Shown here piece after piece: positions 1 through 64,000 of a stretch of 64,000 nt of DNA. This stretch comes from an uncultured Prevotella sp. (GTDB lineage Bacteria; Bacteroidota; Bacteroidia; Bacteroidales; Bacteroidaceae): positions 19,202 to 83,201 of the forward strand of contig ONAJ01000003.1 in assembly GCA_900315775.1 (NCBI GenBank), written 5' to 3'. The position numbers were made by a program, and so were the translations under genes. The notes below the pieces were generated by a model. That model was not told where the DNA came from and made no database searches. It was given only the letters and a program-made list of their open reading frames with translations. Numbering within the stretch: the first letter of the stretch is position 1; the number at the start of each line of letters is the position of its first letter.

Positions 1-2370
1 CAGTGAAGCTACAAGCTTTATGACGTAAGCTATAGGCATACGGTAGCGGAGCACTCCGGAGATTAGTTTTGCGTAGTTCCAGTACTCTGGGTTGAACTTC
101 TCCGACAGTCCTTCGACGGTAGTCTTGTAGCCTCGTTTGTTCTCGAACTGGAAGTCGTAACGACGTGAGCCGTCCTCAGCAATATGCTTGATAATCTTAC
201 CCTTAGTAACCGACTTAGGCAGCATGATGCCTTCCTCGTCGTCCTGCAGACCGGTAAATATCTCGTATGGATAGCCGTCCAAGAGTCCTACGAAAGCCAC
301 CCACTTCTCCTTGTTGTTCTGGAAACGTACCACGTCAGCCTCGAGCACCTGTGGACGCACCTCGGTAACTTCGGGCTGCTTGCATGGTGCAGGCTGCGGC
401 TTCTCTTCTTCGTTCTTCTTTTTCTTCTCGTTGACCTGAATCATAACGCCCGAGCGACTGCCGTCACGATATATCGTGCAACCCTTGCATCCGCTCTGCC
501 AAGCCTCGACGTACAGACGGTTTACAAGGTCTTCGTCAACGTCGTTAGGCAGGTTCACGGTGACGCTGATAGAGTGGTCCACCCATTTCTGTATAGCGCC
601 CTGCATGCGTACCTTCATGAGCCAATCGACATCATTGGCAGTAGCCTTATAATAAGGGGAACGCGCTACGAGTTCGTCGATTTCCTCTTTAGTATAGCGT
701 TTTTCGGTGTCTATGCCGTTAATCTTCATCCACTCGAGGAACTTCTTGTGGTAAACGATGTACTCCTCGAAGGAGTCGCCTACCTCGTCAACGAAATCCA
801 CATGAACGTTTGTATCGTTAGGGTTCACCTTGCGGCGACGCATATATACCGGCATAAAGACTGGCTCTATACCGCTTGTTGTCTGTGTCATGAGCGACGT
901 TGTTCCCGTAGGAGCTATCGTCAGACAGGCTATGTTACGACGTCCGTACTTTGTCATTTCCTCGTAGAGCTTCGGGTCAGCAGCCTTGATGCGCTGTACG
1001 AAGGGGTTGTTCTCCTCGCGCTTAGCATCGTAGATAGCGAATGCTCCGCGCTCCTTAGCCATCTGTACTGACGAGCCGTAGGCGGCGAGTGTCAGCGTGC
1101 GGTGAACATTTACGGAGAAGTCTGTAGCCTCCTGGGTGCCGTAGCGCAGACCCATAGCAGCAATCATATCGCCCTCTGCGGTGATGCCCACACCGGTACG
1201 ACGTCCCTTGCCGCTCTTGTCCTGAATCTTTTCCCAGAGATGATACTCGGCGCCCTTGACCTCTGCGCTCTGCGGGTCTATCTTTATCTTCTCCATAATC
1301 TTGTCTATCTTCTCCATCTCGAGGTCCACGATGTCGTCCATCAGTCGCTGTGCGCAGGCAGCGTGCTTGCGGAACTTGTCGTAGTCGAAGTAGGCGTCCT
1401 TTGTGAAGGGGTTCACCACGTATGAGTAGAGGTTGATGCTCAACAATCGACAAGAGTCGTAAGGACAGAGAGGTATCTCACCGCAAGGGTTTGTAGATAC
1501 TGTGCGGAAGCCCAGGTCGGCGTAACAGTCGGGAAGACTCTCGCGGATGATGGTATCCCAGAACAGCACTCCTGGTTCGGCACTCTTCCAAGCGTTGTGT
1601 ACTATCTTCTCCCACAACAGCTTAGCGTTGATAGGCTTTCTCACCTTGGGGTCGTCGGTGTCTATAGGGAACTGCTGGACATACTCCTTGTCTTCTACAG
1701 CAGCCTGCATAAACTCGTCGTCAATCTTTACACTTACGTTAGCTCCGGTAACCTTTCCTTCGGTCATCTTAGCGTCGATGAACGCCTCAGAATCAGGGTG
1801 TTTGATGCTAACCGACAACATCAGGGCACCACGACGTCCGTCCTGTGCCACCTCGCGCGTACTATTACTATAGCGCTCCATGAAAGGCACCAAACCTGTT
1901 GATGTCAGCGCCGAGTTATTCACCGGTGTGCCCTTAGGACGAATATGACTGAGGTCGTGACCTACTCCACCGCGTCGCTTCATCAGTTGCACCTGCTCTT
2001 CGTCGATACGCATGATGGCTCCGTAGGAGTCAGCATCGCCGTCAAGTCCGATAACAAAGCAGTTCGACAATGAAGCCACCTGGAACTCATTGCCTATACC
2101 CGTCATAGGACTTCCTGCAGGAACGATGTAGCGGAAGTGATCAAGGAGTTCGAAAATCTCCTGTGCCGACATAGGATTCTTGTACTTCTTCTCTATGCGG
2201 GCAATCTCGTTAGCTATACGCCAATGCATATCCTCCGGACTGCGCTCATAGATATTGCCATAAGAATCCTTCATGGCATATTTATTCACCCAAACTCGTG
2301 CGGCAAGCTCGTCGCCGTCAAAATAAGCTAATGAGGCACTGAAAGCCTCGTCATAAGTGTAAGTTTTCAT
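1..2370 (-). CDS. nrdJ: Adenosylcobalamin-dependent (class II) ribonucleotide reductase, 3' end outside window
   Basis: Reduces ribonucleotides to deoxyribonucleotides with a cobalamin-derived radical, independently of oxygen. Translation of the minus strand from ATG at 2370 gives 790 codons, open to the window edge, so only the extreme C-terminus (about 50 residues by family length) is missing. Visible signatures are the N-terminal SLSNCFVIG stretch (Cys104) and the active-site NPCGE motif around residues 294-298, with Cys296 as the expected thiyl-radical residue. Further cysteines follow at about 302 and 307, and a PTGTTS segment lies in the second half. A Lys/Glu-rich linker precedes the C-terminal domain. 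A canonical promoter lies 22 bp upstream. I saw no B12 riboswitch in the 132-bp gap to the divergent nitroreductase gene. Confidence 0.93.
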   Translation of the reverse strand, partial: MKTYTYDEAFSASLAYFDGDELAARVWVNKYAMKDSYGNIYERSPEDMHWRIANEIARIEKKYKNPMSAQEIFELLDHFRYIVPAGSPMTGIGNEFQVASLSNCFVIGLDGDADSYGAIMRIDEEQVQLMKRRGGVGHDLSHIRPKGTPVNNSALTSTGLVPFMERYSNSTREVAQDGRRGALMLSVSIKHPDSEAFIDAKMTEGKVTGANVSVKIDDEFMQAAVEDKEYVQQFPIDTDDPKVRKPINAKLLWEKIVHNAWKSAEPGVLFWDTIIRESLPDCYADLGFRTVSTNPCGEIPLCPYDSCRLLSINLYSYVVNPFTKDAYFDYDKFRKHAACAQRLMDDIVDLEMEKIDKIMEKIKIDPQSAEVKGAEYHLWEKIQDKSGKGRRTGVGITAEGDMIAAMGLRYGTQEATDFSVNVHRTLTLAAYGSSVQMAKERGAFAIYDAKREENNPFVQRIKAADPKLYEEMTKYGRRNIACLTIAPTGTTSLMTQTTSGIEPVFMPVYMRRRKVNPNDTNVHVDFVDEVGDSFEEYIVYHKKFLEWMKINGIDTEKRYTKEEIDELVARSPYYKATANDVDWLMKVRMQGAIQKWVDHSISVTVNLPNDVDEDLVNRLYVEAWQSGCKGCTIYRDGSRSGVMIQVNEKKKKNEEEKPQPAPCKQPEVTEVRPQVLEADVVRFQNNKEKWVAFVGLLDGYPYEIFTGLQDDEEGIMLPKSVTKGKIIKHIAEDGSRRYDFQFENKRGYKTTVEGLSEKFNPEYWNYAKLISGVLRYRMPIAYVIKLVASL

Positions 2371-2391
2371 CTTTTACCTTTTTTGCGCTTG

Positions 2392-2422
2392 CAAAAATAC
2401 AAAACAATATTCATTCTACAAA
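2392..2422 (-). promoter_or_regulatory. Bacteroidetes-type promoter for nrdJ
   Basis: On the minus strand TTTG (2419-2422) is followed after 19 bp by TATTTTTG (2392-2399), matching TTTG-N19-TAnnTTTG. The start codon is 22 bp downstream. Confidence 0.7.
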
Positions 2423-2473
2423 ATAATTCACACTTTTTTATTCTTATAAATTTTCTGTTTTGGGAAACTTTTG

Positions 2474-2481
2474 TAACTTTG
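2474..2481 (+). promoter_or_regulatory. -7 element (TAACTTTG) of the nitroreductase gene
   Basis: TAACTTTG matches TAnnTTTG and sits 21 bp before the chosen ATG. No -33 TTTG is found at normal spacing; the nearest, 2459-2462, is only 11 bp away. Confidence 0.45.
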
Positions 2482-2502
2482 CAAACGAAAAAGTTATCCA
2501 AA

Positions 2503-3240
2503 ATGAAAAACCTCGAAACAAGAAGAAGTATTCGGAAATATTCCGATAAGCCAGTTAGCGACGAATTGCTGACACGACTCGTTGCTCTCGCAGAACGTAC
2601 ACAGACTATGGGCAACCTGCAACTTTACAGCGTTGTAGTTACTCGCGACAAGAAGATTAAAGAACAACTTGCACCAGCCCACTTCAACCAACCTATGGTG
2701 ACGGCAGCTCCTGTCGTACTCACCGTTTGCGCCGACTTCCGACGCACTTCTACGTGGGCAGAAAACCGCTGTGCCACACCGGGTTACGACAACTTCCTGT
2801 CGTTCCTTAACGCAGCCACCGACGCCCTGCTCTTCACCCAGACGCTGTGCTGTCTCGCCGACGAGGAAGGACTGGGTTACTGCTGGCTCGGCACCACCGT
2901 TTATCAACCACAAAGTATCATCGACACCCTCCACCTGCCGCGTCTGGTATTCCCTATTGCAACACTTACTCTTGGCTGGCCCGATGAAAATCCGCCACTC
3001 TCGGACCGTCTTCCCGTCGAGGCAATTATCCATAAAGAAATTTTCCGCGACTATACACCTGAACTTATTGACGACTTCTACACAGCGAAGGAACAACTTC
3101 CGGAGAACAAGGAGTTTGTAAAGATAAACAACAAGGAAACACTCGCACAGATATTCACCGACATACGCTACACCAAAAAAGACAACGAAGCTATGTCGGA
3201 AACGGTAATCAATGCACTGAAACATCAAGGTTTTCTATAG
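2503..3240 (+). CDS. Nitroreductase family protein (FMN oxidoreductase)
   Basis: Predicted FMN-dependent NAD(P)H oxidoreductase of 245 residues. The N-terminus MKNLETRRSIRKYSDKPV carries the family's R-R-S-I-R-x-Y flavin-phosphate-binding segment. A central stretch (ALLFTQTLCCLADEEGLG) and the LGWP segment are typical of the nitroreductase fold. The frame is open 40 codons further upstream. I chose ATG at 2503 because it begins family homology and follows the TAACTTTG element; the extension would be an implausible Phe-rich tail. The length fits the NfsA/FRP-like subgroup. Substrate cannot be deduced. Divergent from nrdJ. Confidence 0.88.
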   Translation: MKNLETRRSIRKYSDKPVSDELLTRLVALAERTQTMGNLQLYSVVVTRDKKIKEQLAPAHFNQPMVTAAPVVLTVCADFRRTSTWAENRCATPGYDNFLSFLNAATDALLFTQTLCCLADEEGLGYCWLGTTVYQPQSIIDTLHLPRLVFPIATLTLGWPDENPPLSDRLPVEAIIHKEIFRDYTPELIDDFYTAKEQLPENKEFVKINNKETLAQIFTDIRYTKKDNEAMSETVINALKHQGFL

Positions 3241-3355
3241 ACTGTCACCAGGAAAGAAAGTTATGCGCCAACATGGTTTTTAGGCTTTCCTAAATTTTAG
3301 TTTTTTAAAAAAGATTACACATTACACCGAAATATCTTTACATATTCACACGACA

Positions 3356-3487
3356 AAACCATAGGTTTAGTCAGAGCAAACTATAGGTTTGGCTGGAGAA
3401 AACCATAGGTTTAGTCGGAGAAAACCATAGGTTTGACTGGAGAAAACCATAGGTTTAGTCGGAGTAAACCATAGGTTTGGCAAAAGC
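3356..3487. repeat. Six tandem 22-bp repeats
   Basis: Units start at 3356, 3378, 3400, 3422, 3444 and 3466 with no spacer. The core is AAACCATAGGTTT, itself a near-palindrome (AAACC/GGTTT). Units 1, 3 and 5 continue AGTCRGAG; units 2, 4 and 6 continue with GGC or GAC. The array is therefore really a 44-bp dimer repeat. The 22-bp length rules out coding periodicity. Confidence 0.9.
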
Positions 3488-3586
3488 ATAGTTCTGAAAT
3501 TTCTTTACAACGACCTTTAAACAAAACAAATACACCTCATTCTTCTTATCGCCAATCCCTTATGTATCAGTAAGTTATAAACAAAA

Positions 3587-3609
3587 AGTATTATACACGT
3601 TGTAATACT
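3587..3609. repeat. Small hairpin
   Basis: AGTATTA (3587-3593) is complementary to TAATACT (3603-3609), with a 9-nt loop. It lies between the 22-bp array and the right inverted repeat. Its role is unknown. Confidence 0.4.
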
Positions 3610-3764
3610 TTACACCAAATCCAAAACCTAACAGTCTAATTATCAGCCATTTATTACATTTTTTGTGGTGTAATGTGTAATCTTTTTTTAAAAACTAAAA
3701 ATTACATAATCCTAAATTCTATTTCCGAATGCACTGATAACATATAAAAAAATAATTAAAATAT

Positions 3765-3795
3765 TTTGTTCTGCCCTCGACTTTTTGTACCTTTG
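3765..3795 (+). promoter_or_regulatory. Bacteroidetes-type promoter of the MNT/HEPN operon
   Basis: TTTG (3765-3768), a 19-bp spacer, then TACCTTTG (3788-3795): a textbook match, 26 bp upstream of the first ATG. Confidence 0.75.
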
Positions 3796-3821
3796 TCCTC
3801 AAATTAACGAAGAAAGACAAT

Positions 3822-4121
3822 ATGAGTACACAAGTAATAACACAAACCATCGCCGACTACTTCGAGCACCAACCAGTTAATAAGGTTTGGATATTCGGTT
3901 CTTTCGCACGAGGAGAAGATTCTCCAGAGAGCGATATTGACCTGCTTGTGGAGTACGACGCTAATGCTCATATTTCACTTCTTATGATTTCCCACATGAT
4001 GGGAGAACTTGAGAAAAAGACTGGCAGAAAGATAGACCTCATTGAAAATGGATGTCTTCTTCCTTTTGCCGAAGAATCTGCTAACCGTGACAAACGTCTG
4101 ATTTATGAGAGAAAAAATTAG
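3822..4121 (+). CDS. Minimal nucleotidyltransferase (MNT) 1
   Basis: A 99-residue protein of the minimal DNA-polymerase-beta-like nucleotidyltransferase family. GSFARG (residues 26-31) is followed by SDID (Asp38 and Asp40), the metal-binding pair, with a third candidate acidic residue at Asp72 (KIDLIE). In MntA-HepT type toxin-antitoxin pairs such proteins neutralise a HEPN partner by transferring AMP. Here the next gene encodes a HEPN protein 53 bp downstream, so a similar role is inferred. A strong promoter precedes it. Confidence 0.85.
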   Translation: MSTQVITQTIADYFEHQPVNKVWIFGSFARGEDSPESDIDLLVEYDANAHISLLMISHMMGELEKKTGRKIDLIENGCLLPFAEESANRDKRLIYERKN

Positions 4122-4123
4122 AG

Positions 4124-4157
4124 ACAAACAAATTATTTTTAAGTCTAACACATAAAT
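4124..4157 (+). repeat. 34-bp direct repeat, copy 1
   Basis: Matches 4874-4907 at 33 of 34 positions; both contain TTTTTAAGTCTAACACATAA. It sits in the leader of the HEPN gene. The second copy lies just ahead of the cargo gene at 4918, so the two copies bracket the HEPN + MNT2 pair. Confidence 0.9.
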
Positions 4158-4174
4158 AGAATATAAGAAAACTG

Positions 4175-4585
4175 ATGGCAAACAAAGAGCGGGCCGAGAA
4201 ATGGCTTAGAATCGTAACAGAGGACATGAGCGTAGCGGAAGACCTTTTCAAAACGGGTCACTGGCTCTATGTCGCCTTTATGTGCCATCAAGTTGTAGAA
4301 AAAACTTTAAAGGCATATTGGTGTATTTCTCGAGAAGACGATCCTCCATTCATTCATGACCACAAACGTATAGCAGAAGGATGTGGACTTTACACCAAAA
4401 TGGACGATGCGCAGAAGTTATTTCTCTCAACTATTAGACAATTAAACATCGAAGCCAGATATCAAGAATACAAAGACGAGATTGCTCGTCATATTAACGA
4501 AGAAAGAGCAAAACAAATTTTAAGTTCTACTAAAGACTTACACGAATGGATACTTCAAAGATACTCCGAAAAGATGAAGCACTAA
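4175..4585 (+). CDS. HEPN domain protein
   Basis: A 136-residue all-helical protein of the HEPN type. The N-terminal part (AEKWLRIVTEDMSVAEDLF), the central CHQVVEKTLKAYW helix and the HDHKRIAE segment are characteristic of HEPN proteins found next to MNT genes. The usual RNase motif R-x4-6-H is not clearly present: after IEARYQEYK the next His is further away (ARHI), so ribonuclease activity is uncertain. The gene lies between two nucleotidyltransferases and overlaps the second by 40 bp. Role inferred: toxin or substrate-binding partner in an MNT-HEPN module. Confidence 0.82.
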   Translation: MANKERAEKWLRIVTEDMSVAEDLFKTGHWLYVAFMCHQVVEKTLKAYWCISREDDPPFIHDHKRIAEGCGLYTKMDDAQKLFLSTIRQLNIEARYQEYKDEIARHINEERAKQILSSTKDLHEWILQRYSEKMKH

Positions 4586-4866
4586 ACCTTGTAAGAAAAT
4601 ACAAGGCAGCCATCGCTCCACGTTTTGAGCCAGGAACAAAAGTTATGATGTTTGGCTCTTACGCTAAGGGGCATCCTCACGAATGGAGCGATATAGACGT
4701 TGCAGTCATCGTCCCCAAGATTGAAAGCGACAAGTGGTTTGACACAGCTGTTTCACTTAGTCAGGATGTTGACGGAATAAGTCTTCTCATAGAGCCAATT
4801 TTATTGGAGAACGGAGAAGATTCGCCAATATATCGGGAAGTAATGCGTACTGGCGTAGCAGTTTAA
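4546..4866 (+). CDS. Minimal nucleotidyltransferase (MNT) 2
   Basis: A 106-residue nucleotidyltransferase-domain protein with GSYAKG (37-42) and SDID (Asp49, Asp51); Glu83 (LLIEP) could supply the third acidic ligand. It is clearly diverged from MNT1, so this is not a fresh duplication. The ATG at 4546 lies inside the HEPN gene, giving a 40-bp overlap. No later Met is possible before the GSYAKG motif except those abutting it (VMMFGSY), so translational coupling to HEPN is likely. Confidence 0.83.
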   Translation: MDTSKILRKDEALNLVRKYKAAIAPRFEPGTKVMMFGSYAKGHPHEWSDIDVAVIVPKIESDKWFDTAVSLSQDVDGISLLIEPILLENGEDSPIYREVMRTGVAV

Positions 4867-4873
4867 CAAAGAA

Positions 4874-4907
4874 ACAAACAAATCATTTTTAAGTCTAACA
4901 CATAAAT
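4874..4907 (+). repeat. 34-bp direct repeat, copy 2 (leader of cargo gene)
   Basis: One mismatch to 4124-4157. It ends 10 bp before the ATG of the secreted protein at 4918, so it is part of that gene's leader. Confidence 0.9.
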
Positions 4908-4917
4908 TTAAAGCAAA

Positions 4918-7023
4918 ATGAAACAAAAAAACATTTTCAAAAAACTATTAACTTTAGTTCTCCTGCTCGTCGCAAGTACGACTGGAGCGTGGGCGGATGA
5001 TACAGAGGTAACTATCAATTTTGGTAGTACAGAAGGTTATTGGGCAGCTCACAATGATGCTTCTTATACTGATAGCGATTCACGAACATGGACGAGAACT
5101 TTTTCCGCTGGAGGAAAAAGTTCTTATAGTACGAATTATTCACAGTTTGGTAACGCTTCTAACACTTGTACTGATTTGGAGTTTATAGCAACGGCAGGTG
5201 AAGACATGACACTTACTGCTTTCTCTGTAACAATGTCTGGTGCTAGTGGAGGAAGTAGTCCTACAACAGGAACAATTTATCTTTACAAAAAAAGTGGTGA
5301 TACTGAAACGCAATTAGCAACGGCTTCTGTCAGTGGAACAGATAATGTTATATGTAGTATTACTTCTAATCAGGCTTTTTCTAGTACAGATGAATTGGAA
5401 GTAAAATACATTGGCACAAACAAAGCTATTCGTGTCAGCAAATTAACATATTCATATACAACAGGTGGTGGCAGTTCAGTTACAGCTCCAACATTTAATG
5501 TTGCTTCTGGTGCGGTAACAGCAGGTACTACAGTATCATTGACACAGGCAACAGCTGACGAAATTCGTTATACCACCGATGGCACAGCACCAACAACAAC
5601 TACAGGAACAGTATATAGTACACCTATCGCAATTACAAAACCTGTAACAATTAAAGCTATTGCTGTTGAGGGTGGTGTTGCAAGTTCTGTGGCAACAGCG
5701 ACATATACTATTAGTGTTACAACACCAACAATTACTGGTGGAGCAAATGTAACTATTACTGGTGATGAGGGTTGTACATTCTATTATACTACAGCAGTGG
5801 GAGATAACGTACCCGAAAACCCAAATAATAATAGTACAGAATATACTGCACCATTTACTCCCGCAGATGGAACTAAAATAAAGGCAATAGCATACGACGC
5901 CTATGGCAACAAGAGTGATGTAACTACTGTTTTCACCTTTAAGTATATGCCACTTAATCCTAAGAACATTAACAGCAATTACTATGTTAAGGTAACTGAT
6001 GCAAGCACCCTTGAGAATGGTGATGCTATATTAATTGTTTGTGAAGAACATAATTCTGCGATGAGCACAACACAGAATACAAATAATCGTAGTGATGCTT
6101 CAGTTTCTATTGCTTCTGGGGTTATACAAAGTCCTTCTGCAAGTGTTCAGAAGATTGTACTTGTAAAAAAGACCGAAAAAATAAGCGATGCTGATACAGA
6201 CGTATTCTACTTCTATACTGGTGCAGCAGGTTATCTTTATGCTGCCGCAAGTGGTTCAAATTATTTGAGAACAGCAGTTCTTCCAAGTGAAGACGCAAGA
6301 GCAACAATTGAAATTTCTGGTGGTGATGCCGCAATATTATTCACAGGATCCAATAGCCGTAATGACTTAAGACATAATAACCCAAGTCATATCTTCAGTT
6401 GCTATGCATCTACCGCTACTCAGGACAAAGTTCAAATCTACAAAGAAGTATTAGCCTCTGTGGATGTAACCGATGCTAAATATGCCACATATGTAACAGC
6501 ATATGACGTTGACTTCGCAGCATCTACTGGCGTAACAGCTTACAAGGTAACTGGTGCTAACGGTAAGATTGAGCTCGAAGAGGTTGACGCTGCTCCAAAG
6601 GGAACTCCTCTGGTTATCGCTGCTGAAGAAAATACATACGTACTGAATGTTGCTGCAAGCACACCGGCTGCTGTAGCTGGTAATTTACTGAAGGCTGCTG
6701 ACGGAACCCAGACTGGCAACGGCGACGGTAACTTCTACGTTCTTGGTAAGGATAGCCATGGTAAGGTAGGCTTCGGTCCTCTGGGTGATGGTGTAACACT
6801 TGCAGTAGGTAAGGCTTACATCGATGGCACAGAAGTAACAGCTAAGGGCTTCCTCCCATTCGTAATCGGTGACGAGGAGAACGAGACAACTTCTATCAAC
6901 TCAATTGAGAATGGAGAATCGAGAATTGAGAATTATGATTACTTTAACCTCAGTGGTCAGCGCGTAGGCAAGGGCTATAAGGGTATTGTAGTAGTGAATG
7001 GTAAGAAATTCGTGAGAAAGTAA
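4918..7023 (+). CDS. Secreted multidomain protein with T9SS-type C-terminal tail (cargo A)
   Basis: A 701-residue exported protein. The signal peptide is clear: basic start, Leu-rich core, likely cleavage after AWA at residue 26. A beta-rich N-terminal domain (about 27-183) is followed by a chitobiase/hexosaminidase C-terminal-like repeat (about 189-266; IRYTTDGTAP, KAIAV), a second diverged copy (about 268-343), and a Thr/Ala-rich region. The last 25 residues (FNLSGQRVG..YKGIVVVNGKK) resemble type IX sorting tails. It has no recognisable catalytic domain; adhesion or glycan binding is inferred. DNA for residues about 662-675 is a 7-bp repeat related to extragenic DNA at 14921. A small poly-Glu protein gene follows. 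Confidence 0.82.
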   Translation: MKQKNIFKKLLTLVLLLVASTTGAWADDTEVTINFGSTEGYWAAHNDASYTDSDSRTWTRTFSAGGKSSYSTNYSQFGNASNTCTDLEFIATAGEDMTLTAFSVTMSGASGGSSPTTGTIYLYKKSGDTETQLATASVSGTDNVICSITSNQAFSSTDELEVKYIGTNKAIRVSKLTYSYTTGGGSSVTAPTFNVASGAVTAGTTVSLTQATADEIRYTTDGTAPTTTTGTVYSTPIAITKPVTIKAIAVEGGVASSVATATYTISVTTPTITGGANVTITGDEGCTFYYTTAVGDNVPENPNNNSTEYTAPFTPADGTKIKAIAYDAYGNKSDVTTVFTFKYMPLNPKNINSNYYVKVTDASTLENGDAILIVCEEHNSAMSTTQNTNNRSDASVSIASGVIQSPSASVQKIVLVKKTEKISDADTDVFYFYTGAAGYLYAAASGSNYLRTAVLPSEDARATIEISGGDAAILFTGSNSRNDLRHNNPSHIFSCYASTATQDKVQIYKEVLASVDVTDAKYATYVTAYDVDFAASTGVTAYKVTGANGKIELEEVDAAPKGTPLVIAAEENTYVLNVAASTPAAVAGNLLKAADGTQTGNGDGNFYVLGKDSHGKVGFGPLGDGVTLAVGKAYIDGTEVTAKGFLPFVIGDEENETTSINSIENGESRIENYDYFNLSGQRVGKGYKGIVVVNGKKFVRK
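6904..6943 (+). repeat. 7-bp tandem repeat inside the cargo A coding sequence
   Basis: Units of the form ATTGAGA / ATGGAGA / ATCGAGA / ATTGAGA run from 6904 to 6931 and continue into TTATGATTACT. Positions 6921-6943 are a perfect 23-bp match to the reverse complement of 14921-14943. Confidence 0.9.
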
Positions 7024-7024
7024 A

Positions 7025-7089
7025 AACCCTCCCCAGCCCCATTCCCGAGCAAGGCTCGCCTACCCGTAGCCTTTCCCGAGGGAGGGGTT
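7025..7089. terminator. GC-rich inverted repeat between cargo A and its small partner
   Basis: AACCCTCCCC (7025-7034) is nearly complementary to GGGAGGGGTT (7080-7089). It could act as an attenuator or 3' processing stem. A similar C/G-rich hairpin lies at the equivalent place in the second cassette (40152-40176). Confidence 0.4.
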
Positions 7090-7130
7090 ACAGGGGGCTT
7101 GATAATACTAAATAACTAAGTAAATTAACG

Positions 7131-7325
7131 ATGATGAAAAAATATATTAAGCCAAATACTGACGTGCAGGCAATAGAACTGCAGCAGATGATAGCAGAAA
7201 GTCTTCCAAAGAGCAACGAACAGGTTACAAACCCACTGAGTAAGGGTGAGTACATCATGGAAGATGTCGATATCTTCGGAACGAAGAAAGACAAATGGGC
7301 TGTTGAAGAGGAAGAAGAGGAGTAA
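7131..7325 (+). CDS. Small poly-Glu-tailed protein, partner of cargo A
   Basis: Encodes 64 residues (63 if the second ATG at 7134 is used, which aligns better with its paralogue). No signal peptide, no membrane segment and no Cys. It shares YIKPNTD, then IELQ and a nearby Met, a central GEY, and a Trp followed by a Glu-only tail with the 60-residue protein at 39932-40114. Both lie just downstream of a T9SS-type cargo gene on the same strand, which supports a real, conserved gene. Function unknown; a peptide precursor, chaperone or export accessory would all fit. The stop is 8 bp before the M3 peptidase start, so co-transcription is possible. Confidence 0.75.
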   Translation: MMKKYIKPNTDVQAIELQQMIAESLPKSNEQVTNPLSKGEYIMEDVDIFGTKKDKWAVEEEEEE

Positions 7326-7332
7326 GAAGTAG

Positions 7333-9429
7333 ATGAGAAAGAACCCTTTTTTCGAAAAATATAATACTCCACACGAGGTAGTACCCTTCGACAAAATAAA
7401 GATGAAGGACTACGAGGAAGCGTTCATGGAGGGTATCCGTAGAGAAAAAGAACAGATAGAACGGATAGTGAACAACCCCGCGAAGCCTACATTCGACAAT
7501 ACCATCCTCGACGAAGAGGACGACGAAGGATACTACGACCTGCTTGACAGAGTGTCATCGGTGTTCTACAACCTGATGAGCGCAGAGACAAACGACGAAA
7601 TAGACGCGCTGGCGGAGAAAATGCAGCCTATACTGACAAAACACGCCAACGACATACGTCTGGACCCGAGACTCTTTGAACGCGTAAAGGCGGTACACCT
7701 GCACCACAGACGACTGACAGCAGAGGAACAGAAGCTACTGGATGACGAATATGAAGGGTTCGTACGCAGCGGAGCACTACTGGACGAGGCTGGCAAAGAA
7801 CGACTGCGCCAGCTGACAGAAGAGGCTTCAATGCTCTCACTACAATTCTCGCAAAACCTACTGAAAGAAAACAAAGCGTTCAAGCTGCACATCACCGACG
7901 AGGCACAACTCGACGGACTGCCCGAGACGGCACGCGAAGCAGCAGCTCTGTGCGCTAAAGAGAATGGCAAGGAGGGGTGGATGTTTACCCTCGACTCCCC
8001 CTCCTATGGTCCATTAATGACTTATAGCACTCAGCGAGAACTGAGAAAGAAAATGTACATGGCGCGAAATACGGTATGTACTCACAAAAACAAATCGAAC
8101 AACATTGCTATCTGCCAACGACTGGTGAACCTGAGGCGCGAACTGGCACAACTTCTTGGATACAAGACCTATGCCGACTACGTGCTGAAACACCGTATGG
8201 CAACGAATACACGAAACGTGTATAAACTGCTTAACAGCCTCATCGACGCCTATAAACCAACGGCGCTGAAGGAAAGGGCTGCTATAGAGAAGGAATTTGA
8301 AAAGTGCGAGAAGCGAGATGCGAAGTGCGGGACAATGGAGCCCTGGGACGTTTCGTTCTACTCGCACAAACTGCAACTGAAGAAGTATAACCTGGACGCA
8401 GAGATGCTGCGCCCGTACTTCGAGCTGAAGAAGGTGATAGACGGAGTCTTCGGACTCGCCAACCGCCTCTACGGCATAACATTCAAGGAGAATAAAGACA
8501 TTCCAGTGTATCACCCCGACGTGAAGGCATACGAGGTGTTCGACAAGGACGGCTCGTACCTGGCGGTATTCTACGCTGACTTCCACCCTCGCGACGGAAA
8601 ACAAAGTGGTGCCTGGATGACAGAATATCAAGGACAGTGGATCAAGAGAGGAGAGAGGAGAGAGAAGAGAGGAGAGAAGAACCACAAGTGGGTGCCGGGT
8701 GAGAACGTGAGACCGCACGTTAGTGTGGTGATGAACCTGACGAAACCTACTGCGGAAAAACCGGCGCTGCTGACGCTGGGCGAGGTGGAGACATTCCTCC
8801 ACGAGTTCGGACACTCGCTGCACGAGATGTTCTCAAACGTGAGGTTCGAGAGCCAGTCGGGAACAAACGTGTGGTGGGACTTCGTAGAGCTGCCGTCGCA
8901 GTTCATGGAGAACTACGCCATAGAGAAGGAGTTCCTGCGCACCTTCGCCTTCCACTACCAGACGGGAGAGCCTATGCCCGACGAACTGATTGAGAGAATA
9001 GTAAAGAGTCGTAACTTCAACGTGGCAATGGACTGCCTGCGACAGGTGAGCTTCGGACTCCTGGATATGGCATACTACACACAGAAGGACGAGTTTAAAG
9101 AGGATATAATACCTTTCGAAAAAGAAGCGTGGAAGAAAGCTATCATAAGCAAGCAGCTGCCCGACACGTGTATGACGGTACAGTTCTCGCACATCATGGC
9201 GGGAGGCTATGCCGCCGGATACTACAGCTACAAATGGGCTGAGGTACTCGACGCCGACGCCTTCGCAGTGTTCAAGCGCGAGGGTATCTTCAACCCCAAG
9301 ACGGCACAGCGCTTCCGCGACTGCGTACTGTCGAAGGGTAGCACGGACCACCCAATGAAACTGTATAAGAACTTCAGGGGCGGAGAACCTACAATAGATG
9401 CGTTGCTGAAGAGGAATGGAATAAAATAA
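7333..9429 (+). CDS. dcp: M3 family metallopeptidase (peptidyl-dipeptidase Dcp-like)
   Basis: A 698-residue zinc oligopeptidase. HEFGH at residues 490-494 gives two zinc-binding His and the catalytic Glu491; Glu519 in FVELPSQ is the expected third ligand. There is no signal peptide, so it probably acts in the cytoplasm on small peptides released by other proteases. Two short charged, low-complexity insertions stand out, one encoded by 8301-8329 (EKCEKRDAKCG) and one by 8645-8680 (RGERREKRGEKN). They sit where family members have short loops. The dCMP deaminase gene starts 1 bp after the stop. Confidence 0.92.
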   Translation: MRKNPFFEKYNTPHEVVPFDKIKMKDYEEAFMEGIRREKEQIERIVNNPAKPTFDNTILDEEDDEGYYDLLDRVSSVFYNLMSAETNDEIDALAEKMQPILTKHANDIRLDPRLFERVKAVHLHHRRLTAEEQKLLDDEYEGFVRSGALLDEAGKERLRQLTEEASMLSLQFSQNLLKENKAFKLHITDEAQLDGLPETAREAAALCAKENGKEGWMFTLDSPSYGPLMTYSTQRELRKKMYMARNTVCTHKNKSNNIAICQRLVNLRRELAQLLGYKTYADYVLKHRMATNTRNVYKLLNSLIDAYKPTALKERAAIEKEFEKCEKRDAKCGTMEPWDVSFYSHKLQLKKYNLDAEMLRPYFELKKVIDGVFGLANRLYGITFKENKDIPVYHPDVKAYEVFDKDGSYLAVFYADFHPRDGKQSGAWMTEYQGQWIKRGERREKRGEKNHKWVPGENVRPHVSVVMNLTKPTAEKPALLTLGEVETFLHEFGHSLHEMFSNVRFESQSGTNVWWDFVELPSQFMENYAIEKEFLRTFAFHYQTGEPMPDELIERIVKSRNFNVAMDCLRQVSFGLLDMAYYTQKDEFKEDIIPFEKEAWKKAIISKQLPDTCMTVQFSHIMAGGYAAGYYSYKWAEVLDADAFAVFKREGIFNPKTAQRFRDCVLSKGSTDHPMKLYKNFRGGEPTIDALLKRNGIK

Positions 9430-9430
9430 T

Positions 9431-9850
9431 ATGGACGACAAGCAAATAAGATTAGACAAAAGGTATCTGCGTATGGCGCAGATATGGGCAGAGAACTCCT
9501 ACTGTCAGCGCCGACAGGTGGGAGCACTCGTCGTTAAAGACAAGATGATTATCAGCGACGGCTATAACGGTACGCCAAGCGGATTCGAGAACATCTGCGA
9601 GGACGAGAACAACGTAACAAAACCCTACGTGCTGCACGCTGAAGCTAACGCCATAACAAAACTGGCACGCTCGTCGAACAACTCCGACGGCTCCACACTC
9701 TACGTGACAGCATCGCCTTGCATAGAGTGCGCCAAACTCATCATCCAGGCAGGAATAAAACGTGTGGTCTATGGAGAACAATACCGACTGACCGACGGCA
9801 TCGACCTGCTGAAGAGGGCGGGAATAGAAGTAATATTCTTAGAACCATAA
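9431..9850 (+). CDS. dCMP/cytidine deaminase family zinc enzyme
   Basis: A 139-residue zinc deaminase. HAE (His69, Glu71) and PCIEC (Cys97, Cys100) form the zinc site and catalytic Glu. The N-terminal YLRMAQIWAENSYCQRRQVG and the GYNGTPSGFENICED segment match deoxycytidylate deaminases (ComEB type), which supply dUMP for thymidylate synthesis. It is tightly packed between the M3 peptidase and the S41 peptidase (1-bp and 7-bp gaps), suggesting one transcript. Confidence 0.9.
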   Translation: MDDKQIRLDKRYLRMAQIWAENSYCQRRQVGALVVKDKMIISDGYNGTPSGFENICEDENNVTKPYVLHAEANAITKLARSSNNSDGSTLYVTASPCIECAKLIIQAGIKRVVYGEQYRLTDGIDLLKRAGIEVIFLEP

Positions 9851-9857
9851 AAAAGAA

Positions 9858-11489
9858 ATGGAAATAAACAAAAACAGATATCTTCCGCTGCTGATGGCGC
9901 TGAGCACCATAGTAGGTATTATTATAGGTACGTTCTACGCCAACCACTTCTCGGGCAACAGACTGAACATCATAAACAGCGGAAGCAACAGACTGAACAA
10001 CCTGCTCCACATCATTGACGACCAGTATGTGGACACGGTGAACATCGACTCTCTGGTGGATAAGGCAATACCGCAGATTCTTGCCGACCTCGACCCGCAC
10101 TCGGTGTATATCAACGCTAAGGATGCACAGGCTGTGGGCGACGACTTGAAAGGCTCATTCTCGGGAGTGGGCATTGAGTTCGTAATACGCAACGACACCC
10201 TACGAGTACAGGGAGTAATAAAGAACGGACCTGCCGAACGCGCCGGAATACTGGCTGGCGACAAGATAGTAAGCATAGACGACAAATCCTTCGTGGGAAA
10301 AGAGGTCACCAACGAGGAGGCTATGAAACGACTGAAGGGCCAGAAGGACACGAAGGTGAAGATTGGCGTCATAAGATACGGCGAGAAGAAGATGAGAACC
10401 TTTTCGGTGACACGCGGCGACATCCCTATGCACAGCGTGATGGCGACATATATGCTTGACGACAACACAGGATATATCCGCATAAAGAGCTTCGGCGAGA
10501 ATACCTACCCCGAGGTGCTGGTAGCGCTGGCTCAACTGTCGCAGGAGGGATTCAGCCGACTGGTGATAGACCTGCGCGACAACACAGGGGGTTACCTGCA
10601 GTCGGCAGTACAGATAATAAACGAATTCCTGCCGAAAGACAAACTCATAGTATATACTAAAGGTAGGAAGTCACCACGACAGGACTACAGAAGCGACGGC
10701 AAGGGAAGCTACCAGAACATGCCGTTGGTGGTGCTGATAAACGAAGGCTCAGCATCGGCATCGGAAATCTTCGCCGGAGCGATACAGGACAACGACAGAG
10801 GTACCATAATAGGACGACGCTCGTTCGGTAAAGGACTGGTACAACAACAGATAGGATTTACCGACGGCTCGCTGATACGACTCACCGTAGCACGTTACTA
10901 CACCCCGTCGGGACGCTGCATACAGAAACCTTACGTGCCCGGCGAGGACAGCCAGTATCAGGGCGACCTGGCACAACGCTACGAACACGGAGAGTTCTTC
11001 TCGCAGGACAGCATAAAGCACGAAGGACCAGCATACCACACAAGCTTAGGACGACTGGTATATGGCGGCGGCGGAATAACCCCCGACATCTTCGTTCCGG
11101 AAGATACGCTGGCTATGACGTCGTACTACAAACAGGCGGCGATGAGCGGAATAATAGTGCAGTTCGCATTCGCATATACCGACGACAACAGACGCACACT
11201 GAGCGCCTTCAAGGATATGCCGGAACTGGTGAAGTACCTCGGAAAACAGAACATAGTGGATAAATTCGCAAGCTATGCCGACAAGAACGGACTGCAACGA
11301 AGAAACCTCATGATACAGAAGAGCCACAAACTGCTGGAGAAATACATCGTCAGCCGAGTGGTATATAACATCCTGAACGAACAGGACTGGCTGATGTACC
11401 TTAACGAAGACGACAAAGTGGTGGAGAAAGCGCTACAGGTGCTGAACAACGGCACGTCGTTCCCTAAAAAAAGCGCACATCAGAAATAA
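9858..11489 (+). CDS. S41 family C-terminal processing peptidase
   Basis: A 543-residue periplasmic serine protease anchored by one N-terminal membrane segment (about residues 8-28). A PDZ domain (about 90-170, GVGIEFVIRND) selects C-terminal tails. The protease core carries the catalytic dyad Ser300 (in GSASASEIF) and Lys325 (in FGKGLVQ), with Gln329 placed as expected for the family. The C-terminal extension (about 420-543) is helical and charged. The 3' end overlaps the oppositely oriented DciA-like gene by 26 bp. Confidence 0.93.
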   Translation: MEINKNRYLPLLMALSTIVGIIIGTFYANHFSGNRLNIINSGSNRLNNLLHIIDDQYVDTVNIDSLVDKAIPQILADLDPHSVYINAKDAQAVGDDLKGSFSGVGIEFVIRNDTLRVQGVIKNGPAERAGILAGDKIVSIDDKSFVGKEVTNEEAMKRLKGQKDTKVKIGVIRYGEKKMRTFSVTRGDIPMHSVMATYMLDDNTGYIRIKSFGENTYPEVLVALAQLSQEGFSRLVIDLRDNTGGYLQSAVQIINEFLPKDKLIVYTKGRKSPRQDYRSDGKGSYQNMPLVVLINEGSASASEIFAGAIQDNDRGTIIGRRSFGKGLVQQQIGFTDGSLIRLTVARYYTPSGRCIQKPYVPGEDSQYQGDLAQRYEHGEFFSQDSIKHEGPAYHTSLGRLVYGGGGITPDIFVPEDTLAMTSYYKQAAMSGIIVQFAFAYTDDNRRTLSAFKDMPELVKYLGKQNIVDKFASYADKNGLQRRNLMIQKSHKLLEKYIVSRVVYNILNEQDWLMYLNEDDKVVEKALQVLNNGTSFPKKSAHQK

Positions 11490-11751
11490 TCTTCGCACCA
11501 ACGGCATCATTCAACTGCTGAGTGATGCTGGTGCGCATCATAGAGAGATTATGACGTAATGCTGGTGAGATAATCTGGACGTAGAACACGTCGTTACGGA
11601 TATACTTCTCACCAGTATATTTTACTGCCTTGGGGAAAAGGACTTCCCACTGGGCAACGAGACGATGCTGGAGCAAAGGGGTCTCGAGACCACTCTGACG
11701 CAGGAACGCATTGACAACATCATCAACTACTTCTACTTTCTTTCTGTACAT
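11464..11751 (-). CDS. DUF721 / DciA-like protein
   Basis: A 95-residue protein with the DUF721 signature (LLQHRLVAQWEVLFPKAVKYT, then FYVQIISPALRHNLSMM). DciA proteins of this family help load the replicative helicase in bacteria lacking DnaC. I chose ATG at 11751, not the frame's earlier Met at 11781, because AGGAG precedes it and homology begins there. The start lies 19 bp inside the end of recF, implying coupled translation. Confidence 0.82.
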   Translation of the reverse strand: MYRKKVEVVDDVVNAFLRQSGLETPLLQHRLVAQWEVLFPKAVKYTGEKYIRNDVFYVQIISPALRHNLSMMRTSITQQLNDAVGAKIISDVRFF

Positions 11752-12839
11752 AACACTCCTTTCTCTACATTGAAAAGACAATAGTCGGTAGCAGCGGCGG
11801 CAAGAATCTTGTCGAGGTGCTCACGATTAGTGTCGGTAATGAATATCTGTCCGTAGTCACCGCTGGCAACAAGACGCACTATACGCTCCACACGACTGGC
11901 ATCGAGCTTGTCGAAGATGTCGTCGAGCAGCAACAGCGGGGTGGTCTTGGAAATGGTGCGCTTGAGGAAGGTGAACTGAGCCAACTTCAGGGCGATGACA
12001 AACGACTTGTTCTGTCCCTGACTGCCCTCACGCTTCATAGGATAGCCGTCGATGAGCATCTCTAAGTCGTCGCGCTGGATGCCGTGAAGTGAATAGCCCA
12101 CAGCACGGTCCTTATGACGGTCGCGCTGGATGACGTCGAGCAGAGGACCACGCTGACAGTGAGATATGTAACGCAGCGACACCTGCTCCTTGTCGTCGGA
12201 GATGCTGCTGTATATCTGTTGAAATACGGGTATCAGCTCCTTGATGAAGGCATCACGTTTGGCATATACCTCTTCCCCACTCTGCGCCATCTCTTCTTCC
12301 CATATCTGCATAAGGTCGGGATCGGGCTCGTTGTCCATCTTCAACATAGTGTTTCGCTGCTGAAGGGCTTTGTTGTAACGGTTCAGTGAATCGACATAGG
12401 TGTTGTCGTACTGCGAGATGACGACGTCCATAAGACGGCGACGCTCGTCACCATTTCCCTCAATGAGGTAGGTGTCGCCAGGCGATACAGAGATAAGCGG
12501 GATGAGTCCCAGATGCTGTGACAGTCGCTTGTACTCTTTCTTATTGCGCTTGAAATGCTTCTTCGTGCCCCGCTTCATGCCTGCATAGATATGCTCCTGG
12601 GTGCCGTCCTCACCTTCATAGTCGCCCTCGAGAACAAAGAAGTCGGCATCGTGACACACTACCTGCGAATCGATATTCGTAGAGGCACTACGACAGAACG
12701 ACAGGTAATAGATGGCATCAAGGGCGTTGGTCTTACCCTCGCCGTTATGCCCGATAAAACAATTTATCTTCGGAGAGAAGTCTAACGACGCCTCTCTGAT
12801 ATTCTTATAATTGAGTATGGAAAGCCTTTTCAGTATCAT
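11733..12839 (-). CDS. recF: RecF DNA replication and repair protein
   Basis: A 368-residue SMC-like ATPase that binds gapped DNA and helps RecOR load RecA. The Walker A motif GHNGEGKT is at residues 30-37. The ABC signature region reads KREGSQGQNKSFVIALKLAQ, and LLLLDDIFDKLD is Walker B with the D-loop. The length is normal for the family. It forms a two-gene unit with the DciA-like gene, a replication-themed pair. Confidence 0.95.
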   Translation of the reverse strand: MILKRLSILNYKNIREASLDFSPKINCFIGHNGEGKTNALDAIYYLSFCRSASTNIDSQVVCHDADFFVLEGDYEGEDGTQEHIYAGMKRGTKKHFKRNKKEYKRLSQHLGLIPLISVSPGDTYLIEGNGDERRRLMDVVISQYDNTYVDSLNRYNKALQQRNTMLKMDNEPDPDLMQIWEEEMAQSGEEVYAKRDAFIKELIPVFQQIYSSISDDKEQVSLRYISHCQRGPLLDVIQRDRHKDRAVGYSLHGIQRDDLEMLIDGYPMKREGSQGQNKSFVIALKLAQFTFLKRTISKTTPLLLLDDIFDKLDASRVERIVRLVASGDYGQIFITDTNREHLDKILAAAATDYCLFNVEKGVLCTERK

Positions 12840-12849
12840 GAATCACTTG

Positions 12850-12857
12850 CAAAGGTA
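12850..12857 (-). promoter_or_regulatory. -7 element of recF
   Basis: TACCTTTG on the minus strand, 11 bp before the recF ATG. No TTTG is seen at the right distance upstream. Confidence 0.45.
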
Positions 12858-12921
12858 CACCTTTTATTCCTTAAAAAAGAAAAAAAGTGATGATAAATTT
12901 CAGTATGTGAATTTTATTCCG

Positions 12922-12929
12922 TAATTTTG
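12922..12929 (+). promoter_or_regulatory. -7 element of the TPR gene
   Basis: TAATTTTG fits TAnnTTTG, 40 bp before the ATG. A weak TTTC stands about 20 bp upstream (12898-12901). Confidence 0.5.
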
Positions 12930-12969
12930 CACCGTTTTAGCTACGAATAATAAATAAGACAATAAAATA

Positions 12970-13653
12970 ATGGCAAACGTAAAAGAACAGAACGTTGAGA
13001 CTCTCAACAACAAAGAGGCCTTCTTCATGAAGTATAAGAAGGCAATTATCATCGCAGTGGTAGCACTCTTCGTAATAGTTATTGGTGCTATCCTTTACAA
13101 CAACTATGTAAAACAGCCACGTGAGGCTGAGGCAAGTACTGCCCTCGCTAAAGGACAGGAATATTTCGCTGCACAGCAGTTCGACAAGGCTCTTAACGGT
13201 GACGGTGCTGGTGCTGCAGGATTCGTAAAGATTGCTGCCGACTATAGCGGCACAGCAGCTGGTAACCTGGCTAACCTCTACGCAGGACTCTGCTACGCTA
13301 ACCTCGAGAAGTGGAACGAGGCAGTGAAGTACCTCGAGGAGTACAATGCTTCTGACGACCAGATGGTTAGTCCTGCTGCCGTAGGTGCTCTGGCTGACGC
13401 TTACGCTAATACTAAGCAGCTCGACAAGGCTGTAGAGACTTTCAAGAAGGCTGCCAATATGGCTGACAAGGAGGGTGTTGACGGAAAGAACAACTCACTC
13501 TCTCCTGCCCTGCTCATCAAGGCTGCCGAGATTCTCGAGAGCCAGAACAAGAAGGCTGACGCTTTAGAGATATACAAGGACATCAAGAAGAACTATGTTA
13601 ACTCTCCCGTTTCTCAGGAGATTGACAAATACATAGAGCGCGTTTCCGAATAA
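12970..13653 (+). CDS. Membrane-anchored TPR protein
   Basis: 227 residues. A single transmembrane helix lies at about 25-43 (KAIIIAVVALFVIVIGAILY), preceded by a short cytoplasmic tail, giving a type II topology like YfgM. Tetratricopeptide-like helix pairs follow (about 55-90, 98-125, 135-165, 175-215; for example ALADAYANTKQLDKAVETF). It probably acts as a protein-interaction scaffold in the periplasm. It lies 6 bp before ribH, a frequent neighbour arrangement in Bacteroidales as far as I recall. Confidence 0.85.
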   Translation: MANVKEQNVETLNNKEAFFMKYKKAIIIAVVALFVIVIGAILYNNYVKQPREAEASTALAKGQEYFAAQQFDKALNGDGAGAAGFVKIAADYSGTAAGNLANLYAGLCYANLEKWNEAVKYLEEYNASDDQMVSPAAVGALADAYANTKQLDKAVETFKKAANMADKEGVDGKNNSLSPALLIKAAEILESQNKKADALEIYKDIKKNYVNSPVSQEIDKYIERVSE

Positions 13654-13659
13654 TACACT

Positions 13660-14136
13660 ATGGCTACAGCACTTCACCCACTGTCTGACTACGACGCAAC
13701 AAAGGTGCCCGACGCAAGTAATATGTGCTTCGGCATCGTGGTCTCTGAGTGGAACACGGAAATAACAGGCGCACTGCTCAGAGGAGCTGTCAGCACGCTG
13801 GAGAAACACGGCGCATTGCCCGAGAACATCCACGTGAAGAGGGTTCCAGGAAGCTTCGAACTTATCTACGGAGCTCACCAGATGACTCTCAACGACAGCT
13901 ACGACGCAGTAATAATCCTCGGATGTGTAATACGCGGAGAGACACCACACTTCGACTATATCTGTCAGGGTGTCACACAGGGTATAGCACAACTGAACGT
14001 CACCAGCCAAACACCAGTGGTTTATGGACTGCTGACAACGAACGACATGCAACAGGCTAAGGATCGTAGCGGCGGAAAACTGGGAAACAAAGGCGACGAG
14101 TGCGCTGTGGTTGCCATAAAGATGGCAAAGTTCTAA
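13660..14136 (+). CDS. ribH: 6,7-dimethyl-8-ribityllumazine synthase
   Basis: 158 residues. Condenses 5-amino-6-ribitylamino-uracil with dihydroxybutanone phosphate, the penultimate step of riboflavin synthesis. Recognisable features are FGIVVSEWN near the N-terminus, [11 protein letters not shown], the [13 protein letters not shown] segment with the catalytic His, and [10 protein letters not shown]. No FMN riboswitch is apparent, and the gene follows the TPR gene directly. Confidence 0.95.
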
Positions 14137-14159
14137 TTATATAATAAAGGTACGCGCGC

Positions 14160-14915
14160 ATGAAACTCATTTCATGGAACGTTAACGGCATCAGAGCTTG
14201 CGAAGGTAAGGGCTTCAGCCAAATCTTCAAAGACTTGGATGCCGATTTCTTTTGTCTGCAAGAGACGAAGATGCAGGAAGGACAACTGGACCTGCAGTTC
14301 GAAGGGTATGAGTCGTACTGGAACTATGCCGAAAAGAAAGGATACTCCGGAACGGCTATATTCACGAAACACCACCCGCTGAACGTCACCTACGGCATAG
14401 GAATAGAGGAACACGACCACGAAGGAAGGGTAATAACACTGGAGATGGAGAACTTCTACATGATAACAGTATATACCCCGAATGCACAGGACGGACTGAA
14501 AAGACTGGACTACCGCATGAAATGGGAAGACGACTTCCTGAAGTACCTTAAGACTCTCGACGCCAAAAAACCTGTCATCGTATGCGGTGATATGAACGTA
14601 GCACACAAGGAGATAGACCTTAAGAACCCGAAGACAAACCGTAAGAACCCGGGATTTACCGACGAGGAACGAGGAAAGTTCACACAACTCCTGGAGAACG
14701 GCTTCGTTGATACCTTCCGCTACTTCTATCCGGACCTGACGGACATCTACAGCTGGTGGAGCTACCGCTTCTCAGCACGACAGAAGAACACAGGGTGGCG
14801 CATAGACTACTTCGTGGTTAGCCAGCGACTGACGCCACAACTTATTGATGCAAAGATTCATACAGACATTTACGGCTCCGACCACTGTCCCGTAGAACTG
14901 ACAATCAATGCATAG
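14160..14915 (+). CDS. xth: Exodeoxyribonuclease III / AP endonuclease
   Basis: 251 residues. Cleaves DNA at abasic sites and has 3'-5' exonuclease activity. Family landmarks are [10 protein letters not shown] at the start, [10 protein letters not shown] (metal-binding Glu), GDMNVAH with its Asp-x-Asn, the WRIDYF segment, and the C-terminal GSDHCPVE containing the catalytic Asp-His pair. Cytoplasmic. It is followed by the 7-bp repeat tract and a hypothetical gene. Confidence 0.95.
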
Positions 14916-14920
14916 CTAAA

Positions 14921-14963
14921 AGTAATCATAATTCTCAATTCTCAACTCTCAATTCTCAACTCC
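14921..14963. repeat. 7-bp tandem extragenic repeat
   Basis: AATTCTC / AATTCTC / AACTCTC / AATTCTC / AACTCCA runs from 14930 to 14964. With the preceding AGTAATCAT it gives a perfect 23-bp inverted copy of 6921-6943. It fills the space up to the next start codon, leaving no ordinary ribosome binding site. Confidence 0.88.
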
Positions 14964-14965
14964 AC

Positions 14966-15349
14966 ATGACTCTACAGCAGCTTCTCAGAACATTCGACTT
15001 CGACGACATATTCCCCACAATAGCAGTGATGTACCCTAATGCGAAACGCCACAAGAAGGAGTTTCAAGAGGCTTTCGACATTCTGTGCAACATCCACGCT
15101 GTAACATCGAAAAAGAATATCCTGTACCAACTTATTGAAGACCCGAACACAGGAGATGCCTTCTTCGGAGCTATGGACGGCAACTTCAAGACTACATGGG
15201 AGGTTATTGCCGGAAAGAACGTCAATAAAGTAAAGGGCGTTGACCTTAGCGACGAGGAAATGGCAGCTAACTGTCTTATAAATACCATATTTATTGGTAG
15301 CGCACCAAAGGAATTTGAAGCTTCACGCAGAATTCTTATAAGAGCCTAA
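14966..15349 (+). CDS. Hypothetical protein, conserved-looking
   Basis: 127 residues with no family I can name with confidence. It is mixed alpha/beta, without signal peptide or membrane segment: FDFDDIFPTIAVMYP near the start, a charged helical centre, DAFFGAMDGNFKTTWEVIAGK, then LSDEEMAANCLINTIFIG. The composition and codon use match neighbouring genes, which argues that it is real. The region just 5' is a 7-bp repeat tract rather than a normal leader. Confidence 0.6.
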   Translation: MTLQQLLRTFDFDDIFPTIAVMYPNAKRHKKEFQEAFDILCNIHAVTSKKNILYQLIEDPNTGDAFFGAMDGNFKTTWEVIAGKNVNKVKGVDLSDEEMAANCLINTIFIGSAPKEFEASRRILIRA

Positions 15350-15377
15350 CACTTTTATTCTCAACACCTTACAACGC

Positions 15378-15399
15378 GCATACCACAATCGTGGTATGC
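15378..15399. promoter_or_regulatory. Perfect hairpin upstream of metY
   Basis: GCATACCAC (15378-15386), loop AATC, then GTGGTATGC (15391-15399). It lacks a T-run on the plus strand, so it is either a weak terminator of the previous gene or an operator for metY-cysK. Confidence 0.5.
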
Positions 15400-15407
15400 A
15401 AAATGAC

Positions 15408-15431
15408 GCATTTATGCTATTTCGTAAATGC
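15408..15431. promoter_or_regulatory. Second inverted repeat upstream of metY
   Basis: GCATTTA (15408-15414) pairs with TAAATGC (15425-15431). It overlaps the position expected for the -33 element of the metY promoter, a classic operator location. Confidence 0.4.
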
Positions 15432-15442
15432 AGAATTCGCTG

Positions 15443-15450
15443 TACCTTTG
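15443..15450 (+). promoter_or_regulatory. -7 element of metY
   Basis: TACCTTTG, with a near-consensus TTTC 19 bp upstream (15420-15423), 45 bp before the ATG. Confidence 0.55.
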
Positions 15451-15495
15451 CACCTGACAACTTAACAATAACAACTAAAAGAAAGGTAAAAAGTT

Positions 15496-16785
15496 ATGAG
15501 CGAAAAGAAATTACACTTCGAGACACTACAGCTTCATGTAGGACAGGAACAGCCGGACCCAGTGACAGACGCACGTGCTGTGCCCATCTATCAAACAACA
15601 TCATACGTGTTCCGTAACTCCCAGCATGCATCAGACCGCTTTAGTCTGAAGGATCCGGGAAACATCTACGGACGACTGACAAACTCCACACAGGACGTTT
15701 TCGAGAAGCGCGTGGCTGCCCTCGAAGGTGGTATAGCAGCTCTGGCAGTAGCCTCTGGTGCTGCCGCTATAACATACGCCCTGCAGAACGTGGCACAGAA
15801 CGGTGACCACATCATTGCTGCAGATAACCTCTACGGCGGAACATTCAACCTCATTGAGCACACACTGTCAACACAAGGTGTCACCTCTACCATCGTTGAC
15901 CCAAGCGACTTCGACGCTGTGGAAAAGGCTTTCAAGCCAAACACTAAGGCTATCATCATCGAAACGTTCGGTAATCCTAACGCCAGCGTCACCGATGTTG
16001 ACAAAATAGCAGAGATAGCCCACAAACATAACACGCTGGTCATCGTCGATAACACCTTCGCTACTCCTTATCTGTACAGACCTATAGAACATGGAGCTGA
16101 CGTAGTGGTACACTCGGCAACGAAGTTCATCGGCGGTCACGGCTCCACACTCGGTGGTATCATCGTGGACTCAGGTAAGTTCGACTTCAAAGCTGCTGCC
16201 GACAAATATCCTACTCTTGCAAAGCCAGACCCCTCGTATCACGGAGCAGTATTCGCTGACGTTGCAGGAGCAGCAGCCTTCGTGACTCGTATCCGCGCCG
16301 TCATACTGCGCGATACTGGTGCCGCAATATCACCTCTCTCTGCGTGGATACTGCTGCAGAGCCTCGAGACTCTCAGCCTGCGCGTAGAACGTCACGTTGA
16401 GAACACGCTGAAGATAGTGGATTTCCTGTCTAAACACCCGAAGGTGGCAAAGGTTAACCACCCTGCCCTGCCGGAACATCCGGACCACGCACTGTACAAC
16501 AAGCTGTTCCCGAACGGAGGAGGAAGCATCTTCACCTTCGAGGTGAAGGGCGGAGAGAAGGAAGCATGGGCATTCATTGACCACCTGCGCATTTTCTCGC
16601 TGCTGGCTAATGTGGCTGACGTGAAGTCGCTGGTAATTCACCCCGCAACGACAACTCACTCGCAGATGACTCCCGAGGAGTTGAAGGCTGCTCACATCTA
16701 TCCTTCAACAATACGTCTTAGCATTGGTACAGAGCACGTTGACGACCTCATCGACGCTCTCGACGAAGCTCTTGCCGCTGTTTAA
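15496..16785 (+). CDS. metY: O-acetylhomoserine sulfhydrylase
   Basis: A 429-residue PLP enzyme of the Cys/Met metabolism family. It makes homocysteine (or other thioethers) from O-acetylhomoserine and sulfide. The N-terminal [21 protein letters not shown] and PIYQTTSY are typical of Met[11 protein letters not shown] holds the PLP-binding lysine. The length suits MetY rather than the roughly 380-residue MetB/MetC proteins. It is paired with cysK 19 bp downstream, forming a sulfide-assimilation unit. Confidence 0.93.
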
Positions 16786-16804
16786 CATATTAAAGAATAC
16801 AACT

Positions 16805-17752
16805 ATGACAAAGATAGCAAAACAACTGACTCAGCTCATAGGAAAAACTCCTCTGCTGGAACTGAATAAATTCTCTGCACAGAAAGGTCTTGAGAAACCT
16901 ATCGTCGCTAAGGTGGAATACTTTAACCCGGGCGGCAGCGTGAAAGACCGTATAGCACTCGCTATGATTGAGGATGCTGAAAAGAAGGGACTCTTGAAAC
17001 CCGGAGCAACAATCATTGAGCCGACAAGCGGTAACACGGGTGTAGGACTGGCATTAGTGTCGGCAGTGAAGGGATACAAACTTATCCTCACAATGCCGGA
17101 AACGATGAGCATAGAACGTCGGAACCTCGTGAAAGCCTACGGCGCTGAGGTGCGACTGACAAGCGGAAAAGACGGTATGCCGGGAGCTATACGTGCCGCA
17201 CAGGAGCTTCGTGACAGCATCCCGGGAAGTATCATACTGCAACAGTTTGAGAATGGTGCCAACCCAGAGAAACACTACCTGACAACAGGACAGGAAATAT
17301 GGGAAGACACTGACGGAAAGGTAGATATCTTCGTTGCAGGAGTAGGTACGGGCGGCACTATCTCGGGTGTCGCAAAAGCACTGAAGGAGAAGAATCCGGC
17401 AGTAAAGGTGATTGCGGTAGAACCGGCATCGTCACCAGTACTTAGCGGAGGACAGAGCGGACCTCATAAGATTCAGGGTATCGGAGCTGGCTTCGTGCCA
17501 AAGACTTACAGCAGCGAACTCATCGACGAGGTGCTGCCAGTAGAGAACGACCAGGCTATACTTACTGGCAGACAACTGGCACAACAGGAGGGTCTGCTGG
17601 TGGGAATATCTTCAGGAGCTGCCGCCTTCGCTGCTGCCGAAGTGGCTAAACGACCAGAAAATAAGGGCAAGAATATCGTCGTACTGCTGCCCGACACGGG
17701 TGAGCGATACCTCTCTACGGTACTCTACGCCTTCGAAGAATATCCTCTTTAG
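16805..17752 (+). CDS. cysK: Cysteine synthase A (O-acetylserine sulfhydrylase)
   Basis: 315 residues from ATG at 16805. The frame is open 27 codons further into metY, but homology starts at [17 protein letters not shown]. It forms cysteine from O-acetylserine and sulfide. NPGGSVKDR contains the PLP lysine, EPTSGNTG binds substrate, and [11 protein letters not shown] binds the PLP phosphate. Together with metY it lets sulfide flow into either cysteine or homocysteine. Confidence 0.95.
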
Positions 17753-17763
17753 TCATATAAAGT

Positions 17764-17778
17764 GTGACAAATTGTCAC
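17764..17778. promoter_or_regulatory. Short perfect palindrome ahead of dnaK
   Basis: GTGACAA, A, TTGTCAC. It lies 12 bp downstream of the cysK stop codon. A related GACA-ATAG-TGTC sits at 17840-17851. Possible operator pair. Confidence 0.4.
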
Positions 17779-17789
17779 TATTTCCCTTT

Positions 17790-17820
17790 GACGTGCCAGC
17801 GATTTTGTCGTTGGCACGTC
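17790..17820. promoter_or_regulatory. 13-bp inverted repeat overlapping the dnaK promoter
   Basis: The left arm is GACGTGCCAGCGA (17790-17802), the loop TTTTG (17803-17807), and the right arm (17808-17820) is complementary at 12 of 13 positions plus a G-T wobble. The loop contains the TTTG of a putative -33 element. It is not the CIRCE consensus. Either a terminator of cysK or a heat-shock operator. Confidence 0.6.
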
Positions 17821-17836
17821 GTTTGTTGTATGTTTG
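17804..17836 (+). promoter_or_regulatory. Putative dnaK promoter
   Basis: TTTG (17804-17807), a 21-bp spacer, then TATGTTTG (17829-17836). The start codon is 54 bp downstream. Confidence 0.55.
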
Positions 17837-17890
17837 GCAGACAATAGTGTCAGATAAATTGGAAAATAACAAATAAAAATAAATACAATT

Positions 17891-19807
17891 ATGGGAAAGA
17901 TTATTGGAATTGACTTAGGTACTACAAACAGCTGCGTTGCCGTATTCGAAGGTAACGAGCCAGTAGTAATCGCTAACAGCGAAGGAAAGCGTACTACTCC
18001 TTCTGTTGTGGGCTTCGTAGAGAACGGTGAACGTAAGGTGGGTGACCCTGCAAAGCGTCAGGCTATCACTAACCCGAAGAAGACTGTTTACTCTATCAAA
18101 CGTTTCATGGGTGAGAACTGGCAACAGACAGAAAAGGAAATCTCACGCGTACCTTATTCTGTTGTTAACGAGGGTGGATATCCACGCGTTGACATCGACG
18201 GACGTAAATATACTCCGCAGGAAATCTCGGCTATGGTGCTTCAGAAGATGAAGAAAACAGCTGAGGACTACCTCGGACAGGAGGTTACAGAGGCTGTAAT
18301 CACCGTTCCTGCATACTTCTCTGACTCTCAGCGTCAGGCTACTAAGGAAGCAGGACAGATTGCTGGTCTCGAGGTAAAGCGTATCGTTAACGAGCCTACT
18401 GCCGCAGCACTCGCATACGGCGTTGACAAGGCTAACAAGGATATGAAGATTGCAGTATTCGACCTCGGTGGCGGTACTTTCGATATCTCTATTCTTGAGT
18501 TCGGCGGCGGCGTGTTCGAGGTGCTCTCTACTAACGGTGATACTCACCTCGGTGGTGACGACTTCGACCAGGTAATCATCGACTGGCTCGTTCAGGAGTT
18601 TAAGAATGACGAGGGTGCTGATCTGACACAGGATCCTATGGCTATGCAGCGTCTGAAGGAGGCTGCCGAGAAGGCTAAGATTGAACTGTCAAGCTCTACA
18701 TCGACAGAGATTAACCTGCCTTACATCATGCCTGTAGGCGGTGTTCCAAAGCACCTCGTAAAGACTCTTACACGTGCTAAGTTCGAGCAGCTGGCACACG
18801 GACTTATCCAGGCTTGTCTGGCTCCTTGTCAGAAGGCTATGGCTGATGCCAAACTGTCAAATGCTGATATCGACGAGGTTATCCTCGTAGGTGGTTCAAG
18901 CCGTATCCCTGCTGTTCAGGAACTGGTAAAGAACTACTTCGGCAAAGAGCCTTCTAAGGGCGTTAACCCCGACGAGGTGGTAGCCGTTGGCGCTTCTATC
19001 CAGGGTGCTATCCTTAATAAAGAAGGTGGCGTAGGCGACATCGTACTTCTAGACGTTACTCCTCTGACACTTGGTATCGAGACAATGGGTGGCGTAATGA
19101 CAAAGCTCATCGAGGCTAACACTACTATTCCTTGCAAGAAGAGCGAGACATTCTCTACCGCTGCTGACAACCAGACGGAGGTTACTATCCACGTACTGCA
19201 GGGCGAGCGCCCAATGGCGGCACAGAACAAGTCTATCGGTCAGTTCAACCTGACAGGTATCGCTCCAGCACGTCGTGGTATTCCACAGATCGAGGTAACA
19301 TTCGATATCGACGCTAACGGTATCCTCAAGGTTTCTGCTAAGGATAAGGCTACAGGTAAGGAGCAGGCTATCCGCATCGAGGCTTCATCGGGCTTGTCAC
19401 AGGACGAGATCAACCGCATGAAGGCAGAGGCTGAGCAGAACGCAGAGAACGATAAGAAGGAGCGCGAACGCGTAGATAAGATGAACCAGGCTGACTCTAT
19501 GATCTTCCAGACCGAGAACCAGCTCAAGGAACTCGGCGACAAGCTCCCAGCAGAGCACAAACCTGCCATCGAGAACGCACTCCAGCAGCTGAAGGATGCT
19601 CACAAGGCTGGCGACATCGCTGCCATCGACAACGCTATGAATTCCCTCAACCAGGCTTGGCAGACTGCATCACAGCAGATGTATCAGGGCGCTCAGGCTG
19701 GTCCTCAGCCAGGACAAGGCAACCCATTCAACGGTCAGCAGCAGGCTGGTGGCAACACCTCAAACGACGAGACAATACAAGACGCCGACTTCGAGGAGGT
19801 TAAGTAA
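17891..19807 (+). CDS. dnaK: Molecular chaperone DnaK (Hsp70)
   Basis: 638 residues. The ATPase domain begins with [33 protein letters not shown] and [11 protein letters not shown] are the phosphate and adenosine motifs. The substrate-binding domain follows the [11 protein letters not shown] linker, and a Gln/Gly-rich tail ends in a DADFEEVK-type sequence close to the usual EEVD-like end. It works with DnaJ and GrpE, neither of which is in the window, so dnaK appears monocistronic between its promoter and the hairpin terminator at 19827. Confidence 0.98.
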
Positions 19808-19826
19808 TATTAAAGTATTATCAGAT

Positions 19827-19867
19827 AAAAATCGTGCAGACCAGTTGCGGTCTGCACGATTTTTTTT
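19827..19867. terminator. Strong intrinsic terminator, probably bidirectional
   Basis: ATCGTGCAGACC (19831-19842) pairs with GGTCTGCACGAT (19849-19860), flanked by A-tracts and T-tracts. It ends dnaK on the plus strand and the phosphoesterase gene on the minus strand. Confidence 0.9.
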
Positions 19868-19872
19868 GAATG

Positions 19873-21435
19873 CTATCGACCTACACGCAATACAGCGTTG
19901 AGGTCGTCAGTTCTGCTGTTCAATCTCTTATCGGAGGCATTATACTGGTTGATATCTGTCAATATACTCTTTAATCCCGGCTCTAATCGCATTTTGTATA
20001 TGGTATTGAAGGTCGTGATAAGAAGTTCTGTCTGTATATTATGTAAGCCAACCGTTGCCGCCCTGTCACGCAGCATCTTTTCCATACTGCTCTTCAACTG
20101 GTTTTCCAGCCCTGCTGATTCTGGATTCTTCCACTCATTGCCCTCGTTAAGAATCATAAACGCCTTGGTAAACGGATCGCCGACATAATTTATCAGAATG
20201 TCAGTCGTTTCTTCGGGCGTTTCAGGAAGGAATTCCCGTGTTAAGCCCAAAATGGCAAGCGTATTACGATATTTGTCTATGCTACTCCAAGATTCGTTGA
20301 TGTGCCAACCCAGTCCTCCTTTTAAATTGTCGTTGAGAAGTTTTTTGCACGTCGATTTCACGTCGCTCAGCGAAGGTATGGATGTAACGTATTCGGTATT
20401 GATCTGCCACTCCGTGAATTCATTGTTCACCTTGATTGTGCGCCACGGGTTAGGGTAAGAAATGACGGAACCTGTTGAAACGTCAACCAGACTGTCAGGC
20501 TGAGTTTCGTTTGTTATGGTGCGATACTGTGCAACGTCGTGCAAATGGGTATGTCCTGTAAATGCCATATGTATGCCGTGTTTCATCAGCTGCTTGCCTA
20601 CATTCTCGTAGTCCTCAATGATATAGGCGCTTTGCAAGGTTCCTTGGCCATCGTAGTGCTGTACGATGTTATGGTGTTGTACCAGCACAACTTGTTTTCC
20701 CTTGGCGCGTGCCTTGTCAGCCTCGTTCAGCATCCAAGTCAGCGTAGCCGGACGGATGCGACCTGACGTCTGGTTGTGATCTTTCTCGTCGCCCTTATCC
20801 AAGTAGAGATTCTCTTCATACTCGTTGGTATCGATGCACAGCAACACCAGTCCTTCAAGCGGTTCACAGACGAACGACAGCGAGGCAGGGTCTGTTGCGT
20901 ATGCCTGGTTGTAGCCGAAGTCAGCATACAGCTCTTTGAACTGCTCTGGCGATGTACGCTCTGCCGGACGCGTGTTGTCACCGTTGAAGTAATAGCCCTC
21001 AGGATTGTCAATGTCGTGATTTCCCGGCACCACTATTACCGGTATGCCGGCACTGCGCAGTTTTCCGAGAATACTCACCACCAGCTGGTGGCTCACCAGT
21101 TCTCCGTCTTTTGTCAGGTCTCCTGGGATGATGACAAGGTCAGGGTTACGCTGCAGCGTCTCTCCTACAAGATATTCCAGCACCTCGCCGCTGTATTCCA
21201 ACAGTTTGGGGTCCTGATTCAGATAATTTTCATATGCCGAACCTCTATTCTCCAGCAGTTGGGGAGCCATTACGTGGATATCGCTCATCACAATAATAGA
21301 CTTGAAGTTTGGGTCTTTGCCTGGAGGGTTGACTTCGCCGCTGGGATTGTCAGGCTCTCCAATGTCATCACTACAACTAGTCATACTCAAGCTGAGTGCC
21401 AGCAATATCATCAGCAAAAGATTTTTAGTCTTCAT
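19873..21435 (-). CDS. Metallophosphoesterase lipoprotein
   Basis: 520 residues from ATG at 21435 (MKTKNLLLM); an upstream Met seven codons earlier gives a less typical signal. The signal peptide ends in a lipobox (MTSC), so this is a lipoprotein of the cell envelope. The calcineurin-like phosphoesterase motifs are in order: SDIHV, GDLTKDGE, GNHDID, VQHHN, and GHTHLHD. The DUF-like C-terminal part (about 370-520) is helical. The substrate is unknown; nucleotides or phospholipid-linked phosphates are possible. Confidence 0.86.
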   Translation of the reverse strand: MKTKNLLLMILLALSLSMTSCSDDIGEPDNPSGEVNPPGKDPNFKSIIVMSDIHVMAPQLLENRGSAYENYLNQDPKLLEYSGEVLEYLVGETLQRNPDLVIIPGDLTKDGELVSHQLVVSILGKLRSAGIPVIVVPGNHDIDNPEGYYFNGDNTRPAERTSPEQFKELYADFGYNQAYATDPASLSFVCEPLEGLVLLCIDTNEYEENLYLDKGDEKDHNQTSGRIRPATLTWMLNEADKARAKGKQVVLVQHHNIVQHYDGQGTLQSAYIIEDYENVGKQLMKHGIHMAFTGHTHLHDVAQYRTITNETQPDSLVDVSTGSVISYPNPWRTIKVNNEFTEWQINTEYVTSIPSLSDVKSTCKKLLNDNLKGGLGWHINESWSSIDKYRNTLAILGLTREFLPETPEETTDILINYVGDPFTKAFMILNEGNEWKNPESAGLENQLKSSMEKMLRDRAATVGLHNIQTELLITTFNTIYKMRLEPGLKSILTDINQYNASDKRLNSRTDDLNAVLRVGR

Positions 21436-21611
21436 AATATCTTTTTTAGGGTTCAAGTTTTAAGTTTCGCATTCGCTCAACTACTTCAGTTGAGTTATAC
21501 CTTATTATATAATATGCCTACAAAATTAGTAATTTTTCCACAATAATAAAGAATGAAAACAATTTTTTAAATCATCTTTATACCTTTTTCTTCACTTTTT
21601 TATTAGATGTT

Positions 21612-22226
21612 TTATCTCTCGTCTATAACCTTACAGTGTTTATATTTCTCTTTCGGAAAAACGAATATACTCTCGTCAGTAATTCCCGGGTTGTAATTAG
21701 TAAGATACAGATTTGCCCAGAAGAAGCTTACTTTGATACGCAGACGTTTAGGGTGGCGTGTTTTGTTGTCAAGAAACACATGTATCTCCTTCATTCCTTT
21801 ATGTCCGGGCTTCAGCTTCAGGAAAAGGCGATAATCGCCGTTATCTTCTTTCTTAACGCTGTATGTGTAGTCGTCGGGGGTGAAGTTGAACTTCTGTTTC
21901 AGTTTGTCCTTCTTGTCATTTGGGTCGTGAAGCTTTATGACGTCATCCTTTATGAGGTACTCATACTTTATTACTCCGTCATTCCACTTGATATTCTTCT
22001 TTGACACCTCCTTCTTCATCTTTCCCTTATACCAAGCATCGCCCTCAGTACTGTAAATGCCGAGAATACTTATCTTATAGTGGAAAGAGGCTCCCACATC
22101 ACCGAACATCTGGCTATACACACGTTCAAACATCTGACGAGCCTGACGTGCATTACTATTCTCCTGTGCGACAGTAGGCAGCAGGAAAAGTACCGACAAG
22201 AGAAAGAAAGAAATAAAACGTTTCAT
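21612..22226 (-). CDS. LolA-like outer-membrane lipoprotein carrier protein
   Basis: 204 residues from ATG at 22226 (MKRFISFFLL). It has a cleavable signal peptide (cleavage after VAQ, about residue 20) and no lipobox. The rest is a half-barrel of beta strands with many Lys/Asp residues, including FHYKISILGIYSTEGDAWYKGKMKKE, as in LolA/LppX-fold proteins. It presumably shuttles lipoproteins or lipids across the periplasm. It sits downstream of rpoC, beyond a hairpin. Confidence 0.65.
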   Translation of the reverse strand: MKRFISFFLLSVLFLLPTVAQENSNARQARQMFERVYSQMFGDVGASFHYKISILGIYSTEGDAWYKGKMKKEVSKKNIKWNDGVIKYEYLIKDDVIKLHDPNDKKDKLKQKFNFTPDDYTYSVKKEDNGDYRLFLKLKPGHKGMKEIHVFLDNKTRHPKRLRIKVSFFWANLYLTNYNPGITDESIFVFPKEKYKHCKVIDER

Positions 22227-22236
22227 GTAAGAAAAG

Positions 22237-22269
22237 AAACAGGGCAATACCCTTGGGCATGCCCTGTTT
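22237..22269 (-). terminator. Terminator of the rpoBC operon
   Basis: AAACAGGGC and GCCCTGTTT form a 9-bp stem. On the minus strand the stem is followed by CTTTTCTTAC, a moderate U-tract, 20 bp after the rpoC stop. Confidence 0.7.
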
Positions 22270-22288
22270 GAATAGTTTGTTATTTTAC

Positions 22289-25200
22289 TTATTCTTCAAC
22301 AAGACTCTCTTGGGTTGAGAAGTCAAGCACATTCTTCTTATTTGCCATAATGCGCTCATACTCTTCCTTTGAGCCAACAATAAGCTTCTCGAACTCACGC
22401 TGACCAGTACCAGCAGGGATAAGGTGTCCGCAGATAACGTTCTCCTTCATTCCCTCAAGGTTGTCAACCTTACCCTTGATAGCAGCCTCATTGAGCACCT
22501 TCGTTGTTTCCTGGAAGGAAGCAGCACTAATGAAGCTCTTTGTCTGGAGGGCTGCACGGGTAATACCTTGCAGAATCTGAGTTGATGTTGCTGGAACAGC
22601 ATCACGAACCTGTACGGTACGCAGGTCACGACGCTTCAGTGATGAGTTCTCGTCGCGCAGTTTACGAACAGAGATTATCTGACCAGCCTGGAGTGTTTCA
22701 GAGTCACCAGGGTTAGTAACGACTTTCTTACCCCAAATGCGGTCGTTCTCCTCGAAGAAGTCAAGTTTGTCAACGATATCCTGCTCAAGGAATGTTGTAT
22801 CACCTGGTTCTACGATTTGTACTTTACGCATCATCTGACGTACGATAATCTCGAAGTGCTTATCGTTAATCTTCACACCCTGCAGACGATAAACGTCCTG
22901 TACCTCGTTAACGATGTACTCCTGAACGGCGGTAGGACCCTTGATAGCAAGGATGTCATTAGGAGTAATAACACCGTCAGAGAGTGGTGTACCTGCACGT
23001 ACAGCATCGTGCTCCTGAACAAGAATCTGCTTAGAGAGCGATACGAGGTACTTACGCTGGTCGCCAGTCTTCGAGGTTACGATGATCTCACGATTACCAC
23101 GTTTTACCTTACCCATTGTTACCTCACCGTCGATTTCGCTAACGACAGCAGGGTTAGATGGGTTACGAGCCTCGAAGAGCTCCGTAACACGTGGGAGACC
23201 ACCGGTAATATCGCCTGCCTTACCAACGGCACGAGGAATCTTAACAAGTGTAGTACCTGTCTTGACTTCCTGTCCATCCTCTACAACAACGTGTCCACCC
23301 ACAGGGAAGATGTATGTTCCAACAACTTCACCGTTAGCGTCAACGATGTCGCAGGTAGGCACCTTAGACTTATCCTTAGACTCGGTGATAATCTTTTCAG
23401 TAAGACCTGTCGTCTCATCGGTCTCAGCCTTGTAGGTGATACCCTCTACAACGTCGCGGAACTTAAGTGTTCCAGCGTACTCTGTAACGATGACAGCGTT
23501 GAATGGGTCCCAACGAGCTATTACATCGCCCTTCTTAACCTTCTCACCGTGCTTGAAGTAGAGTGAAGAACCATAAGGAACGTTGACTGTTGAAAGGACA
23601 ATCTTTGTATTTGCATCGATGAAGCGAACCTCAGAAAGACGGCTTACTACCATCTCGCAGTTTACTTCGCCTGTCTCGTTCTCCTCAACGAAAGGAACGG
23701 TACGAAGCTCGTCAAACTCGATGATGCTATCGTGCTTAGCAACGATGCTTGCATTAGCGCTGGCGTTACCAGCGACACCACCGGCGTGGAACGTACGAAG
23801 TGTAAGCTGTGTACCTGGCTCACCGATAGCCTGTGCTGCGATGACTCCGACAGCCTCACCCTTTTGTACCATACGCTGTGTTGCGAGGTTACGTCCGTAA
23901 CACTTCATGCAGACACCCTTCTTAGACTCACAGGTAAGCACAGAACGTATTTCAACACTCTCGATAGGAGAATCCTCGATGATACGTGCTATAGGCTCTG
24001 TTATCTCCTCGCCGGCAGCAACGATAAGTTCTCCCGTCGTAGGATGTATAATATCGTGAACAGAAACACGACCAAGGATACGCTCATAGAGTGATGCGAT
24101 AGTCTCGTCGCCATTCTTCAGTGCTGTACAAACGAGTCCGCGGAGTGTTCCACAGTCTTCCTCGTTGATGATGACATCGTGAGAAACGTCAACAAGACGA
24201 CGTGTCAGATAACCAGCATCCGCAGTCTTCATAGCGGTATCGGCAAGACCCTTACGAGCACCGTGAGTAGAGATAAAGTACTCGAGCACTGACATTCCTT
24301 CCTTGAAGTTAGAAAGAATTGGGTTCTCAATAATCTGGTTACCCTCGGCACCCGTCTTCTGTGGTTTAGCCATCAGACCACGCATACCTGCAAGCTGACG
24401 AATCTGGTCCTTAGAACCACGGGCTCCAGAGTCAAGCATCATATAGACAGCGTTGAATCCCTGGTCAGCCTCAGTCATCTCCTTCATTAGGACATCACCC
24501 AGACGGTTGTTAACGTGCGTCCAAGCGTCGATAACCTGGTTGTAACGCTCCTTATCGGTGATGAATCCCATGTTATAGTTGTCGGTGATAGCCTGGATTT
24601 CCTGGTTACCCTTCTCAACGAGTTCCTCTTTCTCCTTAGGAATGATGATGTCGTCGAGGTTGAATGACAGACCTGCGAGGTATGCCATACGATAACCGAG
24701 GTTCTTAATACCATCAAGGAACTCACAAGCGCGAGCGAAACCAACCTGCTTGATAACGTTGGCGATGATGTCGCGGAGTGACTTCTTAGAAATAACGGTA
24801 TTGATGAAGCCTACCTCCTCAGGGATGATGCCATTAACGATGACACGACCCACAGAAGTTTCTACCATCTTATCAACCAGTTTACCATTCTCATCGAGGT
24901 CCTTAACAACAACCTTCACCTGAGCGTGGAGATCACACTTGCCCTCGTTGTGGGCTATGATAGCCTCCTCGGGACCGTAGAATGTGAGTCCCTCGCCCTT
25001 TGCTCCCGGACGTATCTTTGTAATATAGTAAAGACCGAGCACCATATCCTGAGAAGGAACGGTGATAGGAGCGCCATTGGCTGGGTTAAGAATATTGTGA
25101 CTCTGAAGCATCAGTATCTGAGCCTCGAGAATAGCCTCGTTAGACAATGGGAGGTGAACAGCCATCTGGTCACCGTCGAAGTCGGCGTTGAACGCTGTAC

Positions 25201-26623
25201 ATGCCAGCGGGTGCAACTGAATAGCCTTACCCTCGATGAGTTTTGGCTGGAAAGCCTGAATACCCAGACGGTGCAGTGTAGGAGCACGGTTCAAGAGTAC
25301 CGGATGACCCTTCATAACGTTCTCCAGGATATCCCAGATGATTGGCTCACGACGGTCAACAATCTTCTTTGCCGACTTGACAGTCTTTACGATACCGCGC
25401 TCTATGAGCTTACGTATAACGAACGGTTTGTAAAGCTCGGCAGCCATAAGTTTTGGCAGACCGCACTCACCCATCTTCAGTTCTGGACCTACGACGATTA
25501 CAGAACGTGCAGAGTAGTCAACACGCTTACCGAGGAGGTTCTGACGGAAACGTCCTTGCTTACCTTTCAGAGAGTCTGACAGAGACTTCAAAGGACGGTT
25601 TGACTCACTCTTTACAGCACTTGCCTTACGTGAGTTGTCGAACAATGAATCGACAGCCTCCTGCAACATACGCTTCTCGTTACGAAGAATAACCTCAGGA
25701 GCCTTAATCTCCACGAGTCTCTTCAGACGGTTGTTACGTATGATTACACGACGGTAGAGGTCGTTGAGGTCTGATGTCGCGAAACGACCACCATCCAGTG
25801 GTACGAGAGGACGCAACTCTGGAGGAGTAACGGGAACGACCTTGAGAATCATCCACTCAGGACGGTTTATTTCCTTGCTTGCGCGGAATGACTCTACTAC
25901 CTGCAGACGCTTCAGCGCCTCAGTCTTACGCTGCTGTGAAGAGTCGCTGTTAGCGCGGTCACGCAGCTCGTAGCTTAGTGCATCGAGGTCGATGTCAACC
26001 AGCAGGTCGTAGATAGCTTCAGCACCCATCTTGGCAACGAACTTCTTCGGGTCGTTATCCTCGAGGAGCTCATTGTCCTTTGGCAGGTTGTCAACTATCT
26101 CTATATACTCATCCTCTGAAAGGAGGTCATACTTGTGTGAACCGTTTACCTCAACGCCTTCAGCGTCCTTCTTGCCGGCCATAACACCAGGATTAACAAC
26201 GATGTAGCGCTCGTAGTAGATTACTGCATCGAGTTTCTTGGTTGGAAGACCCAGAAGGTAACCAATCTTGTTAGGCAGTGAGCGGAAGTACCAGATGTGA
26301 GCTACGGGCACAACGAGGTTGATGTGACCTGTGCGCTCACGACGTACCTTCTTCTCAGTAACCTCTACACCGCATCGGTCGCAGAAGATGCCCTTATAGC
26401 GTATGCGCTTGTACTTGCCGCAGGCACACTCATAGTCCTTTGTAGGACCGAAGATGCGCTCGCAGAACAGACCGTCGCGCTCTGGCTTATAGGTACGGTA
26501 GTTAATGGTCTCTGGTTTGGTAACCTCACCACGACTTTCCTTAAGTATCTCCTCTGGTGATGCTAAGCCTATCGTGATCTTGGTAAAGTTACTCTTTATC
26601 TTTGATTCTTTCTTGAAAGCCAT
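22289..26623 (-). CDS. rpoC: RNA polymerase beta' subunit
   Basis: 1444 residues. The N-terminal zinc finger ([20 protein letters not shown]), the catalytic NADFDGD with three metal-binding Asp, the trigger-loop region ([18 protein letters not shown]) and the second zinc site ([16 protein letters not shown]) are all present. It is about 40 residues longer than the E. coli protein, normal for Bacteroidetes. It follows rpoB after a 41-bp gap made of AATTATCAA-like repeat sequence. Confidence 0.99.
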
Positions 26624-26664
26624 ATTTCAAATTATCAATATTCAATTATCAATTTCCTATTCTC
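26624..26664. repeat. AT-rich repeat filling the rpoB-rpoC gap
   Basis: Reiterated ATTATCAATATTCAATTATCAATT-like words. It resembles the degenerate extragenic repeats elsewhere in this window. No terminator is visible. Confidence 0.4.
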
Positions 26665-29600
26665 TTAGTCAAGTGTAACACTCAGTCCGAGACCACGAAG
26701 CTCGTGCAGCAGCACGTTGAGTGACTCTGGGATACCAGGAGTTGGCATTGGATCACCCTTGACAATAGCTTCGTAAGCCTTTGAACGACCTACCACATCG
26801 TCTGACTTGATGGTAAGTATCTCCTGAAGAACGTGGCTTGCACCGAATGCTTCAAGAGCCCAAACCTCCATCTCACCAAAACGCTGACCACCAAACTGTG
26901 CCTTACCACCAAGAGGCTGCTGAGTGATGAGAGAGTACGGACCAATAGAACGAGCATGCATCTTATCCTCAACCATGTGACCGAGTTTGAGGAAGTAGGT
27001 GATACCTACCGTTGCTGGCTGGTCGAACATTTCACCAGTCTCACCGTCATAGAGGTGTGTCGAGCAGAGACGAGGCAGACCCGCCTTGTCGGTCCACTCC
27101 TGGAGGTCTTCCAGTTTAGCACCATCAAAGATTGGTGTAGAGAACTTAACACCAAGGCGCTTACCTGCAGCACCGAGGATAGCTTCAAAGATCTGACCAA
27201 GGTTCATACGAGAAGGCACACCCAGCGGGTTAAGTACCAAATCTACAGGACGACCATCCTCGAGGAATGGCATATCCTCCTGACGTACCACCTTAGAAAC
27301 GATACCCTTGTTACCGTGACGACCTGCAAGCTTATCACCTACGCCGATCTTACGTTTCTTAGCAACGTAAACCTTCGCCATCTGGAGAACACCGTTTGGC
27401 AGTTCGTCACCGATAGAGATAGCGAACTTACGACGTTTGTTCTCTGCATCAAGAAGCTTGTATTTCTTGATGAAGTTCATGATAAGCTTCTGGATGAGCT
27501 CGTTAGTGTGCTCATCCTTTGTCCAGTTGTTGCTCTGGATGCCGTCATATTCAAGGTTCTTAAGTGCAGAGATAGTGAACTTGCTACCCTTAGCAATAAT
27601 CTCTGCTCCTGTATAGTCTTTCACTCCCTCAGAGGTCTTGCCACGAGTGAGTTTCATAAGCTTGTCAACGAGGATATCCTTCAGGTCGTTTGTCTTTGCC
27701 TCGTACTCCTCGTCAATCTTTGCAAGAATAATCTTATCCTGTTTCTTTGACTCACGAGTCTTAACAGCACGAGAGAAGAGTTTCTTGTCGATGATAACAC
27801 CAGTAAGTGATGGGTTAGCCTTCAGTGAGCTGTCCTTAACATCACCAGCCTTGTCGCCGAAGATAGCACGGAGCAACTTCTCTTCTGGTGAAGGATCGCT
27901 CTCGCCCTTAGGTGAAATCTTACCGATAAGGATATCGCCTGGCTCCACACGAGCACCGACGCGGATGATACCGTTATCGTCGAGGTCTTTTGTAGCCTCT
28001 TCGCTAACGTTAGGAATATCAGCTGTAAACTCCTCCATACCACGTTTTGTCTCACGAACATCGAGAGAGTACTCATCAACGTGTACTGAAGTAAGTACGT
28101 CGTCGCGAACTACACGTTCGTTAAGAACGATAGCATCCTCATAGTTGTAACCCTTCCAAGGCATGTATGCCACGAGGAGGTTACGACCCAGAGCGAGCTC
28201 ACCGTTTTCTGTAGCGTAGCCCTCGGTGAGGATGTCGCCAGCCTTTACGCGCTGTCCCTTCTCGCAGATAGGACGGAGGTCAACAACCATATTCTGGTTT
28301 GTACGACGGAACTTAGGAATGCGGTACTCCTTAAGTGCCGGTTCGAAGCTTACAAACTCCTCGTCCTCAGTACGATCGTAGAGGATACGTATTGTTGTAG
28401 CGTCAACATATTCTATAACACCGTCACCCTCGGCAGTAATCATAGTACGAGAATCCTCGCAAACCTGCTTCTCGATACCTGTTCCTACGATAGGAGCCTC
28501 GTTGTGAAGCAGAGGTACTGCCTGGCGCATCATGTTTGAGCCCATCAGCGCACGGTGAGCATCGTCGTGCTCAAGGAATGGGATGAGTCCTGCTGCGATA
28601 GATGCTATCTGCTGTGGTGCAACGTCCATAAGATCTACCTGGTCTGGTGCCACAACGGGGAAGTCGGCATCCTGACGACACTTAACGTAGGTACGGATGA
28701 ACGAACCGTCGTCCTTCAGAGGAGCATTACCCTGACCAATGATGTGGTCTTCTTCCTCTTCGGCTGTCAGATATACTACATCTTCATTATTCAGGTCAAC
28801 CACACCGTCCTTAACCTTACGGTATGGAGTCTCGATAAATCCGAGGTCGTTGATCTTCGCATATACACAGAGTGAAGAAATAAGACCGATGTTAGGACCT
28901 TCAGGACTCTCAATAGGACAGAGACGACCATAGTGAGTATAGTGAACGTCACGAACCTCGAAACCTGCACGCTCACGAGACAGACCGCCAGGACCCAGTG
29001 CTGACAGACGACGCTTGTGTGTCACCTCTGCCAGAGGGTTTGTCTGGTCCATAAACTGGCTCAGTGGGTTTGTTCCGAAGAACGAGTTGATGACGCTTGA
29101 TATTGTCTTTGCATTGATAAGGTCTGTTGGAGTGAAGATCTCATTATCGCGAACGTTCATACGCTCACGGATAGTGCGACTCATACGAGCCAGACCTATA
29201 GAGAACTGGTTGCTCAGCTGCTCACCAACGGTACGTACACGACGGTTTGAGAGGTGGTCGATATCATCGACGGTAGCATTTGAGTTAACCAACTGAATGA
29301 GATACTTGATAATCTCAATAATGTCTTCCTTAGTCAGGATACGTACATCCATCTCTGTATCGAGACCAAGTTTCTTGTTGATACGGTAACGACCTACATC
29401 GCCCAAGTCGTAACGCTTATCCGAGAAGAACAGGTTCTGAATAACCTCGCGTGCGCTGGCATCATCGGCAGGGTCTGCATTACGCAGCTGACGATAGATG
29501 TAAAGGACGGCTTCTTTCTCCGAGTTACTCGGATCCTTTGCCAACGTGTTGAAGATTATAGAGTACTTGCTTGCTGCTTCTGCATCCTTGTGAACAAGAA

Positions 29601-30477
29601 TTGTTGATGTGCCGCTGTCGATGATGTCAGCAACGTTGTCGGCAGTAATCTCTGTCTCGCGCTCCATGATTACCTCATTACGCTCGATAGAAACAACCTC
29701 ACCGGTATCCTCATCAACGAAGTCTTCGTTCCAACTCTTCAGAACACGTGCTGCAAGACGCTTGCCGACAAGCTCCTTCATGCTCTTCTTTGTTACCTTA
29801 ACCTCCTCGGCAAGGTCGAATATCTGCAGAATGTCCTTATCAGCCTCGAATCCGATGGCACGCAACAGTGTTGTTACAGGAAGCTTCTTCTTTCTGTCGA
29901 TGTAAGCATACATCACATTGTTGATATCAGTAGCAAACTCAATCCACGAACCTTTGAAAGGAATGATACGTGCAGAGTACAGAACAGTACCGTTAGCATG
30001 AACACCCTGACCAAAGAACACGCCAGGAGAACGGTGCAACTGAGAAACTACGACACGCTCAGCACCATTAATAATAAAGGTACCGTTGTCTGTCATATAA
30101 GGGATAGTTCCCAGGAATACGTCCTGTATCACTGTACCGAAGTCCTCATGATCTGGGTCAGTACAGTACAGTTTCATCTTTGCTTTCAAAGGAACACTGT
30201 ATGTTAAACCACGCTCTAAGCACTCGTCGATGGTGTAACGAGGAGGATCAATATAATAATCCAGGAACTCTAACACGAAGTTATTACGAGTGTCAGTAAT
30301 AGGGAAGTTCTCAGCGAACACCTTGTAGAGACCGTCATTCTTACGATCTTCGGGCGGAGTGTCCAACTGAAGGAAGTCTCTGAAAGACTTTAATTGCACA
30401 TCGAGAAAATCCGGATATGGCATCGGATTCTTCACGCTGGCAAAATTTACTCTGTTATCAACAATTTTTGAAGCCAT
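26665..30477 (-). CDS. rpoB: RNA polymerase beta subunit
   Basis: 1270 residues. The rifampicin pocket is recognisable ([31 protein letters not shown]). [11 protein letters not shown] and the C-terminal [20 protein letters not shown] motif are diagnostic. It forms the catalytic core with RpoC. It is transcribed from the ribosomal protein operon through the hairpin at 30503-30535. Confidence 0.99.
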
Positions 30478-30502
30478 AAATAATGTATAAAAGACACAAA
30501 AA

Positions 30503-30535
30503 GGCTAGGACTCCCCTACTTGGGAAATCCTAACC
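30503..30535 (-). terminator. rplL-rpoB attenuator hairpin
   Basis: Two 14-nt arms (30503-30516 and 30522-30535) with a 5-nt loop pair with a few wobbles. On the minus strand they are followed by a TTTTTGTG tract. The position matches the partial attenuator that sets the ribosomal protein to polymerase ratio in other bacteria. Confidence 0.65.
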
Positions 30536-30559
30536 CGAATTATTCTGTAATTACTTAGA

Positions 30560-30940
30560 TTACTTGAGTTCTACCTTAGCACCAGCCTCTTCGATAGCCT
30601 TCTTAAGGTTCTCAGCCTCTTCCTTAGCGAGACCTTCCTTAACTGTTGCAGGAGCACCGTCAACGAGATCCTTAGCCTCTTTCAGACCAAGACCACAAGC
30701 CTCCTTAACAGCCTTAACTACCTGGAGCTTATTAGCGCCAACCTCAGCGAGGACTACGTCGAAAGAAGACTTCTCCTCAGCTGCCTCAGCAGCACCTGCT
30801 GCTGCAGGACCAGCAGCTACAGCAACAGCTGCAGCAGCGGGCTCGATTCCATACTCGTCCTTCAGGACTGTTGCCAACTCATTAACTTCTTTTACTGTAA
30901 GGTTTACCAACTCTTCAGCAATAGCTTTGATATCTGCCAT
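30560..30940 (-). CDS. rplL: 50S ribosomal protein L7/L12
   Basis: 126 residues. N-terminal dimerisation helices, an Ala-rich hinge ([17 protein letters not shown]) and a conserved C-terminal domain that recruits translation factors ([20 protein letters not shown]). Encodes the ribosomal stalk. Second in the L10-L12 pair. Confidence 0.98.
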
Positions 30941-30988
30941 TTTATTTAAGATTTTAATTGTTTTTTAATGTTTATAATTCTCTTTCGC

Positions 30989-31504
30989 TTATTTGTTACG
31001 CTCAGCGATAGCGTCAAGCAGCCCGTGAACCTTGCCTCCGGCGTTGAGACCAGAAACAACATTCTTGATAGGCGACTGGAGCAGAGCAACGATCTCGGCG
31101 ATAACCTCGTTCTTGCTCTTGATAGAAGAAAGCTCTTCCAGTTTGTCAGCACCGACATAGATGCCTTCCTCTGCGTAAGCCGCCTTAAGAGCTGGCATGC
31201 CTTCCTTCTTGTATTCCTTAAGCAACTTTGCAGGTGCGTTCGCAACGTTAGCGAACATGATTGCTGTGTTGCCCTTCAGTACGTCATATAAGGGTTCGAA
31301 ATCAACGTCAGAGTTCTCAAGTGCTTTCTGAAGAAGAGTATTCTTTACAACGAGCAACTTAATGTCGTTCTTGAAGCACTTGCGACGGAGGTCGCTTGTC
31401 TGCCCAGCATTCAGTCCGGCAAGTTCTACCAGATAGAAGTGAGCATATTCCTGCAACTTCTGACCAAGTTCCGCAATTATAGTATCTTTTACTTCCTTTT
31501 TCAT
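30989..31504 (-). CDS. rplJ: 50S ribosomal protein L10
   Basis: 171 residues. The base of the ribosomal stalk. The N-terminal KKEVKDTIIAELGQKL, AGLNAGQTSDLRRK and VVKNTLLQKAL segments match L10; the C-terminal helix binds L7/L12 dimers. It usually represses its own operon by binding a leader; the gap to rplA here is only 20 bp. Confidence 0.97.
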   Translation of the reverse strand: MKKEVKDTIIAELGQKLQEYAHFYLVELAGLNAGQTSDLRRKCFKNDIKLLVVKNTLLQKALENSDVDFEPLYDVLKGNTAIMFANVANAPAKLLKEYKKEGMPALKAAYAEEGIYVGADKLEELSSIKSKNEVIAEIVALLQSPIKNVVSGLNAGGKVHGLLDAIAERNK

Positions 31505-31524
31505 TTTACTAAGATTTAATAGAG

Positions 31525-32217
31525 TTATTCAACTGATTTTGGATCAACTTTGATACCCTTACTCATAGTGCTGGAAAGATAGATACTCTTAATATATGTA
31601 CCCTTAGCGGCAGCAGGCTTCAGCTTGATAACTGTAGCAATGAACTCCTTAGCGTTTCCGAAGATCTGCTCTGAAGTCATAGCAATCTTACCGATTGATG
31701 TGTGGATAATACCAGCCTTGTCAACCTTGAAGTCAATCTTACCCTGCTTAACTTCCTTAACTGCCTTAGCAACGTCCATAGTAACTGTACCACTCTTTGG
31801 GTTAGGCATAAGACCACGAGGACCGAGAACACGACCCAAAGGACCTAACTTACCCATACAAGAGGGCATGGTGATGATGACATCAATGTCAGTCCAACCA
31901 CCCTTTATCTTCTCGATGTACTCATCGAGACCAACGTAGTCAGCACCTGCCTCTTTAGCAGCTGCTTCCTGATCTGGTGTACAGAGAGCGAGAACTCGTG
32001 TAACCTTACCAGTACCGTTCGGCAGTGATACGACACCACGAACCATCTGGTTGGCCTTACGAGGATCAACGCCTAAGCGTACGTCAATATCAACAGACGC
32101 GTCGAACTTGGTAGTAGTAATTTCCTTTACCAGTTCGGCTGCCTCCTGCAAAGTGTATGCCTTCCCTGTTTCAACCTTATCAGCTACTGATTTTTGATTT
32201 TTTGTCAACTTACTCAT
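31525..32217 (-). CDS. rplA: 50S ribosomal protein L1
   Basis: 230 residues. Binds 23S rRNA at the E-site stalk. Diagnostic stretches: [40 protein letters not shown]. In many bacteria L1 autoregulates the rplKA pair. Confidence 0.98.
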
Positions 32218-32234
32218 TTTAACTGAAGATTTTA

Positions 32235-32675
32235 TTATTTACCAGGGAAGTCCCCTTTAACAGTGATACCCATACTTCTTGCTGTACCGGCAATGAGCTT
32301 CATAGCAGACTCTACTGTGAAACAGTTCAAGTCCTTCATCTTGTCCTCAGCGATGGCCTTAACCTGATCCCAAGTAACAGATGCTACCTTCTTACGGTTA
32401 GGCTCAGAGCTACCGCCCTTAACCTTAGCCGCCTCCATCAGCTGAACAGCTGCAGGAGAGGTCTTAATCTCAAAGCTGAATGACTTGTCGGTATAGTAGG
32501 TGATAACAACTGGCAATACCTTACCAGCCTTATCCTGGGTTCTGGCGTTGAACTCTTTGCAGAATCCCATGATGTTAATACCCTTAGATCCCAGTGCAGG
32601 ACCTACTGGAGGAGAGGGATTCGCTGCGCCACCTTTAATCTGTAATTTGATTAATCCAGCAACTTCTTTAGCCAT
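32235..32675 (-). CDS. rplK: 50S ribosomal protein L11
   Basis: 146 residues. GTPase-centre protein. The N-terminal [20 protein letters not shown] and GVNIM-like ([15 protein letters not shown]) segments and C-terminal GTARSMGI are typical. Confidence 0.98.
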
Positions 32676-32732
32676 TTCTTTGTTTATTAAAATTGATAAT
32701 ATAAAAGAATATGCACACCCGTAACAATGTGG

Positions 32733-33272
32733 CTATTCTTTTTCAACCTGCATAAAACCTAACTCCAGAGGAGTTTTCCTTCCGAAGATCTTAACCATAA
32801 CCTTCAGTTTACGCTTCTCGGTGTTAACCTCTTCGATTATACCGCTGAAGCCGCTGAAAGGACCATCAGTTACCTTCACAGTCTCGTCAACCATATACGG
32901 GATGTTAACCTCATCCTGTATCTCAGTCTCTTCAACTGTTCCGAGTATCCTGTTGATATCAGATTGTTTTACGGGAGTAGGATTATCCAGACCACCGAGG
33001 AAACCTAAAACATTAGGAATAAAGCGTAGCGTGTGAGCTACGTCACCCACCAACTCCGCCTCAACAAGCACATATCCTGGGAGACTTATCTTCTCCTTGA
33101 TAACGCGCTTGCCGTTGCGCATTGACGCATGCTTCTCCATAGGTATAAGAACCTGAGACACATGCGAAGAGAGCAACGCATTATGCTTCATTTCAGCTTC
33201 AAGATACTCTTTTACTTTAGCCTCTTTTCCGCTGACAGCACGTAGCACATACCATTTCATTGTTCCTGCCAT
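32733..33272 (-). CDS. nusG: Transcription antitermination factor NusG
   Basis: 179 residues from ATG at 33272 (MAGTMKWYVLRAVSGKE). The frame extends upstream into secE, but homology begins here. The N-terminal NGN domain is followed by a KOW domain (VTDGPFSGFSGIIEEV). It couples RNA polymerase to ribosomes and Rho. The start overlaps no gene product once this Met is used: secE stops at 33284. Confidence 0.96.
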   Translation of the reverse strand: MAGTMKWYVLRAVSGKEAKVKEYLEAEMKHNALLSSHVSQVLIPMEKHASMRNGKRVIKEKISLPGYVLVEAELVGDVAHTLRFIPNVLGFLGGLDNPTPVKQSDINRILGTVEETEIQDEVNIPYMVDETVKVTDGPFSGFSGIIEEVNTEKRKLKVMVKIFGRKTPLELGFMQVEKE

Positions 33273-33283
33273 TTCCTTAGTAA

Positions 33284-33475
33284 TCAGCTTGGATAAACAC
33301 CACTCATAATCCACTTAAACGCACTGTCCATTGCGAATACAACCAATGCAATGATAAGGGAAGCAGATAATACTACCACTGCACTGTGTGACAATTCGGC
33401 TCTTGTAGGCCAAGTGGTTTTATGCGCAAGTTCGCTATAACAAGCTTTGCAATAATTGATAAATTTCTTAACCAT
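33284..33475 (-). CDS. secE: Preprotein translocase subunit SecE
   Basis: 63 residues with one transmembrane helix (about 30-50), preceded by the amphipathic ELAHKTTWPTRAELSHSA segment that carries the conserved W-P. Clamps the SecY channel. Adjacent to nusG as in most bacteria. Confidence 0.95.
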   Translation of the reverse strand: MVKKFINYCKACYSELAHKTTWPTRAELSHSAVVVLSASLIIALVVFAMDSAFKWIMSGVYPS

Positions 33476-33491
33476 ATTATTTCACTCTTAG

Positions 33492-33564
33492 CACGGGAAG
33501 GAGGACTCGAACCCACGACCCTCGGTTTTGGAGACCGATGCTCTACCAACTGAGCTATTCCCGT
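33492..33564 (-). tRNA. trpT: tRNA-Trp (CCA)
   Basis: Cloverleaf on the minus strand: acceptor ACGGGAA/TTCCCGT, GCTC D-stem, anticodon loop CTCCAAA giving CCA, TTCGAGT T-loop. The T-stem has one U-C mismatch. It lies between tuf and secE. Confidence 0.93.
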
Positions 33565-33570
33565 AAGTAA

Positions 33571-33591
33571 GCCCCCGCCCAACGCGGGGGC
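33571..33591 (-). terminator. GC-rich hairpin after tuf
   Basis: GCCCCCGC / GCGGGGGC with a 5-nt loop. On the minus strand it is followed by TTACTTA, a weak U-tract, so partial read-through into tRNA-Trp and secE is plausible. Confidence 0.65.
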
Positions 33592-33603
33592 TTTAGTTTT
33601 ATT

Positions 33604-33647
33604 CTAGGGGTTCTAGGATTTCCTAGGCGGTCCTAGGGTTTCCTAGG
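33604..33647. repeat. 10-bp-phased CTAG array in the tuf 3' untranslated region
   Basis: CTAG occurs at 33604, 33613, 33623, 33633 and 33643, with units of the type CTAGGNNNTC. It begins right after the tuf stop. The same pattern surrounds the four-helix-bundle gene at 39 kb. Confidence 0.85.
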
Positions 33648-33648
33648 A

Positions 33649-34833
33649 TTAGTCCTCGAATACCTCTGTAATCTGACCAGAACCTACTGTACGACCACCC
33701 TCGCGGATAGCGAAACGCAGACCCTTGTTCAGTGCAACAGCGTAGATCAGCTCTACAGTGATCTCAACGTTGTCACCAGGCATTACCATCTCAACGCCAG
33801 CTGGCAGAGAGATCTCACCTGTACAGTCCATAGTACGGAGATAGAACTGAGGACGATACTTGTTACCGAATGGAGTGTGACGACCACCCTCTTCCTTCTT
33901 CAGAACGTAGATAGAAGCCTTGAACTTCTTGAAAGGCTTGATCTGTCCTGGGTGGCAGAGTACCATACCACGCTTGATCTCGTTCTTGTCGATACCACGG
34001 AGAAGCAGACCAACGTTATCACCAGCCTGACCCTCATCGAGGAGCTTGCGGAACATCTCAACGCCAGTAACAACTGACTTCTTGTCCTCACCAAGACCGA
34101 GGAGCTCAACCTCATCACCTACGTGGATAACACCAGTCTCGATACGACCAGTAGCAACAGTACCACGACCTGTGATTGAGAATACGTCCTCAACAGGCAT
34201 AAGGAATGGTTTGTCTGTAGCGCGTGGAGGCTCCTGAATCCACTCATCACAAGTGTTCATCAGCTCCATAACCTTCTCTTCCCACTTAGCAACACCGTTA
34301 AGTGCACCAAGAGCAGAACCGCGGATGATAGGAGTATCCTCTTCAAACTCATACTGAGCGAGGATTTCCTGAACCTCCATCTCAACGAGCTCGAGCATTT
34401 CCTCATCCTCAACCATATCACACTTGTTCAGGAATACAACCAGACGAGGAACGTTTACCTGACGAGCGAGCAGTACGTGCTCACGAGTCTGAGGCATAGG
34501 ACCGTCAGTTGCAGCAACAACGAGGATAGCACCATCCATCTGAGCAGCACCAGTAACCATGTTCTTCACATAGTCGGCGTGTCCCGGACAGTCAACGTGA
34601 GCGTAGTGACGCTTAGCTGTCTCGTACTCTACGTGAGCTGTGTTAATAGTAATACCACGCTCCTTCTCCTCAGGAGCATTGTCAATCTGGTCGAAAGACT
34701 TAACCTCAGAGAGACCCTGCTTTGCCAACACTGTGGTAATAGCAGCTGTCAGAGTAGTCTTACCGTGGTCAACGTGACCGATAGTACCAATGTTTACGTG
34801 CGGTTTGGTACGCACAAATTGTTCTTTAGCCAT
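33649..34833 (-). CDS. tuf: Elongation factor Tu
   Basis: 394 residues. GTPase motifs [18 protein letters not shown] and NKCDM are present, then domains II and III. Delivers aminoacyl-tRNA to the ribosome. It is preceded by four tRNA genes in the order seen in E. coli ahead of tufB (Thr, Tyr, Gly, Thr). Confidence 0.99.
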
Positions 34834-34910
34834 AGCTTTTTTAACTTATTTATTAATAAATGAATAATCGTGTATTTTCTGCTTCACACAAATAATTCTC
34901 TCCTTTGTAG

Positions 34911-34982
<72 letters not shown>

Positions 34983-34989
34983 GAGTTAG

Positions 34990-35062
34990 AGCGGAAAACG
35001 GGGCTCAAACCCGCGACCCCCAGCTTGGAAGGCTAGTGCTCTATCAACTGAGCTATTTCCGC
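34990..35062 (-). tRNA. glyT: tRNA-Gly (TCC)
   Basis: Acceptor GCGGAAA/TTTCCGC, anticodon TCC in CTAGCCTTCCAAGCTGG, T-loop TTTGAGC. Confidence 0.95.
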
Positions 35063-35112
35063 AATTTTACATTCCTCAGTGGTTAACCGATTCTGTAAAG
35101 TCTCAACTGAAG

Positions 35113-35195
35113 TGGGTGCTGATGGATTCGAACCACCGAAGTCGAAAGACAGCAGATTTACAGTCTGCCCCATTTGGCCACTCTGGAAAACACCC
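35113..35195 (-). tRNA. tyrU: tRNA-Tyr (GTA)
   Basis: An 83-nt class II tRNA with a long variable arm. Anticodon GTA in GACTGTAAATC, T-loop TTCGAAT. Confidence 0.95.
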
Positions 35196-35250
35196 AACTT
35201 TTTCTCGTCCTTGAACATCCTCCGGGACTGTTACGGAATCCCTTCTGGTG

Positions 35251-35324
35251 AGCCTCTTGTCGGATTCGAACCAACGACCCCGAGATTACAAATCACGTGC
35301 TCTGGCCAACTGAGCTAAAGAGGC
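35251..35324 (-). tRNA. thrU: tRNA-Thr (TGT)
   Basis: Acceptor GCCTCTT/AAGAGGC, anticodon loop TTTGTAA (TGT). The anticodon stem CGTGA/TCTCG has a central U-U mismatch. First gene of the tRNA-tuf run. Confidence 0.92.
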
Positions 35325-35333
35325 AAATCCTTA

Positions 35334-35378
35334 CAGCCGTTTAAGGCTTTCCGTAAAGGATATGTTCTAAAACGGCTG
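35334..35378 (-). promoter_or_regulatory. Leader hairpin of the tRNA-tuf transcript
   Basis: CAGCCGTTT and AAACGGCTG (9 bp perfect) bracket a 27-nt loop. The outer arm lies immediately downstream of the -7 element, so it would be at the very 5' end of the RNA. Possible RNase processing or stability element. Confidence 0.5.
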
Positions 35379-35409
35379 CAAAGATACGACGATTTTTTTA
35401 ATCAGCAAA
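35379..35409 (-). promoter_or_regulatory. Promoter of the tRNA-tuf operon
   Basis: On the minus strand TTTG (35406-35409), 19 bp, TATCTTTG (35379-35386). Confidence 0.75.
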
Positions 35410-35426
35410 ATTTTTTCGTCTTTTTT

Positions 35427-35726
35427 TTATCTGTCACGCAGTTTTTCTTTGAATTTCGTTAGTTGAACCTTCATAGAATCCACACATTCGTCGATACTTT
35501 CCTCAAAAGTGTCGCATACTTTCTCCACGAAAAGTTTCTGTCCCGGCACCCCTACGGTAAGACTTGCTTCCTTGTTCATCGCCGTTGCTGGCTTAACAAC
35601 TTTCAGCTGTACGTCAACTTTCTGGATATCCTCGAAGGTCTTCTCCAACTTTGTTACTTTCTTCTCAATAAAAGTTCTCAACTGCTCTGTAGCGTCGAAA
35701 TGAATAGCCTGAATTTTAATCTCCAT
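35427..35726 (-). CDS. hpf: Ribosome hibernation-promoting factor (short HPF/RaiA type)
   Basis: 99 residues. Beta-alpha-beta-beta-beta-alpha fold: IKIQAIHFDATEQLRTFIEKKV, then VDVQLKVVKP, and a C-terminal helix rich in Lys/Glu. Lacks the dimerising C-terminal domain of long HPF. Binds the decoding centre of idle 70S ribosomes. It lies 36 bp after xerC, a common Bacteroidales neighbour. Confidence 0.92.
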   Translation of the reverse strand: MEIKIQAIHFDATEQLRTFIEKKVTKLEKTFEDIQKVDVQLKVVKPATAMNKEASLTVGVPGQKLFVEKVCDTFEESIDECVDSMKVQLTKFKEKLRDR

Positions 35727-35762
35727 AGTAACTTTTATTTAATGGTTAATAAATATGTTTCT

Positions 35763-36641
35763 TCATCCTCTTGGATGTGTTTTCTCATATACTGCTTTTA
35801 GCTGCTCGAAGGTGGTGTGCGTGTAGATTTCTGTCGTTGCCAGACTTTCGTGCCCCAAGAGTTTCTTCACGCTTTCCAGTCCCGCCTCGTGATTTAGCAT
35901 TGCTGTAGCAAAGCTGTGTCGCAACACGTGGGGCGAACGTTTCTTCTGTGTCGTCACCAGTCCCAACTTGTTAATCACTATATCTCTGACCTTGAGGGGC
36001 GATATTCTCTTGCCCTTTTCCGTCAGCAACAGTCCGGGGGTTACCTTTACCACCTTTTCGTCTCTTGCTGCTATGTATTTCCGCAACTCCTCCGCCAATT
36101 CATTGCCAAAAGGAATTATGCGTTGTTTGTTTCTCTTTCCCGTCACCTTCAGCTGACTGTTCACGAAGTCAACCATCTCGTCGTCCAGTCCCACCAGTTC
36201 CGACAGTCGCAGTCCGGTTGTATATAATATTAATATTATGGTACGCGCGAGGAGGTCGTCGTATGTGTCTTTCCACATCTCGGGTTCCAGGAGTCTGTCT
36301 ATATCCGCCTCCCTGATGAATTTCGGCAGCGGCTTTTCCTTCTTCGGACCTTTTATCATGTGCGACGGGTCTCGCTTTACGAGGTTTCTTGACAGGGCAA
36401 AACGATAAAAGGAACGCAACGCACTCAATCTTCTGTTGATTGATGTGGCATTGTTTCCTTTATCCATCATCTCTTCCATCCATCCTCGGATGACATCGGA
36501 GTCCACAGACTCCCATGTGAGTTCAGCACTAAGATTCTTGAAGTACGACTCGAATGCTGTCAGATCCTCGCCATAGCTTTCCACAGTCCTCTGCGAATAG
36601 TTTCGCTCTAACTGTAAGTAATTCAAGAATTTATTTATCAT
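35763..36641 (-). CDS. xerC: Tyrosine recombinase XerC/XerD family
   Basis: 292 residues. N-terminal SAM-like DNA-binding domain (about 1-85), then the catalytic domain with Arg in TTGLRLSELVG, HVLRH (His-x-x-Arg), the GHESL His and the nucleophilic Tyr in TTEIYTH. The length and the rpsU-xerC-hpf context mark it as the housekeeping dimer-resolution recombinase, not a phage integrase. Which of the C and D types it is cannot be fixed from sequence alone. Confidence 0.93.
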   Translation of the reverse strand: MINKFLNYLQLERNYSQRTVESYGEDLTAFESYFKNLSAELTWESVDSDVIRGWMEEMMDKGNNATSINRRLSALRSFYRFALSRNLVKRDPSHMIKGPKKEKPLPKFIREADIDRLLEPEMWKDTYDDLLARTIILILYTTGLRLSELVGLDDEMVDFVNSQLKVTGKRNKQRIIPFGNELAEELRKYIAARDEKVVKVTPGLLLTEKGKRISPLKVRDIVINKLGLVTTQKKRSPHVLRHSFATAMLNHEAGLESVKKLLGHESLATTEIYTHTTFEQLKAVYEKTHPRG

Positions 36642-36728
36642 GCTATCGTTGCCTTTTCTACATTCACATGTTTTTCGGCAACGAATTTATGCAAAATTCT
36701 TGAAACGACCAAATTTTTGGCCGAATTT

Positions 36729-36920
36729 TTACTCTTCAGCGTCGCGCAGCTTCTGAACGTAGATAGCGTGCTCCATCTTCAAGCGCTTCAAAACAGAGGG
36801 CTTGTCGAACTGCTGGCGTGAACGGAGTTCCTTAACTACGCCTGTCTTTTCGAACTTTCTCTTGAACTTTTTCAGTGCTCTTTCGATGTTCTCACCATCT
36901 TTTACTGGTACGATAATCAT
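36729..36920 (-). CDS. rpsU: 30S ribosomal protein S21
   Basis: 63 residues, strongly basic: VKDGENIERALKKFKRKFEK is the family signature. First gene after the promoter at 37000. In Bacteroidetes S21 belongs to the complex that hides the anti-Shine-Dalgarno sequence, consistent with the scarcity of Shine-Dalgarno sites here. Confidence 0.95.
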   Translation of the reverse strand: MIIVPVKDGENIERALKKFKRKFEKTGVVKELRSRQQFDKPSVLKRLKMEHAIYVQKLRDAEE

Positions 36921-36999
36921 TGCTTTTAATCTTAATTTTTATATGTTTAACTTCTTATTATTTTCGCTATTTTTCTCGTGCGGACACGATTTGCGGCTG

Positions 37000-37031
37000 C
37001 AAAATTACATCAAATTTAGCAAACTGCCAAA
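37000..37031 (-). promoter_or_regulatory. Promoter of rpsU
   Basis: TTTG (37028-37031), 20-bp spacer, TAATTTTG (37000-37007) on the minus strand, 80 bp before the ATG. Confidence 0.7.
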
Positions 37032-37063
37032 CTTTTCTGCTTTTTTTCTTCTTTAAGACCCAA

Positions 37064-37131
37064 AATTGTGGTGTTTTTAACTACTCACATCCCTCATTGT
37101 TGCTATTGGCGACTCTCCAAACACCACAATT
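37064..37131. repeat. 13-bp perfect inverted repeat across the stop of the truncated peptidase
   Basis: AATTGTGGTGTTT (37064-37076) is exactly complementary to AAACACCACAATT (37119-37131), with 42 nt between. The inner arm is coding (IVVF codons); the stop codon lies within the loop. Confidence 0.85.
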
Positions 37132-37907
37132 CGTGTTATTTTTTTGTACAGCGTATAGCACACCTCATCGGGGTCCACGAGTATGTTATATTCAAAGTAA
37201 TCCTTCAGTCCTTTCGATATTTCTTTTTGTTCCTTCACCTCTACTCCTTGTGTTGCGAGGTAAGCACGCACCTCGTTGCTCGCCCTCCTGCTATCCACGA
37301 ACAGCGTTGCCTTGTTCGACGCTATCAGCAGATAACTCTCCGCTGCCTTTCCGCCGGTTTCGTCGGGAGTTTGCAGGTTCAGCGTCCACGCTACGTCCTC
37401 ACGTCTTGTCGCCAGCATACCGTCAGCGTGTTGTTTTCTCAGTTCCTGGCGGATTCTTGCCAACTTTTGCGTTGTCGGTTCGGTGGGGTTAATGGGAGTT
37501 ATGGGGATTACGGGAGGGTTGGGATTATTCTTCCCCACCCTTTCTATTGGGTCGAAGTTGGTTCGTATGGTGATGCCCCCTCTATGTTTCATCTGTTCCT
37601 TCAGCGCCTCGACGTCTGCCGTCGATGTCTGCATGCCGTCGATGCCTATCTCTGGCGACTGGAATTTCTTTTTCTCGAACTGTTCCTGCAGCCACTCTGC
37701 TATCGCAGGTATTGCTGCTATCAGCGTCGGGTACTCCTCCTTCTTCCACAACTCTACGTCCTCCTGCGTCACCACAGCGATGCCCTCCGCCTTGTCGTTG
37801 CCACTTATCCAGCAGCTACCCTCCGCGGAAAGCACGAAGGCACTAAGGTGCTCTCTTCTCAGCTCCGTCCTTAGTGCCTCCAGTCTCTCTGTTATGACGT
37901 TTTCCAT
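37077..37907 (-). pseudogene. Aminopeptidase P N-terminal domains only (catalytic domain missing)
   Basis: 276 residues. The first creatinase-N domain (about 1-130; LSAFVLSAEGSCWISGND) and the second domain (about 150-270; VAWTLNLQ, FVDSRRASNEV) of a three-domain Xaa-Pro aminopeptidase. The family's third, pita-bread metallopeptidase domain, which binds two metals, is absent: the protein stops right after VVFGESPIATM, the interdomain linker. No remnant of the missing part is visible in the 156 bp to rpsU. A 13-bp inverted repeat spans the break. It could be a decayed gene or a retained non-catalytic protein. The frame is otherwise intact. Confidence 0.75.
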
Positions 37908-37916
37908 AAATATCTC

Positions 37917-39020
37917 CTATAGTTCCAACGGAGTGTATGGAAGGTTAAATACCTTCGCCACAGCCTCGTAAGTAATCTTTCCGTCGGTGATGTTTACACC
38001 GCGACGTAGCGCCACATCATCACGACAAGCCTGTTGCCAGCCCTTGTCGGCGAGAGCTACAGCATAACGCAACGTAGCATTTGTCAGCGCCATAGTTGAG
38101 GTGTTAGGTACAGCACCAGGAATGTTTGCTACAGCGTAGTGTACTATGCCGTCGATGGTATATACCGGGTCGCTATGTTTTGTGGGGTGCGACGTCTCGA
38201 AGCATCCACCCTGATCTATAGCCACATCGACGAGTACCGTTCCCGGCTCCATTAGCTTCAGCATATCGCGGGTTATTAGTCTTGGTGCAGCATCGCCAGG
38301 AACCAGCACAGAGCCAATAACGATATCTACCGTTGGCAGTTCCATACGGATATTATGTTCCGACGAGTATAGCGTGTGTACCGTCGGCATGTCGGCAGCA
38401 AGACGTTTCAGTCGCGGCAGCGAGATATCAGTTATCGTCACGTCGGCACCCATACCCACAGCAATTCGTGCTGCAGCCTCACCAACGGTTCCTGCTCCCA
38501 GCACCAGCACACGTGCCGGTTTCACACCAGGAACACCAGCCATCAGTTTGCCTTTGCCGCCCTGTGTCTTCTGCAGATAGTACGCACCGTTCTGTGTTGC
38601 CATACGTCCTGCAACCTCACTCATAGGTATCAACAGCGGCAGCGAGTGGTCGTCCTTCTCCACCGTCTCGTAGGCAATACACGTAGCGCCGCTCTTCAGC
38701 ATAGCGTCGGTAAGTTCCCTTTCGCAGGCAAAGTGGAAGTATGTAAAGACCACCTGTCCCTTCCTCACCAGAGGATATTCCGGAGCTATAGGTTCCTTAA
38801 CCTTCACAATCATTTCAGCCTCAGCATATACGTCCTCTATCGTAGGGAGAATCTTTGCCCCCACCTTCTCGTAATCAGCATCGCTGAAGCCACTACCCTC
38901 GCCTGCCGTATGTTGTACGACTACGTTATGTCCGTGTTTCACAAGCTCTGCAACTCCCGCAGGTGTCATTCCCACTCTGTTCTCGTTGTCTTTAATCTCT
39001 TTTGGTACTCCAATTTTCAT
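37917..39020 (-). CDS. ald: Alanine dehydrogenase
   Basis: 367 residues. NAD-dependent interconversion of alanine and pyruvate plus ammonia. The N-terminal MKIGVPKEIKDNENRVGMTP and catalytic TYFHFACERELT regions, and the Rossmann motif VLVLGAGTVGEAAARIAVGMGA (about 169-190) identify it. Ends with ALADKGWQQACRDD as in the family. The truncated peptidase gene starts 9 bp downstream on the same strand. Confidence 0.95.
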   Translation of the reverse strand: MKIGVPKEIKDNENRVGMTPAGVAELVKHGHNVVVQHTAGEGSGFSDADYEKVGAKILPTIEDVYAEAEMIVKVKEPIAPEYPLVRKGQVVFTYFHFACERELTDAMLKSGATCIAYETVEKDDHSLPLLIPMSEVAGRMATQNGAYYLQKTQGGKGKLMAGVPGVKPARVLVLGAGTVGEAAARIAVGMGADVTITDISLPRLKRLAADMPTVHTLYSSEHNIRMELPTVDIVIGSVLVPGDAAPRLITRDMLKLMEPGTVLVDVAIDQGGCFETSHPTKHSDPVYTIDGIVHYAVANIPGAVPNTSTMALTNATLRYAVALADKGWQQACRDDVALRRGVNITDGKITYEAVAKVFNLPYTPLEL

Positions 39021-39049
39021 AGTTTTAGGATTTTTAGTTAGTATTTTTT

Positions 39050-39144
39050 CTAGGATTGCCTAGGACCCCCTAGGATTTCCTAGGATTGCCTAGGAGCGCC
39101 TAGTACCGCCTAGCCTTTCCTAGTTCTCCTAGTTCCTCTTCTAG
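39050..39144. repeat. 10-bp-phased CTAG array, 3' side of the four-helix-bundle gene
   Basis: CTAG starts at 39050, 39060, 39070, 39080, 39090, 39100, 39110, 39120, then 39129 and 39141. Units read CTAGGATTGC, CTAGGATTTC and similar. The array fills the gap to ald and runs into the last 14 codons of the four-helix-bundle gene. Confidence 0.95.
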
Positions 39145-39768
39145 TTCTTTTATTCTCTTTTTCAGCATTTGGTTTTCCGTTTCCAGCGCTTTCATGTATG
39201 CGTCCTGCTCTTTACGGTAGCCTGTGCGTGCTGCGTGCATACGTTCCTTTATTCCACCTTCGGTGACAAAGCGTTCCTCCAGGCGCTCTATGTATGAGCA
39301 CATCATCTTGTCTGTCTGGTGGCATAGCGTGAGGGCTAAGTTAGCCATTTTCTCGTCACTCATACCTTCCAACATAGGAACATAGTCACTATAGTCATTA
39401 TGTGTACTGCAGAAGTCGCGAAGTTTCTGCAGCTCCGGATTGTCGATACCCCATTGTTTAAGGTGGCGAGTATTTAAGTAGTCCAAATAATCAGAGCGAA
39501 GTTCCTGAAGACTTCCACGAGCAACGTTCAACAGCTTTATCTCCATTTCAGAGCTTGTCTGACCATCCTCGCTACCTTCCACTATATTCTGCTTGCCAGA
39601 GCGTGCAGCCTGTATCATCTGATCTACAGTACGGTCACCACGGGGAGGTAGAAAACGACTACAGAACTCCGACGTCAGTTGGAAGAGAACATCGCTCTTT
39701 CTGTAGAAGAACAGGTCTTTCCAGACAACCGCCTTCTTCAGTACCTTTCCCTTGGTGTTATATTCCAT
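39100..39768 (-). CDS. Four-helix-bundle protein with suffix domain (23S rRNA intervening-sequence type)
   Basis: 222 residues. The four-helix-bundle core (about 17-125) has the family hallmarks: RGDRTVDQMIQAARSGKQNI, EGSEDGQTSSEMEIKLLNVA and RGSLQELRSDYLDYL. A C-terminal suffix (GYRKEQDAYMKALETENQML plus a Glu-rich coiled coil) matches the suffix-domain subgroup. Such proteins are known from 23S rRNA intervening sequences and from diversity-generating retroelements (Avd); no retroelement is seen here. The last residues (EELGELGKARRY) are encoded by CTAG-repeat DNA, and CTAG pairs lie on both sides of the gene. Confidence 0.85.
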   Translation of the reverse strand: MEYNTKGKVLKKAVVWKDLFFYRKSDVLFQLTSEFCSRFLPPRGDRTVDQMIQAARSGKQNIVEGSEDGQTSSEMEIKLLNVARGSLQELRSDYLDYLNTRHLKQWGIDNPELQKLRDFCSTHNDYSDYVPMLEGMSDEKMANLALTLCHQTDKMMCSYIERLEERFVTEGGIKERMHAARTGYRKEQDAYMKALETENQMLKKRIKELEEELGELGKARRY

Positions 39769-39790
39769 ACTACTTCGTTTTTAAAGTTAA

Positions 39791-39804
39791 CTAGGATTAC
39801 CTAG
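39791..39804. repeat. CTAG pair, 5' side of the four-helix-bundle gene
   Basis: CTAG at 39791 and 39801, again exactly 10 bp apart and in the same CTAGGATTAC style as the downstream array. Confidence 0.75.
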
Positions 39805-39854
39805 AATCCACTGCAAAAATAAATTGTTTTTTACAAAGTTCCAAAAAAATGAAG

Positions 39855-39891
39855 AAAAAAATCACCACTACTCGTTGATGGGTAGTGGTGA
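39855..39891 (-). terminator. Terminator of cassette B
   Basis: TCACCACTAC and GTAGTGGTGA form a perfect 10-bp stem with a 10-nt loop, followed on the minus strand by a 7-T run. 41 bp after the small protein's stop. Confidence 0.88.
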
Positions 39892-39931
39892 CACTAAAAT
39901 TACTTATACAATGATTCACGTGTAAATTTCC

Positions 39932-40114
39932 TTACTCCTCCTCTTCGTCCCAAAGAGAGTTAGAAGAGATATTTGTTTGTTTTGCATCGTCATATTCACC
40001 AGTAATAGCATTCTTTCCTGCTGTTTTGCCTGTAAGTTGTGGTGTAGTAGCAGGATTCATTAACTGCAACTCTATCTTGTGCAAATCTGTATTTGGCTTA
40101 ATATATCTTTTCAT
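39932..40114 (-). CDS. Small poly-Glu-tailed protein, partner of cargo B
   Basis: 60 residues, no Cys, no signal peptide. It begins MKRYIKPNTDLHKIELQLM, closely matching the N-terminus of the 64-residue protein at 7131. It has the same central GEY and ends LWDEEEE. The middle is Thr/Asn/Lys-rich and not conserved between the two. It lies 72 bp after the cargo B stop, mirroring cassette A, and has its own strong terminator. Function unknown. Confidence 0.75.
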   Translation of the reverse strand: MKRYIKPNTDLHKIELQLMNPATTPQLTGKTAGKNAITGEYDDAKQTNISSNSLWDEEEE

Positions 40115-40151
40115 CTTCTTGTTTTTTTATTTGTAATTAGCTTTCCGTTGA

Positions 40152-40176
40152 ACCCCCTCCCTTTTGAAGGGGGTTG
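40152..40176. repeat. GC-rich hairpin between cargo B and its small partner
   Basis: AACCCCC and GGGGGTT arms around CCCTTTTGA. Equivalent in place and style to 7025-7089. Confidence 0.5.
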
Positions 40177-40186
40177 GGGGAGGCTT

Positions 40187-43100
40187 TTATTTTCTCAGGT
40201 ACTTTTTTCCATTCACTATTACGATGCCCTTATAGTCTGAACCTACCTTCTGACCACTGAGGTTATAACGAACAACATCTTCTGTTGTATTTCCAACAGA
40301 GCGGATGCCGTCGGTTTCTTCTTCGGCAAAGATAATTGTCAGAGGCTTAGCGCCAGCACCTTCAACGTTGTAGCTTGTACTCAGGTATGCGCGATTTGGT
40401 TTCAGATAGCCGTCAGTAGCCATGTTGAACTTACCCTGCTGCAAGATATAGTTATAAACGTTAGCTTCAGGATTCCATACCACCTGAGTACGCACTAGCA
40501 CACCTACCATCTGGTTGCCAGTAACGTCAGAAGCGTCCTTCGTCGTAACAGGAATGCTATAAGTATCAGGAGTCTCACAGTAAAGGACAACGCCCTCACC
40601 AGCAGGCACAACGTCAACCTTAGTCAGAGTTACCTTACCTTTTCCATCCACGCTTGCCTTATAAGCCTTCACATCAGTTTCACTGAAGTCGAGTTTATTC
40701 ATAAAGCAGTATGAGAGGTAATGAGACTCACCTATAGTGACGCTGGTTGATAATGATGTGGTATAGTTACTATAGCCATATACAGGAGCACTCTTATAAA
40801 TCTTAAAGCCAGAAACGCGAACACCATTTGATGTACCACCACAAGTTGAGGTAATGCGCAGTTTACCAGTACCAGACAAAGCTGTGCCGCCGGTATAAGT
40901 ATTAGTTCCTGTTTGAGAACTGCCTGAAACTGTTACTTCCTTCCATGTATTTGTACCATCTCCGATAGTTAATCTATTGTAAGATGGACCGCCATAAGTT
41001 CCGCCATATACAACAACCTTCGTAATGATACTTAAGTCAAACTCCGCAGACTCAACATATCCTCCTTCATGCAACAAATAATATGTGTTATTATCTGTGT
41101 ATTCTCCATCTACTGTCAAGGTACCCGCACTATACGAATACTCTTGGTCAACAACATCAGTCGTTCCTGTCTGTGTCTGATTTGCAAATACCGCATAAAT
41201 AGTCTTTGTTGATGTCGGAGTAATTGAGTTTCCAGTAGTCATAGTAGGAGCAACGTCTGTGGTTGCTACTTCTGTATCTGACCAGCCCAGGAATACATAA
41301 TCTCCTATAGCAGCTACATCAGGAACTGTGATGGCTGCTCCATAAGACTCTTGACGACGTACCTCATCAGTATTACCATTGATTGAGAACGTTACTGTAT
41401 AGCGAGGACGAACAGTAACGGAGTACTCTTTTGTCAATTCCTTATATGGAGTATAATAACCCGTTCCCTCATCATACTCGTCATAAGCTGCCGCTGTGGC
41501 TACAATTGTAGCAGTACCACAATCACCATTAAGTACAACAGCACCTGTACTTGAGTTAAGAGAAGTTATAATATCGTCACTACCATCTTTGATGCTATAT
41601 GTTACAGCGCCCTTGACTGTTGTCTTGGTAACTTCCTGACCAGCGAAACTGGTCACAGCATCCGTTTCTTCGTCTAAGTTATAAGAATTATTGGTAAATG
41701 ACATCACCTGATTTTGAGGTGCATTGTGAGTCTTTGTAAACTGGCTCTGCTCATACATATAGTAACGAATATTATCATTGTAACGACCAATATAACCCAC
41801 GAAGTTACCCTTCTCGTCTTTGGTCAAAGTAATACCTGTCAGTCGAGCATATATGCTAATAGTATTAGTTCCGTCTGTAGTGATTTTTCCGCCAGAGGTT
41901 TGAGAACTTGTCATTGCTGTGTTAATAGACGCCCCATTGATGGCGATTTTACGTCCCTCATAAGTGGCATAGTTCTCTTTTGTCAAATCAGTAATAGCAA
42001 CCTCGACAGCATCAGGAACAATACCGCCTGCAACAGGAGTTTGGTCAATTGCTGTAATCTGATATTCGTTGTTGAGTCTTTTAATCTGACCTGTGATAGC
42101 ACCAGTAAACTTCTTACCAGCCTCCCAGTCGCCAGTAGCACAACTTGCATATACTGCTACATCACCACTCTGCAGATAAGCATGAGAGCCACTTACATAA
42201 GTAATAACCAAATCACTTGCTAAGTCAGCAGTAAAGTCAACAGCAGTAGAACTTGTTGCTTGAGCTTTGATACCCGCAAGGGTTGTCGCACTCTTGACAG
42301 TTACTTCGTATGTGTCATATGCTGCTGCACTAACCCCCAGTTCTGCATCAACGCTGGCAGTAATGGTGGTAGTACCAATACCAACAGCAGTAACAACACC
42401 CTCACTATTGACAGTTGCTACACCTGTATTGCTTGATGTATAGTTGATAGTCTTGCTAACTTCTGTTACCGTAGCAGTGTTTGTATTTGTCGTTGTTCCA
42501 TCCAGATAGAGGATTACTGGATCCGCGCTATCAAAGGCTACGGTAGGAGTAATAATGGCAGAGGGATTAGAATTGTAAGCAGTCTTTGGGATATATAATT
42601 TCATTGCAGTATATTGCCTGCTAGAGTAGTCGTTATGATATTCTGTTTTCCACCCATTATATTGTTCCAACGCAGCTTTATCACTTGCAGCATTGCGAAG
42701 CGCAAACAGATTATCAGCATAAGTATTCAACTCGATTATCCATTTATTGTTTGTGCCTGACCAATCAATAGGTTTATCATTATCACCGCTGGTTGATAAA
42801 GTCTCCTGACTTAACGTACCACTTGCACCAGTAAGCACATAACCTGTAGTGTTATCACCACTTAAAACAAACATCTGATCTGAAGCAACTGTTATTTCGT
42901 TATTTGTTTCAGTTGGAGCATTAACGATAGAAGCGTCGTGAGTTAAAATTTTTGTGCCATACTGAGATATAACTGCAATTTTCTTTGAAGCATTAATCTG
43001 ATTCAAAGATGTTACACGAGTATAAGCATAACCAGTTTCTGAAAGTGTATATACTGCATGAAGTACTGTTGCACTTGTAGGATAATATGTAGAACCTGCT

Positions 43101-43954
43101 TTATAAAGAGTTGGTTGTGTTGTCGTATTATCAACTGCATCCGCAGCCCAGCCAGCGAACTCCCATCCTGCAACTCCTGTTGTTGCTGTAGGAAGTGTTA
43201 CACCTGCTCCACCAATTTCTTCAGTAGCACTTGGTGTATCACAAGAACCACCTTCTTCATTGAAAGTTACAGTATAAATAGGTATAGCTTCGAAGTTAAT
43301 TGTCACAGTTGTATTAGCAGAAGGAGTAACTGTAAATGCATTTCCATTCTGAGATACCGTAGCAGAATTTTCAGGACTGACAGTGTAAGGAGTGGAAGTA
43401 CTTACACGATAGCCGTCAGCAGGATTTGCGGTAATTACACTACCACTCAAAGATACTGTACCATAACTATTGTTATTAGATTGTGCAGTAATTGTATAGG
43501 CAGGAGCTGCAGGGGTATAGGTAACAACTATATCTGTTATTCTTGCCTGTGCACTTGCATTATTGGTAAGAGTAATAGCTGATGTAGAAGATCCTGACCA
43601 AGTTGCCGTGCTGCTACTAACACTAACACTAGACTTATCAGAAGCTGTCCATGTCTTTATATATCCTGATGATGTTGCCGTAAGTACTATGCTAGTAATA
43701 GTAACACCATTATTTGGCGTTATGACCAAATAATTGTTTGCATACACTTGGAGATAACTGGTATTTCCATTGCCCTTTCCTGTTATGGTAATATCTCCCT
43801 TTGTAGCTCCTGTCAAGTCTCCACCTGAACCAGAACTACCTTGTCCTGAGAAGTCTGTGTAAGAAAAATTTGCTTCCGCCGCCCACACACTCGAACTTCC
43901 GACTATCAGGGCGAATAGAAGGAAGAAACTCTTTAAAAAGTTTGTTTGTTTCAT
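40187..43954 (-). CDS. Very large secreted multidomain protein with T9SS-type tail (cargo B)
   Basis: 1255 residues. Signal peptide 1-25 (cleavage after VWA or WAA). A Ser/Thr/Gly-rich N-terminal region is followed by an InlB/Listeria-Bacteroides-type repeat (about 227-302; WEFAGWA), a Big_2-like Ig fold (SNTGVATVNSEGVVTAVGIGTTTI), an OB-like domain (ITGQIKRLNNEYQITAID), a second InlB-like repeat (VFLGWSD) and a long C-terminal part. It ends with YNLSGQKVG..YKGIVIVNGKK, nearly the same tail as cargo A. No catalytic motif is seen; adhesion or surface-layer function is inferred. It is low in Cys and AT-richer than the housekeeping genes. Confidence 0.82.
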   Translation of the reverse strand: MKQTNFLKSFFLLFALIVGSSSVWAAEANFSYTDFSGQGSSGSGGDLTGATKGDITITGKGNGNTSYLQVYANNYLVITPNNGVTITSIVLTATSSGYIKTWTASDKSSVSVSSSTATWSGSSTSAITLTNNASAQARITDIVVTYTPAAPAYTITAQSNNNSYGTVSLSGSVITANPADGYRVSTSTPYTVSPENSATVSQNGNAFTVTPSANTTVTINFEAIPIYTVTFNEEGGSCDTPSATEEIGGAGVTLPTATTGVAGWEFAGWAADAVDNTTTQPTLYKAGSTYYPTSATVLHAVYTLSETGYAYTRVTSLNQINASKKIAVISQYGTKILTHDASIVNAPTETNNEITVASDQMFVLSGDNTTGYVLTGASGTLSQETLSTSGDNDKPIDWSGTNNKWIIELNTYADNLFALRNAASDKAALEQYNGWKTEYHNDYSSRQYTAMKLYIPKTAYNSNPSAIITPTVAFDSADPVILYLDGTTTNTNTATVTEVSKTINYTSSNTGVATVNSEGVVTAVGIGTTTITASVDAELGVSAAAYDTYEVTVKSATTLAGIKAQATSSTAVDFTADLASDLVITYVSGSHAYLQSGDVAVYASCATGDWEAGKKFTGAITGQIKRLNNEYQITAIDQTPVAGGIVPDAVEVAITDLTKENYATYEGRKIAINGASINTAMTSSQTSGGKITTDGTNTISIYARLTGITLTKDEKGNFVGYIGRYNDNIRYYMYEQSQFTKTHNAPQNQVMSFTNNSYNLDEETDAVTSFAGQEVTKTTVKGAVTYSIKDGSDDIITSLNSSTGAVVLNGDCGTATIVATAAAYDEYDEGTGYYTPYKELTKEYSVTVRPRYTVTFSINGNTDEVRRQESYGAAITVPDVAAIGDYVFLGWSDTEVATTDVAPTMTTGNSITPTSTKTIYAVFANQTQTGTTDVVDQEYSYSAGTLTVDGEYTDNNTYYLLHEGGYVESAEFDLSIITKVVVYGGTYGGPSYNRLTIGDGTNTWKEVTVSGSSQTGTNTYTGGTALSGTGKLRITSTCGGTSNGVRVSGFKIYKSAPVYGYSNYTTSLSTSVTIGESHYLSYCFMNKLDFSETDVKAYKASVDGKGKVTLTKVDVVPAGEGVVLYCETPDTYSIPVTTKDASDVTGNQMVGVLVRTQVVWNPEANVYNYILQQGKFNMATDGYLKPNRAYLSTSYNVEGAGAKPLTIIFAEEETDGIRSVGNTTEDVVRYNLSGQKVGSDYKGIVIVNGKKYLRK

Positions 43955-44110
43955 TTTGTTTAAAAATTAATTATTAAGTTATTATAATTATATGTGTATC
44001 TTCTTTGTCCAGAGGGGGGTCGGCACTAAGTTGTGCAAATCCCGTGGGTTTGCCTATTATAGGCACTTTCTTCATCGTCGCTACGATTTATCTCATCAAA
44101 ATCGGTGACA

Positions 44111-44335
44111 AAGGTACGCATAAGCGAGCGAAATACCAAAGGAAAACTTGTTTTTCTTTGTATTTCCGAGCGAGAGTACCTTATTTAAAGGTACGCATAA
44201 GCGAGGACATAACCAAATAAATTTATTTATTTTTATTCTTGAGCGGGAGAACCTTAGACGAAGTCAGAGGTACGCATAAATGAGCAAAAAAACAAAAGAA
44301 ATAATTGTTTTTCTTTGCATTTTTAGCCCATAATC
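44111..44335. repeat. Three tandem 77-79-bp extragenic units
   Basis: Each begins with (A/G)AGGTACGCATAA near 44111, 44188 and 44267. Units 1 and 2 end with a GAGCGRGAG...ACCTT sequence that pairs with the start; each has an A-rich/T-rich internal stem. Unit 3 lacks the right end. Confidence 0.75.
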
Positions 44336-44472
44336 AATAAAAAATTAGGGGTTTTGAAGGCTATTTTTAGCGATTTTTGGGGTAAAAAGCCGTATTCGTG
44401 TCAAAGTCAAAAGGAGACGAGATTTTGTAAGTGTTTAAAAATCAGCGGTTTAAAAGAAAAATAACTAAAAAG

Positions 44473-44611
44473 CTGGTCAAAGTCAAAGTGGTCAAAGTCG
44501 ATTTTGAAGTAGAAAAATAGTTCAAAGTATATAATAATATATATATTATTATAATACTTTGCGGAATTTGGCGAATCCGATTTCGAGTTTGACCACTTTG
44601 ACCTTGACCAG
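44473..44611. repeat. Large imperfect palindrome
   Basis: The outer arms (44473-44505 and 44579-44611) share CTGGTCAA and TCAAAGTGGTCAAA on opposite strands. A nested inner palindrome (CAAAGTAT at 44523-44530, ATACTTTG at 44554-44561) surrounds an AT core. Confidence 0.85.
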
Positions 44612-44698
44612 TTTGACCACGCCTCGTTGGCAACGAAACTGGTGAAAATGTGGTAAAAGTAGGCTTGTTACGACTTCAGCATCAAAGAAGTTTATACC

Positions 44699-44737
44699 AA
44701 AAGTAGGCTACTTTTACCCCAAAAGTGGCGTACTTTT
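44699..44737. repeat. Twin AAAAGT/ACTTTT hairpins
   Basis: AAAAGTA-GGC-TACTTTT (44699-44715), then AAAAGT-GGCGT-ACTTTT (44721-44737). Confidence 0.55.
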
Positions 44738-44901
44738 AGGTGCGAGTACATATGTCTTATTGGGGGTACGGGGTACGAGGTGCGAGAATACATGGCGGAA
44801 AAATGAGGAATTTTGCAAAGTCCACGTTGCAAAGCAAAATGGTTTTAGAATAAATAACACTTTTATACCTAAATAATAATGCATAATTCATAAATATTTC
44901 C

Positions 44902-44909
44902 TACCTTTG
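44902..44909 (+). promoter_or_regulatory. -7 element of mdh
   Basis: TACCTTTG, 30 bp before the chosen ATG; no TTTG at the proper distance. Confidence 0.5.
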
Positions 44910-44939
44910 TGCCCAGAAATTTCTAAAAGACATAATATT

Positions 44940-45932
44940 ATGGCATTTTTAACAAACGACAAACTTACAATTGTTGGAGCTGCTGGAATGATTGGCTCTA
45001 ACATGGCACAGAGTGCCCTCATGATGGGTTTAACAAAGAACATCTGTCTCTACGACGTATTCTCTCCGGAAGGCGTTGCTGAGGAGATGCGCCAGAGTGG
45101 TTTCGACGAGGCAAACATCGTTGCTACAACAGATGCTCGCGAGGCTTTCACTGATGCGAAATACATCATTTCGAGTGGTGGTGCTCCACGTAAGGCTGGT
45201 ATGACACGCGAGGACCTTCTTGCTGGCAACTGTAAGATTGCTGAGGAGTTGGGTCTTAACATCAAGAAGTACTGCCCCGACGTAAAGCACGTAGTTATCA
45301 TCTTCAACCCTGCTGACCTTACCGGTCTGGTAACTCTTCTGTATTCAGGACTGAAACCAGGTCAGGTAACAACACTTGCAGGTCTTGACACTACACGTCT
45401 GCAGAGCGCGCTGGCTAAGAAGTTTGGTGTTATGCAGAGCGAAATCACAGGTTGCGCTACATACGGTGGTCACGGAGAGCAGATGGCTGTATTCGGAAGC
45501 CACGTTGTAGTAGCAGGTCGCAAACTGACAGACATCATCGGCACAGCAGAGTTCCCCGCTGAGGAGTGGGAGCAGATGAAGGTTGACGTTACCAAGGGTG
45601 GTGCAAAGATTATCGAGCTCCGCGGACGTTCAAGTTTCCAGAGTCCTGCATACCTCTCTGTAGAGATGATTCGTGCCGCTATGGGTGGTGAGGCTTTCCG
45701 TTTCCCAGTAGGAACATACGTAAAGACCGACAAGTACGACCACATCATGATGGCTATGAAGACCACTATGACAGCAGAGGGAGCTAAGTTCGAGGTTCCA
45801 CAGGGTACTCCTGAGGAGAACGCTAAGCTGGACCAGAGCTACGAGCACCTGTGCAAGATGCGCGACGAGTTGGTAACACTGAATATTGTTCCTCCAATCT
45901 CTGAGTGGAACAAACTCAATCCAAATCTCTAA
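44940..45932 (+). CDS. mdh: Malate dehydrogenase (lactate/malate dehydrogenase family)
   Basis: 330 residues from ATG at 44940; the frame's earlier Met at 44907 overlaps the promoter. NAD-binding GAAGMIGSNMAQ near the N-terminus, catalytic His in YGGHGEQM. Interconverts malate and oxaloacetate, central to the succinate/propionate fermentation of these bacteria. The stop shares one base with the carbonic anhydrase start. Confidence 0.9.
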   Translation: MAFLTNDKLTIVGAAGMIGSNMAQSALMMGLTKNICLYDVFSPEGVAEEMRQSGFDEANIVATTDAREAFTDAKYIISSGGAPRKAGMTREDLLAGNCKIAEELGLNIKKYCPDVKHVVIIFNPADLTGLVTLLYSGLKPGQVTTLAGLDTTRLQSALAKKFGVMQSEITGCATYGGHGEQMAVFGSHVVVAGRKLTDIIGTAEFPAEEWEQMKVDVTKGGAKIIELRGRSSFQSPAYLSVEMIRAAMGGEAFRFPVGTYVKTDKYDHIMMAMKTTMTAEGAKFEVPQGTPEENAKLDQSYEHLCKMRDELVTLNIVPPISEWNKLNPNL

Positions 45933-46441
45933 TGGCGTTAATAAAAACGGTTAACGGACTTCGCCCACGATGGGGTAAAAATTGCTACTTCAGCGAGAAT
46001 GCCACCATCGTGGGCGAAGTAACTATGGGAGACGAGTGCTCCGTATGGTTCAACGCTGTTGTACGCGGCGACGTCGCATATATTAAAATAGGTGACAGGA
46101 CAAACGTACAGGACGGAGCCGTTCTGCACACCACATTCGAGACAGGTCCTCTGAACATCGGCAGCAACGTGACAATAGGTCACAACGCTACCGTCCACGC
46201 ATGTACGATACACGACGGGGCGCTCATAGGTATGGGCTCTACCCTACTGGACCACTGTGAGGTTGGCGAAGGAGCTATCGTAGCTGCCGGCGCACTCGTG
46301 GTGGGAGGTACAAAGATTGGTCCTCACGAGATATGGGGAGGAGTGCCTGCCAAGTTCATTAAGAACACACGACCCGGGCAGACCGACAATGCAGCCCACT
46401 ACGTGAAATACATGGACTGGTATCGTCCAAGAAAAGACTAA
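45932..46441 (+). CDS. Gamma-class carbonic anhydrase
   Basis: 169 residues, a left-handed beta-helix built of hexapeptide repeats (ATIVGEVTMGDECSVWFNAV, IGSNVTIGHNATVHACTI). The expected metal-binding His triad is in LHTT, IGHN and VHACT. Reversible CO2 hydration would feed carboxylation steps near malate/oxaloacetate, matching its translational coupling to mdh (TAATG overlap). Confidence 0.88.
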   Translation: MALIKTVNGLRPRWGKNCYFSENATIVGEVTMGDECSVWFNAVVRGDVAYIKIGDRTNVQDGAVLHTTFETGPLNIGSNVTIGHNATVHACTIHDGALIGMGSTLLDHCEVGEGAIVAAGALVVGGTKIGPHEIWGGVPAKFIKNTRPGQTDNAAHYVKYMDWYRPRKD

Positions 46442-46442
46442 G

Positions 46443-48401
46443 CTATTTTACGTAGTACTGAACAGCGAGCATCGTTAAGTCGTCGTTCTGCTCTGCATCG
46501 CCAGTAAACTCGCGTACAGAAGACTTCATCCGACTAACAATCCTCTCAGGCGTCTGACCTATCGTCTCCTTGAGAGTTTCCATAATACGACCATCTCCAT
46601 AGAGGTCGTATTTTTCATTCTCCGCCTCAGACAATCCGTCAGTATAAAGGAATATCGTAGTGCCCGGCTTTACGTCCGCTACCTGCAGGGTGTATTCCAC
46701 TCCAGGCATAATGCCGATAGGCACATTAGCGTCGCAAGGCAGATAGCCCGTACCCAGGTTCGAAGAAAGAGCAGGAGGAGTATGTCCCGCATTGCAATAC
46801 TGCATAGTACCTGTGCGAAGGTCCAGATTGCCCACGAAGAGAGTTACAAACATCAGCGACTCGTTGCGTGTGGAAATAGCCTTGTTGAGCGCCTTCATGA
46901 TGCGTGCCGGGTTGTCCTCCTTTTCCGACAGAGAACGGAACAGAGCGCTGGTGACAGCCATAACCAAAGCCGCAGGAACACCCTTGCCGCTGACGTCGCC
47001 CACGCAGAAGAATAGGTGCTCGTCGCGAATCTTGAAGTCGTAGAGGTCGCCACCAACCGCCTTTGCAGGAAGGACCTGTGCGTAGAGGTCCACATCCTTC
47101 CGTTCCGGATATGGCGGGAAAATCTTTGGAAGCATAGACATCTGGATGTCGCGTGCAATATTCAGCTCACTCTCGTAGGAAGCCTTCTGTGCTGCCGACT
47201 CCTTCAGTTTCTCGATATAGTCGGCAAGTGACGTCTGCATCTTCTCGAAGGAGTCGCGCAGATGACTTATCTCGTCGTCGTGCTCCAAGACGGGCAGCGG
47301 AGTATCGAAATGTCCCTTTGCCACCTCGTCGGCAGAAGCGGCAAGTATGCCAAGAGGCTTGGCAATGCGACGTACCGCCACACGAGATACGAAGAACACT
47401 ATAATAAGCCCTATAAGCATCAGCACAAGCACCATAGTAGAAAGGAAGTATGCCGGCATAAGTATCAACACACGAGGAACGACGATAGCCATAGACCACT
47501 CCGTTCGCTTCAGCGGAGAGTAGAAGACGATACACTCCCTACCGTCAATATCAAGCGTCATATAGCCCGTCTCGCCGTGAATCATCTTATGTGCCAGTTT
47601 GTCGTCAATATCTGTATCAGTATGCTTTGCCTCATTGACCATATTTCCTGCAAGCACACGGAATGTCTCGGGGTGAACAACATACTCACCCGTACGGCTA
47701 ATAATGAAACTGTAAGGACGCACCTCTTCGTTGATTCTATTTACTTTCAACCAACCGTAGGTCTCTGACTTCTTTTCTATCTCGACCAACTGCTTCGTGA
47801 GCCATTCCAGCGAGATATCGGAACCGAAGGCTCCCACCAGAACACCATCCTCAGTGTAAACAGGATGGGCATAGGTACACATCATGGTGCATCCGCCCTC
47901 AGAATCGTAATAAGGATCGGACCAGTAGCCCTGATTCCTCTTCATGGCATTTATATACCAGTCGCTCTTCAGATAGTCGTGATACTCAGAACCTATCTGT
48001 GATACCTCTATATTGCCGTTTCCACGACGTACCGCATAAGGCTCGTACCAGCGTCCCTCCTCAGGAAAATAATTAGGAATGAAACCCACTCCACAGCCTA
48101 CCACATGCGGGTTAAGCTTCAACTCCTCAGCCAGCACTATCTGGATGTCATCACCGCGAGAGAGAGCTTTCTCTATGGCGTTAACATTATTGCCGGCAGC
48201 AACCTCAACAGAGGAAAGCACACCCTCCACCTTGCTATCTACAATATTTATGATGCCGTGAAACCTTGCCTGTGTCTCGTCCATCATAGCCTCGGTAACG
48301 AGGTGCAGAATAAGCAGAGATACCGCCGTCATTGTCAGCAGTACAGTAAGTGTAATCCAACGTGTGAGACGTGAAGCGAAAGAATGTGGTTTGAGCGTCA
48401 T
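46443..48401 (-). CDS. Membrane SpoIIE-type serine phosphatase with sensor domain
   Basis: 652 residues. A transmembrane helix (about 13-35), a periplasmic double-Cache-like sensor (about 40-310; WYINAMKRNQGYWSDPYYDS), a second membrane helix (about 320-345), HAMP (about 348-400), a short coiled coil, and a SpoIIE/PP2C phosphatase domain (about 420-652; GGDLYDF, DVSGKGVPAALVM, YTDGLSEAEN, DDLTMLAV) with the metal-binding Asp residues intact. Probably dephosphorylates an anti-sigma-factor antagonist. Last gene of gltX-waaA-phosphatase. Confidence 0.9.
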   Translation of the reverse strand: MTLKPHSFASRLTRWITLTVLLTMTAVSLLILHLVTEAMMDETQARFHGIINIVDSKVEGVLSSVEVAAGNNVNAIEKALSRGDDIQIVLAEELKLNPHVVGCGVGFIPNYFPEEGRWYEPYAVRRGNGNIEVSQIGSEYHDYLKSDWYINAMKRNQGYWSDPYYDSEGGCTMMCTYAHPVYTEDGVLVGAFGSDISLEWLTKQLVEIEKKSETYGWLKVNRINEEVRPYSFIISRTGEYVVHPETFRVLAGNMVNEAKHTDTDIDDKLAHKMIHGETGYMTLDIDGRECIVFYSPLKRTEWSMAIVVPRVLILMPAYFLSTMVLVLMLIGLIIVFFVSRVAVRRIAKPLGILAASADEVAKGHFDTPLPVLEHDDEISHLRDSFEKMQTSLADYIEKLKESAAQKASYESELNIARDIQMSMLPKIFPPYPERKDVDLYAQVLPAKAVGGDLYDFKIRDEHLFFCVGDVSGKGVPAALVMAVTSALFRSLSEKEDNPARIMKALNKAISTRNESLMFVTLFVGNLDLRTGTMQYCNAGHTPPALSSNLGTGYLPCDANVPIGIMPGVEYTLQVADVKPGTTIFLYTDGLSEAENEKYDLYGDGRIMETLKETIGQTPERIVSRMKSSVREFTGDAEQNDDLTMLAVQYYVK

Positions 48402-48412
48402 TGTTCCTTGAT

Positions 48413-49636
48413 TTACTTTAGTGGGACAGCATAGAGAATCCTGTCAGTAGCGCCAGCCTGTCCTTTTACGAACTGACCCGCTTTCTCACTACTATCCTTG
48501 AGGAATGCCTTATCCGTATCGAAACGGTTCATCAGCGTCTCGAACTCGGCAGCGTCGTGAATCTCGAAACATCCGCCTGCCTGCATGAGTCCTTGAGCCT
48601 CGTCGAACTTCTTGTTGTTTGGTCCTATTATTACCGGCATATTCCACACGGCAGCCTCGAGAGTATTGTGAATACCTACGCCGAAGCCTCCACCGATGTA
48701 TGCCACCGTTCCGTAGTTATATATGCTCGAGAGCAGTCCGAAGCAGTCTATCAGCAGACAGTCGGCTGTGGCAGCCTCCTCGGGTGTTGTCTGGGTGAAG
48801 CGTACGGTATTGCGCTGGAGCTTTGAAAGTATCTGTTTCAGGTGCACCTCGCCGATAACGTGAGGAGCAATGATAAGTTTCCAGTCCTTATGCTTATTAA
48901 AATAAGGTATAAAGACGTCCTCGTCGGGTCCCCAGCTGCTGCCAGCGACGAACACCTTCTCGGAACCTTTCACGAACGACTCCACGATAGGCAGTTCCTT
49001 AGCAAGACTCTTTATCGTCATAACTCTGTCGAAACGTGTGTCGCCGGTTATCTCCACCTCGTGGATGCCAATCTTCTCAAGGAGCATACGACTCTCCTCG
49101 TTCTGTACGAAGAAGCGTGTGAAACACTTCAGCACGTGAGCATACTGACGTCCGTACCAACGGAAGAATACCTGGTCGGGACGGAATATGGAGCTTACGC
49201 TATATACGGGAACCTTCCTGTGACGCAGAACGTGCAGGTAGTTATACCAGAACTCGTACTTTATGAAAAACGCCGCAACGGGACGCACCGTACGAAGGAA
49301 ACGACGTGCGTTGGTAACGGTGTCGATAGGCAGATATGTTATGATGTCGGCACCAGGATAGTTCTTCCTTACCTCGTAGCCCGAAGGCGAGAAGAAGGTG
49401 AGGAGGATTTTGTAGTCGGGATGTTCCAGACGAATGCGTTCTATGATGGGACGTCCCTGTTCGAACTCACCGAGTGAGGCAGCATGTACCCAAACATATT
49501 TCGCATTAGGATCAACCTTACGTTTCAGTATTCTGAATGCACGACGCTGTCCACGCCACATAAGACGTATCTTATGGTCGAAGATGGCAGCAATGCTGAC
49601 ACCGAACCATACGAAGTACATTAATATGTTATACAT
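48413..49636 (-). CDS. waaA: 3-deoxy-D-manno-octulosonic acid transferase
   Basis: 407 residues. Adds Kdo to lipid A precursor in the inner leaflet. N-terminal membrane anchor (about 1-20), then GT-B glycosyltransferase halves: WVHAASLGEFEQGRPIIERI, ITGDTRFDRV, FVAGSSWGPDED, YIGGGFGVGIHNTLEAAVWN and GPNNKKFDEAQGL, all typical of WaaA. 20 bp after gltX. Confidence 0.94.
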   Translation of the reverse strand: MYNILMYFVWFGVSIAAIFDHKIRLMWRGQRRAFRILKRKVDPNAKYVWVHAASLGEFEQGRPIIERIRLEHPDYKILLTFFSPSGYEVRKNYPGADIITYLPIDTVTNARRFLRTVRPVAAFFIKYEFWYNYLHVLRHRKVPVYSVSSIFRPDQVFFRWYGRQYAHVLKCFTRFFVQNEESRMLLEKIGIHEVEITGDTRFDRVMTIKSLAKELPIVESFVKGSEKVFVAGSSWGPDEDVFIPYFNKHKDWKLIIAPHVIGEVHLKQILSKLQRNTVRFTQTTPEEAATADCLLIDCFGLLSSIYNYGTVAYIGGGFGVGIHNTLEAAVWNMPVIIGPNNKKFDEAQGLMQAGGCFEIHDAAEFETLMNRFDTDKAFLKDSSEKAGQFVKGQAGATDRILYAVPLK

Positions 49637-49656
49637 CTCTCTGCAAAGACTTTTTG

Positions 49657-51192
49657 TTATTCGTTGTTGCTTTCGCCACCTTTTGGCAGCTCGTCGATAG
49701 CTCTTCTGAGGCGACGGAGTGTTTCGCTCTTTCCGAGGAAGGCAGAGATGTCGAACATTCCAGGTCCCTTGCCTATACCCACGAGGGCGAGACGGAATGC
49801 ATTCATTACGTCGCCGAGCTTATAGCCTTTCTGCTCTACCCACGCCATAACGACCTTCTCCTGATTCTCGAGAGAGAAGTCGTCGAGACCTTCGAGAAGC
49901 TCTGCCAACTCGGTCATCACCTCGGGAGAGTCTTCCTTCCAGCGCTTGCGGACAGTCTTCTCGTCGTATTCTGTCGGTGGGATGAAGAAGAACGAACACA
50001 GACTCCACAGCTCGCTGACGAAGTTTACTCTGTCCTTCATCATGTGAACCACCTGAGTGATGCGCTCCATAGACTCCTCGACACCATAATTAAATACTAT
50101 AGGTGCGAAGAGGTTGGCTATCTCTTCGTCGCTCTTCTTGAGCATATATTCGTGGTTGAACCATATTCCTTTCTGGAAGTCGAAACGGGCACCAGCCTTT
50201 GAACACTTAGAGATGTCGAAAGCCTCAACGAGCTCATCGAGTGAGAACATCTCCTGCTCTGTTCCCGGGTTCCATCCCAGGAGTGCGAGGAAGTTGATTA
50301 CTGCCTCGGGGAAATAGCCCTGCTCGCGGAAACCGTTAGACACCTCGCCAGTCTTGGGGTCGTGCCACTCAAGAGGGAATACGGGGAATCCGAGACGATC
50401 GCCGTCGCGCTTTGACAGTTTGCCTTTTCCGTCAGGCTTAAGAAGCAGAGGGAGGTGGGCAAAACGAGGCATCGTATCTTCCCATCCGAAGGCTCTGTAC
50501 AGGAGCACGTGGAGCGGAGCACTTGGCAACCACTCCTCGCCACGAATGACGTGAGAAATCTCCATGAGGTGGTCATCGACGATATTTGCAAGATGATAGG
50601 TAGGCAACTCGTCGGCACTCTTGTAAAGCACCTTGTCGTCGAGGATGTCGCTCTTGATGACAACATCACCGCGAATCATATCGTTAACATGTACCTCCTC
50701 GCCTGGTTCTATCTTGAAACGCACTACATACTGACGTCCTTCGGCAATGAGTTCATCAACCTCTTCCTTGCTAAGTGTCAGCGAGTTGCGCATCATACCG
50801 CGGGTCTTGGCGTCGTACTGGAAGTTCTGTACCTTCTGACGTACCTGCTCCAACTCCTCAGGGGTATCGAAAGCTATGTATGCCTTACCCTCGTTGAGCA
50901 GCTGGTCAACGTACTTCTTGTATATCTTCCTACGCTCACTCTGACGATAAGGACCATACTCGCCGCCGAAGGAAACGCCTTCGTCGAACTTAATACCTAA
51001 CCAACGGAAAGACTCAATGATGTAATCCTCAGCACCAGGAACGAAACGGCTGCTGTCGGTATCTTCAATACGGAACACTAAATCGCCACCATTCTGGCGC
51101 GCGAACAAATAATTATATAATGCCGTACGCACACCACCAATGTGCAGAGCACCTGTTGGACTGGGTGCAAAACGAACTCTTACTCTTCTCAT
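49657..51192 (-). CDS. gltX: Glutamyl-tRNA synthetase
   Basis: 511 residues. Class I synthetase: [15 protein letters not shown] holds the HIGH-like motif and KLSKRDGD the KMSKS motif. C-terminal helical anticodon-binding domain follows. Charges tRNA-Glu, or also tRNA-Gln if a GatCAB route exists; the window does not tell. Confidence 0.96.
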
Positions 51193-51209
51193 ATTCTTAA
51201 ATTTTTGTG

Positions 51210-51217
51210 CAAAATTA
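51210..51217 (-). promoter_or_regulatory. -7 element of gltX
   Basis: TAATTTTG on the minus strand, 18 bp upstream of the ATG; no clear -33. Confidence 0.4.
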
Positions 51218-51287
51218 AAAAAACTTTATCAATTATGCGGCATAAATTACAAATATTTCGTATTTTCGCACACAAAATAGATGCATA

Positions 51288-53348
51288 ATGAGAAAGATTA
51301 AGAATATAAACACCTACGACAACCACAGTCTGCGCAACAATGCGAGTCGTGCTGTGCTTGTCATAATAACTATGGCTATCATCGTTTGGTTCATGCCACG
51401 AACCAGCGGAATGAGCTATCATTACGACGTCGGAAAACCGTGGAGCTATAAGTCGCTTATTGCCGACTTCGACTTCCCCGTTTACAAGTCTGAGGAGCTG
51501 CTGCAGTACGAGCAGGACAGTATTCTGGCAAACTACGAACCATATTACGAATATAACAGTAATGTGGAGAAGACGCAGATAGCTAAGTTCATTGATGCCT
51601 ATAAGGACGGAATACCCGGACTGGGACAGGAATATGTGAGAATTATCTGCACACAGCTGCACAAGATTTATCAGGCGGGTGTCATCGCCGCCAACGACTA
51701 CTCTCGGGTGCACAAGGACTCTACCAGCATGATAAGGGTAATCAACGGAAAGATAGCCACAAACATAAGCACCAGCGGCATATACACCCCGCTGAGCGGC
51801 TACGAACAGATATTCTCGGACCCACGACTTGAGGCGCAACGACAGGCATTGCAGAAGTGCAACCTCAACGAGTTCATACACTCTAACCTGAAGTACGACA
51901 AGGAACGCAACAAGACGGAACAGGAGGACCTGCTAAGCTCTATACCTATAGCTAACGGTATGGTGCTCTCGGGACAGAAAATCATAGACAGAGGAGACAT
52001 CGTTGACGAGCAACTGTACCGCGTACTCAGCAGCTTCGAGAAGGAGTCGCAGCGACGCAAGAGCAACACTGAGGAGATAAGCAGTATCCTCATAGGACAG
52101 ATATTCTACGTAACACTGCTCATCCTCGTATTCACTACTTTTATAGCCCTCTTCCGCAGAGACTATTTCGGAAAGCCGCGTGCTCTGATGATGGTTTACG
52201 TAATGCTGACGATATTCCCCATCATCGTGTCGCTGATGGTTGAGAACCAGTTCCTCAGCGTGTATATGATACCTTTCGCCATAACACCTATCTTCATCCG
52301 TGTGTTTATGGACTCACGTACCGCCTTCGTTACACATCTTATAATGATACTTATATGTGCTGCGATAGTGAAGTACCAGTATGAGTTTATCATCATACAG
52401 CTTGTGGCAGGTCTGACAGCTATCTACTCGCTGCGCGAACTGACACAACGTGCACAGATGTTCCGTACAGCACTCTTCGTAACGCTGGCAAGCAGTTTCG
52501 TTTGTCTGGCGCTGCAGCTAATACAGAACAACACTATTTACGACATCGACACAAGTATCTATAAGTTCCTTATAATAAACGGTATCTTGCTGCTCTTCGC
52601 TTATCCTCTGATGGTGGTTGTGGAGAAGATGTTCGGATTTGTCAGCTACGTTACTCTCATAGAACTTTCAAACACTAACAAAGACTTACTGCAGCAGCTT
52701 AGCGAGGTGGCTCCAGGAACCTTCCAGCACTCTATAATGGTAAGTAACCTGGCGGCAGAGATTGCCAGCAAGATTGGTGCGAAGGCGCTGCTGGTACGCA
52801 CAGGAGCACTCTATCACGACATAGGAAAGATGTATGACCCCGTGCTGTTTACCGAAAACCAGGCTGGCGTGAACCCGCTTGACAAGATGCCGCGCCAGGA
52901 GGCTGCACAGGCTATAATAAAACATATCAGCGAAGGACTGAAACTGGCGGAGAAACACAACCTGCCGAATATCATCAAGGACTTCATAAAGACTCATCAC
53001 GGTGAAGGCAAGGCGAAGTTCTTCTACATAGAATACCAGAATGAACACCCCAACGAGAAAATTGACGAGGCTCCATTCACCTATCCTGGTCCGAATCCTA
53101 TGACCAGCGAACAGGCTATACTGATGATGGCTGACGGTGTGGAGGCGGCATCGCGCTCTATAAAGGAATATACCGAGGAGAGCATCAGTCAACTGGTGAA
53201 CAGAATCATCGACACACAGATTACTGAGGGCTACTTCCGCAACAGTCCTATAACGTTCAAGGATATCAGCATAGCAAAACAGGTTCTCATAGAACGACTG
53301 AAAACGGTGTATCATACAAGAACAAGCTATCCAGAACTGAAGAAATAA
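51288..53348 (+). CDS. PgpH-type 7TM-HD phosphodiesterase (probable c-di-AMP hydrolase)
   Basis: 686 residues. One N-terminal transmembrane helix (about 20-36), an extracytoplasmic domain (about 40-265), seven closely spaced membrane helices (about 270-440), and a cytoplasmic HD domain (about 470-680) with HSIMVSNLA, the HDIGK motif in GALYHDIGKMYDP, and THHGEGKA. This architecture is that of PgpH, which hydrolyses cyclic di-AMP. A GASS-like EEAxR segment (DGVEAASRSIKEYT) ends the domain. Confidence 0.9.
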   Translation: MRKIKNINTYDNHSLRNNASRAVLVIITMAIIVWFMPRTSGMSYHYDVGKPWSYKSLIADFDFPVYKSEELLQYEQDSILANYEPYYEYNSNVEKTQIAKFIDAYKDGIPGLGQEYVRIICTQLHKIYQAGVIAANDYSRVHKDSTSMIRVINGKIATNISTSGIYTPLSGYEQIFSDPRLEAQRQALQKCNLNEFIHSNLKYDKERNKTEQEDLLSSIPIANGMVLSGQKIIDRGDIVDEQLYRVLSSFEKESQRRKSNTEEISSILIGQIFYVTLLILVFTTFIALFRRDYFGKPRALMMVYVMLTIFPIIVSLMVENQFLSVYMIPFAITPIFIRVFMDSRTAFVTHLIMILICAAIVKYQYEFIIIQLVAGLTAIYSLRELTQRAQMFRTALFVTLASSFVCLALQLIQNNTIYDIDTSIYKFLIINGILLLFAYPLMVVVEKMFGFVSYVTLIELSNTNKDLLQQLSEVAPGTFQHSIMVSNLAAEIASKIGAKALLVRTGALYHDIGKMYDPVLFTENQAGVNPLDKMPRQEAAQAIIKHISEGLKLAEKHNLPNIIKDFIKTHHGEGKAKFFYIEYQNEHPNEKIDEAPFTYPGPNPMTSEQAILMMADGVEAASRSIKEYTEESISQLVNRIIDTQITEGYFRNSPITFKDISIAKQVLIERLKTVYHTRTSYPELKK

Positions 53349-53424
53349 CAGCAGCATTTACATACTAAAGGTTAATAAATATTAAATATTTTGCACATTT
53401 ATAGGAAGTTTTGTGCAATAATTA

Positions 53425-53432
53425 TACCTTTG
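53425..53432 (+). promoter_or_regulatory. -7 element of the FadL-family gene
   Basis: TACCTTTG, 28 bp upstream of the ATG. The nearest TTTG, 53410-53413, is only 11 bp away. Confidence 0.5.
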
Positions 53433-53459
53433 CAGCCGATTTTTTAAAGAATTGTTAAG

Positions 53460-54944
53460 ATGGATAAAAGAAAATTAAGCTGCATCCTTGTTGCTGCTAT
53501 GGCATCTGTAAACGTATTTGCAGGTGGTATCCTTACCAACACTAACCAAAGTGCAATGTTCTTGAAGAACCCTGCACGTGACGCAGCCATCGGTCTTGAT
53601 GGTGTTTACTCTAATCCTGCAGGTGTAGTATTTATGAAGGAAGGCTTCCATATTGCCGTAAACTGGCAGATGGCGCGCCAGACACGTACTATCACCTCTA
53701 CGAATCCTCTCTTTGCACTTGGCAAAAAGAACGACGGTAAGACAACAAAGACTTTCGAAGGTATTGCCAACGCGTACATGATTCCTTCTCTTCAGGCTGC
53801 CTACAACAAGGGCGACTGGAGTATTCAGTTTAACTTCTCGATGCCTGGTGGCGGCGGTGTCTGCGAATATGGCTCTGGTCTGGGTTCATTCGAATCTGCC
53901 GTAGCTGCTATTGCTAATCAGCTGAACGGACTTGGTGTTGAGGGTTACGACGTGGACGCATATATGCGCGGACGCCAGTACTACTTCGGTTTCCAGCTGG
54001 GTGCTGCATATAAGATTAATGATAACTGGTCTATTTACGGAGGTCTCCGCATGCTCTACGGCGATGCTTCTTACAAAGCACGTCTTTCAAACATCATGGT
54101 GAAGCAGGCTGGCGAATATATCTCTTTCGACGACTTCATCTCTAACTCTGTTGCTGGCGTAAACCAGTTGAAGGGTGCTGCAGCACTTGCAGAGAGCATG
54201 GGTTACCAGCTTCCCGCTGAACAGATGGAACAGCTGAGAAGAGGTGAGGCAGCACTGCCTGAACTGCGTGCGCTGGAGAAGTACTCTCAGGGTGTGAACC
54301 TTATGAGTATCCAGACTGGTTTCGGTTTCGCTCCTATCATCGGTGTCGATTTCAAAATAGCAAACTTCAACTTCGCCGCTAAGTATGAGTTTAATACTGA
54401 GATGAAAATGAAGAACCACTCTACACTCGACAAGGCTATGGAAATTGAGGCTATCAACAAGTATCAGGACGGAACAGACGTTGACGAGGATGCTCCGGCA
54501 CTCCTTACCGTAGGTGCTCAGTGGAGCGTTATCCCAGAAGTTCGTCTGAACCTCGGATATCACCACTACTACGACAAGAATGCTCACTGGTATAACAACG
54601 CACAGAGCAAGCTGAAGCACGGCACTAACGAGTACCTCGCTGGTGTAGAATGGGACATCTCACCACGTGTGAACATCTCTTGCGGTGGACAGATAACACG
54701 CTACGGACTGTCTGACGACTATATGAACGATATGTCGTTCGTCGTTAACAGCTACTCTGCTGGTTTCGGTCTTAGCTACAAGGCAACAGAGAATATCACT
54801 CTCACTGCTGCTTACTTCCAGACAAACTATAGTGACTACGAGAAGACTACGATTGCTAACCAACAGACTGGAGCAAGAATCTTAGGCGACTCTTTCACAA
54901 GAACAAACAGAGTAATAGGTTTAGGATGTCAGGTAGATTTCTAA
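53460..54944 (+). CDS. OmpP1/FadL-family outer membrane protein
   Basis: 494 residues. Signal peptide (about 1-21, cut after FAG or VFA). GGILTNTNQSAMFLKNPARDA and SNPAGVVFM are the FadL N-terminal hatch features (the N-P-A-G motif). The remainder alternates as beta strands typical of a 14-strand barrel, ending in an aromatic-poor but hydrophobic GLGCQVDF. Imports hydrophobic compounds across the outer membrane. Convergent with priA. Confidence 0.9.
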   Translation: MDKRKLSCILVAAMASVNVFAGGILTNTNQSAMFLKNPARDAAIGLDGVYSNPAGVVFMKEGFHIAVNWQMARQTRTITSTNPLFALGKKNDGKTTKTFEGIANAYMIPSLQAAYNKGDWSIQFNFSMPGGGGVCEYGSGLGSFESAVAAIANQLNGLGVEGYDVDAYMRGRQYYFGFQLGAAYKINDNWSIYGGLRMLYGDASYKARLSNIMVKQAGEYISFDDFISNSVAGVNQLKGAAALAESMGYQLPAEQMEQLRRGEAALPELRALEKYSQGVNLMSIQTGFGFAPIIGVDFKIANFNFAAKYEFNTEMKMKNHSTLDKAMEIEAINKYQDGTDVDEDAPALLTVGAQWSVIPEVRLNLGYHHYYDKNAHWYNNAQSKLKHGTNEYLAGVEWDISPRVNISCGGQITRYGLSDDYMNDMSFVVNSYSAGFGLSYKATENITLTAAYFQTNYSDYEKTTIANQQTGARILGDSFTRTNRVIGLGCQVDF

Positions 54945-54955
54945 TAGACTAAAGA

Positions 54956-57238
54956 CTACAGCGGATCTACATCGAAATAAACTTGTATAGAACTATTGCG
55001 TGGGTTGTCAAGTAGCGCCGAACGTACGGCACGAAGACACTCACGCACTTTTTTTATGTCTATCCCAAGCTCTAGCTTGAGGACTATCTTGCGGATATTC
55101 ATTGTCTTTATCATAGAAACGGAAGGACGGTCCGGACCGAGAACCCTGCTTCCGAAATACTGCTGAAGACGCACCACCATATCTTTTGCGGCAGCATCTA
55201 CCAACTTCGCATCCTTATGTTTCAGGTATATATCAATGAGTCTCTGATAAGGAGGATAGCAGAAGTCGTGACGCTCTTCTAACTGTTGGTTGAAGAACTG
55301 TTCGTAGTCGTTGCTGACCACCTGACGGATTACAGGGAGCTGAGGACTCTTCGTCTGAAGGATAACACGTCCTCGTTTTCCGCGTCGTCCTGCCCTACCA
55401 CTAACCTGCGACATCATCATAAAGGCATGCTCGTAGGCCCTGAAGTCGGGATAGTTAAGCATGCTGTCGGCATTAAGAATACCTACAACAGACACGTTGT
55501 CGAAGTCGAGACCTTTTGTTACCATCTGGGTGCCTATAAGCAGCTGCGTACGACCAGCGGAGAAGTCGGTGATGATGCGTTCATAGGCGTGACGACTTCT
55601 GGTAGTGTCGAGGTCCATACGAGCCACCTTGATGTCCGGGAATATCTCAAGTACTTTGTCTTCTATCTTCTCTGTTCCGTAGCCTCTGCTTATGAGACTC
55701 TCGCTGCCGCAGTTGGGACAGGTGGAAGGAACGGGATACACGCTGCCGCAGTAGTGACACGACAGGACGCCTTGGGTCCTGTGGTATGTCAACGAGACAT
55801 CACAACGACTGCAGTGAGGCACCCAGCCGCACTCTTTGCACTCTATCATAGGTGCAAAGCCTCTTCTGTTCTGGAAGAGTATTACCTGTTCACCGGAGTT
55901 TATGGCGCTGCGGATAGCAGAGATAAGGTCGGGAGAGAAGGGACCGTTCATCATTTTACGATGTTGCAGGTCTTTGATATCTACAACTTGTATCTCAGGG
56001 AGCTCTACGCCCTTGTATCTCGTGGAGAGGGTGACGTGTCCGAACTTCTTGGACTGTGCATTATAATAGCTCTCGAAGGAGGGCGTCGCCGTTCCGAGAA
56101 GTGTCTTGGCGCCGTACATCTGGGCTAACATGATAGCAACGGAGCGGGCATGATAGCGGGGTGCGGGGTCTTGTTGTTTGAAGGAGGTTTCATGTTCCTC
56201 GTCGATAATCACCAATCCAAGGTTCTGAAATGGTAACAGGACGGCGGAACGGGCTCCCAGGATAACGTCATAGGGATGTGACGACAACTGTTTCTGCCAT
56301 ATCTCTACACGCTCTGCATCGCTGTACTTCGAATGGTATATACCCAAACGGTCTCCGAAGATACGCTGCAGACGTTCTCTTATCTGTACCGTCAGAGCTA
56401 TCTCGGGCAAGAGGTAAATGACTTGTTGTTTCCTCTCTAATGCCTGCTTTATAAGATGAATGTATATCTCGGTCTTACCACTCGAGGTAACACCATGAAG
56501 CAAGGTGACATTATGCTTCAGGAACGACATAAGTATCTGGTTGTAGGCTGTCTGCTGCGCATCGGAAAGCTTTTGTATGCGTTCCAGATGGGGCTCGCCG
56601 ATACTGTTAAGACGACCTACCTCTCGTTCGTAGGTATTGAGGAAACCGTTGGTGACAAGGGTCTTTATCACCTGTGCACTACAACGACTGGCATTCATCA
56701 GCTCGTCACGGGTTATCTCGCTGATACCGTCGAGGATATTCTCTTGGGGCACTTCGTCGGAGACCTCGTCCCAATGCGATAATGCGAGGAAGGCTATGAA
56801 GACTTCCAACTGCTTCGGAGCACGTTTTAACTGGTCAAGGGCGATATGAAGGGAACGCTCCGAACGGTACTTCTCACCAAGACCGACATACTGCTCCATC
56901 TTGGGACGGAAGGCATCGACTTCCTTCAGTCCTGCTGGCAGGGCTGCCACCATAACGTCGCCTACCGACGACATGTAGTAGTCGGAAATCCATGACCACA
57001 GCTTCAACTGCTGTTCTAAAAGGATGGGCTTTGCATCGAGAACACGTAGGATGTCACGACACTTAAAGTCGGGCTTCACATTGTGAATCCCGACTATTAT
57101 TGCAACGTAAGTCTTATTACGTCCTAAAGGTACAAGCACACGTCGTCCTCGTTCCACTTCCGCATCCAAAGACGTGGGTACGGAATAGGTAAAGAAACCT
57201 TCCAAAGGTAAAGGCAGGATGACGTCAACATATTTCAT
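54956..57238 (-). CDS. priA: Primosomal protein N' (PriA helicase)
   Basis: 760 residues. An N-terminal 3'-DNA-binding domain (about 1-110), a helicase core with Walker A GVTSSGKTEIY and DEEH box, eight Cys in the paired zinc-binding segment (ECKECGWVPHCSRCD; CHYCGSVYPVPSTCPNCGS), GTQMVTKGLDF and GRAGRRGKRG. Restarts stalled replication forks. Last gene after the T9SS cluster and the beta-barrel gene, with a 27-bp gap. Confidence 0.96.
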   Translation of the reverse strand: MKYVDVILPLPLEGFFTYSVPTSLDAEVERGRRVLVPLGRNKTYVAIIVGIHNVKPDFKCRDILRVLDAKPILLEQQLKLWSWISDYYMSSVGDVMVAALPAGLKEVDAFRPKMEQYVGLGEKYRSERSLHIALDQLKRAPKQLEVFIAFLALSHWDEVSDEVPQENILDGISEITRDELMNASRCSAQVIKTLVTNGFLNTYEREVGRLNSIGEPHLERIQKLSDAQQTAYNQILMSFLKHNVTLLHGVTSSGKTEIYIHLIKQALERKQQVIYLLPEIALTVQIRERLQRIFGDRLGIYHSKYSDAERVEIWQKQLSSHPYDVILGARSAVLLPFQNLGLVIIDEEHETSFKQQDPAPRYHARSVAIMLAQMYGAKTLLGTATPSFESYYNAQSKKFGHVTLSTRYKGVELPEIQVVDIKDLQHRKMMNGPFSPDLISAIRSAINSGEQVILFQNRRGFAPMIECKECGWVPHCSRCDVSLTYHRTQGVLSCHYCGSVYPVPSTCPNCGSESLISRGYGTEKIEDKVLEIFPDIKVARMDLDTTRSRHAYERIITDFSAGRTQLLIGTQMVTKGLDFDNVSVVGILNADSMLNYPDFRAYEHAFMMMSQVSGRAGRRGKRGRVILQTKSPQLPVIRQVVSNDYEQFFNQQLEERHDFCYPPYQRLIDIYLKHKDAKLVDAAAKDMVVRLQQYFGSRVLGPDRPSVSMIKTMNIRKIVLKLELGIDIKKVRECLRAVRSALLDNPRNSSIQVYFDVDPL

Positions 57239-57265
57239 TGTCGCTGCCGCTGTACCTAAACGATT

Positions 57266-57850
57266 TTAGAAATAGTATGTAGCAGCAATCTGCCAAGCAT
57301 GATCACGACCACGAATGGTCTTTACGCCATTATTGACAGATATCTCTCCGGTCTTTCCACAAACCATATTATAGCCTGCGGTTACCTGCAGATGGTTCAA
57401 CGCCATTACACCGATACCCATGTTGATGCTGAAGTTTGAGCTTGCAAGTTTCCAGTCAACACCGGTGGCAAGATTCTTCTCTTTGCTACCTACGTTAAAG
57501 CCGAACTGAGGACCAGCATAAGCAAAGATACTTGCCATAGTTCCAAGACCAACACCGTAGCGCACGTTGATAGGAATAGCTATCTGCTGAGCCTTGATTG
57601 TCTGACCCTGTCCCTTTGCCTCACGCTGATCGTAGAGAGCAGAAGCATCAATGCCCAGTCCTACGATAGGAAGGTTTATAAGCACTGTAGGACCAACGAA
57701 GAAACCTGCACGGTTTGACTTGTCACCTACACTCTCACTAAATGACATGTTAGTGAGGTTCACACCAGCCTTAGCACCAAACTTAATCTGTGCCTGTGAC
57801 GGCAGACTGATAGCTGCAGTCAGGAGAATGATAGATAAAAACTTTTTCAT
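57266..57850 (-). CDS. PorT-like outer-membrane beta-barrel protein
   Basis: 194 residues. Signal peptide 1-20 (cut after SQA). Sequence of short alternating strands (KFGAKAGVNLTNM, FFVGPTVLINLPI, AYAGPQFGFNV) ending in an aromatic IAATYYF, as in eight-stranded barrels of the outer-membrane beta-barrel (OMP_b-brl) group. It lies 25 bp after porN and before priA. A role alongside the T9SS is suggested by position only. Confidence 0.82.
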   Translation of the reverse strand: MKKFLSIILLTAAISLPSQAQIKFGAKAGVNLTNMSFSESVGDKSNRAGFFVGPTVLINLPIVGLGIDASALYDQREAKGQGQTIKAQQIAIPINVRYGVGLGTMASIFAYAGPQFGFNVGSKEKNLATGVDWKLASSNFSINMGIGVMALNHLQVTAGYNMVCGKTGEISVNNGVKTIRGRDHAWQIAATYYF

Positions 57851-57875
57851 AATTAAGATAATAACTATAGTTAGA

Positions 57876-58961
57876 TTAATGTCTTTGTCTTCTTACAGTA
57901 ACACGTGCTGAGGAGCCGCTGCCTGACGAAGAACTTGAAGAATGACTCTTCTTTGTCTTCACCTCTGAAGAACTGCCGCCAGAACGACGGTTCTTCTTGC
58001 GTGCCTTCTTTGCCTTCTTGGTATCACCAGCTTTGGCAATGCTGTCCAGAGAGTCCTTACGTTCCTGATCTCCCCAGATATGCTTCTCGAATGTCGCAAG
58101 CTCCATCTCTATTCGCTTCTGCTCCGCTGTAAGGGCTGAGTCGGTATTGCAATACTGTGCCAACGTCCTTCCAAGCATATTAGTGGTCTTGTAGATATTA
58201 CCACAATACATATTCTTCGTGAAGTAGTCGTCAATACTCATCGTCGCAGCATTGTTGAGGTTTGACGTCATTATCATCTGCTTGCTGAGGAAAGGAGCAA
58301 TATCGTCGTACTTCACCCAGAAGAGAGGATACTTTGCTGTGCCGTCACCGAAATCGTCCTCACGACTCATAATAGGACAAATAGCTATTACCTTAGTATG
58401 GAACGTTGCTGATGACTGATCGTAGTATGCACTCTCCTTAACATAATATGACTTCACCTCTCGTGAAGGGATGTCGCTGTCGTCGAGACGTACCTTGCCG
58501 TTGTTCTTCTCGTAATAGATGTGATAGTTGTCAAGGAATGCCAAAGGCTTCACACGTGCTGAGTCGGTGAACACCTCGTTACCGTCAAGACGATACTCGT
58601 ATGCCTTTACCTGACCACGCATCATCAACTTGAACATGTAGCAGAACAGGTTCATCTGACTACCCATAGGCTCTACCGGATAGTAAAGACCGGCATTGGC
58701 ATCCTTTGTAAGGTCTATCTCACGATATATATCACGACGCCATACTACATCTTCCGACATTACCGGTGCTGTTGGGAATGAGATTTGTGCACGATTAGTA
58801 ATGTTCTGTGTGCCAGACTTCTGTTGCTGCTGCTTCTGCTGCTGTCTCGATTGTTGCTGTTTCGGTTGCTGCTGTTGCTGCTGAGCACGACGTGCTGCTG
58901 GCTGAGCTGAAATAGCTACTGACACACTTACTAACAGTCCTATCAAAAATAGTCTTTTCAT
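57876..58961 (-). CDS. porN: T9SS component PorN/GldN
   Basis: 361 residues. Signal peptide (about 1-19). A Gln-rich tract (about 26-48, runs such as QQQQQQPKQQQ), then the GldN core beginning VVWRRDIYREIDLTKDANAGLYYPVEP and continuing to about 320. The C-terminal tail is Lys/Ser/Arg-rich (SSSEVKTKKSHSSSSSSGSG). GldN binds PorK in the periplasmic ring of the type IX system. It is the last por gene of the cluster. Confidence 0.92.
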   Translation of the reverse strand: MKRLFLIGLLVSVSVAISAQPAARRAQQQQQQPKQQQSRQQQKQQQQKSGTQNITNRAQISFPTAPVMSEDVVWRRDIYREIDLTKDANAGLYYPVEPMGSQMNLFCYMFKLMMRGQVKAYEYRLDGNEVFTDSARVKPLAFLDNYHIYYEKNNGKVRLDDSDIPSREVKSYYVKESAYYDQSSATFHTKVIAICPIMSREDDFGDGTAKYPLFWVKYDDIAPFLSKQMIMTSNLNNAATMSIDDYFTKNMYCGNIYKTTNMLGRTLAQYCNTDSALTAEQKRIEMELATFEKHIWGDQERKDSLDSIAKAGDTKKAKKARKKNRRSGGSSSEVKTKKSHSSSSSSGSGSSARVTVRRQRH

Positions 58962-58978
58962 ATCTTTTTTCTTTCTTC

Positions 58979-60529
58979 TTATTTCACAATTACTTCCATA
59001 GAACTTGGGAGTGTACGCGTAATACCATCAGGACCTATCGCTGTTACACGAGAGATGTAGAAACGACGGCTACGTGAGAGTTTGCGGAACGCATCACGCT
59101 GACGTTCTGAGAACGTGGAACCGTTGCTTACCATTGGTACTGCATTACCCATATTATCAAAGAATACAGTCTCGAAACTCTGTACCTTGAACTCTATATC
59201 CAGAAGTCCGTCGTCAATGGCTGCCTTCAAAGTGTTTGCATCCATAAGTGCTGACTTAGCAAGGCCACCACCCTTGAAACGGTTGTCGCCGACAACGATG
59301 TAAGGTGTTGGGTCGGGCAACTTACGAACGTGGAAGGTGAACTGCCCCATCTGCTTTGGAGAGCCGCTCTGCAGTGATGACACCGTGATGGTTACATCCT
59401 TGCCGACAGCTGCAGGACGGGCAATATACTTTCCTGGTCCTACGGGTTGTAGTGTTCCTCCCGCCATAGTTGCCGATACCTTGTTGAGTGGTACTCCCGG
59501 CACACTGACGCTGATGGGGTTACTGTAACCTGCATAGAGCATATTCATAAGGTCGGCACTGACGGTAGCACTTGGGTCAACAACAGTATATTTCTGATTG
59601 AAGTCACGACGAACGAGTTCTCCGTTACCATTCTGCATAGTGATGTAACCTGTGAGGTTAAAGTCACCCGTCTTGCCTGCTATGAATTCATAGGTGTTAT
59701 GAGGCAGATTAACCTCGCGACCACCTATATATATCTGCGGGCGCTGGGTGGTATCTATTGCCGCCATAACTATCTGTGCAGAGAACTTATCACCTCTTAC
59801 CACAGTCTGTGCATTAGGTATCACGAAAGCATCGAGCTTATTAACGCGGATATCTCGTACGTCGATATTTGACACCAGCGTATGGAGTACCTCTCCCTCA
59901 GCATAACGTATGTCGCTCTGCAACTTTGACAACAGGGTGACAGCGGCTGCTGTAGGCATTCCCTCGAACATATACTCCTGCCAGTTCTTTCCCATAGCAT
60001 GTGCATGTTTGGGAAGTTCTGTCGTGAGGTTGCTCTTTATGATGTTACGCTGACGTTCGTCATTAACCATCTTCAACATCTGCTCGCGATAGTTATTGAT
60101 AGCGTCGTGCAACTGCTTTCCTTTTCCTGTTCCAGGAGCGAGCATTATCTGTGTTGCTGCCTCAAGGTCTTCCTTGTTGCGTATATCGTGAACATCGCCG
60201 TTCTTGCCGTCAGCCTCACGAACAATAGCCTCCTTTAATTCCTGTGCGAAATTAAACAGGGAGTCACTCATCCGCTTTACTGATGTAGCCTTGTCGAACC
60301 AAGCCTTCACCTTCTCCGGATTAGCCTTCATCTGTGCTTCAAAGTCGCTGTAGATAGAAGCATTCTCCTTCGACGAGTTTGACGTAGTGCGACTGAGGCT
60401 TTCCTCAACGAGTGAAAAGCCTTCCAACACTTCCGTAGAAACATTCAACGCAAGCATTGCCATGAGGACCACATACATCAGATTAATCATTTTCTGACGT
60501 GGCGATACTGGTCGTTTCTTTATTGCCAT
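58979..60529 (-). CDS. porM: T9SS component PorM/GldM
   Basis: 516 residues. The N-terminus RQKMINLMYVVLMAMLALNVS is the signature membrane helix. A long periplasmic part of stacked domains follows (coiled-coil D1 about 40-220, then Ig-like D2-D4; IYIGGREVNLPHNTYEF, VSVPGVPLNKVSATM). It forms the motor with PorL and transduces proton-motive force to PorKN. Confidence 0.95.
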   Translation of the reverse strand: MAIKKRPVSPRQKMINLMYVVLMAMLALNVSTEVLEGFSLVEESLSRTTSNSSKENASIYSDFEAQMKANPEKVKAWFDKATSVKRMSDSLFNFAQELKEAIVREADGKNGDVHDIRNKEDLEAATQIMLAPGTGKGKQLHDAINNYREQMLKMVNDERQRNIIKSNLTTELPKHAHAMGKNWQEYMFEGMPTAAAVTLLSKLQSDIRYAEGEVLHTLVSNIDVRDIRVNKLDAFVIPNAQTVVRGDKFSAQIVMAAIDTTQRPQIYIGGREVNLPHNTYEFIAGKTGDFNLTGYITMQNGNGELVRRDFNQKYTVVDPSATVSADLMNMLYAGYSNPISVSVPGVPLNKVSATMAGGTLQPVGPGKYIARPAAVGKDVTITVSSLQSGSPKQMGQFTFHVRKLPDPTPYIVVGDNRFKGGGLAKSALMDANTLKAAIDDGLLDIEFKVQSFETVFFDNMGNAVPMVSNGSTFSERQRDAFRKLSRSRRFYISRVTAIGPDGITRTLPSSMEVIVK

Positions 60530-60550
60530 GTTCTATTTGTCGTTGGACGT

Positions 60551-61414
60551 TTAACGTATATCGTTTGCAGCGGGGGCAGCAGGGGCGGCAGCACGCATAT
60601 TTACTGTCATCGCCTCTATCATACGAGCATAAATCTTGTTGAGCTGGTCTATCTGCTCTGCCATCTTACGTGTCTGCTCGTTGATTTCGTCAATTGTGCC
60701 TATCTGCTTGCTTGCACTCTTAAGCTGCATCTCGTACACCTTGCATATTCCTGTGAGTGTTCGGTTGAGATTCTCCATCTCCTCGGAGTCGGTAGTAAGA
60801 CGCTGACTCTGCTCGGAAACTTTCTCCAATACCTCTGTGAGTTTCTTAAGCTCCTCAACGTAATTGGTTGTAGCCTCTGCCATATCGGGAGCTACAGGCT
60901 GTGGAAGCTCGCCTACTCCGCCACCGATTATCACAGTGCCGCCACCACCGGCAACGCCACCTTCAACAGCAGCACCTTCGGCAACAGCACCACCAGCGAC
61001 AGTACCTCCACCAACAACGCCACCGCCAACAACGCCACCGCCGACAACGCCACCACCAACGACACCTCCGCCGCCGATAATTGTTGCGCCACCGACAATA
61101 GTCTGCTGACCTTCAACAGCTGCGCCCTCTGCTTCAACACCCTCTTCCTGAGGATGAATATCAAGATTCATGCCGTCGGTAGTCTTGTCGAATGGACGGT
61201 CGAACGCTGAAATAAAGAACACGAACACCTCTGTTCCCATTCCGAGGAAGAGGAAGAAGTTTGCTCCCGGGAGGTGAGTAAGTTTAAACAGCGTACCTAA
61301 AATAACGATAGATGCACCCCAACTGTAGGCATAGTTCAGGAACGTCTGTCCCGGTACACTATCCATCCATTTCTGTAGTCGATAGACTACGTTGAATTTA
61401 CTATATACTGTCAT
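60551..61414 (-). CDS. porL: T9SS motor component PorL/GldL with Gly-rich insert
   Basis: 287 residues. Two transmembrane helices (about 31-47 and 52-70) separated by a short loop with THLPGANFF; the second carries the conserved Glu62 expected in the proton path. After a cytoplasmic start (residues 71-100), residues 108-168 are almost pure Gly/Val/Ala (GGGVV repeats), then a coiled coil (about 185-265). The repeat insert is encoded by 15-bp tandem DNA. Partner of PorM. Confidence 0.93.
   Translation of the reverse strand: MTVYSKFNVVYRLQKWMDSVPGQTFLNYAYSWGASIVILGTLFKLTHLPGANFFLFLGMGTEVFVFFISAFDRPFDKTTDGMNLDIHPQEEGVEAEGAAVEGQQTIVGGATIIGGGGVVGGGVVGGGVVGGGVVGGGTVAGGAVAEGAAVEGGVAGGGGTVIIGGGVGELPQPVAPDMAEATTNYVEELKKLTEVLEKVSEQSQRLTTDSEEMENLNRTLTGICKVYEMQLKSASKQIGTIDEINEQTRKMAEQIDQLNKIYARMIEAMTVNMRAAAPAAPAANDIR
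61004..61075 (-). repeat. 15-bp tandem repeat inside porL
   Basis: Encodes GGGGVV followed by three GGGVV copies and a further GGG. The near-identical 15-bp units are prone to slippage, so the linker length may vary between strains. Confidence 0.8.
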
Positions 61415-61423
61415 ATCTTTTTT

Positions 61424-62869
61424 CTATTTACGTTTCTTACTACCCTTTTGTTTTACGCTTGCTGTTGTCGCCAATGAGCGTACGCAGCGGAAGCCGATGT
61501 ATGAACGCGGCTGATTCTGATATTCCCAAGAACGCCATGCTGAACGCATATAGCTCTCTGGGTCCTTCCAGGAACCACCACGAACACTCTTCTTCTTTAA
61601 CTTATATGGGTCTTCCTTTGCTGCATTGTATGAGAGCTGAGGGTTGAGGTCGTTCATCGCCTCTACACCTGCTTCAGTATATATCGTACTTGTCCACTCT
61701 GCCACATTACCTGCCATATCGAACAGTCCGTTGGTATTTGAAGAGTATATTCCGACCTTACTTGTGATGAGGTTACCATCCTTGGTATAGTTACCGCGGT
61801 CGGGCTTGAAGTTAGCAAAGTAACAGCCTCTGTCGCTCTTCATGTCCTCGTTCTCCCAAGGGAATTCATTGCCGTCAACACCACGGGCTGCATACTCCCA
61901 CTCTGCCTCTGTCGGCAGACGGTAGCGCTGTACGTAACGTGCCTCAGGACCGAGACCTTTGAGAAGATATTCTGTTCTCCAGGCACAGAATGCATTTGCC
62001 TGCTCCCATGTAACACCTACTACAGGATATTCGTTATAAGCGGGATTGCTGAAGTAGTAACGCATATATCCTTCGTTCTCCGAATTCTGGAAGTCGTTAA
62101 CCCAACAGGTGGTGTCTGGATATATGTTTACAATGTAAGTATTCAGGAAGTCCCAAGGTCCGCTCAAAGGACGGTCTATCGTCTCGCGTACTATACGTCC
62201 CTCGTCGTCAATATACGCTGTGTCCTTGGAGATCATAACCACATCATTGGGATTTATTACCACGTCGGTATTCAGGTTACGATCTTGTGGATTAAGACGG
62301 TTACGACGAAGTGCTGCCGTAGTATAGTCATACACCTCGTAACGATAATTCATCTGACTCCAGTCGAGCATCTTCTCGCCAGTAACGGGATTTGTCACGT
62401 AGAGACTTTCTATGGCACGCTGCTCGTCCTCGTTAGGCTTACGTGGGAGATTCTTCTTCCAGTTAAGATGAGGAGTAACAGGATCACCGTTCTTGTCCTC
62501 GGTAATCATATAGGATTCATCACCACCGTATGCTGGGTCTGCAAGTCTGGTGCGGAGTATAGAGTCACGAACCCATAATACAAACTGCTTGTACTTTGAA
62601 TTGGTAACCTCCGTCTCGTCCATCCAGAAACCGTCAACAGAGATATCCTTCACTGGAGTTTTCTTTCCCCACAGCGAATCTTCCTTTTCCATACCCATAC
62701 GTAGGAAGCCGCGCTTCACAAGAGTCATGCCGTAAGGTGTTGGCTCGGAGAAATTCTTTCCTCCGCCTACGCCAACGACTTCACCGCCTCCCTTCAGCGA
62801 AGACTTGCTTCCGAAACATCCTGTTAAGCATAGTGCAATAATAAAAACACCAAATACTTTTTTCATCAT
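61424..62869 (-). CDS. porK: T9SS component PorK/GldK lipoprotein
   Basis: 481 residues from ATG at 62869; earlier Mets at 62887 and 62902 are in frame, but this one gives a compact lipoprotein signal ending in the lipobox LTGC. The body is a formylglycine-generating-enzyme-like domain (VKRGFLRMGMEKEDSLWG, DGFWMDETEVTNSKYKQFV, YRLPTEAEWEYAARG, MAGNVAEWTST, SVRGGSWKD, FRCVRS). Here it serves as a structural ring protein rather than an enzyme. Confidence 0.94.
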   Translation of the reverse strand: MMKKVFGVFIIALCLTGCFGSKSSLKGGGEVVGVGGGKNFSEPTPYGMTLVKRGFLRMGMEKEDSLWGKKTPVKDISVDGFWMDETEVTNSKYKQFVLWVRDSILRTRLADPAYGGDESYMITEDKNGDPVTPHLNWKKNLPRKPNEDEQRAIESLYVTNPVTGEKMLDWSQMNYRYEVYDYTTAALRRNRLNPQDRNLNTDVVINPNDVVMISKDTAYIDDEGRIVRETIDRPLSGPWDFLNTYIVNIYPDTTCWVNDFQNSENEGYMRYYFSNPAYNEYPVVGVTWEQANAFCAWRTEYLLKGLGPEARYVQRYRLPTEAEWEYAARGVDGNEFPWENEDMKSDRGCYFANFKPDRGNYTKDGNLITSKVGIYSSNTNGLFDMAGNVAEWTSTIYTEAGVEAMNDLNPQLSYNAAKEDPYKLKKKSVRGGSWKDPESYMRSAWRSWEYQNQPRSYIGFRCVRSLATTASVKQKGSKKRK

Positions 62870-62901
62870 ATATCTATTATTATTCATTCTTTTTCTTCTC
62901 A

Positions 62902-63840
62902 CTACAGTATTCTCACACTCTTATGTTTGTTCTTTCCCTTCTTGTAAAGGTTCAGATTAGTCTTGTATCCTACGAACAGCTCATGACTGCCGTTACGCAT
63001 ATTTATTCCCGAGGTATATGCCTCATAGCTGTATCCGACGTTCACACCGTGAAAACTTCCTCCGATGAGCACTGTCACCGATGTCTTGGGACTGTACGAT
63101 GCACCAGCATAAAGAATTCTCTTTTCGTTGGTATATACCATTCGCGCTGTCACATCACCTCGATAAACAGTACCATCGGTCTTCACTAAGAATGACGTTG
63201 GTATTGATAAAAACGGATTTCTCAGTTTAATATTGTATCCACCAGTCAAATAATATGTTCTATCTATCTTTAATTCGTTAACATCGCCCAACTCTACCAC
63301 CGGTGACGTAACGTGTTGTGAAGATACTCCGACATACCACTGATTGTGCGTATAATACAGTCCGGCAGCAAGGTCAAAGGCATTACCGTTTATCGAGGAC
63401 TTACTCAAAGCGGGGTCGTCCGGGTCAATATAATCCACCTTACTTCCGTCGAACTGCTCATTGATAAAACCTCCTTGTACACCTATTCCTAACTGTCCTC
63501 CGAAGATTCGTAACTTATAAGAATATTGTGCCGCTACTTTCTGGTGTGTAAAAAGACCTATCTGGTCGTTAAACAGCTGAAGACCAACACCATGATAGGC
63601 ATTCAACAGGTACAAAGGCATGTCGGCAGCAATATACATAGTGCGGGGATTGTTCTCAAAGCCTACAAGACTCATTGCGTAGGCACCAACTATGTTCAGC
63701 TTCGACTCCTTTCCTGCCGACGCAGGGTTATACGACGGTTCCATGTCAAAATAATGGCTGAATGAAGGGTCGTACTGAGCCTTCATACCTACTGTTGCAA
63801 CAACAGAAACAATTATTATGGACAGATAACGTCTAAACAC
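62902..63840 (-). CDS. porP: T9SS component PorP/SprF
   Basis: 312 residues. Signal peptide (about 1-21, cut after KAQ). AQYDPSFSHYFDMEPSYNPASAGKE holds the NPA-G motif of PorP/SprF. Beta-barrel strands follow. Outer-membrane partner of the PorK ring and of surface-exposed cargo. First gene of porPKLMN, 58 bp after the rRNA terminator. No clear promoter is visible. Confidence 0.93.
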   Translation of the reverse strand: MFRRYLSIIIVSVVATVGMKAQYDPSFSHYFDMEPSYNPASAGKESKLNIVGAYAMSLVGFENNPRTMYIAADMPLYLLNAYHGVGLQLFNDQIGLFTHQKVAAQYSYKLRIFGGQLGIGVQGGFINEQFDGSKVDYIDPDDPALSKSSINGNAFDLAAGLYYTHNQWYVGVSSQHVTSPVVELGDVNELKIDRTYYLTGGYNIKLRNPFLSIPTSFLVKTDGTVYRGDVTARMVYTNEKRILYAGASYSPKTSVTVLIGGSFHGVNVGYSYEAYTSGINMRNGSHELFVGYKTNLNLYKKGKNKHKSVRIL

Positions 63841-63897
63841 GAATATATAACGCAGACACCTGCTTTTTATTGTTTTTTAATACTAAAGATAAAATAA

Positions 63898-63933
63898 GAA
63901 CGCCCCTGAGGGGGTTGGTCCTCAAGGGCGTTC
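63898..63933 (-). terminator. rRNA operon terminator
   Basis: GAACGCCC pairs with GGGCGTTC, with a second TGAGG/CCTCA stem inside. On the minus strand a T-rich TTATTTTATC follows. Confidence 0.85.
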
Positions 63934-63945
63934 AGTAATAAAAGA

Positions 63946-64000
63946 AGGCGGCCTCCTACTCTCCCGCATTGCATTGCAGTACCATCGGCGCAAGCGGGCT
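63946..64000 (-). rRNA. rrf: 5S ribosomal RNA, 3' half
   Basis: On the minus strand the end reads GGGAGAGTAGGAGGCCGCC, the 3' stem of bacterial 5S rRNA, preceded by GATGGTACTGCAATGCAATG. The 5' part and presumably 23S and 16S rRNA lie beyond the window edge. Confidence 0.88.

Follow-up and report, generated by a model that had tools for sequence, protein, structure and literature searches.

In the bacterial genome that contains the 64,000-nucleotide stretch of DNA analysed here (the window), we identified small genes that lie directly 3′ of genes for surface proteins of the type IX secretion system (T9SS), and found that the small partner tracks a domain of ~150 aa immediately before the C-terminal tail of these proteins (the pre-tail domain), not T9SS in general. 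The small genes probably encode RiPP-type precursors of a pathway similar to that of the linear polyphosphorylated peptides (LPP) of Bacillota (Popov et al., Nat Commun 2026; PMC13381572), with a product that acts with the domain-bearing T9SS surface protein. We base this reading on the pairing and its dependence on the domain, the co-occurrence of the small genes with PqqD and kinase genes, purifying selection in most close pairs, and the predicted fold of the kinase.

Two cargo and small gene pairs in the window

Both ORF pairs described in the initial annotation are present as reported, one on each strand (Table 1). The two cargos end in NLSGQ(R/K)VG..YKGIV(V/I)VNGKK, and the two small proteins have in common YIKPNTD, IELQ, a GEY, and a Trp and poly-Glu end, as had been noted; of the T9SS core noted in the window, porKLMN are present, matched by the GldN, GldM, GldL and GldK models above their cut-offs. 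Cargos A and B appear to be T9SS cargos: each combines a signal-peptide-like start with a sorting tail (recognised by eye), and the genome has porKLMN and SprA; the Pfam and NCBIfam tail models gave no match to either at E<=1. The two cargos are not wholly unrelated, as the pre-tail domain is common to both. In cargo A, Pfam gave no match to this domain at E<=1, and none of the PDB sequence matches was convincing.

Table 1. Positions in the window of the paired loci, their parts and the T9SS core genes.
Feature	Position	Strand	Remarks
Cargo A, 701-aa surface-protein ORF	4918..7023	+	Signal-peptide-like start, Fn3_assoc and CHB_HEX_C_1 matches, pre-tail domain, T9SS-type tail
Cargo A pre-tail domain (stretch entered in alignment A8)	6421..6876	+	Co-segregates with the small gene
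Cargo A T9SS-type C-terminal tail	6877..7020	+	
GC-rich inverted-repeat spacer, locus A	7028..7098	none	Confined to long spacers; not constant
Small gene A, 64-aa YxxP precursor-like peptide	7131..7325	+	63 aa from the second ATG (7134)
Small protein A predicted leader, MKKYIKP...MI	7134..7193	+	From alignment; boundary by analogy with LPP
YxxP of small protein A	7143-7154	+	
Ser23 codon (P+16), small protein A	7200..7202	+	Predicted phosphorylation site, from LppA Ser3
Cargo B, 1255-aa surface-protein ORF	40187..43954	-	Flg_new and Big_2 matches, pre-tail domain, T9SS-type tail
Cargo B pre-tail domain (stretch entered in alignment A8)	40334..40789	-	
Cargo B T9SS-type C-terminal tail	40190..40333	-	
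Small gene B, 60-aa YxxP precursor-like peptide	39932..40114	-	Thr, not Ser, at P+16/P+17
porN, porM, porL, porK	57876..62902	-	T9SS core genes (context)

Small genes follow T9SS-type tails across genomes

A tail profile matches 67 T9SS-type C-termini in the window genome, and 20 of them are followed on the same strand, 3-133 bp on, by a YxxP ORF of 43-69 aa. When the whole window genome was searched with small protein A, 11 protein matches were obtained at E<=10, and chance pairing is excluded, each of the 11 being located 4-107 bp 3′ of a tail of this type; an extra small-protein match, on contig C38, lacks the leader and has no adjoining tail. The same arrangement recurs elsewhere: of 29 same-genus loci that were fetched, 24 have a tailed ORF upstream of the small gene, as do 28 of the 28 best-scoring family loci with enough upstream sequence. 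The small protein is thus, as had been proposed, a dedicated co-encoded partner of a class of T9SS cargos throughout the family, and the observation of twin cassettes is confirmed as real and general; the interpretation given with it is partly supported. We found no published account of such pairing in open-access PMC.

Five same-genus loci have no upstream tail (L074, L078, L088, L089 and L091). Viewed in wider context, the small gene of L078/L205 precedes a lipoprotein-like ORF on its 3′ side, and that of L091/L207 precedes a tailed cargo, broken into two frames, which is itself followed by another small gene; L088/L206 has neither a lipoprotein-like nor a tailed-cargo neighbour. In genome G069, 12 of 14 fetched small matches sit behind tails (the exceptions are L177 and L179), and at two loci the small gene and cargo overlap by 4 bp. 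In the nine other genomes with small matches and no detected SprA, none of 12 is behind a tail (two of these with <300 bp of upstream sequence), and at L031, a locus from Bacilli, there is a YxxP ORF but no tail. Some small genes of T9SS-free genomes adjoin PqqD/HPrK/peptidase machinery or sit 5′ of lipoproteins.

A GC-rich hairpin had been noted between the genes of both pairs. Among the 16 of the 20 spacers that we examined, it is present in eight of at least 66 bp (five with an exact CCTCCC..GGGAGG, three variants judged by eye) and absent from eight of at most 21 bp; it is a feature of long spacers, and we rejected it as a part of the system. A Trp-Ala/Gly signal peptide was likewise considered as a mark of partnered cargos: it occurs in 12 of 20 partnered versus 4 of 25 unpartnered cargos in the window genome (p=0.004, loose pattern) but in only 2 of 18 elsewhere, so it is not general.

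The pairing tracks the pre-tail domain

Across all 67 tails of the window genome, 20 have both the domain and a small gene, 4 have the domain only, none has a small gene only, and 43 have neither (Fisher p=1.8e-13). A link to T9SS tails in general was rejected, with a partner at only 20 of the 67. A domain model built from 20 other genomes matches 20 of 20 partnered cargos versus 0 of 25 unpartnered cargos tested, the latter being mostly better-scoring tails, not a random draw, and not including the four domain-bearing tails without a small gene. With HMMER's bias filter at its default setting, the domain was missed in most foreign cargos (a model from the window genome alone found 6 of 20, versus 19-20 of 20 with the filter off), and the unpartnered cargos gave 0 of 25 with the filter on or off. 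When loci were chosen by the domain, 28 of 30 were then found to be followed by a YxxP ORF (15 of 17 among cargos outside the model). At the level of the family (151 genomes), 94 genomes have both domain and small matches, 10 the domain only, 12 small matches only, and 35 neither (p=2e-15), and the copy numbers correlate with rho 0.85; these and the other co-occurrence statistics take no account of phylogeny.

This dependence bears on the possibility that the peptide is a RiPP-type product, or a plain secreted peptide, with a job of its own (signalling, or competition between bacteria) that shares the expression of the cargo and makes no contact with it. Discussion of LPP and lasso-type peptides usually treats them as natural products. 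In T9SS-free genomes, moreover, the domain model gave no match at 18 loci surrounding small genes or machinery, some of them retaining both the peptide and the machinery. Shared expression does not, however, account for a small gene at 20 of 24 domain-bearing versus 0 of 43 domain-free tails, and it leaves over the recurrence in 20 other genomes; we consider an independent role unlikely.

Small proteins resemble RiPP precursors

We collected 77 small proteins by profile searches with such proteins, and required YxxP near the start, so the presence of YxxP in all 77 is partly by selection. Ser is found at P+16 in 51 of 77, against a background of 8%, and Ser or Thr within P+15-17 in 76 of 77; six of the seven proteins without Ser at P+15-17 are window-genome copies, and five of these (including small protein B) have Thr. 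Beyond P+17 the sequence is variable and acidic (net charge -5.8), with disorder and no fold predicted. With a YxxP leader, Ser/Thr at P+15-17, and a variable acidic remainder of predicted disorder, the small proteins look like RiPP precursors; the few that were scanned belong to no Pfam or NCBIfam family. Two readings of their motifs were set aside: A-x-S as a signal-peptidase site cut after Ser was replaced by a cut before A-x-S, following the LPP paper (PMC13381572), and a kinase site in the C-terminal S-[ILV]-W-D is left as a weak alternative, as Ser stands at -2 of Trp in only 24 of 69.

Candidate modification machinery

Small matches coincide with genes of a possible modification pathway. 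Among the 151 family genomes, 101 have both small matches and PqqD, 5 small matches only, 22 PqqD only, and 23 neither; for HPrK the numbers are 101, 5, 21 (HPrK only) and 24, and HPrK and PqqD occur together in 122 genomes, with 0 having HPrK only, 1 PqqD only, and 28 neither. The 5 of 106 small-positive genomes without detected PqqD/HPrK are 86-94% complete. PqqD is present in 11 of 11 genomes that have a small match but no detected SprA, versus 11 of 29 genomes with neither.

In the window genome the PqqD-type protein (the candidate RRE) is encoded at C35:40882-41154 (PF05402, E=4.6e-17) and the HPrK-like kinase, with an invariant SGTGKST, on a different contig at C5:27935-28834, where the peptidase candidate is also found. 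Sequence models match the kinase weakly; its AF2 model (pLDDT 94.4) matches PEPCK (E to 3e-7, TM about 0.5) and HPrK/P (E=1e-5, TM 0.32) in the PDB. A candidate SipW-type peptidase is often clustered with PqqD and the kinase, and the three genes are together in 15 loci that we read. This candidate matches Peptidase_S24 and sigpep_I_arch weakly; SMxPF, HR and GDGN are invariant in 12 sequences, as are S42, H80, D95 and E101 (window-genome numbering), and the counterpart of LppS Asp93 may be either Asp or Glu.

Small genes lie inside or adjoin machinery clusters at L212, L228, L213-L215 and L230, and in G108 and G082 a tailed ORF, a small gene and NTP_transf_5 stand in line, adjoining SprA. An NTP transferase (PF14907) is found in 108 of the 151 family genomes; the window genome has no match, so we rejected it as a required part. 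ABC exporters occur in clusters of relatives (L212, L216, L224, L225 and L247), and none was seen beside the machinery parts of the window genome. Near L213-L215, which are T9SS-free, lie genes that appear to be of polysaccharide type, a further likeness to LPP.

These associations weigh on the role that had been put forward as chaperone or export adaptor, in which the small protein would be a cytosolic helper of its cargo. Type III secretion offers the model, with a small acidic chaperone partner encoded beside its effector, and the small proteins are likewise small and acidic, have no signal-peptide-like start, are encoded directly 3′ of the cargo (to the point of the overlap at the two G069 loci) and are specific for one cargo class. 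Unlike those pairs, they have an N-terminus of leader type, are predicted to be disordered and occur with RiPP-type enzymes; a conserved YxxP N-terminus with a variable, disordered remainder is unsuited to a folding chaperone, and the co-occurrence with PqqD/HPrK machinery would be left unexplained. Since relatives also occur in genomes without detected SprA, some adjoining PqqD/HPrK/peptidase clusters and lipoproteins, we regard a chaperone or adaptor as quite improbable; "precursor" and "secreted peptide", which the same list of roles had named, fare better.

Selection and divergence of the pairs

Close small-gene pairs are mostly under purifying selection, which the initial annotation had proposed as a check: dN/dS is 0.10-0.33 in 9 of 10 estimable pairs. 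In the pair G108/G082, the small gene has 0.33, not far below the cargo (0.50), and the kinase 0.06. Once the domain is removed, partnered cargos are mostly unrelated, and relatedness of cargo bodies was rejected as the cause of pairing: the 20 cargos of the window genome form one main homology group after a 90-residue cut, which leaves much of the domain, but components of 6, 4 and 2 plus 8 singles after a 240-residue cut. Peptide cores co-vary weakly with the domain (Mantel r 0.29, p 0.025, 16 pairs; peptide versus tail is higher, 0.43), and co-duplication would give the same.

A passively linked 3′ cassette of domain, tail and small ORF, spread by duplication or recombination with no functional coupling, would fit the unrelated cargo bodies upstream of the travelling unit, the correlation of small-protein and tail distances (0.43-0.46) and two paralogs 90-92% identical to small protein A, but is highly improbable given that 20 other genomes keep the pairing although identity is low (12-47% for the domain, relative to the first row) and that most close small-gene pairs are under purifying selection.

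Comparison with known systems

The initial annotation knew of no named system of this kind; the LPP family (PMC13381572, May 2026) is close in its list of parts. LPP are called Bacillota-restricted, with a biological role stated to be unknown; they have a YxxP leader (consensus YxxPxVLxHQxIxFETxxS), SipW-like cleavage, and a core polyphosphorylated at Ser3 in LppA, in which Thr is not phosphorylated (PMC13381572). The system described here resembles LPP in its YxxP leader and discrete PqqD-like RRE, its HprK-like kinase, the NTP transferase and ABC exporter of many or some relatives, and precursors with a conserved N-terminus, a variable C-terminus and a Ser near the predicted core start; it may also do so in its candidate signal peptidase, which on weak model matches would be of SipW/archaeal type (Ser-His plus Asp or Glu). 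Unlike LPP, it is hosted by Bacteroidota, its precursors are dispersed and numerous (20 in the window genome versus one to three per LPP cluster) and are paired with surface-protein genes, the Ser is mostly at P+16 (P+15 in LPP), the acidic end carries a Trp, and the window genome is without the NTP transferase. Of the full consensus only Y, P, the hydrophobic positions and a Ser are kept, and FET and HQ are not conserved. We call the system LPP-like and do not file it as LPP.

Paeninodin-type lasso peptides with an HPrK kinase (PMC5067487, PMC7533575) share a PqqD-like B1 protein that binds the leader, the kinase, a nucleotidyltransferase and an exporter; neither their macrolactam synthetase (C) nor their B2 cysteine peptidase was noticed in the clusters read, which have a signal-peptidase-type enzyme instead. 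The NCBIfam HPr-rel-A system (TIGR04352/TIGR04353) also combines an HprK-related kinase with a PqqD-family peptide chaperone, but the proteins here fall below its curated cut-offs (kinase of L214, 20.7 versus 200 bits; PqqD of L216 and of the window genome, 21.3 and 17.7 versus 35 bits).

Proposed pathway and its implications

For the RiPP-type reading, we infer RRE binding, phosphorylation, cleavage, a route of export and that the product acts on the cargo domain. The stand-alone PqqD-type RRE would bind the YxxP leader, the HPrK-like kinase would phosphorylate the conserved Ser at the core start (A-x-S around P+14 to P+16), and the SipW-type signal peptidase would then remove the leader, giving a strongly acidic peptide of roughly 30-45 residues that in most cases has a Trp close to the end. 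One enzyme set, encoded elsewhere in the genome, may serve about 20 dispersed precursors. Maturation in trans of the prochlorosin type works in this way, with few enzymes acting on many dispersed precursors in one genome; its chemistry is unrelated, and prochlorosins are not known to be paired with surface proteins. Each precursor is co-encoded with a T9SS-type surface protein bearing the pre-tail domain, so its most likely place of action is with this protein, where it could, for instance, bind or decorate the domain at the cell surface. Evidence against the RiPP-type reading comes from the 22 genomes with PqqD and no small matches, the 4 domain-bearing tails of the window genome without a small gene, and the 12 genomes with small matches and no domain. 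Also counting against it are the incomplete LPP consensus, the copies with Thr in place of Ser, the doubtful third catalytic residue and weak model matches of the peptidase, the lack of an NTP transferase and the separate contigs of PqqD and kinase in the window genome, the five small-positive genomes without detected PqqD/HPrK, the weak co-variation of peptide core and domain, and the small-gene dN/dS of G108/G082.

A wider role in Bacteroidota is possible, though we propose it only tentatively: each domain-bearing T9SS protein may be matched to its own polyphosphorylated peptide, which would bind the pre-tail domain or be covalently joined to it and set adhesion, matrix or metal-ion properties of the protein, and in T9SS-free Bacteroidales peptides of this kind may serve lipoprotein-type surface proteins. 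If true, the LPP family would gain its first function. A similar kinase, RRE and peptidase run through a large Bacteroidota family, while LPP are said to be confined to Bacillota (PMC13381572), and each likely precursor goes with one surface protein that carries a defined domain. This would tie a newly described peptide family with no known job to the cell surface; through the pairing, the role of such peptides can be tested directly, and T9SS cargo gains a layer of cognate partners.

The two cassettes and their surroundings

Re-reading the window ORFs recovered both cassettes that the initial annotation had described, each a cargo gene with a T9SS-type C-terminus (tail) followed by a small gene, and the GldN/M/L/K models identified the expected T9SS core genes as porKLMN. 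In Pfam, cargo A matches Fn3_assoc and CHB_HEX_C_1, and cargo B matches Flg_new and Big_2; for the small proteins A and B, Pfam and NCBIfam gave nothing at E<=1. Both loci contain a related GC-rich inverted-repeat element; it looks like a dispersed repeat, since among the 16 cargo-small spacers examined it recurs in the 8 long ones (5 with the exact pattern, 3 recognised by eye as variants). The gene following small gene A is possibly on one transcript with it; the gene after small gene B is a different one. Coordinates of these and other features are collected in the table.

Features in the window and in fetched loci (L numbers)
Feature	Location	Strand	Remarks
Nucleotidyltransferase, HEPN, second nucleotidyltransferase ORFs in a row	3822-4866		Directly 5' of cargo A; Pfam NTP_transf_2/Polbeta, HEPN; predicted MNT/HEPN-type toxin-antitoxin-like group
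Cargo A	4918-7023	+
Inverted repeat	7028-7098
Small gene A	7131-7325	+
Peptidase_M3 gene	7333-9429		E=7e-135; starts 7 bp past small gene A
23S_rRNA_IVP-type ORF	39100-39768		Downstream of small gene B; weak, 32.3 bits, just under Pfam cut-off 33.8
Small gene B	39932-40114	-
Inverted repeat	40120-40183
Cargo B	40187-43954	-
ORF after porN	57266-57850		TDE1717-type outer-membrane beta-barrel match, weak PorT/SprT match; both below cut-offs
Small YxxP ORF in frame into longer ORF	L203:2979-4313		444 aa in total; signal-peptide-like stretch
Divergent Cys-containing YxxP peptide	L217:11710-11901		G108; adjoins sprA
Divergent Cys-containing YxxP peptide	L245:4449-4634		G082; adjoins sprA
Long YxxP-type proteins (140-150 aa)	L223:6763-7215, L223:8018-8440, L251:6587-7033		Near kinase/peptidase genes

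The small gene goes with a pre-tail domain

The pairing of a small gene directly 3' of a tailed gene extends across the genome from which the window comes (98% complete, 40 contigs). A whole-genome protein search with small protein A gave 11 matches at E<=10, query included, each lying 4-107 bp past the 3' end of an ORF that bears this type of tail; a further match, on contig C38, is a leader-less fragment without a tail nearby. A tail-profile search gave 67 tails at E<=10, and we read the downstream side of all of them: in 20 cases a same-strand ORF of 43-69 aa with an N-terminal YxxP begins 3-133 bp further on. The small protein had been linked to T9SS tails in general; with 20 of 67 tails partnered this does not hold, and a domain of about 150 aa immediately before the tail is tracked instead.

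This region is alignable among the 20 partnered cargos, which are mostly unrelated to each other once it is cut away. With HMMER filters off, a model of these 20 picked up every one of the 20 partnered cargos taken from 20 other genomes, and 0/25 unpartnered cargos of the own genome (the 25 of 47 fetched whole, mostly better-scoring tails); the model of the 20 foreign cargos alone likewise matched 20/20 own partnered and 0/25 own unpartnered cargos. Under default filters fewer partnered cargos were matched because of the HMMER bias filter (own and foreign, respectively: 18/20 and 6/20 with the own-only model, 8/20 and 19/20 with the foreign-only model, 19 and 19 with the combined model), and unpartnered matches stayed at 0/25. 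The combined model found the domain at E<1e-3 in the fetched stretches of 24 of the 67 tails; 20 of these have a small gene and 4 lack it, and none of the 43 domain-free tails has one (p=1.8e-13); the combined model contains these 20 cargos, and the independent test is that of models built on one set and tried on the other.

Among 151 family genomes, 104 have the domain at E<=1e-4 (94 domain and small gene, 10 domain only, 12 small only, 35 neither), and copy numbers, which rest on at most 26 scored candidates per genome, correlate with rho 0.85 over all genomes and 0.72 within the 94. The 30 loci with the highest domain scores were fetched, one of them from the own genome; in 28 a YxxP ORF lies 8-118 bp downstream, including 15 of the 17 whose cargos are outside the model. 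Pfam gave no match to the domain in the window cargos, and the best of the PDB sequence matches (E=0.12) is unconvincing. The small gene goes with the pre-tail domain, not with the tail. Behind one domain-bearing tailed cargo stands the 444-aa ORF of L203, which may be a fusion or a lost stop.

Conservation and selection

Small-protein matches at E<=0.1 occur in 43 of 60 genus genomes (own included), and a 30-sequence profile matched 106 of the 151 family genomes (30 genera) at E<=0.01. A tailed ORF lies directly upstream in 24 of 29 best-match loci fetched from other genus genomes and in 28/28 usable loci among the 30 best-scoring family loci (one of the 30 being own-genome and one at a contig end); weaker family matches were sampled solely in genomes with a small match and no detected SprA. 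Of nine named loci from a pattern search, seven belong to Prevotella or Prevotellaceae MAGs, one to a Bacteroidales MAG and one to a Bacilli MAG; on this basis we assign the window to a Prevotella-like Bacteroidales.

SprA, the T9SS translocon, was found in 111/151 family genomes and is associated with the small gene (95 both, 16 SprA only, 11 small only, 29 neither; p=3e-11). In two small-only genomes SprA was probably missed, since their small genes have tails upstream (G069, 12/14 fetched matches; G190, 4/4). In the other nine, 0/12 matches lie behind tails; we call these nine T9SS-free as shorthand, SprA being the sole T9SS gene searched.

Nei-Gojobori comparisons of 12 close pairs (small protein A in two, B in none) mostly show purifying selection on the small genes: dN/dS, of which single values are rough because the genes are short, was estimable in 10 pairs, nine at 0.10-0.33 and one at 0.63. 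Of the remaining two, one is identical and one has 4 nonsynonymous and 0 synonymous changes. As yardsticks, the G108/G082 genome pair gave 0.33 for the small gene, 0.50 for its cargo and 0.06 for the kinase.

Predicted leader and core of the small protein

We hand-collected 77 distinct small proteins from own-genome, genus and family loci, dropping near-duplicates by eye; the set includes L177, with no clear tail upstream, and excludes a few members, such as C31:26546 of the own genome, in which YxxP lies later. All 77 have YxxP (partly by selection). Hydrophobic residues recur 4, 7, 12 and 13 residues after its Pro (P+4, P+7, P+12, P+13), P+14 is A in 60%, and P+16 is S in 51/77 (background 8%); within P+15-17, 70/77 have S and 76/77 S or T. 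The part that follows is variable, acidic (mean net charge -5.8) and nearly Cys-free (1/77), and Trp is among the last 18 residues in 69/77. AlphaFold2 modelling of small protein A yielded no fold (pLDDT averaged 61.5 overall and 82 over the first ten residues). The layout is that of a leader plus core. At the predicted modification site the two window copies differ, A having Ser and B having Thr.

Kinase, peptidase and PqqD genes

The own genome encodes a stand-alone PqqD-family protein (contig C35; PF05402, E=4.6e-17) and, on contig C5, an HPrK-like kinase and an S24/S26-type peptidase whose genes overlap. In the PDB, the kinase structure model (pLDDT 94.4) matched PEPCK (TM-scores near 0.5, lowest E 3e-7) and HPrK/P (TM 0.32, E=1e-5). 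The genome-wide survey covered PqqD and kinase, the peptidase being known from loci read: PqqD is in 123 of the 151 family genomes, the kinase in 122, both in 122. Counts for both, small only, machinery gene only and neither are 101/5/22/23 with PqqD and 101/5/21/24 with the kinase. PqqD is in 11/11 genomes with a small match and no detected SprA, and in 11/29 with neither. All three genes lie together in nine T9SS-positive loci (L216, L219, L221, L243, L244, L253, L255, L256, L257; that of L216 directly adjoins sprA) and in six from genomes without SprA (L212, L224, L225, L229, L246, L247), some clusters with an ABC exporter or NTP_transf_5 alongside; further loci read hold a subset.

Some small genes stand beside machinery genes. 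In T9SS-free G121 (L212), kinase, peptidase, PqqD, NTP_transf_5 and ABC exporter genes are followed on one strand by a small gene. L213-L215 (G095, G199, G072) have PqqD, NTP_transf_5 and kinase genes, with no peptidase seen in the loci read, and 6-7 kb from PqqD a small gene and a lipoprotein-like ORF; we take the ORFs preceding the small gene to be polysaccharide-export-like. In T9SS-positive G108 and G082 (L217, L245), a tailed ORF, small gene and NTP_transf_5 in line adjoin sprA, also with PqqD or peptidase; the domain model matches the G082 cargo (E=4.5e-5) and not that of G108, a genome with no match listed by the family small-protein profile search.

In at least six T9SS-free loci (L193, L194, L195, L196, L199, L201) the small gene immediately precedes an ORF whose start was judged by eye to be of lipoprotein type. 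These ORFs are presumably fimbrillin-like; those scanned gave one sub-threshold Fimbrillin_C match. The long YxxP-type proteins of L223 and L251, from genomes without detected SprA, are perhaps a further precursor class.

Comparison with LPP and a proposed mechanism

Linear polyphosphorylated peptides (LPP) of Bacillota, as described in the available text of PMC13381572, involve a SipW-like peptidase, discrete RRE, HprK-like kinase, NTP transferase and MsbA-like exporter; in precursors with YxxPxVLxHQxIxFETxxS, the leader is cut after T-1, which needs the RRE, and core Ser3 is polyphosphorylated. In that text the role is given as unknown and the family as restricted to Bacillota, and the main text nowhere contains "bacteroid". 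The A-Q-S start of the LPP core corresponds to the A-x-S of the small proteins here, in which the spacing from Pro is longer by one residue. Tests for the full leader consensus and, in the own genome, for the NTP transferase came out negative, and for this reason we call the system LPP-like and do not file it as LPP. The small-gene/cargo pairing is not described in the available text of PMC7533575, PMC5067487, PMC10352776, PMC7470986, PMC12710340 or PMC10202324.

Mantel tests on 16 own-genome pairs (near-duplicates dropped) show weak covariation of the peptide core with the domain (r 0.29, p 0.025) and none of the leader (r -0.06). For the whole peptide, the strongest correlation is with the tail (0.43, p 0.005), and that with the body is not clear (0.16, p 0.11). 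Co-duplication would also give such values. No exporter was seen beside the machinery genes of the own genome. The most likely course is that the peptide would be recognised by PqqD, then phosphorylated and then cut, and that the processed peptide would act together with the domain in the surface protein encoded next to it.
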